NCBI GenBank assembly: GCA_032622095.1
Contig: CP136066.1
Coordinates: forward strand, 92,713,319-92,777,318
Length of the DNA: 64,000 nt
Source of the DNA: Siphonodentalium dalli
Lineage: Eukaryota; Mollusca; Scaphopoda; Gadilida; Siphonodentaliidae
Direction of reading: 5' to 3'
Every line of letters begins with the position of its first letter. Position 1 is the stretch's first letter. The notes below the pieces were generated by a model, which ran no database searches, was not told the origin of the DNA, and worked only from the letters and a program-made list of their open reading frames with translations. Made by a program: the position numbers and the translations under genes. Shown here piece after piece: positions 1 to 64,000 of this stretch.

Positions 1-1943
1 GGACTTCCACGCTTCCAAAACAAATGCCGGTATATAGTTGAATCTGTCAATGAAGCATAGGATTTGACAGAATTTAATAAATCCTTGTCGTTCTCAATAT
101 CCGCGCGATATGAAGGGACCACTGTCGGTCCAGAAAGATGCGAACGGCACAGGTGAAGATGCGCCAAACGCCGAGTTTCTGTGCAGTAAATATGCGTATA
201 CTTAAGGAGTTCTGATGAGTTTTCGAGTGTTTTTATGTGTATCTGAGACTTATCAATTGGACTGCGAATGTCAACTGAAATATGAATCCATAACATATTC
301 GAAATAATGTGTGCATATTATATTATGAATGTATTTCAATTGAAATTAATTGAACATCCATCTCAGCATTCAGATTTGCGATCTCAATAAGTGAATGAAT
401 GATAACGCGATGCCTTGATCACACGCACGTGAATGCTGCCGTTCGTATGCATGCAGCTAATCTGATATTCGTTTACTATTAACATGCTTTGAGTTTGTAT
501 ATAGACCACACATGCCGGACGACACGCTACGGCGTATCAACGATTTGTTATAATCATGTTTATTTTACAGACTTTATGACTCGTTGCCACTCGAGTAGAA
601 CGTTACGCGTCAATGAAACCGAATCATCTTATCGAATATACATATATCGTATTGCTCCAAATTATGCATTCTGGCTTTTTTAAGAGTCATTAGATAAAAT
701 TGTAACGATTCTTGTAACATCCGAACATATATCATCACTACCAAGTACCAAGTACCATATGTACCAAGATATTTCAACACGTGCATATTATTGAAATTGA
801 AACCAACAACTCGTGATACAGTCGAAATAAACAAGACCACGTGTTGCAAATGTTGATCAATTGAACAGTGCGTGCATACAGGTCCACTGGCCAATCAACC
901 TCGACGAACTTATGACGTTATTTGATTGAACGATAATGTGATTGTTTTGAGTGACAACGTGTCACAACGGCTGTATATGACTTGGTTGTCGGAAATAATA
1001 TCAAACTTTTGCGGTCGTTTTAATTGTACTGTCTACGTTGGCGATTCTCTTGTGAAATAACGCGTGGCATTATAAGAAATAAATATTTATATTAAGCCTA
1101 TGCAGTTATAAGACAAATTTACCATATAACCGCCTGTGCGTTGTATAATTTGTTTTCAAACTTTTCGGTCATAACTGCAGACCATTAATCGAAACAAGAG
1201 TCATTTCTGACCTCGTTAAACTAAGAATGATAACGTTAAAATATTGAATCTACCAAAACAATAACACATGTATATCCCGTACGATGACCTCATGTAATAG
1301 TTCCCAAGATAATGGAGATTTATGCATAATTTCATTTAGATTGTTGTGTGCAAATCTTAGCTATATTACTTTTTTTCAAAATAAGTGAAAGAGAATAATT
1401 CTAGAACTTAACAAGCCGAAAACTAAATCTGCGAACAATACGAATTGAAAGTCATCGTGACGCTGAACATCCTTAACAATTTTGGTTTGAACCATAAACC
1501 AAACTCAGGACGGAGACCCTGATAAGATAAGATTCATTTCGGTTAAAAATACATATCAATTACAGTATATGCAACCTATACGATAACATAATGAAGTCTT
1601 GTGTAAATATTATGCCCACAAAATATGTGGTCCTATGGGCTAAATTAGAAAAGTTATAAACTATTGTGTAATTTACACGTGCACATAACAATCATGGCAG
1701 TATACACATGTTCCACAGTGAAGTGTTTATTATAAATAGCAGTAAATTTGTTGTGTGTTTGTTCATATATGTTCGGATGTTTAGTGTGTTAACATAGAAT
1801 CGTTTCAATTTTATCTGACGACTCTTAAAAAAGCCAGAATTGCATAATTTGGAGCAATTAATTTATTAAATTCTGTCAAATCCTATGCTTCATTGACAGA
1901 TTCAACTATATACCGGCATTTGTTTTGGAAGCGTGGAAGTCCA
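1..1943. repeat. Inverted repeat pair, left end cut by window edge
   Basis: Bases 1-82 reappear reverse-complemented at about 1866-1943. A second pair, about 647-715 and 1796-1860, lies just inside, so the two right arms are adjacent. This is the arrangement expected of a roughly 1.9 kb TIR element or of two insertions of one family in opposite orientation. The left boundary is outside the window, so termini and target duplication cannot be read. Confidence 0.65.
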
Positions 1944-3044
1944 GGAACTATACTAGTGAATGGTTGTTCTCGAAAATTTGAGTGAGCAAAAGCAAAAACA
2001 CCATTGAAAAAATGCGCCAAAAAAACAATTAATGGTCTGATCTGGGAAAACTGATTGACAACTGGTGGATAAATACTCATGCTTCGTGTGGACATACACA
2101 TACGATGCTCGATGTCTGTATTACGGTGAGAAACAAACATATCCCCATATCATATACGTGAAAATGACTTTCCCATATTCTCGGTTTTGGCGATACCCTC
2201 GGTTTTGGCGATACCACGTACACGGGGGTGTTTATTTCAACAAACTAATGATTTTTTTTAGTGTGTGGAACGTCATATGCACTGCTGTTCAATTGCGTTT
2301 TGAAAGAACTGACACGTGAGATTATTGGCTGGTAAGCAGGAGATTATAAACGTTACTGCCAGGATGAATATATTCGCAGTAATGACCCTGTGATATTAAT
2401 TTTCTAACATATTTAGCAGTTTAATGAAATTATAACCATATAAAAATACATCCATTAAAATCAAACATTATGTAATATGATCTCAATTAATTTACACATG
2501 AATTCGAATATAATGTAGTAGTAGTATTAGTAATTCCAAATATGAAGGATGTGTTCATGGTTCCAGACGTACAGCTACAACAACACAAACATTCAAACAA
2601 TATAATATAAAATGGTTATCTGCTTTGTTCTGTTGAAAAACAAATGTTGCAAACCAATCACGACATAAATTAGACCTATACATGCCAAAGAATCCCATTT
2701 TGTTATTACTTTGAAACATGAAAACCATAAGAATTATGCATAGAAAATTCAACAACAAACATAATAGTGTATTTTTCTTGGCATGCTTCTCGTTCCAAAT
2801 ATTTTAACTTATACATTTGAATTTAAATAAAAAGTGAAATAAGTTTCGTAAAAATTATTATTTGTATTATTCGTGTGAAAGCCACCTTAAAAATAGCTTA
2901 CCCAACCTACGCCGTACTTAGGTTGAAGTCTCGTTAGCAGTCCTATTAAATACAAAATATCACTTCACCACGATTTACATTGTGAGAAGGGAGTAAATCG
3001 AAATATGCTAAATAAATTAGACCAATCGACTTTCACGACCGGTT
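1..3044. other. Region upstream of exon 1A, no gene recognised
   Basis: I recognise no protein gene here; the open frames are short and match nothing I know. The region is AT-rich and holds a pair of inverted repeats (listed separately). An 18-bp direct duplication lies near 2178-2213, and the phrase that follows it (TTTTGGCGATA then CACGTACACGGGGGTG, to about 2231) recurs near 27757-27783. The promoter and 5' UTR of exon 1A, if exon 1A is used, must lie in the last few hundred bases, but I cannot place a transcription start. Confidence 0.5.
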
Positions 3045-3671
3045 ATGGCATCTGGTCTCATCAAAAAGAAAATAGTTATTCCCTCTCCTGATCTAGATGT
3101 AAATACACACACCGAGGACTTACAGGACGAGGAAGAAGACGTACTTACTGCTCTATGCAGTACAACTGGGATTCCGTACTCGCCGACAACAAGATTCAGT
3201 ATATTCCGACAGCAACAGGACGCCATTATGTCCCTTTTCTCATCCCAGACGACAACTGATACGTCAGTGTCGCCAGGGGGATCCTTGGAGAGAACGAGGC
3301 TAGCATTGGAACATACCGAATTGACTATACAAAAGAAATCGAAAGTTGAAGAAGGACTTGCTAACAGATCGGTCGAACGTTCTACAACAGCTGTGTATGT
3401 AGTTGTTTTTAAGTGGATTGTAAGCTTCCTCGTTTTTCTCTTGTTAGTGGCGTGCGTGACCGTCAGTAAAATAACTATTATCTCTCTTGGTGAGAACTTG
3501 AATTCCACAAAATGGAGTTCGGATAAAGAATCGAGAGTTGGGGATCTTCGCTGCTTCATCATGCTAATGTTGATCTTGCTCATACCCAACGTCTTGAATT
3601 TCTTGCGTTCCATCTGGGTGACGCGTCGACGGTCTGATATTCCCTCTCCGTCATGGAATGCTATAATCCTG
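3045..3671 (+). CDS. chs: Chitin synthase alternative first exon 1A (209 codons)
   Basis: The exon opens at ATG in a good context (G at -3, G at +4) and ends in CTG|GTAAGT, phase 0. The protein has a diverged, acidic and serine/threonine-rich cytoplasmic start (residues 1-115). Two membrane helices follow (about 123-147 and 171-191), then a conserved end ...AIIL. It is clearly paralogous to exon 1B at 20121-20711: KW near the start of helix 1, SK..IISL.E.LNS after it, FIML..LL.IP...FLR..WV in helix 2, and xIIL at the donor. No partner exon 2 lies between it and exon 1B. It is therefore either an alternative promoter and first exon spliced to 21903 across exon 1B, or an orphan duplicate. The frame is intact with no stop, which argues for retained use. 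The long open frame on the opposite strand (3017-3613) is a shadow. Confidence 0.75.
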
Positions 3672-4516
3672 GTAAGTCAATGTCGAAAATATTTTTGTAT
3701 TATATTTTTATTGGAATAAACAGACATCAATGAATGAATGTAAATACAGACAGGGTACATGCTATTATAGATAAAGTTACATTCTTCCAATTCTCTCACA
3801 TCTCGCTCACTTCATCTACACGTCTTTCGTACAACATATGCACCCCCAGTGACTTACATGTAAATAGGGATAAATCGAATATGTGATCATTTTTATATAG
3901 TAATCCAGATTTTAAATCTTTTGAACTTTATTCATGTGTAGGGCGCATCGGTACGAAATCTAACTATAGACGGCATTGTGGTATTGGGGCGGTAATAGTA
4001 TTTCTTGGGTATAGTAATTAAGTGACTTATCGAACTGGTGAATAGATCATTTCCAGGACACTCAAGTTTATTGGTGTTGACTCGTGCGTATATGTATAGC
4101 CTTTTCTAAAAGGAACCAGTTTTTCGAAAATTCTTGTTGTTTCGATTGGCATTGTGCGGTACACTTCTCACATTGGTATCTATAATTAAATTCTTTGAGG
4201 AAAACATTTAGCGATAAGTTAATTGGCTTGAATTTGGTCGATATATCGAACATACTGATATCAAGATACTCAACCTCCGATTGAGCTTCTTGCGTTATCT
4301 GATATGGAAATTAGCTGTTATCTGTAAATCTATTGAAGAGACAACACTTCCGCGAAAATGTATTTCATTATTTTTTCAATGTCAATTGCACATCATTATA
4401 AGAATGAACTTGCAGAACAAGCTATCAGCCTATTACGATTCAGCATTTATTCAGTAAAAACTTAACTTTTTTGGAGACCCAGACTCTGAGAATGAATAAA
4501 TCTGCAAGGCTGTCCA

Positions 4517-5671
4517 CAGGCACGTACCAACAGGGGTGTGGGGTGTCTCAATTATGGTCCTCATTGGGTGTCTCACCTCCCAATGAGGACCATAATTTTC
4601 AATAGTTGGAAATTTCATGACTCAAATTCCAATAGTTGGAAATTAAAAGTATCAAGTAAAATCGAATGAACTACTGAAAGTGTTTCAATCAGAGGACGCG
4701 ATTGTCCGACTCCGAATTTGTGCCGCTTGTTTATTTTCCCACTTGGAATTCCAGTTATAAATACTCGTCACCGATTTTCCAATTCCGGAATTGTACAAAT
4801 TGTTTTTTCCTACACCGAATTCCGAACCAGGAATCTATTATGTTTTACATGTGAACTTTTCAAATCATGTGGTGCCTTTCACTCAATATATTGTTAACTT
4901 GTTGATATGCATATATGTTAAACATGTTTTATTATTATTATTATTTTAAATGTTCAAGGGGACATTGCAATTATACATTAAGTTCCTCCCATAGCAGTAT
5001 ATTAACCAGTTTATTTAAAGTTGTCCTGCCAGGTACGTAGCAATGTAATGTCAATGTTACAAGTTAATACACAGTCATTTTAGTAAATACATTCCAGTAA
5101 TGCTCATTACCTGAACACATATATGAAATTGAAGGCAAAGCATTCCCTTCAAGTTCAGACTGGTATGTTTTGCCAACCATAGCTTCATGATCACTAGTCA
5201 ATTAGTAATGGCAAACCTCCATATCCTTCTGAGGATAGCTTTAACGATATAACAATCATTCAGCATGTATAATTGTTACCAGTGTGTGAGTTATAACTTG
5301 TGACTCTTTGGAATTTGAATACATGTAACTGGTTTCGTTCCTCAACCATATTGTGATTAATATGATGTATAATGTACATGTACTGAACGCACAGTGTACT
5401 CAATACATAACACGTATCAATGCTATGTCATCCTTGTTACTAGTGTCTTTATTTACATGTCCGTGCTCTTAAATAGAACACATAGAAACCCAAATTATTA
5501 AGCCATTATGGCAATATTGAAATTTGCATTACTCAAAGCCAAACCCTATATAGTTGGACAGTTTTATTAGACCAAATCCTGGAAAATTGGACATTTTATT
5601 AGACCAAATCCTATATAGTTGGAAATGTTAACGGTCTCACCCCCAGTTGGAACCCCATAGGAACGTCCCTG
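4517..5671. mobile_element. Non-autonomous hAT-like element with 8-bp target duplication
   Basis: The element starts CAGGCACGTACC and ends GGAACGTCCCTG. It is flanked by identical 8-bp copies of GCTGTCCA (4509-4516 and 5672-5679). Eight-base duplications and CAGG...CCTG ends are the hallmark of the hAT superfamily. Inside are repeated short phrases of the type AGTTGGAAAT, shared with the element at 15998-17167, and a hairpin near 4548-4596. There is no transposase frame, so it must have moved in trans. Confidence 0.8.
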
Positions 5672-6024
5672 GCTGTCCAATATGTTATAAGAGACACATC
5701 CCGGTCATGATGAGAACATCATTAAATGACGCATCTTAATTAAGATATATATGAGCTTTCGAAATTCATATCTCTGCAGCCCAGTACCAGTGCACCAAAT
5801 CATATCAGCAAAGCAAATAAACACTAAACTCAAATGCGCTGTTTCGTTCCAAGTGCACGCATGCATATATGATTTATCAATTATCATATAATATTGTTTA
5901 ATGCCATGTCAATTTTTCCACTGGAGTGTACATGCGGTAATCGGGAGAGAAGTTTCTTATATGTGGCTCGCACCTGTTCTTCATTCCCGTTGTTGAACGT
6001 ATGAAAGTATTTATATGCATACAT

Positions 6025-6552
6025 CAGGGGGGGGTCGGAAAACAATTTCAGGCACGTATGCTGATTTTTTCCTTTCGACCCTTGTTGGGACCCACCCACC
6101 CTCGCGTCCAAAATTTGTTCCGTTTTCGGCATTTTTCTCCCGTCCATTTTTGGACACCCACCCCCCTTTTAACACTAAATCAGAGATATATACGGGGGGG
6201 AATTCACTGTATACAGTGTATATGAATTTCGGTGCATACTATTTGTCATGGATGTTAAAATTGACGTGTAAATAGGTCATTTTGGGGTCATTCGGCCAAA
6301 AATACATGGCTGCCAGCGGCCATCTTGGATTTCAAAATTCAAACCATTAGCATGGGCTACAGCCTACAGGCTATACTGTTTGTCTGATCATCATGAATTT
6401 GTTCATTTATGTTAATATTGACATTCTAATGTGTTTTAAGCCAAACTAATTGCAAAAACAGTCAAAAAGACTTGCAGAAAACAAAATTGTTTGTTGGTCC
6501 CATCGACCACCCATCCATCCCGGCATACGTGACGGAACCCCCCCCCCCCCCT
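6025..6552. mobile_element. Short hAT-like MITE with GCATACAT duplication
   Basis: Starts with CAGGGGGGGG and ends in a long C run followed by T(G). GCATACAT stands on both sides (6017-6024 and 6553-6560). The terminal G of the right end can be assigned either to the element or to the duplication, so the duplication is 7 or 8 bp. No coding capacity. The C and G runs may be of uncertain length in the assembly. Confidence 0.65.
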
Positions 6553-7454
6553 GCATACATGACGAATAAATATGTTAAACTACACCGGGGGCATCTCCGT
6601 CCACATCGATCACAAAACGTCACAATTGTTTTGCTGTATGCTAAATTGCGACAGTATAGAGAACGGAGAGGTATGTATAGTGAGCTGTCCTGTGTCACCA
6701 GACTGGTTCACATGCTCCGGCTATACTATGTCAGAGTGAACAAGTGTTAAACGGGTTCCCATCGCCAAGTAGCCCGATGCTAGTAGTATTTGGATGAGGG
6801 ACCACCTGCACCACAGCGTATTCTGAGGCAAGTTATCCCATTTTCTGGGCCTGGTTGTCCCATGTTTTGATTAAATATTTGATGCCATATTCACATTTTT
6901 CACTGTAAAAGTGCTTACGATCGCACAACACGTCCGATCTCGTGTATGGTGACATCAGGATTTGTTCTACCCGCAATTAAATGGTCAGTTAAGGTTAATT
7001 TGAATATTTATACCAGATGATATGATGTAAGTAATGCTTTATTATTCCCAGTCATTATACATGGTACATGAGAAAACGTGTATACACTATATACAAACTA
7101 AACTTTCCAGTGGTTTGTTCCGAATATTGGAACTTACATTAATTGTAAGTATATATAAATAAAATACAAAGGAAACAATACGATCAGTTACGATCCAATA
7201 TTGCATTATCATGTCCGGAATAGAAAAAGACAATTTATCTAAAGATCCTAAGCGAACCAAAAATAAATGTCATTAGGTATACATCATGATCAATATATAG
7301 GCGCTACAGTGTTGTTTTGTCATTGTTTTGAAGCTAGTATATTGTAAATAACCATATATATGGGTTGTACATCAATTACGTGAAACTATTAATCAATATG
7401 TGGCGATGCACTAATATTACGTACATGCTTATTATCGGGAATTAAAAAAGAGGT

Positions 7455-7543
7455 ATACAATATATACATACACACCCATATGCATACATATGCATATACA
7501 TACACGCATATATATACATATATACATACACACATGTATATAT

Positions 7544-7575
<32 letters not shown>
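7455..7575. repeat. TATACATACA-type microsatellite
   Basis: Imperfect ATAC/TATA repeats over roughly 120 bp. The tyrosine- and cysteine-rich open frames read from the minus strand here are products of the repeat, not genes. Confidence 0.85.
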
Positions 7576-8239
7576 TGGTACATTCGTTGTGAAATCTTTC
7601 ATGTCTAAAATACGTAGAAACATAAAAATAACAACATAATATGCATAGTGTTGCCATGGATGAATAAAATTCGACGTACCCTTCATGTGCATCACGCTCG
7701 TCAAGTATTTGAATAGTTATTTATATTGCTTCAATCCGATTTGTATGAAGTTTGTAAGTTTTTTGAGCTTCGTTGTTTCTGAAGAATTTAATAAAACATA
7801 AAACGACTCTCGCGATGGATTTTTACAGATCGATTCGTCAATATATATCATCCGGCATTCACATAATTTTTGACACGTTCAACATAAAAACGACTAAGTG
7901 ACGGAAAGTTTTTCAAGTTACGATAGAATTCTCTTCGTGACGATTGAGATACTTCATTATTCCACTGAAGGAAAAAATGTCAAGTAGTTGTGTGTGCATA
8001 CATTGAAGTGTTTAGAATTCGAAACGGGTACTGTTTTTTCCAGTTGTTTTCACAATCCGCACGCACAAAAATATCGTATTCTTTTGCCATCGCCTTTTAT
8101 AACTTAAAATTAGCTTGTACAATGTGAATGACTGGCTACTTTTTCGTCTTTAGGCGGCGCCAAAATGAGGTCATTCTTTTTCAACGCGCAATGTCCATCT
8201 TCCTAGCTCTTCATAAACCATATAATTTGGAGTACTCAT

Positions 8240-10290
8240 TTTCATGTATAGAAGCTTACAGAATTTGAGATGGACAGACTCGATGTCGCCCGTGTTCTCA
8301 AAGCCCAATAATCACATCCATATAACAGTATTGGTTGTAAGAGGTAATAAAAACGTTTTAATGCTAGGTCTACAGAGAGGTGAAGATTTCTCACTTTGGA
8401 CAGTAATCCGTACATAGCTTTTGTCGATTTCATTTTTACCGACTTGATTGCCCGACAGAATCCTCCGGTGTAAAACAATTCAAGGCCTAAATAAGGAAAC
8501 TGTTCAACTATATATAATTTATCATTACAAAGCATGAAATCTGGGGGAGAACTCAACTTCTTGTTGGTGAAGATCATTACCTAAGTTGTTTTAGCATTGA
8601 TTTTGATTAATTAGAAAAAGCATCTAAATTTCGTTGCATGTCATAATGATTGTCAACAAACAAAACAGTATCATCTGCATATAAGATGCACCATAGTTTG
8701 AGATAAATCTCTAAATCATGGAAAACACGATCGTTAATATACTTTAACCCCTCGAAAATTGTGTGGATCATTCGAGTAGATAGAGAACAGAAGAGAGGAT
8801 ATGTTATAGCCTTGTTTTAACCCTACGTTACTTACACAACGGCCTGTTCTCCCAAAAATCCACACATTATCTGCTTATAATAGAACTTGTTTTAGATAGA
8901 TAATCTGCTGAGAATCGCCTCATTTTGAGTCGATAATGTGCTGAAAATTAGAGCATATTAGTCACACTATCGACTCATAATGAGACGATTCTAAGCCGAT
9001 TATGTGCGGACAATGACACAAATAAGCCAGCTCACGACTTTTCGTGTGTACGCTCTTTAACATATGTTTTCACTGTGGTCCGCAACATAAAACGAAATAA
9101 CAGACAAGACTCCATTATCTGCTCATTTCATACTCATATAATCACAGTATGTACCTAATTCACTTTATATGTCGATTATGTGCGTATTTGTTGGAGGATA
9201 TGTTGCATATACAATAATCTGACAAACGACCATTACTGAGTACGCAAGAATTTGTAGCCTGGTACATGTTCCGAATTATATTAAATATCTTGCCATTTAT
9301 TCCGGTTCTCATAAGCTTAACCCATATCGCCTCTGGCCAAACAGTATCAAAAGCCTTTTTAACATCAACGAAAGTACAGAAAAGTTTCTTTCCCCACGTA
9401 GGTAAATTTCGGTTTAACTGTATAAAACGAATATATTATCTAATGTTGAACACCCCTTTCTAAAACCCGTTTTGTTATCCTTGAGTAAATTGTTGCGCTC
9501 GACATAAGTTCCAAGACGCCTATTCAAGATCCAGTGAACATCTTACCAAGGGTATGAATTAGGGTCAGTTTTACATCCTTTATTTTTATACAGTCCCATT
9601 ATCATGCCGATAGCCCAACCATATGGTAATAGTATACGCATCTAATATATTGTACCAAGTGGAATAATCTTGAGTAAAACGATCACTTTACCTGATCAAC
9701 GCCAACATCTTTATTTCTTTTTAAAGAATTACAGCATGGGTGATCTCATGTGAATCAACAGGTGGATTGAGCTCGTCGTCAGGGTTATTGAAGACGCACA
9801 TACTATCGATGAGAGCAGTCAGTTCACTATAATGTGTTGCCTCATTTAATGCTTTAAAATGATCGAATAACTTATCAAGGCTAATATTTTCAACTGCTGC
9901 TCGTGCATTATCATTTGTAAAAATTTCAAAGTTTTCCAGAAGCACTCCTATGAATTTTTTGGTATTTCCCTCAGTTCCCGATTACAATGTTCAAGCATCT
10001 CTGCGCGCTTTTTATCCATCGTTCGATTATATTGATTGCTCGAAATAATCCTCAATTTATTTCTAATATTCAAAGACTTGCATAAATAGCACTCTTTCTA
10101 TCCTTATTAAATGACTCCTTTACGGCGACATTCTGATTCAAACCACTTTTTGCATCTTTTCGATTTGATCTGTTTTGAGTGCCAAATGTTTGAACGGCCT
10201 GTTCTGACAGAATGTTTACTAAACAGTTCGTACTCTGCATACAACTTCGTTTCTGACAAACACACTATATCATATCTATTCAAGTGATTA
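8240..10290 (-). pseudogene. Decayed LINE (non-LTR retrotransposon) reverse transcriptase
   Basis: On the minus strand, reading from about 10290 down, there is a degenerate linker region. It is followed by reverse transcriptase blocks FVDVKKAFDTVW (near 9350), a GLKQG block (near 8800), the catalytic YADD box (near 8675) and the C-terminal part ending LLYGCDYWAL (near 8300). Stops and frame changes interrupt it, and a separate repeat (8839-9205) is inserted between the FVDVKKAFD and GLKQG parts. These blocks identify a non-LTR reverse transcriptase; I cannot assign the clade with confidence. It is dead. Confidence 0.8.
8839..9205. repeat. Interspersed repeat R365, copy 1 (inserted in LINE)
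   Basis: About 365 bp that recurs almost end to end at 34929-35290; a diverged part appears near 63580-63690. It includes an imperfect internal palindrome around GATTCTAAGC/GAGAATCGCC. It interrupts the LINE reverse transcriptase, so it inserted after the LINE. No coding capacity. Confidence 0.8.
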
Positions 10291-10359
10291 AAATTCGTGA
10301 CAATGAAGGCACTTCCGTATTCCGCCTACATTCAGGTCTGTAAACTGCAGCTTACTTAT

Positions 10360-10600
10360 ACCATCCTCATCACCATCCTGATCGCCACCGTCACCATTAT
10401 CATTATCATCGCCGTCATCACCATTGTCATTGTTATCGTCATCACCATCACCATCATCATAATCATCATCGTCGTGGTCACCATCATCATTGTCATAATA
10501 ATAATCGCCATCATCGTTGTCGTCATCATCTTAAATCACTATCCTCATCGTGGTCGTCGCTGTCGTCGTCATAGTTGCCAGATTTATTATCGTTAAAAGA
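10360..10600. repeat. ATC/ATT trinucleotide-rich microsatellite
   Basis: About 240 bp of imperfect ATC, ACC and ATT triplets. The isoleucine/valine-rich frame across it (10297-10596) is an artefact of the repeat. Confidence 0.9.
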
Positions 10601-10613
10601 TTCGATAAACAAA

Positions 10614-11027
10614 CTAGTGTTTGTAAAATTCATACGTGTATACAACCGAGGGTTCTAACTCAAATGTGCCCAACATAGAGACATCTGAGTCAGTTATACA
10701 TTTAGGGACATCAGGAAAATATCGCTCGTCCATAATTATATGTCGTTGAGATTTATCATTATAATATACGGACCCATGCATCTGCCCGGCGTTGTCGGTG
10801 AGGCCCGCTTCATATCCTGAAAACAAATAATTAATTGTAATCACATCAAAGATATTGGCAGATTTACCTACAATTCGTCCCTGCCCGACATCGTCGGTAG
10901 GGTTGATATAACTTACCGGAAATAAGTCCTTTAAAGGCCCACTTAATTTTCGAACCCCCATGCAGATTACATTATATAAAATATATGCCATATTATATAC
11001 CATTTGAAAGAGGAAGCTCCAAAACAT
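10614..11027 (-). CDS. Unrecognised minus-strand open frame with splice-like sites
   Basis: A 137-codon frame I do not recognise. Inside it, reading on the minus strand, a run ending TTATTTGTTTTCAG looks like a 3' splice site just before a GYEAGL stretch. A CCG|GTAAGT sequence after KDLFP looks like a donor. A 67-residue terminal exon from GYEAGL to the stop is therefore possible. Composition after that point is non-repetitive, with mixed charges and aromatics. The LINE lies downstream on the same strand, but I see no endonuclease motifs, so I do not assign it to the LINE. It could be a captured or decayed host exon, or chance. Confidence 0.3.
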   Translation of the reverse strand: MFWSFLFQMVYNMAYILYNVICMGVRKLSGPLKDLFPVSYINPTDDVGQGRIVGKSANIFDVITINYLFSGYEAGLTDNAGQMHGSVYYNDKSQRHIIMDERYFPDVPKCITDSDVSMLGTFELEPSVVYTYEFYKH

Positions 11028-12444
11028 TGTTTTATCAACTTACTCGGGTGTAATAAACTGTGGACATGTTGTTTTTTTTGAGTTGTGAACGCGTTTTGTC
11101 ATTAAGATTGAAGTAAATATCAGTGTATTTTCAATGCAGGGGGAATAACTCTATATATTATTAAAGTTTTTCCACTGCGCACGTTTAATGTTTTTGGTGA
11201 TACATAGGTATACATCGCTTGCTCTGAATGCGCATAGAGTGGTAACTCTTGACACCACCTGTCAGGATATCGAGTAGCATTATCGTCAGGGACAATATCA
11301 TCTGGATAAACTGCGGTTACAGGCTAAATCACTTGTGATTCACGCAGAGACAACTTCTTACATCGAGCATCTAGGGATAGTTTATATTTAGTACCATCGT
11401 CAGTTACATTGCGTTCACCGTAACTATTTCAGTTTAAGAGGGGGACTTGAATAGCCACTCTGAGCACCGGAAACAACGTCAAGATTTGAGTTATGCTCGA
11501 TGCATTTTACAACTGATTCAACGTTATCAGAACATGCATGCACAAACCTGTGTGAGCTTATGGACCTATCATCGACAATCAGACAACAATATGAACATTT
11601 ACAACACGGAGAACGAATTTGGGTTTGGGTGCATGATATATATGTACATCAATCATGTCTCGGGGCCTTGTTTTCTGGGCTCTTGGTGCGTTTAATTGAT
11701 CAAGTGACAAGAAAATTATTAAGCGAAATGCTACTACGAGCCGAATGAAACAAAACTTTATCAAGAAAATGTTATCAATAATATTCCATTACTCAATTTC
11801 CGTATATGCCAAACTGATGGGACTATTGTGTCACCTCGGCATTGCGTTTCCACAGCCCGATAGAGGGAGGGTTAAGTTTTTAGAGTGAGTGTGAGTTATC
11901 AATACAGTTTACCCATCACATATCTACATATTGCTATAGAAAAATGAGCATAGCCAAATTAAAAATCGATAACAACAACATTTGACAATAATTCGCATGG
12001 TTATGTTACGAGTTCCGCGTTCATATTTCTGAAAAACGCTTGAAATTTCGAAAAACAAATTAATGAATTTCATTATATGACAACCATGATGATAATATCA
12101 AAACCTGGAACGGATCTTCGTGTACAACCTATTATATAAACATGTGTGTTCTACACGTCACGGACACCATCTATCATCAGAAGGAGAACTATAGATAAAA
12201 CTGGCATATAGTTTCGACTCCCGAACCCACAACTATACATTTATTGGGTATTGAGTTTTAAGGCTGCTTTCGTCACGAGGAAGTACAACACATGGACAAA
12301 TGACAGAACTCGAGCAAAACTAATAAAAAATATATGTCTATACAGGCGAACCATCTCATTGATACATAAACAAAGAATACCTATAGTTTGTTTTTAATAC
12401 CGAATATCTCATGAGTGAGATGTTTCAGGTATTCCGACAAATAC

Positions 12445-12537
12445 AGTAATGCTCAGTAATCGACCCGTAAATCCTGAAAAGTTACCCATAATGCTGCTGT
12501 GGTTAAGGGGTCGATTACTTAGAGCATTACTGTAGTT
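12445..12537. mobile_element. Palindromic MITE, about 93 bp, full copy
   Basis: The two ends are inverted copies: ACAGTAATGCTCAGTAATCG and the reverse of CTACAGTAATGCTCTAAG. A half copy of the same sequence lies at about 61951-62015. No open frame. Confidence 0.7.
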
Positions 12538-12574
12538 TTATAATATGCGCCTTATTTATGTTCAAAGTAGTTAA

Positions 12575-15560
12575 GTTAACTCTTAGTAGTCTATGCAACA
12601 CGGGAGGCGAGATGTCTCCCCCTCACCGAATTTATGGGATCACAATTTGATTGAGGCTGAACTATTCCCTTTTGAGAATCCGGATGTTGTCGACCCCTAA
12701 CAGGACGCAAAATAAAATTATTTTGACTTTATCAATGGTACCTACCCGACAATTTAGCATTTTCGATGACACCACATCTGTATCTGTATCTGTATGTTGG
12801 TCGGTGTAGGAGCCTTGATTTGGCTATAGGTTCACCGTTGGACGACTTAAGCTGGTAATGTTGTTGTTGATGTTAAATCACAATAATTTAACATCATTAC
12901 CTATTCAATGTAGAAACCATAATACGCAAACACAACAAGGCAGGCCTGGTGTTCTTCCGTTTGGCCGATGGTAACTGATCATGTCAACATTCAATTGTTT
13001 CTAAATTCGATAAATTCATGGCGTCACGACGACAAGCTTTATTACAATCCACTAAGTGCGCCTACAAATAGCCGAAAACATTAGAAAATTATGTACACTT
13101 GTGATCTGCATGAAGAAAAATCGAATATATGCATATTCGTTCAAAAGGCCGAAGCCATTTTAGTGTCAAAATGTGCGGACTGGTTTGCACAACAACATAT
13201 ACAAGATCCGCTTTAGGAAAAATACACAATTCAACATGGCGTCCAAAATGGCAGCTCGTATTGGAAAAAGCTAAATTTCTGCGATATGCACACCAATTAA
13301 TGTCAAATTCGTAATACATTGAAATAAACAGAAATAATGCTTTGTTGTGAAACAGAGCTGCAGAATGTCTGTTCCAAAAAGGCCGCCGAAATGGCCAAAA
13401 TCGAGTGAAATTTACAATTTGTGAAAAAATTAATAGCTATTCATATAAGAGTGAACACGCACTCGAATTATGAAAAGAAGAATGATTGCAGAGTATATAT
13501 ATGAATTATCTCTAATGTATCTCACGAAAGAAAAACCGAAAGCAGGTTCCATACAACGGTCAAATCTTTGTATGTGGGCGCCCAGAAACATATCTTCATA
13601 TATGCTTGCATTGAAGTGACCGATACATCCTTCAGATGGATCTGTTTTAATGACATGTGTACCTTTAAAGATATTTAACAACAGACTTGCATATTAACAA
13701 TACGTATTTTCACTGTTTATCCAAACTGTTGCTCTCGTCGTGGCATTGCTTGGAGGTGCGGCCATTTTGACAGCCATTTCATGGTCGAGATTGCATTATT
13801 TTATGTCCGTGTCTGCGCCGAGATCCGGGATATGTGTCGTAGGGTGCATTTACACTGATATAGAACTGTATACAGATCTGTATGAAGTCACGTGTCGCGC
13901 ATTACTGTGATCACAATATGATTACTAATAGTGAACGCGCGCTGATCAGTACTCTGGTAATTGACAATTCACTACGAGTCGTTTCAGATTAGGCCAGACA
14001 TAAAAATGGATCAACTATCAGCAGACAACAGCGATTTGGTATGTGCCGCATGTATTTAAAGTGTATCCTTATACCACTTGATAATGGTTCGAAGAAAGAA
14101 TGAAAATCGCATAGGAATACACAACAAACAACCGTGTGCACAACTAGAGAGCACCCATATAGATTTAGATGGCGATTCCACCAATATTTAGGATTTCAGG
14201 TGATCATCTATATATCTATAGGTCTCTTGTTTGACACAATCTGGGCGGTGGCCATTTTGGATATGTGTGGAATGGGTATCCACCCTACAACACCCTTTAT
14301 TTGACCAAATGTAGTAAAAATTCCAACTGATGACAATTCCAATGGCAATGTTGACCCAATGTAGGACAATATTTTTTTCTTAAATTAACTAGCAGTTTTT
14401 GACTGGCCACGGGAGGGACCAGGACACAATCTTTCCAAGTGTTGGAAATTTCCAACCTGACACCCGCCCCCATAAAGTTGGAAAACTTCCAGCTGATGGC
14501 CATTCCAGCCCAAAAATTTGATAAAAAGTAGGAAATTATGCAAATATTGGTCCGAAAACAATACCCCACAATATAATGTTTGAAAATCAAACTACAAGAT
14601 CATTTTCAACCTATTGTTGGTTTGGAAATTACAACTAATGTTGTGTCAGGTATGACATTTCCAACTGTTGAAAATTTTGACCAAAGTTGCCACGTCCATG
14701 TCCGTGTTCAATATTCGAAATACACGGGTTGAAATGACAACGAACGCTAAAACACATTCGCCAAGCCCGAGCAACAATTAATCAAAACAGATTTGCCTGT
14801 CACAATGCTTCGGCGTTGACCGTGACGTATAGCGGACATGAGTTATGCTCACACGAACTAATACCGTGTTCTTTCTGTGTGCATTTCTATTTCAACCCGT
14901 TTACACTAGTCTGCGTGTAGATCTGTGTACAGTTCTATAGCAATGTAAATGCACCCTTAATCGCGTGGTCGGTATATGCTCAATCAATGTTCGTGTCAAA
15001 ATAGCTATACACATTTGGGGAGAGTTAAGTGTTTGGTGTATGGACGCCGTTCGATTACTTTATTACATATCCTCTTCCTTGTTGAATCACTGGATGGGAT
15101 ATTGGCTGTATGATACCAATGATACCAAAACCAAAATAATTATGTGGGTGTTTAGAGGAGACCAATTGACTGAATTGATGAATAATTTCATGACTCGTCT
15201 CAATTCTCGCCGTCGGGACGTCATGAATTTATCGAATCTGGCGACAAATGAATGTCGATTTGACAGAGTGACCATCAGCCAAACGGAAGAACATCAAGTT
15301 TGCCATTTTGTGTTAACGTGTTACATTTTCTTCATTGATTGGGAAATGGTATGGTGTCATATAAAATGTAAAAATGTCGGGTGGGTACCATTAGAAAAGA
15401 CGAAATAATTTTATTCTGCGTCCTGTTAGGGGTCAGAAACAATCGGATTCTCAAATGGGAATAGTTCAGCCTCAAGATAATGTTTTTGGTTCCATAAATT
15501 CGGTGAGGGGGAGACACGTCGCCTCCTGTGGTGCCAAGACTATAGTGTATTAAATTGTTA
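12575..15560. mobile_element. Large inverted-repeat element, about 3 kb, with nested pieces
   Basis: About 150-170 bp near 12576-12745 reappears reverse-complemented near 15375-15560; the shared core includes CGGTGAGGGGGAGACA and GCGTCCTGTTAGGGGTC. Inside is a second, shorter inverted pair (about 13847-13885 and 14925-14960, core AGGGTGCATTTACA). A block at 13100-13800 matches the minus strand of 40550-42260. A 147-codon frame at 14965-15408 (+) lies inside, but I do not recognise it and cannot support it as a gene. The nested arrangement suggests successive insertions into an older TIR element. Confidence 0.55.
14280..14700. repeat. Degenerate copy of the TTGGAAATTTCCAAC repeat family
   Basis: Contains repeated GTTGGAAATTTCCAAC-type phrases and a segment around ACTAGCAGTTTTTGACTGG that also occurs twice in the hAT-like element 15998-17167. 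The ends are not readable, so it is a partial relative of that element. Confidence 0.6.
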
Positions 15561-15997
15561 GCTACCTAATTAGATAAATAGCGTATGTGTAAGTATTTAC
15601 AAATAGATGAAAGCGCCTGGGCCTAAAGTTGAAATTGACACGCTGTGGCTCAAACATATAATTATCGATTGATCACGTGCCTTCATAAATTCGTCGCTTT
15701 TGATTGGCTAGTGGATTGTTTGCATGCACTGATCACTGGATCGACCTTAGCAGGCCATGTTATTTTCAAGCACTACAGTGAAATAAGAATATAGCTATGT
15801 GACATACAGTGAAATGCGATTTCGTTATTTCATTGTACAATGAAAGAACGATATCGTATTCCACTATAGCTTCGAAGAGATACATGTGACGATCTACGTT
15901 TCGGTAATTGCATGTCCACTATTTTATAGGCAAGCATGTAATACAAAGATCTACCCGTGAGCAGGGTGAAGGGGTACTTGGTGCATAACACTGTTCT

Positions 15998-17167
15998 CAG
16001 GGATGTGGCTAGAGGGTCTCCGCTGGGGGGGTGTCCACCTTGGGAATTTCCAACTGCACCCCCCCCCCCCCTTGGAATCACACCAACACAACTTTTTGCA
16101 TATTTCCATTTGCACCCCCCCCCCCTTGAGTCAAAATCACACCAACACAACTTTTTGCATAATTCCATTTGCACCCCCCCCCCCGTGTACCTCATGCTCA
16201 GGCCTAATTTCCTATATATAAGCCATGCTTCTATTTTCCCAGTATGAAAACATTAAGATATTTTAACCTGAAAATTGCCCCAAAAAAAACAACTACCGGT
16301 AGTGATCTAATTCCAGACAAATGCACACAGCTACCGACAACAGACCAGGAAACACCGGGCCGACCATGGTTGTTTGGCCCGGTGTGAGAAAATTTTGAAA
16401 ACTATATACTAGAAAATCGCAAATCCTAGCATCTAGACTGGCCTCAACTGAAGCTTTCCTAGTGTTGGAAATTTCAAACCTCATGCTCCCCCTCAGGTTG
16501 GAAAATTCTTAAACTGATGACCATTTATGTCTGCAAGTTTGACCAAATGTAGTAAAATATTGTTTTGCTAAACTAATTAGCAGTTTTGTATTGGCCATGT
16601 GGATGGGGCAATGACACACCGGGCCGACCATGGTTCGGCCCGGTGTGCGAAAATTTTGAAATCTGAACAAGAAAATCGCAAAATCCTAACATCTAGACTA
16701 GCCTCAAGCCTTCCTACTGTTGGAAATTTCAAAACCTACACCCCCACTTAGGTTGGAAAATTTCCAACTGATGACAATTCCAATGACAATGTTGACTAAT
16801 TGTATGACAATATTGTTTTCTTAAATTAACTAGAAGTTTTTGACTGGCCACGGTGGAGGGACCAGGACACAAGCTTTTCAAGTGTTGGAAATTTCCAACC
16901 TGTCACCCCCCTAAGGTTGGAAAATTTCCAACTGATGTCCATTTCTGTCAAAAATTTTGACCAAAAATAGGAACATATGCAAATATTGGTCGAAAAACAA
17001 TAAATTCCCCCCAATAAATTGTTTTATAATCAAACTACAAGAACAACTTCAACCTATTGTTGGTGTGAAATTTCGTTGTGGCAGGTATGAAATTTCCAAC
17101 TATTGAAAATATAGCTCTCTGCTGGGGGGTGAGACACCCCCCACACCCCCCTCTAGCCACATCCCTG
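15998..17167. mobile_element. Non-autonomous hAT-like element, 1170 bp, 8-bp duplication
   Basis: Ends are inverted: CAGGGATGTGGCTAGAGGG at the left and its near reverse complement at the right. Identical ACTGTTCT stands on each side (15990-15997 and 17168-17175), the 8-bp target duplication typical of hAT. Inside are two tandem copies of a roughly 60-bp unit with long C runs (16068-16180). Two direct copies of a roughly 260-bp block begin near 16352 and 16615, each with a GGGCCGACCATGG hairpin. No transposase. Confidence 0.88.
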
Positions 17168-18420
17168 ACTGTTCTAGATGTTTGTCATATATGGGGTGAC
17201 GGTTATGCGCTATCGGTAGATTGGTGGTGGTATCAGCCACACAGCTCTGTTCCAGATAACATCCCACACATATGTATATGCCACACAGATACGATTATTA
17301 CTCAATCTCGCATGATCCATGTGTTTACATGTTATATTATATACCCACAGAAGGGGAACCAATGTGGATATAATGATTGGATTTGTTTCGAACGATATGG
17401 ATTATCTCGATTCGTCGAACTTCAAACAACAAGGATGTGATAATGTATTAAGCACGGACTCTTCAGAACCAATTGTTAAACTGAATAATCACTCTTAATA
17501 TGGCAATGGCATTCTGTGATGAGTATACAAGCACAAATTTCACGAACAACAACTCAAATTTCCGCAAGCCTACATATAAGGTCTTATTATTCAACCGCAA
17601 CAAGAGCCCTATATACATTCACTTGCTCCGAGACTCACCTCAAACCTCAATGGTTTATTCTCTTCACTCAAACTACATGGGTATTGATACCGCAAATGCA
17701 TTGTGCACTTCATCTCGCGCCGACCTCTAGTATGAATTCAACTTCAAAATGAAATGAAATTAAGCAAAAAACGGCATTACATTTTATGAGACCAGCACAC
17801 CAAATGTGGATCAACAAGGGCTTCACACCGCGTACCTCCCGCAAATGTGACTTTTCGCTTAAGTGTATATATTTTTCTAAGGGCGTACACTGAATATAAT
17901 TCAAACACGAGTCAGGGGTATATAGAGATCAATTGAAAGTTGGCATGGTTGCATTTTTACTCTAAGGGCCATAAACTGAATGCACGAAACCAGTTCCATG
18001 CATGCGAATATCGTTCCAAACCTGACTGTAATGTAATGTCTGATATAGAGAACTCCAAAGTTGTTACGGACGGACGAGCAATGCACAGACGGCCAGACAT
18101 ATGGACAGAACCAACATCTATCCGCAAAACTGAATTAAAAAAATTTAATCATCGAAAACTTCATGAAAAACTTCCACAATTAGAACCTTAAAAAGTTAAT
18201 ATTAAAACAGAAATTGAAAAACAATGGATATTATACCATTTGGTAAAATATGGTATCTGAACTGAATGGATTAATTTTCAAGAAGTGAGACACCACTTGT
18301 CCTCGAATCCCATTGTATGTATAAAAGTGTATGTGCTATATAGCATGCATGTGTTCACATCACTTTAAAATACTATAAATTCATACTGGCTATAGCTGGC
18401 AACCGCATTTTCTTGTTGTC

Positions 18421-18621
18421 TGATTAACCTATGCTATACTAAATGGATTATCCCACTCAAATATAAGTGTAAATATCGGAATGGTCCATTATTCATTTGG
18501 ATGGTTTTAGTCATGTAGAATAAGTCCTATTTATTGGATGGCTATGTTCAGGTAATTGTATTATCTGAACATTTCATACGGGATAACTACACATTAATGA
18601 GTATTTACTATAAAAGAGTTT
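18421..18621. repeat. Interspersed repeat, copy 1 of pair with 38090-38290
   Basis: Shares an ordered series of phrases with 38090-38290, for example GGAATGGT(C/T)(C/T)ATTATTCAT, AGTCCTATTTA and CATCAATGAGTATTTA-type ends. In both places a copy of the CACTGAGTCG MITE follows downstream, so the two loci may share one larger repeat. Confidence 0.55.
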
Positions 18622-18724
18622 TAAAAAAGGTCATAATTCATTGTGTGCATGCAGATTTTTAAGTACGCCAACGTGGGGGGTCGAAGCCATCATCTAACCA
18701 TGCTTCCTATGTCCCTATGTGAGA

Positions 18725-18785
18725 CTCGCATATATAAGAGAATGTGTTGGCACAGAATTTTCGCAAAAGGAAGGGAAGGGTTAAA
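18725..18785. repeat. Right-end remnant of the TTAA hairpin MITE
   Basis: The phrase ACTCGCATATATAAGAGAAT followed by GTTGGCACAG, and a tail ending GGGTTAA, matches the right end of the element at 60320-60710. The left part is missing. Confidence 0.6.
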
Positions 18786-18924
18786 ATAAAGCAGAAACAA
18801 TGGAGTGGGTTAGTTGTTATTGCTGGCGCGGTCTTCAAAAAATCAGTCGTACTTATGTCCTTGCAGTCATATTGAAACAAGACCAACATCTCCTTGAAAT
18901 CAACACGGTGTAGACAAGCGAGCT

Positions 18925-19050
18925 CACTGAGTCACTACCATATTGGATCCGTCCAGCCCCCATTCCGCGGTTTAAGTGCTACAGATCAAAGTTCTGGAGT
19001 TGCATTCCATATATTGAACTTTTGAATATTCATGAATTCCATATATGGAA
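18925..19050. mobile_element. Half copy of the palindromic CACTGAGTCG MITE
   Basis: Begins CACTGAGTCACTACCAT and runs through GCGGTTTAAGTGCTACAG to the centre of the palindrome, matching the complete copy at 38795-38996. The second arm is not present. Confidence 0.65.
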
Positions 19051-20120
19051 TTATATATTTATATAATGTTATATCTTTTGTAATAACACGCAATAGAACA
19101 ATGACTATGGTATACACATGTATATATATACATATTAATGTGTATAACATGAGGTCCACACGAGAGAGGTATAGTCTGTCGCTTATACAAACATTATATT
19201 GACATTCAGTGCTATCTAACATACATACAGACATACATATGGACGACGGACATGGGCCCATTGTGGTAGCTTATTTTGACTCTGTTGACATGTGCAATCA
19301 ATCGCTGGTTGCATATATAAGCCAGGTGTTCCAACTCCAATGCATTCTTCCTCGCATGTTGGTGACATAACAATTTTTGTATGCGATGCACTGTGCGATG
19401 TATCAAAAAGAACGTGTTGAATAATGTATACTGTGTGTATAATCTTATATATGCTTAGAAATAATAGATCGATTCATAAGCAAACAGTGTCTCTGACGTT
19501 TAATTTCAAAGAAATAGGTACACATCTTGGTTGTAATTGCGGGGTACGGTTATAGTTTATATAAGCAAACTATTCACACACCCGCGTGCAGCGGGTATAG
19601 AGTGCATGATGCATGTCTGGACACAACAAAAGCGTCGAGCAACAAACACACTCAAACATAAAATGTTTATCGCTCAGTGTGGAGTGTGTGGTCGACAGCC
19701 GGAACGGTTACTAAATAAAGCTTTCTAGCCTACCTATTTGACAAGCGAATTCATTTCCTAGTATATTGTGTAACAAATTGAGAGTTTAGATAGCCTGAGC
19801 GTGCATCTATCCACGCGATAACTAATTATCATATGTTGTCACTTCTTGGTTTGGATTTCCCGGATGGTTATTCAACAAAATGTGGAATTTCCAAATTATA
19901 TTTCGGAATGCCAATGGATAAAGTTATCAGGCGCGCGGTATTTTCGCCAGTAGTATCTACATGTGTTAGATGTGACACTATCGTTCTTTGAAATCATTTC
20001 TCGTTGTTTGTTTCCGGGATAAGTCTTCATCGCCCGTTCGATTTTCTTGACCGTATATAGGGAATTATAATCCAGAAGAATAACGGAGTTGCTGTAGGCG
20101 GCTTCCCTGCTACATTTAGC

Positions 20121-20711
20121 ATGGCGACTTCGAGGATTGAACCAGAGGAACACATGGCGGCGATCGGCGAAGAAACCACCGATCTTGACAGTGATGTCTT
20201 GAATGCTGATGTTGAGAAACATAGAGATCTGATTACGGGCGCGGAACGTCTGAATATTCCCGGAATTTCCACTGACGATGCTTCTGTTGGTAGTAGCAGC
20301 AGCAGCGTTAAATCTACTCCCAGAAAGGGTATTTTTTCGAAATATGCCAAACCGCTGACTATACAGAGTTTGTCAAAACTCGATCGAGAGATCGAGGAAA
20401 GGACGAAACGGTCGAAACAGTATTCGAACCGATTAGCCACGATTGTGAAATGGATAGCTACCGCGCTGGCGTTCTTTATAAGTGTTTTCTGTGCAACGGC
20501 TTCTAAAGTCTCCATAATCTCATTGTCGGAAAAATTGAACTCTTCCGGGTCAACAGAAGCCGTGTCATCACGGAGAGTAAAAAGCCTCACTAGTTTCATA
20601 ATGCTGGAATTGTTGTTGATTATACCGAGTTTTATCGGATTTCTTCGAGGGTTCTGGGTTAGTGCATTCCGTAAAGATCTGCCGTGGCCTAAGACATCAA
20701 GCATAATATTG
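20121..20711 (+). CDS. chs: Chitin synthase exon 1B (residues 1-197)
   Basis: First in-frame ATG after a TAG at about 20058, with A at -3 and G at +4. The cytoplasmic start is acidic then serine-rich (a run of six serines near residues 57-62). A basic charged stretch precedes helix 1 (about 109-134), and helix 2 spans about 158-180. It ends ATATTG|GTGAGT, phase 0, in the same position as exon 1A. A TATA-like GTATATAG lies at about 20051-20058 but I cannot show it is a promoter. The minus-strand frame 20027-20704 is a shadow. Confidence 0.9.
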
Positions 20712-23700
20712 GTGAGTCCACAGTGAATCTTATATGTTCAGTTTACTACGAATCGGGCGGTTGGTGCCTTTGATGTTCCCAAACCTATTCGTTGGCTGGA
20801 AGAGCTTACGGTTGCTATGAAACAAGGCATATGTTGAAATAGTTTAATTAGTTTTACAGTGCATGCCTGTATGCTATGATGAACCCGATAACATACATTC
20901 TTTTCATCTTTAATTGTGAAAATAGGACGAGTGTCACGTAAAATGAAAAACAGTGTTAACATCATGGAATAATTTCCAACATCGTTGCACAAGTAGAAAT
21001 TTCAGTATATTGAAAATAGCCAATATAACACTGAAAGTATGGGGATATCAAAATTAGGGTGAACGAAGAATTGTTAATGCATCAAGCTACCGGCTTAGTC
21101 GGTGCTTTGTAGAAACTATCTGATTATAATTATTTGATTGACAGGTGTGGTCCATTGGAACAGACCAGTCCATATTAACGATCTTCGGCAATGACTCTTT
21201 TTAGTTCGTGTATCATGGACGTATATAAGAGTACCTTTGAACATCTCAAGATAAATACAAATGCCAAGGGAATGAATATTTCCACCGAAACTATCGTTTG
21301 TCACTGTTATTGTGACTCTTCTGTGTTATGATTTGTTTATTGCGGCGTTCTCAATGTCTCTGTAGTTGAATATACCTGCTCGTGACCGCTCCGCGTGACC
21401 ATCGGTGAATACGTCGGTTAACTAGACTGATCACTTCACGTTTTTCGGTCCAGCTATTGTCGTTTTCGAGTCTTCTGCCATCTTGTATGGTGTGCGTGTG
21501 TCAACCTTACCCCCTGAATCATGAATACCAGTTAACAGGGAGAGGTGAAACCGCGTCCCAGTCAAGATCATATGGAAAACAAGATTAGTTATTCCACACC
21601 CATAGCTTATATAAAGAAGTGTTATATATATATTACATCAAAATACATGGAAAATTGTATGTGTGTAATATTGTGGTATAACATTTCCGTAGAAACCTGT
21701 TTGTTGAATCCTGAATACCGGTTAAATTGGGCATGTGAATCCCGAATACAAGTTAACAGGAGGTTTGTATCCTGCGTATATTCAATATTACCCGAATCCC
21801 GCGTATACCAGAAGGGGGGGGGGGGGTGACACCCACATCTTGCCACATATACCTTCTTAACAATATAATGACTAACAAGCTTTTGTGTGATTTGTTTTTC
21901 AGGGTGTAGTAGTCAGCGCGGGTGAATCCTTCGGACTATGTCTCTTTGCATTTAAAATACTAAGCATGACGAGGGGCGCTATCGGCGTTCTCCTAATGAA
22001 CACAGTATACCTCGTTCCACTGACATTCAACATGTATCGATGCATCCGCAGTGCCAATGGCGAACGGCGGCTCAAGATGTGGATAGTAACTTTCATATTT
22101 GCTTTTCTCTTCGAAGTCGTGGGTATAGGCCTGACAATATACATGTTCGTCGACAGATACAAAATGTTGTATAGCAATGACTTAAGTAACATTTGGCACA
22201 TTCCTGTTGCAATATTGCTTGTGTCAATATCTTGGGTGCCATCGATTCAAAACCGATTAACAGTGGCATCACAGAGGAGTATTGATGCAAATAACATTGA
22301 GGTTTCAGTGAGTGCCGGATCTGACCCGGAGCAAGGTGGAAGAGTCGACGGTTCTCTGAGCTGGACGCAATCGACGACTCCTAGTTCTGGTTACAACAGC
22401 ACAGAAGGTCTAGATTTTAATGGAACACTTCCAGCTGGCCACAGTTCACTAGCACGAGAGAAAAGAAAGAAATCTCCAAAAATGTCGTCTGCGATATGGA
22501 AGCACATGATGTTACTTAGTTTGTGGAAAATCCTGTTCATCATCGGATTCGGTATACTCCTCAATTTTTACGATCACGGACAGACCTACAGCGATTTCTT
22601 ATCTGATTTTCGAGCAGCGTGGACCTGGGATTTCAATGACCCGAGCCATCAAGTGCAGTATTTTATTGTTAATTCTGTCTGCAGTCTTGTTGGATATTTC
22701 ACCGCCTTTCTGGCATGCAGTACGTGCATGCAAGGTGTTGGTTTCGCGTTGCCATTATTTGTGGCAACTCCCGTTGCCTTGGTGGTAGTGATCGTCAAAG
22801 AATCTTGCCGCTTCGCCTTTCTTGAGGATGATAAGACCTGTTTGTCAGATTACAACTACCTGTCCCTGCTTATTCCAGCGGCGTTATGTCTCATAATAGC
22901 GCAAGGTCTATCCATCGGTTGGTTCGTATTTAAAAGTGGAACAATTGTTCTTCAGAAGGAGACGAAGGTAAGAACTTGCTTTATCAGCTCTAATATAACA
23001 TATAGTCGTATCTCCGGGTTGAAAGATGGTGATACACTGAATAACACTGCCGTTATTGCCGCTTAAAATATTAAACAGCCATGGGCACATTAGTAATTTC
23101 TCTTTGATATAGGTATATTTACTATGTTAATTGAAGAGGAAGTTGACATGCCCAAGTTGAATAGCAACAGTATAACTACTGTGCTATATGAATAGTTTGA
23201 AAGAATAATCGAAATATATTCCTCATTACATTTACTCAGGGCCATATGGTGATTTATTGTACAAGAAAGCTATTTAGTTAATAGATGTGCGTTTTAATCA
23301 TATATAGACTCAATCAACACTTCAATGGCAAAAGCTCTATAGGCATAAACATATATGTACAATATGTATAAGAACATACTACTGCATATTCACCGTAGGA
23401 TTTAAAATGCAGCACATTGTGTAGGCTAAATCCTTTTTTGATTTCAGGTATTTTGGATACCCACCTACAATAGCGTATTATTAGAACAATGGCTCTTGCT
23501 GAATGTTCGAAATCAACAAACTGACGAAGCTTTGGAATTAGCCAGTGATAACGCAAAGAGAACGCGGGTGTATATCTGTACGACTATGTATCGTGAGGTC
23601 AGTATACAGCCTGTATACATTATATCGAAACAAACGCATGCCTTTGACACATTAAATTGCCAACCATGATTTGGATCATGAATAACTATATAAATATTTC

Positions 23701-26700
23701 GCAAGCTCACGGAGGGCGTGCAGACATAAGGTGCCAGAATCGTGAACTCGACTTTAAACCCAAGGCTTAAAGTTGAAATTGAAATGGTTGTTTTGCCTCT
23801 CTGTCACACTGACAGCTGTTGCTATTGCAGTCTGGATTTGTTTAAAATCTTAATTAAACAGTGTGATCTTAGAAAGACGAACTTTCTTTAATTTATCCGG
23901 ACTTACTGGAGACATGGTCCGTGTTACAGTCCACACATGCTAATCGTAATTTTAAATTGATTCATTCGTTTGCGGCATGGGGTTTATCAGCCGGCGTTCC
24001 GTATATAGTAATATCATGATAGCTTGTTCTGTAGTCGAATGTGATTGCACAATATTATTTTCTCATGCATATATTTGTAAGAGTATGTACACCCTCAGAA
24101 CAAATGTGTATAAATTCTACACAATAAGTGTAGAAATTGTGTAGAAATGACACATGACATAATAATGTGTCGGTGAAATGTCCTCAACGTTGCAAATGAG
24201 TGAATGTGTGAGTGTATCATAGTTATTAGTTGGGATTGTTCTATTGGAGACACAACTATCGTAAAGGCTACCACAGAACACAAATTGGCAGCAGCTTTAA
24301 AATGTGGCATGTATACATACATTGTATTGTGTCAAAACTGAACAGCACATATTTGTGTAGCACAAAGTGTTACAGCTGCTTCCAGTTTGTTAATATGGTA
24401 GCTTCTACGAGGTTTGTGTCTCAAATAGTACATATATCATCTACTAACTATATACTAACATCTTCCACTCATCTTCAATGTTGAGAAAACTTCACCGACA
24501 CATATAACATATGTAATTTCTACACAATTATGTTTAAGATAAAATGTTACACATATTGTGTAGAATTTATACACGTTTGTTCTAAGACTGTACGGTGCGA
24601 AAATATGTGCTAGTCGAAAACAAGTTGTCGTCCCACGAGGATATATTACTACAACACTTGTGTAAATGTGATTTAAACTCGAGATGACGAATCGGGTAAA
24701 GGTGTTTTGGTGTATCTTTCCCGACAATTTGTAAACACGTTTAACAGTTGGAAATATCATGGCAGAGCCATCAGTAGTTGGTTATATCAAACAAAATAGG
24801 TTGATATTGTTCTTACTGTTTCTTTTTAACCAATATTTAACATGATAAATTAGTGCGGTGAATGGACGGTAATATGGTTTAACATTGACGGCCTGGGACA
24901 TATGTTCAAACGTGTCAAAGCATGTTATTGTAGACAAGCATAATAACGTATAATGCACATTCTCAGCTAAGTGGGCCCAATGGACATGATGTTTCACCGA
25001 AAAATCGAAGTTAACCATAAGAGCCAATTCGGTTAGTTTCTTGAAGTAGAGTATCCATATAATTGAAATCTGTATTGGCGGACGTTTTAACAAATTATCC
25101 CCTGACATACAACAGGTGGAAATATGAGCCTCCAATTTCCCATGTGACAGAATACGTTACATACGTTACCACTGCCGACTAGGCTAACGTCATTATGTAT
25201 AACACATCGATATTGCATTCGGATTTGCAAAGTATTAAAATGATCTGAAACTCGTTCAAGATCACAAAACTAGTGCTCTAATTCATTCTCTTCTCAATCC
25301 TTGGAAATTAAGCAAACATGTATTGTGGCGGACATGCATGTTCAAAATGATATATGATTATATGATATTATAAACTAATGTATTTGGAAGTATATTATCT
25401 GCTATGGCTGTCTATTCAAATCAAGATTTTACTATTAGCATGCGTCTCGTTCACGGTGGTAACGTATTCTGTCGCTTCATACCTTAAGTGCCCACAAGCT
25501 ATACATTAAACATAAAATACTCATTTGACATTAAGACAATCAATTTTATTCCATATCATGTCAAATGTACAAGTTTAATACTGTTAAATATGCATGCAAT
25601 TAACAATTAAGCATGCAGTGACTTCGTAGTGGGTAGGTGCTACTTATACGCTCAATATTGTTTATATAGGCTAAATCTGACGTCTGCGTTGTATGGATGG
25701 GGTCTCGACGTGATGTATATGAACGTTGTGAAGTCAGTTACATGATTGTACATTGACGCACACATCAGCCGTGCTCTTTAATATGAAAGCAAGTGATCAC
25801 AATCGACTAGTCCACGCAATCGTGTATATATACACCTTCCCAAGAAACAACCAACACGCATTTCCTAATGAATAAACAACTCCTGGCATGTCAGGCACGA
25901 AGTCTATTGAAGCTGCCGAGCATTCCACAAATACACGGATCATATGTGAGATACTGCTTTGAGCTTACGATATATACATGTATGTTTAAAAATTCACGCC
26001 TATTTTGGAGCGCAAACCACCAAGTGACTTTATTTGATAAATGAAGGTCTGTTGTTGAAAGTTTTAGGTGGGATATGTGTTCAATTCTAACCAGGGTTGG
26101 AGCGATTACATTCCAATGTAATTGATTACGATTACAATTACTTTTGATTTACATGATTACGATTATTGATTAAATATTTTTCAAATGTAATTGATTACGA
26201 TTACATTACTTTAGTAAAATGTAACTGATTACTTTGAATTACATCTGATTACAATGTTTAGTTTCCAACCATTTTGATCCCATAGGAATAACTAATGAAA
26301 TAAATGAAATTAAAATATCAAATGTTATTTAATAACTATATAATACGTAAACAAGGAACGACTGAACAAATAAAACAACCAAGCAATAAGCACATAAACG
26401 TTTTTAATTAATTTGTGATGTTTTGTCATGGAGTTGTGCACCAACATATTGGGAATAGACCATGTTTTATATGTATTTATTTAATTTTATTAAGTATAGT
26501 TTTCATTTCGCTCGAATCCAAAATATCATCGAGTGAAATGTTAATACGCTCGTATATGCTTAGCTGCTAATTTGTATACGAAGCATTTATATAAATGACC
26601 AAAATTGCACAAGTAAGCCCAAGATAGAGTTAAAACGAACTTAATTACAAACTATATACCGGTACACGGCCTGGCTAAATCGACAAGGACTCACTTTATC

Positions 26701-29700
26701 GTTCATATTGCATCAATGTCAAATGACAACTGTGGACAAAATGAAATTAAAACATGTGTCCACAAGACACCATAAACACTCCCACGATCCAAATTCAGTT
26801 GACCGCCGTCAATTTTGATGGGGTTTGTGGTGACTGTTTAATGCGTCTTGGGGGGGGGGTAAATTACAGCACCCTTTGTTTGACCTTAATATATAAAGGA
26901 ACCGAGAAATGGAATGGGTCACCTACATGAACCGCTCTGCGTGGGCGGCTGCCATGTTCGAATAAGGAATGGAAGTCACGTGGTTCGTATAAGTTTAATA
27001 AAAGCTGAAAAATGCGACTTTTTGAAAAAACAGTGGCGGCCATTTTGAAAAAAAAGTGGCGTCCATATTGAAAAAAAGTGGCGTCCATTTTGAATCAGTC
27101 GACCATTATGATTGGTTTGTTGGGGGAAAAAATCAGTCTTCGCAGTTCACATTGACCATTCATGTCAAATTGCATGCTTTGCGTCACAATAAAGTGAACG
27201 ATTCTGTTACGACCGTTGATACATAATTACATGTATTAGAAGGCAGTGTAACTCACCAAAATTGATCATAAGTGGTGTAAATTCAACATAATTGATATTT
27301 CGTTGTTTTCACTTGGTTATTTTCACGTATCCTTCCAAATAATAGTCATCGTATTTCCCGGACAGAACCGATTAAATTGGGAGAGAACCGACTCGATCGG
27401 GAGAGAACCGATCGAGATATCACAATTCGCAGTTTTCGTCGTTGTTATTACTCGCACAATAGGATTTTCATTATGACTACGTTATTTGGGACCATAGATT
27501 ATGAGGGGAATGGAAAAACGAATCGAATTATCACCTAGATGGCTCAAAAATTGCGTTTTTAACTGTCAAAAACTCACGAAAATGTATAATTTGGATCATC
27601 AGGAACCGTCACAAATCAGTCAAGAACCATCACAAATCGGCGATAGAACGACTTCCGATGTAACAGTTCCTACACAGTGGGTGACCATTTCAGTCCATAA
27701 ATTTGGCCGAAATTATTTAAATTATCTAAATATGCGGGTTTTTCTTTGAAAACAATTTTGGCGATATCACGTACACGGGGGTGATCCAACTGGAACACAA
27801 ACCATTTGCTAATTGTCATCTCAATACATCCAAAATAGCGTACAGAAGCCTCAATAGAGTATTTAAGACCATCAAGTGTGTTCCATCCCATCCAATTGGT
27901 TTACGAAACCACGAGGCACTCGCTGGTTGTTTTGAGATATTCGATTATGGTTTTGTACACTAGTTGGGACACTCATAGGTTGGGTTGTGGGACATTTTGC
28001 ATGGGATGGATTTAGACACCAGTTGTTTTAGACACTTCTGATTCTGATGGTTTGAGGTAATCGTCGTGATACATGGGACACCCATTTGGATGGTTATGAA
28101 CAGTCATTAAATGGCGTGGGACACCCAGTGGATGGTTTGGGGTTCTCAATTGATGGTTTGAGACGCTTGTTGAGTTGTTTGGGATGTTTTGGAATACTCG
28201 TTTGAGCGGGGTTGGACACCATTTGGATGATTTGGGACACTAGTGGGGTTCATTGTGATACATATTGGGCGTTTCGAAACTCTAGTTGGCTGATTTGTGA
28301 CACCAATCTATGAACTTTTTGTTTGGTATAGCATATTAACTAAGATGTTGGATTGAGACACTCGTTGCGTGGATTTACACTCTTTGGGTAGTTTGGGACC
28401 CTCGGTAAGTGGGATTGGACACTCAGTGGATATATTTGGATAATATTTATGTTGCTTTTGACACTCATCTGATGCATATATAAATTATAGTATAGCTTTG
28501 CGCAAATAGAAGTGATTTGCTTTTCAGAAATTGTGTATTGTTGATCAGTGATTCCTGGATCACTATTAATATTATAAAAAAGTGCAAATATAGTCATTAT
28601 GGGGGGAGGGGCGTGGGGTCTCTGGAGGAATACGGAACCTAGAAAATCTGATTTATTTGAACATTCCTGGGGTGTAACACATTTGAGGCATCAAACCTTT
28701 CGTACGCGATTGTGTAAATAAAACCCAGCAGGCTCTCGGTTAATAGCCAGTTATGTTGGAAGGGCCACGTTAGAAGGTTTATCAATCTAAACCTCCCCAT
28801 TATATGAAAATGTCATAGTGTATATTTGTATCTTTCTTCTGCTCATATTACCTGAAAATCCCTCAGAATTAATATAATACACCCTTACACCAGTTTTTTT
28901 ATAATTGAATGTCATTATTCCATTTAGTATAAAGAAAGGGCTAAATAATTCATCTCACATGGAGATACTTCGAATTGCGTAATGTCCATTATATACCTGG
29001 ATATACATGGTATTATGCTTATCCGTGCATGCTTGACGAGTGTTTCTATCATATGGAAATTAAGGGAGGGGAAAATGACGCTTCGTTGGTGCAGGTAATA
29101 TATGCGTACACAACAAAGAACAAATCGAGTACATGAGACATTGCGATTTAATGAGCTATCATGCAGGTGTTTTGTGGGCTGAAACGTTGGAATATCGATC
29201 ATGAACCCCACGTAGCTATTAATTGTATGATGCTGCAATACTCGCTATATCTATATTTGCGAATATCTAATAACTCTGAGCTTTGTTTGATGGGTTCCTC
29301 GACTCGAATCAAATATTTTTTACCCCCAAAGCCAAAGAAATAGTAATATAGGACCCTTTGATCGGATTGTTGTTGTTGGAATCTGTTGAGATGGGGACCC
29401 TCTGTTCTGATTGAGTACCTTTAATAAAACATGGGAATTATTAATGCTGTGTACTTACCTGGACAATCCTGCCAACCTTTACAACTGGAGTCAGTTCTCA
29501 GCTTCAATTGGATGTTCGCTTTCAAAATACTATAAATCGCGTACAGACATGGGTGTGTCTGCTAACTACGCTGCTTTGGTCTCTCGTGCACGTTTATTAA
29601 CCCTTACTTGCCAAGTGCAATATGGGAAAATACAACAAACTACACCATATTGAGCGCACATAGGCCTATATATAGACCAACAGCCGCTGAGAGTTCGACC

Positions 29701-32700
29701 ATTATTCATGAAGCTTGTCCAATCCATGCTCAAAATTGCCATATTACATAGCATTATACGATAGCCTACTGATTTTCAAGAGCGAAGTATGGCCAACAAG
29801 AGCAAGTTCTCCCAGCGTCAGAATCCTTTCTCAGGGATAGTGACGCTGTTAAAACACCGATTTTTTACACGATTCTTGCTACAGTGGATTTTTAATAGAA
29901 ACGGTAATGTATTATGTCGGTAACGTATTCTGTCGGAATCAAACACTTATTTCAGTGGCAATTCATAAAAACTTCCAACTGGTCTAAATATGCGATGTGT
30001 ATAATAAACTATATGTAATGTGCAAACAACTGAGTATGAGTAAATAAACTACTCCCAACCGTTTTGGAGATGCAGGGTAAAAGCTTGGTAACGTATCTGT
30101 CGCAAAATTTCCGTACCATTCTAAAGTGGCATTACTTATGGAATTCCTTCGAACACTAGGCGGCAAACTGAACTGAGTGGTCATTACATAGATAATGTAT
30201 GGCCTTCGTGTTCACTTTTACTGAGTATTCCATGTTGTAAAAACAATTTCAAGAGCCATGTATGAGAGTTATTTCGTCGGTAACGTTTTCTGTCGCATAT
30301 TTTTGCGACAGCCACTCCCGACGTCAGAAAACTGTGGAAATTATCCAGGGTTTAGTGTCTATGCATGTGTGCTAACGCACGTGTCTTGTGGTTTAGATCG
30401 GCGATATCACGTTCCGCAGCGGATGGTAAAAACGCGGAATCGGCTGGTCGCGACGTTTCACATACAGCTTGCGACAGGGTGTTTTGGGTCCATATAGACG
30501 ACATGATGTAACGTGGACGCGCAGGAAGAGGCGTTATGAGCCAGTGGTGATATTTATTCATTTGATATGATTTTATGTAGTAAAACTTAGGATAGCATGT
30601 CAAATATGTCACCCGTTTTCTTTCCGAAAATCAACAGCGACACGAAAATTGCGCATTACGCCCATTTAGCTGAGAATGTGCCATAAGTTCTGTCGACAAT
30701 CCTGGTCAATCGTAGCAATTTTAAAAGAATATCCCGAAGAGTGATCAGCACAAAATATCAGAAAATTATTTCCGCATTTCCACAACACTCTGAGTCTGTT
30801 CAACGTAAACATGCATGATCAGAAAAGTCAAGAAAGATGCGATGGAACGGTTGTCTTGGTTTCATTATGTTGACGGCTCGAAACGTAAACATGTGATATA
30901 TTGCGAGACTTTATGATAAATCAAAGACGCTGTTTCTTACTGGCTGCGGAACATACCATGTCTTCTGTTAAATCCAATAGTAAGCTATCTTCCTAACTTC
31001 GTTCAAACTTTCAAGACGTCGGTGTTAGTTGTAAAATGTCCAAAGGACATGTGTATTATGTTGGACAGTTTCAAAGTATTTTGTGTATGCTAATGAGATT
31101 AGAAAGCTTTGTATCCAATCGGGCTGCAGTTGTATAGCCATAGCTGGAGTTCCCTCCAAATTAGTGATCTAGTCACGTCACTGAACGTTGGACGGAATTG
31201 CATATTACATATAACGAGAGACATATATACGCCATTTTGTGGTCCCATAACATGAGAGTCACTTCCTGTCTGCAGATAGAGGGCTGTAAATTACAAATCC
31301 GATATCAAAGGGTGTGCTACTTAAATCTCGGTTATATTAGGTTATATTAGGTGCACTCAATATGGTCTTTGACATGGTACACTGATAGCAAATACAATGT
31401 GGCACCAGAGCCAATATCAGATTGATGGCTACATGTTTAATCTGTATTCGAAAATAATATTCACAAAAGATGTCTAGATTGGAACAAGATATGACCATCA
31501 CATAAATTTATGGCGTGCACAGGTGGGAAACATTTGTTAGGTACTTGAAGATCGATCTATTTAGGTTGAAATCAGTTGCCACATATTACCTGATGTAGTA
31601 TTAGTATTCTAACTAAATTATATTCCAGGAATGTGTTCTATATAATTAAGCTGGCCGTTACAACACATAATATGCGAAGCATATCTAACCATGTGTAACG
31701 CAGGTTACTCACACTGTTGGACGGGGCATTTCCTGATAAACTAAATATCTGTTTATCTGGTCGACTAATATGTACGAACAATCACAAATTACTTACACAC
31801 CCAGCCGATCTGTGACTGTTATTTGTATCCGACCGCCGTACATATACATATACCAGAATGCATTCTAATTTTAGAACGCAGAGGAAATGAAACAGATACT
31901 GCAGTCAATCAATAGAGTCAATCTTGCACAGAACCAAGGCGACCGTCATTTTGAATCTCATATATTTTTCGATGGCGGAGTCAAGGACACAGATCCATCG
32001 GCATTCGCCTTGCAGCTAGTAGCAACCGTGGAACAAACTCTCGGTGAGTTAATGCCATATAGTTGGCAAGGCGCCAACCTTTGTATTTTCAAATACTCAG
32101 GGATTGGTTTTGTTTTTGTGTGTATGTGTGTAACGTCATGTACCATACGATTTGAAATGAGTAGTATCTGGCAAATAATTTTAGTTCGACTCATGTTTAT
32201 AGAAGACAAAGTGAGTACCGGTAATATTTTGGTGTGTTGTGGGAGTTTAATCGAGGATTTTCAGTTTGATTACATCTGTGAACAAATGTTAGTTTTTCGT
32301 CGAAACCCAATATGTGTAGAATTGTATCAGAAAGATAAGAGGTTTACGAATATGAATCAATATTTTAAGTGACTAATGTTTTATGTGGCAAAATTACGTG
32401 AAATTTCAAACATGTTGGCGATTATTTTAATTGAAAAAATAGTTTAAGAAAACGGGTGTTCATATTCAGTTGGGGTAAAACGCTACAATAAAGTTAAGAT
32501 TTGTTTGAATTTCGGACACAGATTAGTATATTGTCGCTTTAGATCTTGCCAAACAATTATTTTCCATAACTCAAGTAGATATGCATGTATTATGTGAATT
32601 GCGATAATTATACTTGTTAACCATAAACATGCAGGTGTGAAAGCTGCCGAATGCACGAAAATAAAGACGCCGTATGGCATGCGACTCAACTGGCAACTTC

Positions 32701-35700
32701 CAACTGCCAACAGATCCGGAAAACACATGGCGTTCAGCATCCATCTGAAGGACAATGTGAAGGTGCGTCCTTGGAGTCCGTGCAGAGTTCAGTCCCTACG
32801 CATGACTTACCGCTGCCCGCACCTACACGTAATGTGAAGAAATGTCGCTTTTATTTATTTGAGATTTGTGTGGGTTACAATTCATTCTGCATTATTCTGA
32901 GAAACTGAACTGTCCATATTCATTTGAAAATTGTCTAGATCAAGCCAGAATAAATTGTAACTGACAAAACACTTCAATAAAAAATGGTAGACTTATTTAA
33001 GAAAATACACATGCCGGCAGCATCTGACATCGCGTTGCGATGGGACTGAACTCTATTTTGAGGCTTGAACTTTGGTGTACGTTCACACAGTTGGAAAAAT
33101 TGCCAGGCGAACGTTCATGAAATTCTTCATAACTGGTTATCTATTGCACACTTGAAGATGCATAGTCCGAACTAACGCTCGCAAATTACTATTTCCTTGG
33201 CTTCGGGGGTAAAACATATTTGATTCGAGTCGAGGAACCCACCCATCAAAGCTCAGAGTGATCAGATATCGATGTTTGAAATATATTATTGTTCACCACC
33301 GATTATTTTAAGTGGCCCAGTAAACAGTCGACATAAGACGATATCAGATCAAATTGCGCATGAAGATGGATGACTCTAAAATGAAGTGACATTTTTGTTC
33401 AGATATTTGACACACCTGCAAAATTTCGTTGAACAAAATGCTGCTAAATAATAGGTTTTGGGCAATTTTATACTATAGTTGACTGTAGTTAGCGTTATGT
33501 TTGGGCAATTACTCGATACTGATAACTGAATCGGCATTTCAAATTTGTTTGTTGTTGATGGAATCTGATGATATGGGGGCCATCGAATCGGATTGAGTTC
33601 CTTTAATTGTGCTTGATTCGAATGACTGAATTTATCCACATCCCATCGTCTCTACTATACAAATAGAGACCAATATATAGAAGTTTGTTCTTAGCATATT
33701 GGCCCCCCACATCATCTTACTACGGATTACCTGTAAAATTGCCAGACAAGGGTTCCAGTGTGTGAACACACGCTTAGACGAACATGATTCAAATAAGGGG
33801 AATAATAACGCTCATTAATCCCAGTATCTGGATTTTGATTATGTTTCTATGCAATTACTTTGAACAATAGACACATGAAAACATTGCCAAAATCGGAGCA
33901 ATATATGGTTGTTTTCAAATGTTCGCGGATGGGACAAGCGCTCTTTACTTTTATCATATCAGGTACCAGTATAGAATGACAACGAATGCTCTTTATTGCT
34001 CAATGCTGAGGAAATAATTTAACCAGAATCATGACTTGAACAAGTCTCTCTGTGATGTATAAATTCCGAATAAAAAATATTTAAAGATACTCAATCCGAT
34101 TAAGCACCCCTAAATTACTATTTCTTTGGCTTCGTGGGTAAAAAATATTTGATTCAAGTCGAGGAACCCACACATCAAAGATCAGAGTGATCAGATATCG
34201 ATTTTTGAAGTTCGTTAATTTCTCGAGATTTGGGCCAGTAATTTAGTCTACCTCGTGGTCAAACAGACAAATTGCGGGTGTAAGATGGATAACTCTAAAA
34301 TCAAGTGGTTATTATTGATAATAACTAACAACTTGATTTTAGAGTTATCCATCTTACACCCGCAATTTGTCTGTTTGAGCACGAGGCAGACTAAATTACT
34401 GGCCCAAATCTTGAGAAATTAACGAACTTCAAAAATCGATATCTGATCACTCTGAGCTTTGATGTGTGGGTTCCTCGACTCGAATCAAATATTTTTTACC
34501 CCCGAAGCCAAAGAAATAGTAATTCAGGGGTGCTTAACCTTTAACATCTTTTCCCCATACCCCCGGAACCGGACCAGGAAGTAACACACACGAGCATAAT
34601 TCAAACTGTAACGGGGTTTAACTGTTATTAATGTTTGTCACTTTAGTAGTCTTTTAATCAATCTAAACAGGACAAGTCTTTTGACTTTTCTTCCCTGTAA
34701 AAAATACACAATATTTATTGACAACTCAACAAATAACTGCTCGTCCGATAATCAGATAATTAAGAGTCTTCCATTTGATACATCTTGCTGCATAAGAGCT
34801 AATCCAGATAAGCTTTAAATTAAGATATATCAACTGCCACTATAATCATATCATATACGCAGGGAGTTCCAGCCGTTAATCACGCGTTGCGTGAATTTTA
34901 AGGATAATTTCTTTATATTTTTGTCAGCCTGTTGTCCCAAAAAATCCGCATATATCTGCTTTTAATAGAACTAGTTTTAGATAGATAATCTGCTTAGATT
35001 AGCCTTAATTTTAGTCGATAATGTGCTGAAAATGAGAGCATTTTAGTCACATTATCCACTCATAATGAGGTGATTCTAAGCACATTTTGTGCGGACAATG
35101 ACACAAATAACCAAACTCACGACTTTTGTGTACGCTCTTTAAAATGTGTGTTCACTGTGGGCCGGGCCATAAAACGAAATAACGGGTATGAGTCCATTAT
35201 CTGCTTATTTTAGAATCAAATAATCACATTTTGTAGCTATTTAACATTATAGGTCGATTATGTGCGTATTTGGGCGAGGATATGTTGCCTTTTGTTCACA
35301 TTCTGTTTCTGTATTTCTCTGAATGTCCTCGCGGTTTTTTATATATATTTGTTTATGTATCACATACACCATGACGCAATTTCAATACAGGAACATGATA
35401 GATGCAATTAAGCAATAATTCAGTTTTGGTTGAGGCATAATAAGTATTTACCGTGTAGAAGACTTCGATTAGCATAATTATACTGTACATTGCAAACTAT
35501 TCCGTTTTCAGGTGAAGAACAAGAAGCGGTGGAGTCAAATAATGTATATGTCCTACGTATTGGATTTCCTCATGAAGCAATCAGATGACGGTATGAAAAA
35601 CACTCTAATTTATAGATGGAGATCTGATTTCAGGATTATTCTCAGAAACAAAGTCTCGTATATAGAATGCTTCCTGAGAGTGGTATTTAAAGTGATGTGT

Positions 35701-38700
35701 AACACTCCGGTAGGGTGCATCAAAAGAAATTGAGAATAACCTTACTCAACGTATAGTTATTTTGTTTACGAATATTAATCCAAATTGACAACACATACCG
35801 ACATTCTTATATATTAATGAAATGCAATGACTCTCGATCACATCACTTGGGTTAGTTTATCGCTGACTGAAGGCTACATTATTTGCACAATAAAGTAGTT
35901 TATTTCTTATGATATCGCTCTTGATGTAGGTTGTTAACAAGATACGAGTTCTCCATATTGCAACGATCCGGACGTTTCCTGGTATTTCTGTTTTTAAAAT
36001 ATCCCTTTTTATTTTCTTTCCCGTTAGAATGAAGGTATTAAGTAAGAAAAATTGTAAATTGTAACTTGTAACGTGTGTTACTATGGTATCGCTATGTACC
36101 TGGCGGGAAAAGTCATGTGATTTTACGGCACCAGACCTACACGTTTATATGTATCGACCAACGTCCAGTGAAACATGTAGATAATAGTCGGATATAGAGC
36201 AAGCGAGACAACTCTATTGTTTTAGTGACCATTTCTGCCTGCACATTGCTGATCGGTCATTCAATAAGCAAAATATTGAATTATTCCTCTTCGCTAAACG
36301 TTTCCGAATGCTAGACACTTGACACACATACTTACATGTATAGAAGGAGAAACGTCTGCCTTACTCATATTTAAACTAAAAGTACATAAAGGGTAGATTT
36401 TCAATAACAGAAATCATACACACATCACAAATGAGCAGTGTAGTGTAGTCAATTATAGTAACATATCCTATCCTAGTTAGTGAAAACAATTATGGGAAAA
36501 TATATTATCTAGTGACAGATTATCCTGTTGACTTGTCTCTCTTACTCAATATTATTTTGTTTACACACCAGAATTAAAGATGGTCTATCTCTTCCCTGCA
36601 AGTTTTTTTTTATTGATTCCAAGGGTAAAAAATTATAATAATGAATCGAGGACATCTGCCCGGAAAAGCTTCTATTAATTAATATAAATTATTAGGGGGT
36701 TTCTTAAGACATTCATGGGACAGTTTTATGGTCTATTTTTAGAACATAAATCCACGCAAAAACATTCGGAGCGTACATAGAAGGAGAACTCTATCTTAGC
36801 AGCCTAAATCACGGAAATATAAACAAACCACTTTATTGTGCTTTTTAGACAAATAATACACCCCATCTTCAGTTGTATCTGTTTGTATTCACAAAATAGT
36901 CTTAAATCTGGATATAGTAAAATATTTTGTTTCAATTGTGACACAGAAGAGATATACGATCTTTAATACAGAAAGTTCACGGAAGAGATACGCCATTTCC
37001 TCCGTCCTATAGCATCCGAAAACAGATACCCATTCTTTGTCATTCTGCCCCACTTATGCACTTCAAAACGGAGCGATTCATAGTAGACCACGCATGTATC
37101 ACATAAGCATGATTATAATATATATCAGGTATCAACATGAATGTTATGTGTATTGTTATCGAGATTGTAATTGCAGATGCACGGTAAGCGATGCGTTGCG
37201 CTTATAATTTTGTTATTGACATCAGATATGGCGTCAGGGCTATATGTACTGATGCATGTTTTCAATTGAACAGACATTTGACGAATACAAATTTTATTTA
37301 ACATTAGGGGACACCCAATGATTTCCTCGGAATTCACTCATGATTTCATCCATCATATTTTGTAGATATGCAAGCCTGCAAATAGTGCGCCTGTCATTTG
37401 AAGAATGATGTCCCCAGAGGGTGAATTTAGTGACGTTATCCCGCCCAATATATGTTGCATAGTTCACTCCTTGTCGGGGTTATACCTCACAAGAATGGAC
37501 TTTGTATCCATTTGCATACTATATTATTCGGATCACCGCATCACAACCGTAACTTACCATCTCTAGACATACATGTGACGACGGCAAATGATTACGATGA
37601 CTTTATTAAATTTCAATGTTATACTTACCATTTTATGTGTTTACACCAAAATGCACCTAATAATATTCGCTTTTTAATTTTACCCGGTATCGAAATACAT
37701 CGTTAACTACCTCAACTATGTGATGAATTATAGTATTTTAAACATATTTTATGGCATAACTTGTCATTAAAACCGTATATCAAGTCACTATAAAACAATA
37801 ATCGGCGACTCGAATATTAAGTGGGCCTTTAACATGAAACCATTAAACAAACGAAATGATCTAATAATTTATCGAAACATAAGAAACAAAACACGTATTT
37901 TCAGCGCTATATCGACGAATTTGTTCGATAATATTCACAATCACACAGTTAACCAAGTTGCATGAGTCGTAATATCCAAGAACGGTTGAATGTTAAATCA
38001 TCCCACGAGGGCCAACGCATCCACTCATAGCTTAACCCATTCCATATATTAGATAGCTTTTCACGCTCAGTTATAGAAAGTACACATTGGAATGGTTTAT
38101 TATTCATCTGGAGGAGTCTTCAGGACAAAATAAGCAGACGACATATAATAAAAGTGCAGAGTCCTATTTAATGGAGGGAAATGTTCACATAATATGTTCA
38201 ACAACCGATTTATGGTAATTTGTTGAACGTTATTATCTGAATATCCTAAGGGAGCTAATCATCAATGAGTATTTAGTATAGAAAGGGTTAACATTTACGA
38301 AAGCCCACATTGAACATAATTCAGATGCAAATGAGTCCCCTTATTTTGTCCGTCTTTCTAATAACATTTACTGGCCGGCCTAAAGGAGAACACATCGCAA
38401 CATATTCTTGTACTAATGCCATATACGATAATATCACGCTGGTGAGCGCATATGCCTAATATACAAAATGTACAATAATTATTCATTCCGGCTGAGCTTC
38501 ATCCTGAAAAAATATGTTACACTGTAAAACACTGTCTATAACCATCAGTATTTTATTATTCTTGTTATTACATTGATGGGGGTTGTACACAGGACAGAGT
38601 TAACTTTGGCAATTTTATGTCAACAAAAAATGCCTTCTTCAAATACTTGACATAATTATATGCACAGTCCCCTGTTAACTATTGTTAGTATTTCACTCTT

Positions 38701-41700
38701 TGGGCAACGATAGATAGTATGGGAGTAATCATGCGAACGTTATCATCATATGAATATGTTAACTACAGTCTTGGTCTGGCGATATACGCCTTGTCACTGG
38801 GTCGCCATATTGGATCCATCCAGCCCCGTTCCGTGGTTTTAGTGCTACAGGTGAAAGTTCTGAAGTAGCATTTCCATATATGGAAGTTATGAATTTCAAA
38901 TGTTCCATATATGGAATGCTACTCCAGAACTTTGACCTGTAGCACTTAAACCGCGAAATGGGGTCTGGATGGGTCCAAAATGGTAGCGACTCAGTGATTT
39001 CGCTTATTACAGCGACCGACGAAGAAACATTCATCTTGACAACGGATGCCGATGTCTTGTTCACGCCCGAGTCTGTGGAGGCTTTATTGGACTTGATGAC
39101 ACGTGACCGCACCGTGGGAGCTGTCTGCGCACGCACACATCCACAAGGCAGCGGTGCATTGGTGTGGTATCAGACATTCGAGTATGCCATCGGCCACTGG
39201 TTCCAAAAGGTAAATGTAAATGCATATGCCCTACAAAACAATTCTACATTGGATTTAAAATAAATATTGTTCAATTTAGCGTTTACCAGAGTTCCTTCTC
39301 AAATACTGCACTACCTTCACTGAAGAGTAGTCCACGCGAGTCTACATACATGCCATTCTGTTGTGTATGTCTATGGAGGACATAATCAACCCCCTTTATC
39401 AATGCCCCATATGGTAATAACCTATTGCTTTCATGTAGAGAGAGATATATAATCGTTTATTGTAACAAATAACAAACAAAAACAGTTGTTATATAATGCC
39501 ACGTTGACGGCGTGTCTATACATAGGGTGTGAGTGACGATTTGGTGTTATTATGTCACAGCCGGTGTACGCCCCTTAGACCCAGTTTGGCTGGACCGTCA
39601 ATGTAGGTTTAAACCATGTTTAAACTCGGAGGTTTAAACCTGAGATGACTAAACCGGCCTTAGCGATTACATGTACTTCCGAATTTATTTAAAGACATCA
39701 GATTCTCTATTATATATTTTTGGAACTTATGTCTGTCTGTATGTATGTATGTATGTGTCTTATAAACTCGAAAACTGGGCGGGTCCAATTTAACGTGTAC
39801 CTGACCTTGACCTCGCTCATATAGGCATGCGTCTGGACCGACGCTGTATATTCTGTCCAGACGGAGGCGATCACAAAGAAGTTCCTAATAGTCCAGGCAC
39901 ATTAGACATGGAAGTGGAAAAGTAAGGAAATAAATCGGGGAAAGCTGATTTTTTTATATTATTTTGGCCATAACATCGCGGACGCGTCACGAAAAGTCCC
40001 CTAAAATCCGATTTGAGCTTTCTGAGTTACATCATTTTTTCCATATAATTAAACAAAACAATATTTTTCACAATGATGGAAATAATTGGATGTTGTAACA
40101 ATTTTTCAGCCGAAACGTATACAAAAAGCACTCAATATTGTTCGCTATACAATTCTCGAACCAACGACACCCATTCAAAGGGAAATATCGAATGAATTTC
40201 GCATATATAGATATGAAATAAAACACTGAGCCAAAATACTGACGATTTTGAAGACAAACTGATGTATTCGATGTCGGATTTCTCAGGCTTCTCAAAACAT
40301 AGGCGCAAGCTATCTATTTTAAAAACTGCACAGACACCACCCGTCGCTATAATAGGCAGAACTAGCGAGTACGCACATCATAAGTTGTCAAAACTTGTAA
40401 AAACATAACCCTACCCCCGAAACTGGTTGTCAACGATCTGGTCGTATTTTGATATTCTATTTTGTCTAAGCTAGTCATATGCATTACTGAGTTATACCAG
40501 TATATGTGAAATATGAGTACGAGAGCGAATATAGTGACACGATCAGAATACTACAAACGCGGTCATGAAATGGCTGTCAAAATGGCCGCAACCACCAAGC
40601 TAAGCCCAAATGATGGCAACTTATTATATAACCACCTAGTTGGTAAAATACGTATTAACAATATACAAGTCTGTTGTTAAATATCTTTAAAGGTACACAG
40701 TTCATTAAAACAGGCCAATGTGGAGGATATATCGGCCATTGCAACGCAGGTCAAACCCAATGAATTACGTCTTTAAAATTTCGGGTTTTCTGTTTACAGT
40801 CGGGGCCAAAAATAATAATTTCGGGCATGCAACATACGAAGTAATGTTTCGCCACACAGTGTATGGTAGTTTCGTTCGGCGTGATGATAAATTATTGAAT
40901 GGAACGCAGAAACTTAAGTGCATATCCTTGCGGTATAAATAGTAGTTACATTTCCGGATTGTTCATCACTGTACATGATAATAAACCACACACGTATGTT
41001 GCAATTATTATTATATTGCAAAGAAACCGCCACCTCTTCAAAAGATTAGCACTGCATCACACCAGATCAAATAGACAGCACATCGTACATTTGATATACG
41101 ACTTATTTTCGTGCTGCTTCCAAACCGGTCTCTTAGTAAACAATTTGTTCAACTTACTTCAGTCGGCAACTTGCAACTGGAATATGCTATTACGCAATGT
41201 ACAATATTAGTTTTCCGTATTTTGTTGTTTGAAAATATCTTGCCAAAACCACCCATGAACTTGTGCAAAATATCAGGTGATCATCGTTTAAAGCTGTTAT
41301 TTCAGCGTTGAACATTGACTCAATGTTGCTAGTTATGGTTGTTAGTTCAGCAGATATGTGTAACATTAGGGAGAAGGGATACACACGGTAATGCGGTTGC
41401 AGAAAACATAGTACCCTTCGCGTATATGTGACCTTGGTGAATATAACCAAATATTATTTCCAGGTATAAAGACAGTCTCTGTCACAGAGTATGTGGACAA
41501 TTTTGGTTAAGTTTAGATTTTTTTAAAGAACGTATATGGTACTCCTTTGTGTTTTGATAAATTGCTTTCATAGTATACCACCATGCATTCTTGTGATAAC
41601 AGCGAAATATTCGTGTTTTATTACTTATTCTTAGGCAAAAATTACTAATATTTTAAGACACGGAGAATATAATCTACACAATTCACCCATTACTCTATGA

Positions 41701-44700
41701 ATATCTCTCATACTGCTCTATAGCAGTGTATTTCGAAAGGTTTGATGGTGTATATATCAAAAGAAACGATGACCGGTCACATTAGGGATACTGCTATGAG
41801 CACATATATTTCGGCTTCTATGAAATGTCACAGAATCAATTCTTCGCTATTAAATTTCATTTTACAGTGTAGTGTACATATATATCACACGATTCAAGAT
41901 AAATAGTGCAGAAAAATTTGCCTTATTCTCCCGTTTCTTTGCGGTCAAAAAGTCCAGATTTAACCATTTTATGAGACCTTGCTTTTCGCTATATCTCTCG
42001 CGATATATATTAGAGATAATTCGCACATACCCGATAAAATGTTTCTCTTATTCTCTGCAATCATTCTTCCTCACATATTTCGAGCGTGTTGTCACTCTTA
42101 TGGGACTAGCTATTCAATTATGCATAAAATGTAAATTTCATTCTATTTTGGCCATTTTGGCGGCCATTTTGGGACTTCAATTCAACTTATATGGTTCACG
42201 GCTAAGCATTGTTTGTATGTATGTCAATGTATTATGAATTTGGAATTAATTGATCTACACATGACTGCATTCCCATATGGCCTGATGGAGATGCTTCAGA
42301 ATTTGAACCATTCCGAAAAATCAAGATATCTCAAAAAGCTCAACTCGGATTTTAGGGGACTTTTGCCACGTTGTTCATAAACATGTTCTTATTGATCCCT
42401 GAAAAAATCAGTTTTCCCCGATTTTTTACACTAGTGAAACCTTATGTGCCTGGACTATAAATAGCCCGGAGAAGTCGGGCATATCAGCTAGTTATCATAT
42501 ATACACATATGGATTAGTGTATTACGTCCGCTAAGTATGATTGCTAATATTGCCGGACACGATAAGGGCTATATTCATGGGACCGACATTCAACAGAACG
42601 AATTGTGAGGCATATTCCCAGTATTACTCGCTTTTGGACTAAATTGTATGAAGTCATTTTCCTCCTGTGAATATAATTGACAATCAGTCGCCATCTGATC
42701 GTGGACCCAAATTATTTGTTCTTTCAAAGTTAAAACTGCGCATATGGCACTTACATCATTACGACATTCTAGCTGTGTCGACAGTATATAAACAGTGTCA
42801 GTAGTTTTCTGTGATTCCTGTCAAATTAGCATGCTAGATTAAGCTATTCGTGATGCCCATGTTTCAAATTTAGTAATTGTTCGTACTTATCACTTCGGTG
42901 AGTGTTTCAGTAGAATATATAGTCCATAACAATTATCTGTATTTCATTTATTAATTGACCCACTTTCATACTCAGGATATGGCAGGCTACCTTACTACGA
43001 TTTCGTCGAGACCTGAACAATAGCCATGTTCAGACACACGTACGTGTAACTTGTAACGTGTTCCGATGCCCATGAAGTGCTATGTCCAACGTGTAGTATA
43101 TGGAACTGTAGCTAAGTGCAATAAACCAATGTTCTAATAAGCGAGGAAAAACGACCAACGCAATACAGGCAGTTGTAGAATTGGATTTGCCTGCACGAAA
43201 GCATCGATTTAGTTGAAGCCAATTAAACGTATCGGTGGTGTCAGTGTTATTCCTCGGTTTCAGGTGTCCATTAGGAATATATAAGAGGTAGTGGGTGATT
43301 GAACGAGCCTGATTAAATTTCCACACTACAACAGTTTCTGGTATCATCATATATGGTGAATAAGTTGGAGGGGAGATATAAAGGAAGGATCTCACCAGAT
43401 ATAGTCCCTGGTAGCATTTATTCCATCCAGACATCATAACATCATGCCATACAAGTGGCCACATTGTACACAATCATCTTGTAGCATATGACGGACATCT
43501 ATGTCTTTATGTGAGTAATTCGTATCAGCTCACGTATATATATATAGATTGATACAATGCTTTTACATTTTAAAGGGACTTAGATATTATTAAAATAGAA
43601 AATAGTAACAGGACGATGTCGTGAAAATTATGACATCTTGCAATTGTCAAAAAATTGGTAAAAGATACATGTACAAAACTCACCCGATCGATTGGACCAA
43701 AGTCACACATAAACTACATCAAGTCTTCCATAGAAACATCTCAAGCTATCAATACATCAACTTGAAACTCATTTATACAATGTCAGACGATCATAATTTC
43801 AAGATGTCGTCTCAAACTCACCAACAAGACTGACTCTTTCTGAATATTTTCAGAACGAGATTTACCTATAATTAGCCAAGTGTAAAAAATAAGGTTGACT
43901 GCACAGGGACAAAATATTGGGCTAAAGTTGTAAAAATTAGATATGGGATAGTTTGGACAAAACAAGAGACCATAGTGAGAGTGTAGTGCTATGTGATCGC
44001 GCGCAACTGCAAACGAACGTATAAACGTTAGTGCTACATATTAATAAGAAAAGATGTTAATTGCCTATGTTACATCCCCCCCTGTTGTTGAATAAATTGA
44101 CATACTTCGTCATTTCCTACTCTAGAAAAGAAACAAAACGACACTCACTTTAGTTAGCTGAAAACCTACAACGGAACTTCAATCTCTTTCACTGCAATAC
44201 ACCATCAACCTGAAATGTCTAAATATGTAATAAGAAACAAAATAGAATGAGAAATTTCTTGCATAATGATACATATCTCCAACTCATCTGTAAATTATAT
44301 TTACACGATGTCCATGCTCAACACATTGGGGAAAAATGATGTACGTTGAACTGTATAGTGAATTATTTATTGTCATTATTCACAAATTTGCAAGAACACC
44401 AATTTTTATTTATATATTTTGTTTGTTCTGTAAGATAAAACAAATTCGAAATCAATATCAGCATAATCTGAAACATGTGTATCTAAAATCTAAAAATATA
44501 CTGCATTTAATCTTGTGACTTTATCAAAGTATATTTAATTAACACTACTTTATCCTGTGATAGCTGAACTTAAAGCCATGAATAAATCTGAAGGTATTGG
44601 TGCAAACTGCTTGTTTGAAGTTAAATTCCTAATCAACTCCATCTTATCAAAACTCTGGTTTGAATTACAAGAACAGCAATGATGAATAGATTTACAAACA

Positions 44701-47700
44701 TAATCACCTTTTTCCATCCAATCTGGATTTCTGAGTTCTCTGTCGGACTTCCTCAGTACTGTTTCTGGTACTCTACTAACCGGAACCTGACTGGCTTCTG
44801 TTGCAGACATATTACCAAGAAACCTCCATGATGGGGATAACTGTACTCTTCAGGAGAGGGAACTTTATACTGACCTGATTCAGATCTAGGGTTCATCTGA
44901 TTTCTATTCTCTACTAGTACCTCTTCATCCTGACTTTTATCAAGACCAAACTGGACTCGAGCTGGAGCATTGACACAACCGGGCATAATATCTCCATCCA
45001 CCTATTATTGGGTAGTGCTATCGTCACCGCTAGAAGATACACACCCTGTCTCAGCCTCAGAGCGCTGATAGTCACCAGATCTGGGCGAGACTTCTCCATC
45101 CACAGAACTCCTTGTTGAGGACCTTTTTACATGTGGGAAAACATAATAATCTTCTTCTGATTCATCTGCAGTACTGGAAGTTTCTTCTACAATAATTTTC
45201 TTCTTCCTTGGGACTGGCTTTGGTATGTCAACTGGTTCCCTGGGTTCACCTTTAATGATCTTTCCGATCTTCTTTAGGGCTTTCTTCATCATCTTCAACC
45301 TCATTAAAGGGTAATGATCCTACTGGCAAAAGGTGATTCCTATGCAGCGTCTTAACAATCCCTTCATTCTTGATATTAAATACTGGTACACTTGGGTTAG
45401 GCTGTTCCATTACATTGAATACAGCACTGTCAAACCGGTCAGCCAGCTTGTGACGTCCCTCGAAAGCAAGTGTCTTCACCAATACAAGATCACCTGTCAT
45501 AATAGTTGCACCTCTCTGCTTCTTGTCATACTGTTTCCTTTGCTTCTTCTGTGCTTCCTTAACTGCAGCAGCTGCGGCGCTGTATGAAAAATCCAGTCTG
45601 GCCCGTAATTCTGCAATATATTCTGAATTAGAGCTAGCATTATCCGACATATCCAATCTGTTCAATCCAAGAACTAAATCAATAGGCAGACGGGGTTCTC
45701 TTCCAAACATGAGTGGAAATGGCGAAAATCCAGTGGTTTGGTGCCTTGTGCAGTTGTATGCGTGTACCAATGGACCTACATACGATTTACAATCCCTCTT
45801 CTTATCTGGGTCAAGGATCCCAAGCATGTTCATGGGTGTACGGTTAAATCTCTCACACATACCGTTTCCCATGTGATGATATGGACTTGTGTGCGACTTG
45901 TCCATGTTACAAAGTTGGCATAATTCTTTAATGATGTTGCTCTCAAAGTTGGCCCCTTGATCTGAGTGTAATCTACGTGGAATACCATAATGCACAATGA
46001 AATTGTAAAAGAGTACCTCGGCTGTCGTCTGGGCTATCATATTCTTTGTTGCATATGCTTGGCATACCTGGTAAAGTGGTCAGTAACAACAAGCACATAC
46101 TGATATCCACCCTTTGATGATTTCAAAGTAAGATAGTCCATACACACCATTTCTAGTGGTTGGGTCGTTGTTATGGATACCAATGGAGCTCTGGAATTAG
46201 TTGGTGATTTCCGACATAAGCAATGGTGGCAATTCTGGATCCAATTATCCACAGAAGTATCTATCCCTGGCCAATAGAATCTTTCCTTCACAAGAGAAGT
46301 TGCCCTGTCTTTACCTGGGTGACCAATATCATTATGTAAAGATTTAAGCGCCAGCTTTACATGAGAACATGAAAGCACAAGTTGAGAGTTAACAGTCCCA
46401 TTAATACTGGTTTGCCTGAACAAAACACCTCTTTGAAACTTCAAAGTGTTGAGATGGTGATAAAAAGCCGAGTGTTCTTTTGTCATTGGAAAAGTATTTC
46501 TTAGTGGACTGTTACCTTGGCGGACTGCTCTCATCCATGGTGACAATACAGGATCTTTTTCTTGGAGTCTTCGCAAATCCTTTGGGGTCATCTCTTCCAT
46601 ATCCTGGCCCAGTATATCTGCATAGCTGTCTTCAATAAAAGAAGACATGCTCACAGTTTCAGCAAATGGTTGTTGTTCCTGTGAAGATCTGCAAATTGCC
46701 CTGATTGAATCTTTGCTAACACGATTTGGTTTCCCGTCGTATATTGGTAACCTGGACATAACATCTGCATCAATGTTCTGGGATCCTGGCTTATATTTTA
46801 TCTCAAAGTCATAAGCTGCTAAATCCGACAGCCAACGATGGGATGTAGCATTGAAATATTCTTAACAAATTTCCGATAATATCCACATAGTCCAAGATAT
46901 TTCCTTAACTGTTCTGTGTTGTCTGGGGGAGGCCAATCCACAATCTTCTCAATTTTAGCAGGATCTGCTTCGACGCCTGCTGCCGAAACAACATGTCCTA
47001 CATAAAGCACTTTCTTCTTGAAAAGTTTAGACTTGGTAGGGTTAAATTTAAGTCCACATTCCCTGAAACGTTGAAAAACCATTTCCAGTCGTTCCATATG
47101 ACTACGGAACCACTGTGAGTAACAAATTAAATCGTCTACAAAAACTGAGAAATTATTTAAGTTCAAACCATCCAAACATTGTTTCAACATACGTTGGAAC
47201 GTTGCTGGACTGTTACATAACCCCAGGCTTAAACGTTCATATTCAAAGAAGCCGAGCTGCCCTGCAGTATATGCAGTGCGTTCCTTATGTGGTTCTAAGA
47301 TCTCAACAGAGAAAAAGCCTTTAGTGAGATCAAGGACACTAAATAGGTCATTGCTTGTAAGAGAATATATTAAGTCCTTATTCCTTGGTAATGTATAACT
47401 GTCTTTAACAGTTTTAGAATTAAGAATACGAAAATCTGTTACTATTCGTAATTCCCCTGTCTTTTTTCCCTACAAATACGATATTAGAGGCATATGGTGA
47501 ATGTGAACGGCGTATAATGTCAGCTGCTAACACTATATGTCATTCATTTCTCACCTCTTCAATCATTCCTGGAGGAATCTTTCGATGCCGCTGTTTGAAA
47601 GGTCTATCATATGTAAGGTATATCCTGTGTTTCACTCCCTTTAAAAAACCAACATCCATATCATGGTGTGAAAAAACATCAGAGTAATTTCTAAGTAATG

Positions 47701-50700
47701 ATTTGGCTTCCTGTAATTGAGACTTTGTTAAAGATGATTCAAACCCAATCTTATCAATGAAATCACCATTGCTGCAATCAACTGTATTAGTATTATTATC
47801 ACCTGGATCATAATCAGTTACTGAAACTGGCTGAAGCTCACATATAACAGCTCTTGGTGAAATAGTAAGTCCAATGAGAAATATTAGATAATTTCACATT
47901 AAATGTATCATTCTGATTACAATCATAATCCATCATACAAGGTGCTATTTCCAGAACATTAGAAAGCTCTGAATCTGAAATTGGCTGTAAAATTGCACAA
48001 GTCTTATTATATGCCAATTTATTATCAACATATCCTGAAATGGTAACTTCTGTGTTTGGATTTATAATAAGATTACCTCTTTCTGCATTCTTCATCAGTC
48101 CTAACCTGTAATTGTGTTTAGAAAGCTCTTTCTATCTTACTGTCAAGCATCTAAAGAATATTTTTCACACAGGTGAAACACTATTGCGCATGCTCAGTAG
48201 CTGCTTGATGCAAATGCGACATTGGGCTGATTTTCATCAATATTGGAGTTTGCACATTCCTCACTATCGAATCTGAGTTCTTTAACACTTTTTGTCCGTC
48301 GTATTCCAAACTGAATCTATGAATAATACTTGTAAACTGTAGAAATAATCATATTAGTTTGGCGCCATTGTTATTCCTCGGTTTTAGGTGTCCATTAGGA
48401 ATATACAAGAGGTAGTGGGTGATTGAACGATCCTGATTAAATTTCCAAACTACAACAGTTTCTGGTATCATCATATATGGTGAATAAGTTGGAGGGGAGA
48501 TATAAAGGAAAAATCTCACCAGATATAGTCCCTGATAGCATTTATTCCATCTCAGATATCATGACATCATGCCATACAAGTGGCCACATTGTACACAATC
48601 ATCTTGTAACACATGACGGACATCTATGTCTTTATATGAGTAATTCGTATCAGCTCACGTACATATATATATCTAGTAGACTCTGTAAATACAGAATTAC
48701 CAATACTAAATACCTATACATGCCTGCATTGTTATTACAACAACTTAGAATGGACAGGTAAGACCCTACTGAAATATTATGAAATAAATCTAACCATAGC
48801 TCAGAAAAAGAGAGCGTTACATATAGCTTTGAAATATATATAGATTGTACAATGCTTTTACATTTAAAGGGACTTAGATATTATTAAAATATAAAATAGT
48901 AACAGGACGATATCGGGAAAATTATGACATCAAAAGATACATGTACAAAACTCACCCGATCGATTGGACCAAAGTCACACATAAACTACATCAAGTCTTC
49001 CATAGAAACATCTCCAGCTATCAATACATCAACTTGAAAATCATTTATACCATGTCAGACGATCATATTTTCAAGACGTCGTCTCAAACTCACCAAAGGA
49101 CTGACTCTTTCTGAATATTTTCAGAACGAGATTTAGCTATAATTAGCCAAGTGTAAAAAATAGGGTTGATTGCACAGGGACAAAATATTGGGCTAAAGTT
49201 GTAAAAATTAGATACGGGGATAGTTTTGACAAAACAAGAGACCATAGTGAGAGTGTAATGCTAGATGATCGCGCGCAACTGCAAACGAACGTATAAACGT
49301 TAGTGCTACATATTAATAAGAAAACATATTAATTGCCTATGTTACATCAGTGTGGGTATATTGTCTTCTGCACCCGACTATTGTTTGTACTGCACGGGCA
49401 GATATCTATCTATACACGTGTAGGTTTGGCGCCGTAAAACTATGTGACTTTTCCCACCATGTGCATAACCATAGAAGCAATACTTTATTTACACACGTCT
49501 CAAGTTGCATGTGTGTGTGGCTAAACCTGGCTAATATTATTAGCTTTAATTAAAAATATAAATGTACGTGACATTCGAATCGAAGATTGGTGTTTTTTTT
49601 TCTTCAGGCGGCTGAACATGTTCTGGGATCGGTGCTTTGCGCTCCAGGTTGCTTCAGTGTTTATCGATGTAAGGCCGTACGAGACGTTCTGTCCACGTAC
49701 GCCACGGGTGTAGATGCCGCCTTCGACTTCCTCATTAAAGACATGGGAGAGGATAGATGGTTGTGTACGCTTATGGTAAGATCAAGTAAGAGTTTATGAA
49801 CGAGAAAATAAATATGTTAAATGCTTTTTATTTCCTTGATATTTGTTACTATATATTTTTGTGTTTCTTTGAAATTAATGATTATGCATGCTCACACTCA
49901 CACACTGTACTTTCTGATCTTCTGTCTGAATGCTGACATTCTCTTCTGTCCCTTTGTCTCGCATCCAGTTGTTATTTAGTATATTCCTCTTTCTGTGGAT
50001 CTTTTTCTGCCTCTATCATTTACCCCTACTAGACTTGCAGTCAAGTTGTGTCAATTAGGGAGAGTGCTTCAAGTAATCCTATGGCTTGTTGCATAATCCC
50101 ATGTTCTTCTAAATGTGTACCTATTGTAATTATATATCTGAATGTCCATAGAGAGAAAATAAATACTATTTAAATTAAGTAAGAGTTTTGTCGCGCACAA
50201 CTCACACACATACAATACATGCATTATATTGACATACCATTCACGAATATATGTTGCATGCAAATATTAAAGGAAATGAAATCAGAGATAACAATATAAT
50301 TATATATTTGTTCAATTTCAGTTTGTCTAATTGTTGCCTCTATTACTGCCCAGCTGGGATACTTTATTTTGTTTTATCTTATTACCCAGGTGTCTTGGCA
50401 GGGCTATACATGTATATATATCATCGCATTATAATTGGAAGTTGTTCAAAGTATCAGTCTTTGTTGCGGATTACTTATCCAAGCGGTATGCAGATATTTT
50501 ACTTCTCACGTGGCGCATACATATATTATATGTGGTTCATACCTTAGCGGACCAGAGCCATATCCGACGAATTTCCCATAGTATTGCCAGAAACACTAGC
50601 TAGTGTGTGAACGTAACCTAAGGTGACATGTGTGTTTTCGTCATTCAGGTACAGAGCGGTTGGCGCATAGAGTATTGTGCCGCATCGGAATGCAAAACGT

Positions 50701-53700
50701 TCTGCCCAGAAGAATTTGACGAGTTCTACAAACAACGACGGAGATGGGTGGCATCTACAATCGCAAATTTAATGCTTCTCGTCCGCGAATGGAAGAAAAT
50801 TGCTATATTCAACCACCAAGTGTCCACCATGTTTCTCATCTACCAGGGACTTCTGCTATTCTCCACACTGATCGGACCAAGCACAGTGATACTCATAGTC
50901 GCAGGTTCGTTTACAATGAAATGCACAACGTTTTTGGTCAATTTCAACATCATCATTTCTACGCTAATATGGCATGCACTGATTTAACTAGTGAAACCAA
51001 CGGTTATATCCTCGGAAAAGATACCATTCAATATGGCAGACGTCTTACATAACAAATACTTCAAGTGTTCAACAAAAAGTATCCAATAGACCACTCGGAA
51101 TTGGTGTCGGCTATGTCAAAACAGTGGTTCGATCGGAGGAATGGTCCACGCGTAAGCAGCCAGTGCACAATTCCTCCTCGATTACCACTATGTGTGCATA
51201 GACAACGACAAGACCTGCATTATTTATTATATTATATATATCGAACACGTGTCAATTCTCACACAATCTCTCTGTCAGATTTTGTTCACGTTTTTATGAA
51301 AAGCTGAAGTTTTTATCTTCGATGAAATCGGTAAAGGAAGTATACCATTCACTCAAAAATAGGACGGTCAGCCCAGACTTAACCATCTAAACAAATAAAC
51401 TATTTAAATACATTGGATATCTATGATCGGATACTTGTAAGATCATTACAATTCATCAATAACTCTATATTGATAAAAAGTTGTTATACAATATTGAGTA
51501 CAATATGTGTTTACTTGTACGAGTCCAGGTTGTGGTAAAAAGTCATATTTAATGAGACACGCAATGTGACGGCTTCAGTCCTATCAGAAATAATATTAGT
51601 TAAGGGATGGATAATAATATACCATATTACAACAGGTACCGTACAGTATAGTTTCAGATTAGCAGTGTGTTCATTCGTCAATCCGATTGTGCGAAATGGG
51701 TTTTATAATAAATATAGAAAAAGAATACTATGTGAGTAGGCCGGCCACTAAGGTACAATCAGGAAATAGGATAGCAGTGTGCAACCAATCAGAACGCGAG
51801 AACAATGTCAAATTTCAGTCTGTGATTTCCTAAGGTAATCAACTACAACATAATTCATTGTTATTTGTATTAGTATAATGTAATACATGGTACGGTTCCT
51901 ACAGGCGGACTAACATATGGATGGAACATAATTGATTGTTATTTTTATTATTATAATGTAATAAATGTTATGGTTCCTACAGGCGGACTGACATATGGAT
52001 GGGGGATAAATGCTGTTAGTGGGATCGTACTTCAGATAGTGATGTGTATCGTCTATGCCGGGATGTGCTTGTTTACCAGTCAAGACACACAGCTAAAGGT
52101 AAATTAATGCATCTTTCCCGTCATGCGGGGTAGTTCGTTCAATAATTGCGTACAGATGTGCCATTCGGAAATGAGTAAAAAATACCATACATGGAGCAGC
52201 GGTTTCTTTGATTTGTTATATTGCGTGTGGTGTTTCATGTCGCAAAATTACAATGATAAAATGGCTTTAAAAGATGTGCTGGTATTTTGAATTTGGGCCA
52301 TATTTATATATTAATGATTTACAAAATGTGCTCAAATGTGTCATCCATATGAATTCAAATGATAATTTTCAATAAATTTCGCAACAAACGAACTTAGTTG
52401 AAGATGTTTTAAAAGCTCGTGAACACGTCTAATAATAAATATAAACTTATATTTCTTCACACGGGCACACGAAATTAAGGAGGATATCAAGTGACCAATT
52501 TTGAATGTACATTGCCATGCAAATATCATCAGCACAAGTTACATATACAGTTGCAAATATTTCTGGGTGCGACAAAAAATATAGTTTTCAAAAGTAGGTC
52601 AAGAGTTGAAATTCCAGAAATAAAAATCTTAAAAATAAATTTATAACAACAATTTACAATTCATCAAGCCCAGACGCCAGTTAAATGGTATGTCTGTTTA
52701 ATAATATATGGCTGCTGTAGTTCCCAGATAACTGTGTCATATATACATATTGCTGCGGACAATTCTCAATCTAAATTGTTATCAATGGCAAGTTATGTAT
52801 ATTTTGTATTTGTATACTTTTCGTGGTGAAATACTGCAGTTCTCCCCTCGACATAACGGATACGGATTAATAGTGATGAGTGGTGGCTGAACAAAAACTT
52901 AAAGCATGCCTAAAAGCAGGCATATATACTGATTATTAACCGTAGGATTACTATATATGGACATAGCCCACCATTATATATTTTTGAAATAGTGGACCAT
53001 TTCCTATCTGAAAATAATCACCTTATTCCTAACCATACAAATGTTACTAATAGGCAAAAATTTAACCCTCTCCCCTGTCACAAATACAAAATAAAGGCAT
53101 CGCCAGGAATTTGAACAAAGACTGATAAAATCTCATATATATTTTGAAGACCTCTGTCTGTTTGTCTGTTTGTTTGTCATTTATACAAATCTACGATTCT
53201 CGACCGATCGGGACGAAACTTGGTACGTGTGTGTAGTTTGACCAGGCGGTGGACGTTGTCGTATTGGCGAGCCCGTGCGGCGCCCGCTTCGCGCATGCGC
53301 AGACGAGATCTCGGAAACGGGTGCAGCTATCGACTTGAAATTTGCTATGTGAATGTATCTTGCCCCGGATACGAATTTTATCGGGTCGCCGAGCCCGTGC
53401 GACGCCAGCTTCGCGCATGCGCAGACCGGATCTCGGAAACGGGTGGAGCTATCGACTTGAAATTTGGTTTTTGAATAGCCCGGACAACGTCGGGCTCATC
53501 GGCTAGTACCATATATACCAGGTCGCACTGAGCACATTGAACCGACATGGCTCGTATATATAATTTGGTAAGATGTATCTCAAACGCCACCCCTGTCTGA
53601 TCAAGTGGTCCTGCTAATGTGCTATGATGCGGTTGGGTCCTGTTGAATTTCTATGATGATGTTAGGGCAAACTGATGCTGATAAACAAAAAGTGCAGCTA

Positions 53701-56700
53701 TATTGTTTTTTATTTGTCTTTTTGGCGGTGTTCCGATAATCTAAACATATCCATTATGCGTATCAAACATTCAAAAACATATTTATTGCGAAATATTTTA
53801 ATACTCATTGTATTAGTTGTTGAAAATTGACTTTAATCGAAATGGTTATTCGCGTTGTTTTAGAAACACCAGTGCAGGCATTAATATATTTTTCTCAAAT
53901 CGCTCGGATTAGCCAAACACCGCGGACAAATAACGGAACTTTTTCGTAACGGCATCAGTTTGCCCTACCCGAATCATAGCAATACAGCAGGACCATCAGC
54001 AGCATAGCATATTAACAGGACCACTTGACAAGTGGTGGAAAACATACATACGCGAAATATTTCCGTACACATTCGTCGATATATCGATATATCGTTCTTT
54101 TTGTCATATTTTTCGATGAATTTGAGATCGTTTCGTTTGTGCCGGTTAAAAATGTTTTTAATCGTCGGTCGCGTAAACATTGCGCACATAGACTATGGGA
54201 AGATAATCTAGAGCTGTCGTCGCTTTGGGACGTTTATGGTACTCTCCATATTTTTTTATGATTAAAACGAAAAGAAACCAGCGCGTGCAGTTTTTTTTAG
54301 TATAGTTTCATGTTAAGATAACGCAGCATGAATTTTGCGTTATTCCGTTTCCGTTTCCAGAATTACAATTAATACAAATTGCGCTGGATTTGCTCGCGGT
54401 CAGATTTAGTGTTCGAATGTTTCTTTATTGTGACCCCCAGTGTGTCTTTCTGTGACATACTGTTCGTAGAAATGTAGTTCAGCTATGTGACCTATTTCTA
54501 TGCCGGATAGTTGAAAATCGAATATCATTTGGTGCATTTTCGAGCGCAAACCGCCATATGTGGCTTTAATCTCGTAGCCCAAGAAAATGCATGTCCCTGG
54601 CAAGACATAGTGCTATCACTAAAAGTATACCAAAACTATTTATGCACTGTTAACGCTATGACCTATTATTCCGAGATGACGGTTGGAACCCCTTATGCAT
54701 GTTCTTGTTACAGGCCGCTAAGTTTTTAACGTTTGTTTACGCCGTTGTCATGACGGCCGTCGTGGTTGGAACAGCTGAACAGATCGTTGAGGACATACAG
54801 ATGAGAGGAAGCAGTACCACGACAACCATTAAACCACCAACAAACCCGTCGCTATTCCTGAATGCGTCAGAAACCCTTCTCTCGGTGAACGGCGCATTCG
54901 CCGGAGAAGCGCAACCATCAGGTACAGTGTGCTAACTTAAAGTGCGTTATATATTACTATTTCCTATTTAAATACCGACAGACTGGGTGTAACACTATAG
55001 CTGATTTTCACTATTCAATTCCCCTGGTAATATCATAAAATCACCAATTAATTGTCCTGTTCGAAAGAAAACTATATGACAACATAATGTCGGTGCGTCA
55101 GTGGCTCAGTCGGTAAGGGAACGGTTTATTCTCACTATGCCGACGAGTCTGCATAAACTCCAAGCCGTCTCGCCCTCCAGTGTTGGCGATAAGGGTTCAA
55201 ATCAATATGTTTCAATCGTGGAATTTGTAACTCGAAATCATTATCTGATGGAGTTGCCAGTTACTCGTCGTTGGCCGGTGGTTTGCCGCACATGGTCGAC
55301 GAGTTTATCAGCCAATGGAATCACTGTTAGATTAGCCGTAAGTTTGCGTATTTCCCCCACCACAAAAACTGGCAATGTTATGATATGGTCTTAGTTGCTG
55401 AAAGCGACATTAAACCACAATCAATCAATCAATAAAAAACAGAATCGACAACTTATTAAATCGTCACATGCTGACTATACAGACGATTACGAAGCTGGCT
55501 CTATGCCCGACAAGCTGGGGTTTGTCAACTATACGCAAGCGGATGGTACTCAGATTAGAGGTTGGGCGAGGTTGTCAGGTGCTTATCTATGTTCATTGGT
55601 TTCTACATGGTGCAAGTTATTTCTGTGGTGCAGTCTCTTCTCTGCATGTAACACTGGCATTGTCGTCATTTGGACTAACTGCCAAAACCAATAACTCTAA
55701 CGGACCAAACTAACAATTTCTAACAAGTATTGTATATATATATATATATAATATATCATTTATTCGAGTCACGGATTATTTTGTTATAGTGCCTTGGTAT
55801 ACGGTTTTAATAACAATCTCTGCCATAAAATATAATTAAAATACTATAATTCATCATCATTTGAAATGTGTGTGCCTCAGAAGATTCCCATAAACAACAG
55901 ACAAACAGCTGAAATCTTAGAAAGATTTTCCCCGTTATGGCTCCCAGAATGCAACATAATTCAAACTAAAAAAGTATTTTCAATGGAAGGGGAACAATAA
56001 CTATATCATAATGTTTTGGATCTTGTATAATATGGCATATAATTTATATAAAACTATCGTTGCATAACAGAAAATAATCCCTATTATCATTTAAAAAGCC
56101 ATTACATATTTCCTTATCTTTCACTGGTGATGAATAGGCGTGTGCTTCCGCCAACTTGGCATCGCGCCAACAAAATGATTTACATTTATTCATGCGGATT
56201 AATACTATTTCGAAAAGCCGCGCATGACACCAACACCAGACAATACAACATGGTTGCTTTGTTCATTGAAGTTAAATTATTGTCCAACTTCGTTGAACTA
56301 ACGAAAATAGACACAAAACCAAAGAGGAAAATTTGAGACTATAATATCCGTAGCCAGCCCGAGCGCGTAATAGTCTTGTATACGGTTGTGATGCGTCTCA
56401 ACCAACGAGGTAAATGTATGCATTTTAAAGCTTCCTTTAAGGATTTTGATTTGTTAAAAAGGCATGAAGCTCTAGATTTTTCATATGATTTACAAGACTC
56501 GTTATGTTGGGATATAAGATTTTATGACACTCGTTGTGAATCAAATTTATCAAACTCGTTTCATAAAATCTTATATTCCAACATAACTCGTTGCATATCC
56601 TCTATTTAGCTGAACTCGTGTCATCGCTATATAATATGGTCCCGAAAACATGTCTCAGCATGACAGAGAGAACATCCAATACCGTAATCACATCTTATTT

Positions 56701-58729
56701 GTATTAAGCATAATTCAATAAGGATTGGGGACAAGTTACACAAATGTTCACACCCGGTCTACAATCATTCCATGCATAATTTAACAAAATGGCGAACAAA
56801 AAAGCAAGACAATTTAACATACGTGTATATATGTACATAGACGCAATGTGAATTATAATAAGGGCGTTAGGTGGGAGGTGTCAATACCTGTATTTATGGG
56901 GGTGCTACGTTGCTAGTTTGCATAAAGTGGATACCCCGAATCACTTGTCAGATTTCGAATCGTTTTGTGGCAGTTATAAGTCGATGGACTGTCCTGAAGG
57001 GAATTATTTGATATAAAATAAAATATATAATATGCGCAGCATCCAAATGATTGTATATATATATCATTTCAACCATTTTCATTTTGTTCCAGATATGGGA
57101 AACCTTCCGATCTCTGTAACTACCATCTACCTTGCTTGTCTGTCGTCTCTCTTTGTGATTACGGGCCTCATGCATCCGCCTGAGTTTGGATGTCTGTTGC
57201 ACGGAATATGGTATTTACTGTGCCTTCCATCGGGATATTTGATCCTCAATATATACAGTATTTGCAACATCACCGATCGATCGTGGGGTAAGTCACACAG
57301 ATGTGTTATGGCTCATATATACATCATTCCTTTGGCGCGCATCTCATAATCTTACTTTTTGTTAATTTTAATTTTTATTTATATTTTGTTCCGTAATTTT
57401 TATTTTCGGTTTTATCAATGATCTCATATTTATTTTCTTTTTTTCCGATTTGGCCAACGTTTCTGATAAAAGTTTACACAAATCCAGGTTACCAACAAAA
57501 AAACTTTCTAGCCAGCGCAGACCATAGCCTTGGTATACAGGATGTTGTGGTAAGACGACATAAAAGTGCAGCAATTGTCACGAATGTCACCTTATTTTAT
57601 CATCTGGTTGAAATCGGTCCAGGGATCTGGGAGAAATATCGCGAACAGACATACAGACAGGTCCTATACTCGTTTGCATATACATGTATAGCTGATCTTT
57701 GTAACACGTCATTCGTGAACATAGAAGAATACGGAGTCCACTACATCCATCGTGTCGCAAATTCGCGAATATCATATATGCCGATTGGAGCGCGTTCGTT
57801 TATCTATAGCAGAATCAGATTTTGGTAGACGAAAAGCCAACAATACGTTATCTGTTTCACGCAGGTACTCGGGAAGAGAAACAAGTTTCCTCCGTGAAGT
57901 CCGACCCATGGTATATACAGGCCAGGGATGTCATGGAAACAATATTTTTGTGAGTATCGAAGTTGTATATGTAAAGGCACCTGCATGATACTGTCTCATA
58001 ATATGTGGACATATTTTGGAATTACATGTGGACTGTTTAATTGACATTCAAGGAAAGATAATTAATAATTCAATTGTATGATACAACTAGCAAAATTCAA
58101 AACATTCAAAAAAAACACAAGTTCAGTCAAATGGGAAGGGGTACTATACATCATATAACAAATTTTACTACCTATTACTAACTTTAGAAACTTGACTACC
58201 TGTTACTACTAGCTATAAACTAGACTTTTCCATCACTTATTAACTATAAAATCTATAAACTAGTCTACCTGTTACTAATTTGAGAAACTTTACTACCTGT
58301 TATTAATTTTACAAACACACTGCCTATATGGCATTATTAATATGTATAGACTTTAATACATTTATTAATATAATATACTAACAATTTATTATTTTATGTT
58401 AGTATCACATCCTAGGGTTGAGTTCCGAGGTTGCTGTGGACTATATACAACCCCACTACATATATGTTTCACCTGTAAGCTTTCCCGCCATTTTTCATTT
58501 GGCGCCAAATTTTGTCAGGTAACGTTCGTTAACGTCATAGTTACGCGGTAAACAAGTTTGTCTGTATATCAATGTGTATTTTCAAATGATTGTTCATTCA
58601 TGTACCCGACGAAGGCTGTATAGCCGAAAGCTAGTACGACATTAAAGATTTGATGGGTCTTTAATTGGTGTTATCATATATTGATAAGAACTTCCTATTA
58701 GACCAGACCCATACGGCTAAAGATATCAA

Positions 58730-58772
<43 letters not shown>

Positions 58773-61700
58773 CATTACTTTGGTGGCTGACAACCCTTGT
58801 GTCATAGATACATCACAAACTTATTTGTGTCGGGGACCAGATAAGAAATTAAGGTTTGTGGCCATGCACCTTGCTGGTTAAAGCACCGGGGCCGCCTCCG
58901 TAGTAATATTGGGCACCGGGGTCCCCTCCATAAGATTGTATACGACTTACTAATTGAATCACCCGGGTCCCTTCCATGGGAATACCATGCACCTTGCTGG
59001 ATGAGGCACCGGGGCCCAATCCGTAGGAGGGTCATACGCCTTGATGGCTGGGACATCGGGGTTTCCGCGTGGGAGTGTCGTGCGCCTTGCTGACTGGGTC
59101 ATCGAGGTCCCCTCCATGGGAGTGCCTTGTGCCTTACTTACTGAGTCATCGGGACGGGAACTTAAAATATTGCCAAGCATAGTGTGTACAGAGGAGACAT
59201 TGCAACATAGCCCGTGTATTTTGTGTCCAGCAGTATTGCGTGAACGATTCTTTTGACAAATATGTTTTAAGCCGTTTTTTGCTCTTCTACTTATTTGACT
59301 TTCTAAAAGGCCTCTGGTCGACCTGTCGGCATCTCACTTTGACTCGTTTTTGTCATTCTGGTGTGCCAGGTTTGGTGTTCACTACGGTTGGACAACGTGT
59401 TACCCGTTAGACACCCACTTACCAAAACTTGGTTACACATAAAAACTTATAACAATACCAAACTTAAATTATCGCAACAATCTCAAGTTCTCAGCATACT
59501 TTCTGTCGGAAATGATCAACTGCTGTTGATAAGGGGATAAAACGTCTAACGGTTGATATTTCGTTTACCAAAGTTTGGAGGATGAGACCACCCACGCCCC
59601 AACATCCCCTACCCTGTGGCCACTTACGTAAATTAGAAATTCGTTGTGTGTCAGACAGCAAATCACACAGCATGACCAATTCGTGTGCATCGAATTCCAG
59701 CTGCTGTAAGCGGAAGGATGATAGACCAGTTGTTGATCCCTACATGGTGGACGGCCGGCGTAGGAGCGACATTTCTGTAATTCAAGAAGATGGCGAGATG
59801 GGCGATTACGCTGAAATACCGACACTCAATAGAAAAACTTCAACGAAAGTACCACGAAGAAGGACGGCTGTCCTGGACATTCCAGGTATGTTTTGTTTGA
59901 AATATGATTATATATAGTACTTTTGTTCTTAGTTTGAACATATTTTATTTGTAAACAGTATGACAAAATGGTGAAATACAACATTTAAAGTGATGTAAAA
60001 CACTCCGTTAGGGTGTACACATGGAAATGGATGATAATATTGCTCAAATGTTTACAAATATTAAATCGAAACTGACAGCACACACTGTCATTATTATGCA
60101 TAAATGAAATTCAGTGACTCTCGATAGCGAAATCGTGTTCGTTACTTTATCGCCGATAGTTGTGTCCCGAATCGGGAAGTAAATATTTACAATTGAGCGT
60201 AGTTCACATGATGTTTTCTATGGAGTGGTTGGTCGATTTGCTTGAGATTTTCGACGATGTAGTAGAATGCTACATTCTTCCTGTTGGCATAGTGCCTGGA
60301 TACTAACTTAACAGTTTAACCCTTTACCCAACAAACCGGCCAAAACCGGCCAAATAAAGCTGCAACAGCCTAAATTATCTTGGGTCTGTCTCAATAAAAC
60401 CATACAAATATGGATATCATTGGAACCGGCTCATTGACCACATTGTGATGGTTACAGTCATGCCCTATGCCAATGCATTCTCTTATATATGCGAGTCGAC
60501 CATAGGTCGCCTCGCATATATAAGAGAATGATTGGCCTAAACAAAATCTTTTTTTAACACTTTTTACCATTTTTTCTTACATTCTTTAACAATTTTATAA
60601 TTTTTAATGTGTTAAGCCAATGCATTCTCTTATATATGCGAGGCGACCTATGGTCGACTCGCATATATAAGAGAATGCATTGGCACAGGGCCCTTCTGTT
60701 GGGTAAAGGCTTAACGCACCCGAGCAAGTCCATAATATATCTTTAACTTGTAAACATTTACGCAATGATTCAAATGTGAGAGTGCATTCAGTAGATGTGC
60801 GGGGCCGATAATGTATGCACATGCATTTCTATGTTTATTTTCATGGCCAATTTGCATAGGATAAAGATAGGTATCCTGACTGATTTGTTACTGCGATATA
60901 TTTTTTAGACTGTCTTGAATAAAATTGTATTTCTTCTAATCGAAGTGCATGCCTGGATTAACAACAGTCTTGGTATAATTTTTGACACATTTCCATTCGT
61001 TCGATATGGAATCAGGGGCACACCCAAATGTAATGGTATGCATATTGACAGGGATTACCAAAGAGCAACATATTACAATCTGTCAGCATTGTGGTTTTGA
61101 ACAGATGAGAAATAAGCAAATGAACTCAGACGCGGTTATAGTATCGCTCGACCTTAAAATCGCAACGCCATGTTGGTGGCGCGACTTCTGGTGGGAATAG
61201 ACCCTAAGTGTGTAAAGCTTATGCGATCGCATGGGTTTATGGGACTCAAATTATACATTAAATATTAGATAGTTTTTTTTATACATGAGATACATGTCTT
61301 CCGTTTTTGTCTTTTAGAAGATGTCGATGTCGAAGATGATGATGAAGATGATTACCAAGAATACTCACCCGATACTGTTCTCACTGTTGAAGACTGGATG
61401 CCTAAAGGTTTCAAGGTAATGACATGAATACGTGTCCTTCGCACGAAACGATATCTTCGACTTCAACATTTCCACGTCTTTTGGTGCGAAACCTAGACAG
61501 GCTAAAGCTAGATCGTATACATTATATACACATCGGTCCGATTCAGGTATTGATCGTGAACAATGTGTTCGACGTCTATACACTGTATACACTGTAATTT
61601 GAATATTTGTTATGCAATTTGAATTCAACAAAAAATCGGTAATTTACGAGGTTTAGATTCATAAACTTCTAAATTACTAAATTATATGTTGTTAAACCAC

Positions 61701-63278
61701 CGGATCATTCCGTCTGTCAAGCGTAAATGTAGATATCTTTTGATAACAAACACTATTGTATAACAGACATTCCGCTTTGTTCATTCGGATAGTAGATCAG
61801 ATTTATTTTTCTCAAGCCATCGGCGAATGCCGCAAAGAAGGGAAACACAAAGACAATACATTTTCCGTTCTCGGTCAAGCAATATGAGAAAAAGAACATA
61901 CGCATTTAAGATATAAAATTAGATGGAGAAAAAAACATGAGTTCGCTACAGTAATGCCCTAAATAATCGACTCCTTAACCACAGCAGAATTAAGGGTAAC
62001 TTTTCAGGATTTAGTCGGAAATATGGCTTGTTGCCATGCGGATATGAATCGGAGTTCTTTATACATACATATTTTTTTGTTAATAAATTATTTACATTTT
62101 TGCATTCGAGAGTAAAATTCTGAGTTTAGACATGCTCATGAATTGGCGATATGATCGATGTATCAGCCTGTTTCTTTCGTCAAAATATGTCCAATGGAGT
62201 GTATACATGTAATGACATGCGTCTCCTTTACATGGTCAACGTTGGCAAAATAAACAAATTCATATCTGTACTATGTACGGACAAAGCCTATACAGCTAAT
62301 AGAGCCTTTGATAATTTTCACTTTTACGAAACAATGTGCATGTCCTCAGGCTAGATGTACCTCTTTGAGAAACTTCATTTAGGGCTTTTTTTTAGTACGA
62401 AAAGTCCAACAGATGATGTGTCGGCATGACATTTCCTGAGTCTGGTGCGAGGGAGCCAAACTCAATCACTAGCTATCGTCACTTGTGGAGTTTTTTATTA
62501 ATATTAGTATATATTCCCATTTCATCTGTATAAAGGTTTAGGAACATAGTTCGTTTGACACTCGGATTTCTTTAGAAATGAAATGTACACGTATAAGTTG
62601 TATAGTATACTCAACTCGGCCCTGGCGTGTATACGTTATGTAATATAACAGTAATGGAGATTTCGTCACATATTAAGTGGTGGGAGGAGCTAAGGCGTCT
62701 GCAAAAAAATTGAATTGGTTTTCCAGAGCATGCCTACATGCTATACAAGTAATACGCTCGTGAACTGTGACGATACATATATGACGAATGTCATGAACAT
62801 AAAATACAGTGTTACATTTATAAGCATGGATGAATTTCCAACATTATGGCACAAATCATATGTCAGTGCATTAATATTTGACAGAAAAAAGGTGTTTCCA
62901 AATATAGACAAATTAACACTGAATATACGCGCCGATAGCAATATTAGGGCAAATATATCATGTAATGCAGCAAGCGATCGATTCAGTGGCTGATTGGTAG
63001 AAATTATCAGCTAATAATTATTTGATTGACAGCCGTGGAAAGGTACATTGATTCATGTAAACCAAAAGGTGTCATTTGTGCAGATTCCAATCCATTTCTA
63101 TTGATAGACGCAGTACGTCCGAAAATTTAAAGACCACGGATTTGAAGACACCAGGTTGATTAGCGGAATGAATGAGAGAGAACTCAAGGATATTGGGGTC
63201 AAGGGCAAAGGTCACGTGCAGTACCTTTCCGAGCAAATCAAACTACTGCCTGTATACGAAATTGAAACGGAAGTTCCA
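20121..63278 (+). CDS. chs: Chitin synthase, animal type with SAM domain (16 exons, 3' end off window)
   Basis: A membrane-bound family 2 glycosyltransferase that polymerises UDP-N-acetylglucosamine into chitin and extrudes it; in lophotrochozoans it serves shell, chaeta, radula or cuticle formation. Exons: 20121-20711, 21903-22967, 23448-23597, 31875-32043, 32635-32762, 35512-35590, 39013-39209, 49608-49775, 50649-50904, 51983-52098, 54714-54921, 57093-57287, 57865-57949, 59581-59885, 61318-61415, 63114-63278. They sum to 1325 codons without a stop, and the phases agree at every junction. Order in the protein: N-terminal helices (1-552), catalytic core (553-934), C-terminal helices and SWGTRE (935-1110), basic/serine tail (about 1136-1237), acidic linker and SAM (1238-1325). 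No myosin head domain, found in some bivalve homologues, is seen. Least certain boundary: the start of exon 14. The terminal exon(s) lie beyond 64000. Confidence 0.93.
20712..21902 (+). other. Intron 1
   Basis: Donor GTGAGT, acceptor TTTGTTTTTCAG. The part 20840-21150 resembles 62725-63045 in intron 15. The region 21516-21850 contains repeated GAAT(A/C)C..GTTAACAGG phrases and a G run near 21815-21826 resembling the G-rich ends of the hAT-like elements, but no target duplication could be matched. Confidence 0.7.
21903..22967 (+). CDS. chs: Chitin synthase exon 2 (residues 198-552), membrane region
   Basis: The largest exon, 355 codons, phase 0 at both ends. It encodes about seven hydrophobic helices, including one around TRGAIGVLLMNTVYLVPL and one around WIVTFIFAFLFEVVGIGL. 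An SWVPSIQ motif closes the first cluster, as in other animal chitin synthases. A hydrophilic serine/glycine loop with basic REKRKK (about residues 310-390) separates it from the second cluster. The exon ends LQKETK before GTAAGA. The frame reads on for 33 codons into the intron, which explains the longer open frame to 23066. Confidence 0.92.
23448..23597 (+). CDS. chs: Chitin synthase exon 3 (residues 553-602), start of catalytic core
   Basis: Acceptor TTTTTTGATTTCAG, donor GAG|GTCAGT, 50 codons. It begins VFWIPTYNS and ends TRVYICTTMYRE, the first conserved catalytic block of animal chitin synthases (usually C(A/T)TM(W/Y)(H/R)E), where the donor nucleotide fold begins. Confidence 0.92.
24087..24592. 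mobile_element. TIR element, about 505 bp
   Basis: The left end, with AGAACAAATGTGTATAAATT and then CTACACAA, is repeated in reverse complement at the right (about 24553-24592). The terminal inverted repeats are near 40 bp. The GTGTAGAA phrase occurs again inside each arm. No transposase frame, and the target duplication is not resolved. Confidence 0.7.
26093..26270. mobile_element. hAT-like terminal fragment with GTAATTGATTACGATTACA repeats
   Basis: Starts CAGGGTTGGAGCGATTACA and repeats ATTGATTACGATTACA-type phrases, ending near TAGTTTCCAACC. A CAGGGTTGG end joined to such repeats is seen in hAT-type elements of animals. A matching far end with the flanking bases was not found, so this may be one end only. 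Confidence 0.5.
27019..27100. repeat. Three tandem 26-bp units
   Basis: Three imperfect copies of a unit containing GTGGCG(G/T)CCAT(T/A)TTGAAAA. No function visible. Confidence 0.8.
27965..28450. repeat. Degenerate GGGACACTC..GGATGG minisatellite
   Basis: The phrases TTGGGACAC(T/C)C and GGATGGTTTGG recur many times at a spacing of about 25-30 bases over nearly 500 bp, with heavy decay. No coding capacity. Confidence 0.7.
29260..29430. repeat. Fragment of the TTAA foldback MITE family
   Basis: Shares ACTCTGAGCTTTG, TTCCTCGACTCGAATCAAAT and CCAAAGAAATAGTAAT with the right arm of the hairpin at 34104-34533. It also shares a GGATTG...GAGTACCTTTAA segment with 33546-33610. Confidence 0.75.
31875..32043 (+). 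CDS. chs: Chitin synthase exon 4 (residues 603-658)
   Basis: Acceptor ..TTCTAATTTTAG, donor CTCG|GTGAGT, phase 0 in and phase 1 out. It carries HIFFDGG, the conserved aspartate block of the glycosyltransferase fold, preceded by an NAEEMKQIL helix. The open frame appears to run on to 32372 only because the intron lacks an early stop. Confidence 0.92.
32635..32762 (+). CDS. chs: Chitin synthase exon 5 (residues 659-701)
   Basis: Acceptor ACATGCAG, donor AAG|GTGCGT, phase 1 in and 0 out. Encodes TPYGMRLNWQLP and AFSIHLKDN, the segment that precedes the KNKKRWSQ motif in chitin synthases. Confidence 0.92.
33160..33610. repeat. Diverged copy of the TTAA foldback MITE family
   Basis: The left part (from GCAAATTACTATTTCC) matches the left arm of 34104-34533 through GATCAGATATCGAT. 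The right part has ATCGGATTGAGTTCCTTTAA, also seen near 29400. It is older and not a clean hairpin. Confidence 0.65.
34104..34533. mobile_element. 430-bp foldback MITE flanked by TTAA
   Basis: The left arm (34104 to about 34308) is repeated almost base for base in reverse complement at about 34328-34533, with a loop of roughly 20 bases rich in TTATTATTG. TTAA stands on both sides (34100-34103 and 34534-34537), the target of piggyBac-type transposases. No coding capacity. It lies in intron 5 in transcribed sequence, so the pre-mRNA would carry a hairpin of about 200 bp. Confidence 0.88.
34929..35290. repeat. Interspersed repeat R365, copy 2
   Basis: Collinear with 8839-9205, beginning CCTGTTGTCCCAAAAAATCC and ending near TGTGCGTATTTGG(G/T)(C/G)GAGGATAT. 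It ends about 220 bp upstream of exon 6. Confidence 0.8.
35512..35590 (+). CDS. chs: Chitin synthase exon 6 (residues 702-727)
   Basis: Acceptor TTCCGTTTTCAG, donor GACG|GTATGA, phase 0 in and 1 out. Short exon encoding VKNKKRWSQIMYMSYVLDF, a signature of animal chitin synthases. Confidence 0.92.
35591..39012 (+). other. Intron 6
   Basis: The part from 35690 to about 35870 recurs at 59983-60170 in intron 14. 38090-38290 resembles 18421-18621. The palindromic MITE 38795-38996 ends just before the acceptor. I see nothing I can name in 35900-38080. Confidence 0.65.
38795..38996. mobile_element. Palindromic CACTG(A/G)GTCG MITE abutting exon 7
   Basis: About 202 bp whose halves are inverted copies, from CACTGGGTCGCCATATTGG to the reverse complement ending GCGACTCAGTG. 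The centre is around two CCATATATGGAA motifs. A half copy is at 18925-19050. Its right end is 16 bp from the first base of exon 7, so most of the acceptor region of intron 6, probably including the branch site, is transposon sequence. Confidence 0.8.
39013..39209 (+). CDS. chs: Chitin synthase exon 7 (residues 728-793), TTDADV block
   Basis: Encodes FILTTDADV, GAVCARTHP and WYQTFEYAIGHWFQK: the divalent metal/UDP aspartates and the acceptor-binding FEY block. Phase 1 in, 0 out; donor AAG|GTAAAT. I chose the acceptor at 39011-39012 (TTTCGCTTATTACAG) because it has a pyrimidine-rich lead and the right phase. An alternative AG at 38993-38994 is also in phase and would add six residues, but has a poor tract. 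Confidence 0.9.
39704..42491 (+). mobile_element. Helitron-like element carrying a nested insertion
   Basis: The 5' end TCTCTATTATATATTTTTGG resembles the start of the element at 53131. The 3' end has the hairpin GCCCGGAGAAGTCGGGC, a short spacer and CTAG followed by host T, the canonical Helitron end. Without the nested element (39888-42458) it is only about 217 bp, so it is non-autonomous. The 5' flank is T rather than the usual A, so the exact start may be off by a base or two. Confidence 0.65.
39888..42458. mobile_element. Nested 2.6-kb TIR element
   Basis: Perfect 15-bp inverted ends, ATAGTCCAGGCACAT. Longer, looser inverted similarity runs inward (for example TCGGGGAAA.CTGATTTTTT on the left, reversed near 42400-42425). 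The interior 40550-42260 matches 13100-13800 in the opposite orientation. No transposase was recognised among its short frames. Target duplication unresolved. Confidence 0.6.
43245..44074 (-). repeat. LTR, 3' copy of the Ty3/gypsy element
   Basis: 830 bp, strongly similar to 48369-49346. It lacks about 165 bp present in the other LTR (around 48671-48838) and has about 23 bp that the other lacks (near 43638-43660). Substitutions between the copies show the insertion is not very recent. Confidence 0.9.
44075..44083 (-). other. Polypurine tract of the LTR element
   Basis: On the minus strand AGGGGGGGA lies directly before the 3' LTR, the standard place for the plus-strand primer. Confidence 0.8.
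44550..46040 (-). pseudogene. Integrase core, C-terminal part and tail (frameshifted)
   Basis: The minus-strand frame 46040-45252 carries the second half of the integrase core (HSDQGANFES, then the MCERFNRT block with the catalytic glutamate) and a chromodomain-less C-terminal region. At about 45260 the reading shifts into a second frame (45304-45005, lysine-rich, with PRKKK). The tail continues in broken frames to about 44550 (RKSDRELRNPDWM near 44730). Inactive. Confidence 0.85.
46037..46759 (-). pseudogene. End of RNase H and integrase zinc finger (broken)
   Basis: Carries the RNase H end (MSRLP) and the integrase H-H-C-C zinc finger (HNDIGHPGK ... NCHHC). The first catalytic aspartate (CMDYL) and VVTDHFTRYA follow. 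A one-base frameshift at about 46050 separates it from the rest of the integrase core. Confidence 0.85.
46760..47838 (-). pseudogene. Reverse transcriptase with truncated RNase H
   Basis: On the minus strand, IPPGMIEEV is followed by a stop (near 47545). Then come the fingers/palm with the FVDDL catalytic box (near 47135) and the connection KYLGLCGYYRKFV (near 46875). Immediately after, sequence jumps with a frame change at about 46850 to the last part of RNase H (SDLAAYDFEIKY). Most of RNase H, normally well over 100 residues, is deleted. Confidence 0.85.
47838..48095 (-). pseudogene. Protease/RT spacer remnant
   Basis: An 85-codon frame upstream of the reverse transcriptase, of the kind found between protease and reverse transcriptase in Ty3/gypsy elements. 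I see no D(S/T)G protease active site and no zinc knuckle, so gag and most of the protease are missing. Confidence 0.55.
48360..48367 (-). other. Primer binding site of the LTR element
   Basis: TGGCGCCA lies one base inside the 5' LTR on the minus strand, complementary to a tRNA 3' end. These eight bases are themselves palindromic; the match beyond them (AACTAATATG) would be needed to name the tRNA. Confidence 0.7.
48369..49346 (-). repeat. LTR, 5' copy of the Ty3/gypsy element
   Basis: 978 bp, the longer of the two LTRs, with the same TG...CA ends. It contains about 165 bp (48671-48838) not found in the other copy, which may be an insertion here or a deletion there. Confidence 0.9.
49608..49775 (+). 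CDS. chs: Chitin synthase exon 8 (residues 794-849), GEDRWL block
   Basis: Acceptor TTTTTTTTTCTTCAG, donor ATG|GTAAGA, 56 codons, phase 0 at both ends. Encodes CAPGCFSVYR and DMGEDRWLCTLM; the EDR aspartate is the proposed general base of family 2 transferases. Confidence 0.94.
50649..50904 (+). CDS. chs: Chitin synthase exon 9 (residues 850-934), QRRRW block
   Basis: Acceptor TTCGTCATTCAG, phase 0 in and 1 out. Encodes CPEEFDEFYKQRRRW, the processivity motif, then the first C-terminal helices (STMFLIYQGLLLF and PSTVILIVAG). The donor GCAG|GTTCGT is weaker than the others in the gene. Confidence 0.93.
51848..52003 (+). repeat. 78-bp tandem duplication spanning the exon 10 acceptor
   Basis: Two adjacent 78-bp copies, differing by several substitutions, each contain GGTTCCTACAG|GCGGACT(A/G)ACATATGG, i.e. 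the splice acceptor plus the first exon bases. Acceptors end at 51904 and 51982. Reading from the upstream one in the exon's phase adds 26 codons with no stop and rejoins exon 10 in frame. Confidence 0.88.
51983..52098 (+). CDS. chs: Chitin synthase exon 10 (residues 935-973)
   Basis: Acceptor GGTTCCTACAG, donor AAG|GTAAAT, phase 1 in and 0 out. Encodes GLTYGWGINAV and a helix VLQIVMCIVYAGMCLF, ending SQDTQLK, which fits the animal chitin synthase C-terminal membrane cluster. If the upstream duplicated acceptor at 51904 were used, 26 residues rich in tyrosine, asparagine and valine would be inserted before it. Confidence 0.9.
52099..54713 (+). other. Intron 10
   Basis: Contains the Helitron-like element 53131-53506. 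Elsewhere AT-rich; I see nothing else I can name in 52100-53120 or 53520-54700. Confidence 0.6.
53131..53506 (+). mobile_element. Short non-autonomous Helitron-like element
   Basis: Starts TCTCATATATATTTTG after a host A. It ends with the hairpin AGCCCGGACAACGTCGGGCT, a 6-base spacer CATCGG and CTAG before host T: all the terminal marks of a Helitron. Inside are two tandem units of about 116 bp with GAGCCCGTGCG, TTCGCGCATGCGCAGAC and ATCTCGGAAACGGGTG. They are distinctly GC-rich compared with the surroundings. Confidence 0.85.
54714..54921 (+). CDS. chs: Chitin synthase exon 11 (residues 974-1042)
   Basis: Acceptor TTCTTGTTACAG, donor CATCAG|GTACAG, phase 0 in and 1 out. Helix AAKFLTFVYAVVMTAVVVG is followed by TAEQIVEDI. 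A Ser/Thr/Pro-rich loop comes next, with a TTTT run and an N-glycosylation sequon (NAS). In homologues this loop is outside the cytoplasm and variable. Confidence 0.9.
54922..57092 (+). other. Intron 11
   Basis: Contains a SINE (55089-55439) and a short AT microsatellite near 55733-55752. I see nothing else I can name. Confidence 0.6.
55089..55439 (+). mobile_element. tRNA-derived SINE
   Basis: The head has an A box (GTGGCTCAGTCGGTAAGG) and a B box (GGTTCAAATCA at about 55194-55204), set further apart than in a real tRNA. The tail runs AAAGCGACATTAAACC and then an (AATC)n repeat, of the kind common at SINE/LINE 3' ends in molluscs and other lophotrochozoans. It is not a functional tRNA gene: there is no cloverleaf or acceptor stem around the boxes. 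Confidence 0.75.
57093..57287 (+). CDS. chs: Chitin synthase exon 12 (residues 1043-1107)
   Basis: Acceptor TTTTGTTCCAG, donor TGGG|GTAAGT, phase 1 at both ends. Encodes LPISVTTIYLACL, HPPEFGCLLHGIWYLLCLPSG and IYSICNITDRSWG: two helices and the start of the conserved SWGTRE motif. Confidence 0.94.
57865..57949 (+). CDS. chs: Chitin synthase exon 13 (residues 1108-1135)
   Basis: Acceptor TGTTTCACGCAG, donor TTTTT|GTGAGT, phase 1 in and 2 out. Completes SWGTRE and adds a cytoplasmic WYIQARDVMETIF stretch. Too short to show well as an open frame, but both splice sites and the motif support it. Confidence 0.9.
57950..59580 (+). other. Intron 13
   Basis: Contains ACTACCTGTTACTA-type short repeats (58160-58320), an (AT)n run (58733-58768) and a minisatellite (58862-59160). 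A GACGAAGGCTGTATAGCCGA hairpin near 58609-58628 resembles the ends of some Penelope-like elements, but this is weak. Confidence 0.55.
58862..59160. repeat. GC-richer minisatellite, unit about 50-60 bp
   Basis: About five or six imperfect units with GCACCTTGCTGG, GCACCGGGG and CCCCTCCATGGGAGTGCC. Open frames on both strands here are produced by the repeat. Confidence 0.8.
59581..59885 (+). CDS. chs: Chitin synthase exon 14 (residues 1136-1237), cytoplasmic tail
   Basis: The frame is long and ends CCAG|GTATGT in phase 1, matching exon 15. The content is hydrophilic: a proline-rich start, SDSKSHSM, a short cysteine pair next to KRK, then DGRRRSDISVIQEDGEMGDY and VPRRR. It has possible basophilic phosphorylation sites. 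The acceptor (GTTTGGAG|G at 59579-59580) is the only AG that fits phase 2 without a stop, but it lacks a good pyrimidine tract. A further small exon before it is possible. Confidence 0.75.
59886..61317 (+). other. Intron 14
   Basis: 59983-60170 repeats 35690-35870 of intron 6. The TTAA MITE 60320-60710 follows. I see nothing else I can name in 60720-61310. Confidence 0.65.
60320..60710. mobile_element. piggyBac-like TTAA MITE with two hairpins
   Basis: TTAA stands on both sides (60316-60319 and 60711-60714). Ends are inverted: CCCTTTACCCAACA at the left and TGTTGGGTAAAGGC at the right. Inside are two near-perfect hairpins of about 60-80 bp (60469-60535 and 60608-60686), each made from ATTCTCTTATATATGCGAG and a reversed copy. 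A right-end remnant is at 18725-18785. Confidence 0.85.
61318..61415 (+). CDS. chs: Chitin synthase exon 15 (residues 1238-1270), acidic linker
   Basis: Acceptor CCGTTTTTGTCTTTTAG, donor AAG|GTAATG, phase 1 in and 0 out. It begins with an acidic run (EDVDVEDDDEDD) and ends VEDWMPKGFK, which is the start of the SAM domain continued in exon 16. Confidence 0.88.
61416..63113 (+). other. Intron 15
   Basis: Holds a half copy of the palindromic MITE of 12445-12537 (61951-62015) and, at 62725-63045, a repeat that resembles 20840-21150. I see nothing else I can name. Confidence 0.6.
63114..63278 (+). CDS. chs: Chitin synthase exon 16 (residues 1271-1325), SAM domain
   Basis: Acceptor GATAGACGCAG, donor CCA|GTAAGT, phase 0, 55 codons. 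With the end of exon 15 it makes a sterile alpha motif: W near the start, YVRKFKDHGFED, ISGMNERELKDIGVKGKGH and the final helix. SAM domains mediate protein-protein association; this one lies at the cytoplasmic C-terminus. The donor shows the coding sequence continues to the right of the window. Confidence 0.9.
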
Positions 63279-64000
63279 GTAAGTACTTTATTTAGAACCG
63301 AGCATGTGAACTTAAAACGCGGTATTGTACGTACATAATAAAAATCAACAAAATATAAATAAAAAAACACGATGACAAATAACGTTGCACGGTGGACTCA
63401 CTGGAAGTCAAATCTAGCTTTGATAGTTTGGAACAAACAAGATGTCAACATGTTCTCGTGCAGCATAAGCTCAATGTGAACATATTTGGAGCGCGAAATA
63501 GGTTCAACATGAACGTATTTAAAAACGAAGTAAGCCCAATACGGTACTGGTTTAGCAATCTGCTGTATAAAGGCCTATTTTCCGCGGTAATGTGTTTTCA
63601 GTGTGGCCCGCGCCATTCAACGGAATAACGCGAGTTTAAGTTCACTATGGGCTTATTTAGAATCATATATCAGGTCCAATATTAACCTATGTGAATATTT
63701 AGATTCAAGGTGCGCCCATTTGCATGCCAATATGAACCTATGTGAATATTTAGGTTCAAGGTGCGCCCATTTGCATGCGAAATTGTTGAAGATATAGTTT
63801 TTGGTAATAATTCCTAATCGTCGTTTTTGTTTTGTTTTTTTTCATATCATTATTATTTTGTTGATGTTTTTTTTTGGGGGGGGGGGGGGCAATTCATGAC
63901 ATATAATATGTCTTAGGGTTTTTTTTTCGGAACATTATTCGGAACGAAAAACTAAAGCATGCGCCTCCCGATCCGGTTTGTTTGAACACATAATGATATA
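63279..64000 (+). other. Start of intron 16, runs off the window
   Basis: Contains a diverged piece of repeat R365 (about 63580-63690), a 50-bp tandem repeat (63679-63778) and a T-then-G run (63866-63889). No further exon seen. Confidence 0.6.
63679..63778. repeat. Two tandem 50-bp units
   Basis: Two nearly identical 50-bp copies, each with CCTATGTGAATATTTAG and GTGCGCCCATTTGCATGC. Confidence 0.9.

Follow-up and report, generated by a model that had tools for sequence, protein, structure and literature searches.

One chitin synthase gene of Bombyx mori is described as having two 5' variants and two promoters (PMC6001065). The CHSA-2b variant is termed Lepidoptera-specific in a title cited by that paper, which also cites an RNAi experiment in which targeting the 2b form left moth wings undeveloped. 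Ostrinia provides a further lepidopteran report of the CHSA-2a/2b kind. The motifs EDR and QRRRW are described as chitin synthase signatures (PMC6696430), and the enzymes are divided into type I, with one or two C-terminal SAM domains, and type II, without them (PMC3942024, PMC10216261). According to PMC3942024, published in 2014, functional studies of type I enzymes were lacking, and alternate exon usage was only suggested there as possible in lophotrochozoans and other animals. In the mollusc shell paper PMC2241824, as far as its available text extends, alternate exon usage appears in the reference list only.

A chitin synthase gene with two candidate first exons

In the 2.23-Gb genome of Siphonodentalium dalli, we analyzed a stretch of 64,000 nucleotides (the window) in which one chitin synthase gene has two candidate first exons upstream, 1A and 1B, each with its own start codon and each joinable in frame to the same exon 2. 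In agreement with the original prediction, both frames are open (209 codons in 1A, 197 in 1B) and both phase-0 donors fit a single acceptor, which reads TTTGTTTTTCAG/GG at 21903 in phase 0 (a slash marks the splice border). The features, in window coordinates, are as follows.

3045..3671, + strand: first exon 1A, with a cytoplasmic head of 92 aa and predicted helices TM1 and TM2; donor CTG/GTAAGT, phase 0
3672..21902, + strand: presumed 18.2-kb intron between 1A and exon 2, deduced from splice sites, with 1B and the presumed 1B promoter inside
20061..20120, + strand: open candidate acceptor stretch before 1B; its in-frame AGs would make 20061, 20076 or 20079 the first exonic base
20121..20711, + strand: first exon 1B, with a head of 78 aa and predicted helices TM1 and TM2; donor TTG/GTGAGT, phase 0
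21903..22967, + strand: shared exon 2, starting with TM3; phase-0 acceptor that scores 10.1
23448..23597, + strand: shared exon 3 of the spliced gene model
31875..32043, + strand: shared exon 4 of the model
32635..32762, + strand: shared exon 5 of the model
35512..35590, + strand: shared exon 6 of the model
39013..39209, + strand: shared exon 7 with the GT2 core; the open frame scores 27.8 bits for Glycos_transf_2 (cut-off 23.3)
49608..49775, + strand: shared exon 8 of the model, GEDRW motif
50649..50904, + strand: shared exon 9, QRRRW motif and Chitin_synth_2; the open frame scores 38 bits for PF03142 (cut-off 27)
51983..52098, + strand: shared exon 10 of the model
54714..54921, + strand: shared exon 11 of the model
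57093..57287, + strand: shared exon 12 of the model
57865..57949, + strand: shared exon 13; SWGTRE across the exon 12/13 join
63108..63278, + strand: most of the first SAM domain (SAM_2, E = 3.1e-7); open frame to a GTAAGT donor, exon start approximate
L003:470-805, past the window: second SAM domain (SAM_1, E = 9.3e-9)

When the 12 shared exons were modelled to 57949, the proteins were stop-free and 1147 aa (1A) and 1135 aa (1B) long, matching the 12-codon difference between the 1337 and 1325 codons predicted earlier. The spliced translation contains both GEDRW and QRRRW, and PF03142 (exon 9) and Glycos_transf_2 (exon 7) both lie above their cut-offs; no myosin head was found near the gene among the matches listed (65 of 513 candidates scored). 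The two SAM domains lie in open frames beyond the catalytic exons, to which they would be spliced as an apparent part of the gene, and about 6 kb of the gene appears to extend beyond the window end. Two C-terminal SAM domains characterize type I among metazoan chitin synthases. A PDB search with the spliced 1B form (exons 1-13) matched 6 chitin synthase sequences over residues 736 to 1113 only, so the front end is not informed by any solved structure found in this way.

Both 1A and 1B open with Met-Ala in a favorable start context, and both exons terminate in a hydrophobic IIL that runs on into TM3 of exon 2. No upstream ATG occurs within 150 nt of 1B, and an out-of-frame ATG at 3005 precedes the 1A start. 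In low-confidence AlphaFold2 models of each exon alone (1A: pLDDT 63.2, pTM 0.31; 1B: pLDDT 64.5, pTM 0.30), two long helices are accompanied by a head with little order. Read in antisense, 1A and 1B are likewise open (219 and 236 aa). This makes openness alone weak evidence; the case for the two exons is carried by their homology and codon-position pattern.

Neither exon shows a clear promoter signature. GC and CpG peak locally in the 500-bp bin with the 1B start (GC 0.46, CpG ratio 1.40) but not in that with the 1A start (GC 0.43, CpG ratio 1.05), where both bins include coding sequence and the window averages are 0.375 and 0.95. A TATATA stretch lies just before 20061, upstream of 1B. A promoter common to both exons since their duplication was considered and rejected, as blastn of the 2-kb upstream regions gave four matches of 12-17 bases (E = 0.49). 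A blastn comparison of the introns after 1A and 1B gave two matches, of 15 and 22 bases (E = 0.29).

Homology and divergence of exons 1A and 1B

The membrane segments of 1A and 1B are homologous, as predicted, with 49 of 119 aligned positions identical over the two predicted helices (41%; BLASTP E = 7e-25, a value that holds for that single comparison). In genome-wide tblastn searches, the two were unique reciprocal matches: 1A recovered itself and 1B (E = 7.9e-19), with no further match at E <= 0.001, and 1B recovered itself and 1A (E = 3.1e-18), with the next best match at 0.557 or above (11 rows at E <= 10). A 1B match near 2748 of L013, at the C4 paralog, was rejected because no first exon could be read there; the TM1-TM2 exon of this paralog is at 6366-6911. 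Some 13.5 kb before the window, 11 residues match the paralog WD motif; they were considered as a conserved upstream N-terminal motif and the match was dismissed as chance because its frame soon hits a stop, a donor is absent at the place and no helix follows. The cytoplasmic heads, predicted to be unrelated, are so as far as detectable, their alignment scores being equalled by 583 of 2000 shuffles (local) and 127 of 2000 (global, 6%), and a faint kinship may exist between them.

Third codon positions are where 1A and 1B diverge most (77%, against 44% and 38% at the other two; p = 8.7e-11), so that both exons look coding and constrained. We used these codon-position counts instead of dN/dS; the NG86 method gave a dN of 0.58 and a dS that was not computable and was taken as saturated. 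Of 2000 copies of 1B evolved neutrally in simulation, 1 was still open at 0.5 replacements per site. In a tree with five paralogs, 1A and 1B form a sister pair (support 100/98; 42% identity), with branch lengths, measured against distant outgroups, of 0.48 for 1A and 1.23 for 1B; over TM1-TM2, identity to these paralogs is 13-18% for 1A and 15-18% for 1B. The first two residues used for the C3 100M paralog in this comparison are probably intronic. A phase-0 intron follows TM2 in all five paralogs examined (nine further chitin-synthase-like places were left out), which puts the donors of 1A and 1B both at the family's place. These DNA data support a pair of homologous first exons, both constrained, ahead of a single shared gene, and bear out the original interpretation in part.

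Readings of the two-exon arrangement

The reading that we favor, with a probability of about three in four, is that this is a type I chitin synthase gene whose first exon was tandem-duplicated long ago, so that each transcript would take one copy or the other as its first exon. Weighing against it are the out-of-frame ATG before 1A, the promoter signals, which are not clear, the open antisense frames and the longer branch of 1B. Its main rival is splicing of 1A into 1B: 45 nt before the 1B ATG lies an in-frame acceptor of unexceptional strength, and 1A would be joined to 20076 (or 20061), in frame with 1B, to produce one protein with two tandem front-end modules and four N-terminal helices. 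The candidate acceptors at 20061, 20076 and 20079 are open and in frame to the 1B ATG (scores 1.8, 5.7 and -4.6), and 20076 both exceeds the 95th percentile (4.8) of the 698 AGs between 3700 and 19900 and falls within the left-one-out range of 21 modelled acceptors (0.9 to 15.7). However, by a rough estimate, an in-frame acceptor this good would arise by chance within 60 nt about one time in twenty, and the acceptor of exon 2 is stronger (10.1). The Met-Ala start of 1B in good context, like that of 1A, also speaks against this route, and the IIL end of 1A suits the start of TM3 and would probably be left as a stub if joined to 1B. We consider this reading quite unlikely.

1A could also be a relic, outside any working transcript, of an upstream copy of the gene, whether whole or partial. 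Chitin synthases in tandem are described for the mollusc Lottia (PMC3942024), and C3 of the S. dalli genome carries two others separated by about 18 kb. Separate downstream exons for 1A, a possibility that the original prediction had itself raised, were searched for in the assembly and not found. Over the 41.9 kb that precede exon 2, the shared protein (exons 2-13) gave four matches, the best at E = 0.16 and on the wrong strand, in keeping with the claim that no second exon 2 lies between 1A and 1B. Elsewhere in the assembly, exon 2 and the QRRRW exon match diverged paralogs only; the exon 2 query extended 33 codons beyond its donor, and of the 17 rows, which include the gene itself, six (five genes, near Chitin_synth_2 matches) were followed and ten left out. 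Also counting against decay are the intact frame and donor of 1A, the coding pattern of divergence and the standing of 1A as near to the five paralogs as 1B, on a shorter branch, and a relic is in our judgment very unlikely. The 1A frame passes its donor and ends 48 bases on (the stop codon ends at 3719, and the frame measures 232 aa between stops), and 1A used alone would encode a short two-helix membrane protein, perhaps binding or regulating the synthase. We regard this as highly improbable, given that CTG/GTAAGT is a full consensus donor at the same place as in 1B and the five paralogs.

Proposed model and comparison with known systems

Under alternative use of 1A and 1B, an ancient tandem duplication of the first exon in a type I (SAM-domain) chitin synthase would have produced two copies, each with its own start codon, cytoplasmic head and TM1-TM2 hairpin, and each ending at the same ancestral phase-0 intron. 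The first exon would be chosen by promoter, one located before 1A and the other inside the 1A intron, and splicing of 1A or 1B to exon 2 would yield two enzymes that are identical in their catalytic and SAM parts and differ in their front ends. From the DNA we infer the junctions to exon 2, the two promoters and mutual exclusivity. At a guess, the heads might route one and the same polymerase to distinct membranes, tissues or partners. More tentatively, this could be a moth-independent, promoter-driven switch of the whole front end, TM1-TM2 hairpin included, in a type I (SAM) chitin synthase; as the front ends would have been long kept apart and are now about 42% identical, one gene would then encode two old, functionally distinct synthases.

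To our knowledge, little is known about how chitin synthesis is steered to shell, bristle, gut or cuticle outside insects. For alternate exon usage in chitin synthases of lophotrochozoans, the locus is a concrete candidate that belongs to the type I branch, and it would, if true, be a parallel to the moth gene with the 2b form.

Insect CHS1 exons a and b (59 aa) resemble 1A and 1B in being homologous alternative exons of a single synthase gene; each CHS1 exon codes for one transmembrane helix, and the two are internal 177-bp exons, not alternative starts, of equal length and 74.6% identical in the species described (PMC6355952). With metazoan type I chitin synthases the gene shares the Chitin_synth_2 core and flanking helices, here with two SAM domains; an alternative first exon for these enzymes is not mentioned in the texts consulted, PMC3942024 among them. 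The arrangement proposed here would be analogous to that of lepidopteran CHSA-2a/CHSA-2b, in which one gene likewise has two alternative 5' exons, with the second promoter of the moth gene between them (PMC6001065). Usage of CHSA-2a/2b was established with RNA and RNAi (PMC6001065), whereas use of 1A and 1B is predicted from DNA, and the CHSA-2a/2b gene, unlike this type I gene, is an insect class A gene that PMC3942024 puts in type II.

Exons 1A and 1B

Two candidate first exons of one chitin synthase gene each encode a cytoplasmic head followed by the transmembrane segments TM1 and TM2.

Candidate first exons (window positions)
3045-3671, forward strand: exon 1A, open frame of 209 codons, ending CTG/GTAAGT
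20121-20711, forward strand: exon 1B, open frame of 197 codons, ending TTG/GTGAGT

Both donors are phase 0, as is the exon 2 acceptor at 21903 (TTTGTTTTTCAG/GG). BLASTP aligned 1A with 1B at 49 identical residues over 119 positions (41%; E = 7e-25 for the single pair). In the 2.23-Gb assembly, 1A matched itself and 1B (7.9e-19), with no third match at E <= 0.001, and 1B matched itself and 1A (3.1e-18), the next best among 11 rows having E = 0.557. The heads, comprising the first 92 residues of 1A and the first 78 of 1B ahead of the LTIQ common to both, gave no alignment clearly above chance (shuffles equaled the local score in 583 of 2000 cases and the global score in 127 of 2000). The original prediction of open, phase-compatible exons with homologous membrane parts and unrelated cytoplasmic starts is borne out by these comparisons.

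Because the opposite strand is also open across both exons (219 and 236 aa), an open frame alone is unconvincing as coding evidence. Over 115 aligned codons, 1A and 1B differ at 50 first, 44 second and 89 third positions, a count that adds up both lineages, so that the share of constraint between them is not readable from it. The third-position excess over the other positions (p = 8.7e-11) makes this substitution pattern a convincing sign that 1A and 1B are coding. The NG86 dN between them was 0.58, with a non-computable dS that we take as saturation. When 1B was evolved neutrally in a simple simulation without indels, an open frame survived in 1 of 2000 copies after 0.5 replacements per site and in none of 2000 after 1.0. 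Identity to five paralogs (13-18% for 1A, 15-18% for 1B) and branch lengths in a TM1-TM2 tree with very distant outgroups (0.48 for 1A, 1.23 for 1B) were also compared; nothing marks 1A as a decayed copy.

Gene body and type I features

We modeled 12 shared exons, exons 2 to 13, between 21903 and 57949, using GT-AG sites that keep the phases consistent; the spliced model is stop-free through exon 13 (1147 residues with 1A, 1135 with 1B) and contains the motifs GEDRW, QRRRW and SWGTRE. The exon 9 frame matches Chitin_synth_2 at 38 bits (cut-off 27), and that of exon 7 matches a GT2 model. SAM domains occur in open frames at 63108 (E = 3.1e-7) and, past the window end, at L003:470-805 (E = 9.3e-9), both putative exons of this gene. 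The last exon of the gene encodes a hydrophobic stretch and seems to terminate around window-equivalent 70080. SAM domains are a mark of type I animal chitin synthases according to passages of two studies that disagree on the placement of cnidarian enzymes and concur on this criterion (PMC3942024, PMC10216261).

The exon 10 acceptor and first exon bases are tandemly duplicated 78 bp apart, at 51905 and 51983 on the forward strand (GGTTCCTACAGGCGGACT); use of the upstream one, which keeps the frame, would add 26 residues. The exon 7-8 intron holds retrotransposon remains (45252-47893, reverse strand): one frame matches the reverse transcriptase model RVT_1 (E 5.8e-27), and another resembles an integrase (rve E 1.1e-4, under its cut-off).

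Proposed joining of 1A and 1B to exon 2

We searched the assembly for other downstream exons that 1A might serve. A shared-protein query of the 41.9 kb before exon 2 gave a best E of 0.16, on the wrong strand, in keeping with the claim that no second exon 2 lies between 1A and 1B. Across the assembly, the exon 2 query found beyond its own locus only weak matches (best 2.1e-4), and the exon 9 (QRRRW) query recovered its own locus plus 14 diverged sites, none above 48% identity. The joined stretch of 104 kb is without N. These searches turned up no alternative partner for 1A, barring one absent from the assembly; the original prediction had named such separate downstream exons as what would refute it.

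An exon 2-like frame close to Chitin_synth_2 matches is present in five further chitin synthase genes. As in the present gene, the frames of all five have a phase-0 donor after TM2 and a phase-0 acceptor opening the next exon; therefore, the proposed joint of 1A or 1B with exon 2 is at an intron position that the family shares. TM1 and TM2 are on separate exons in four of the five, and on one exon in the C4 gene, 1A and 1B.

Single-exon TM1-TM2 segment in the C4 paralog
L013:6366-6911: one exon encoding both TM1 and TM2, which are separated by a long threonine/proline-rich insert; the other four paralogs read differ in this

A tree of seven TM1-TM2 segments pairs 1A and 1B as sisters (100/98); it leaves 3 of 4 inner branches open, and its long branches carry a flag of uncertainty. 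Two paralogs have myosin-head exons upstream on their own strand, ~17 kb away for C3:221.20M and ~29 kb for C3:167.54M, a putative linkage. For lophotrochozoans, parts of one study report myosin-linked animal chitin synthases (PMC3942024), which makes the present genome probably that of a lophotrochozoan. Two more chitin synthase frames carry GEDRW and QRRRW, at C3:118.865M (L014, forward strand, reading IQRRRW at the motif) and C3:118.884M (L015, reverse strand); they are oppositely oriented and separated by ~18 kb, and one of them has a 654-aa open frame. A cluster at C4:274.2-275.5M of the assembly contains numerous matches to myosin-head exons that score nearly alike, a few of them interrupted by a stop in frame; it may be a tandem myosin array or a set of alternative exons.

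Alternative first exons are the simplest account of this locus: a promoter ahead of 1A would yield transcripts joining 1A to exon 2, and one inside the 1A intron would yield transcripts joining 1B to exon 2. Both exons end in IIL, a sequence that continues as the third hydrophobic segment, TM3, in exon 2; this fits direct joining of each. The serious rival, in which 1A is spliced into 1B through an acceptor upstream of the 1B start, could draw on AGs with first exonic bases at 20061, 20076 and 20079, all in frame with 1B and open. The candidate acceptor at 20076 scores 5.7, above the 95th percentile (4.8) of 698 AGs between 3700 and 19900 and within the leave-one-out range of 21 modeled acceptors (0.9-15.7); however, the exon 2 acceptor scores 10.1, and we consider a 1A-1B join quite improbable. 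The two-first-exon account has weak points: a local high in GC and CpG, in bins that include coding sequence, is confined to 1B (0.46 and 1.40, versus 0.43 and 1.05 at 1A), and an out-of-frame ATG at 3005 (forward strand) opens a short frame overlapping the 1A start, which could damp 1A translation if the transcript starts before it. Judged from the sequence, the genomic arrangement of 1A and 1B is real and well supported, and its putative function is most likely that of a two-promoter front-end switch.

Comparison with known chitin synthases

Exon 2b of the moth gene is reportedly Lepidoptera-specific, as worded in the title of a cited study, and a report is said to exist for Ostrinia. In Bombyx mori, parts of one study attribute BmCHSA-2a and 2b to two promoters, of which the second lies between exon 2a and exon 2b (PMC6001065). 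Insect CHS1 has internal alternative exons a/b, as stated in part of another (PMC6355952), and for lophotrochozoans alternate exon usage is suggested as a possibility in sections of PMC3942024. Among the matches listed for open-access titles and abstract starts, none described alternative first exons for a chitin synthase of type I or of a lophotrochozoan. As far as our searches go, a type I, probably lophotrochozoan, instance of a front-end switch is new within the literature covered. A two-promoter first-exon switch is known for moth chitin synthase, and the one proposed here would be of the same kind.
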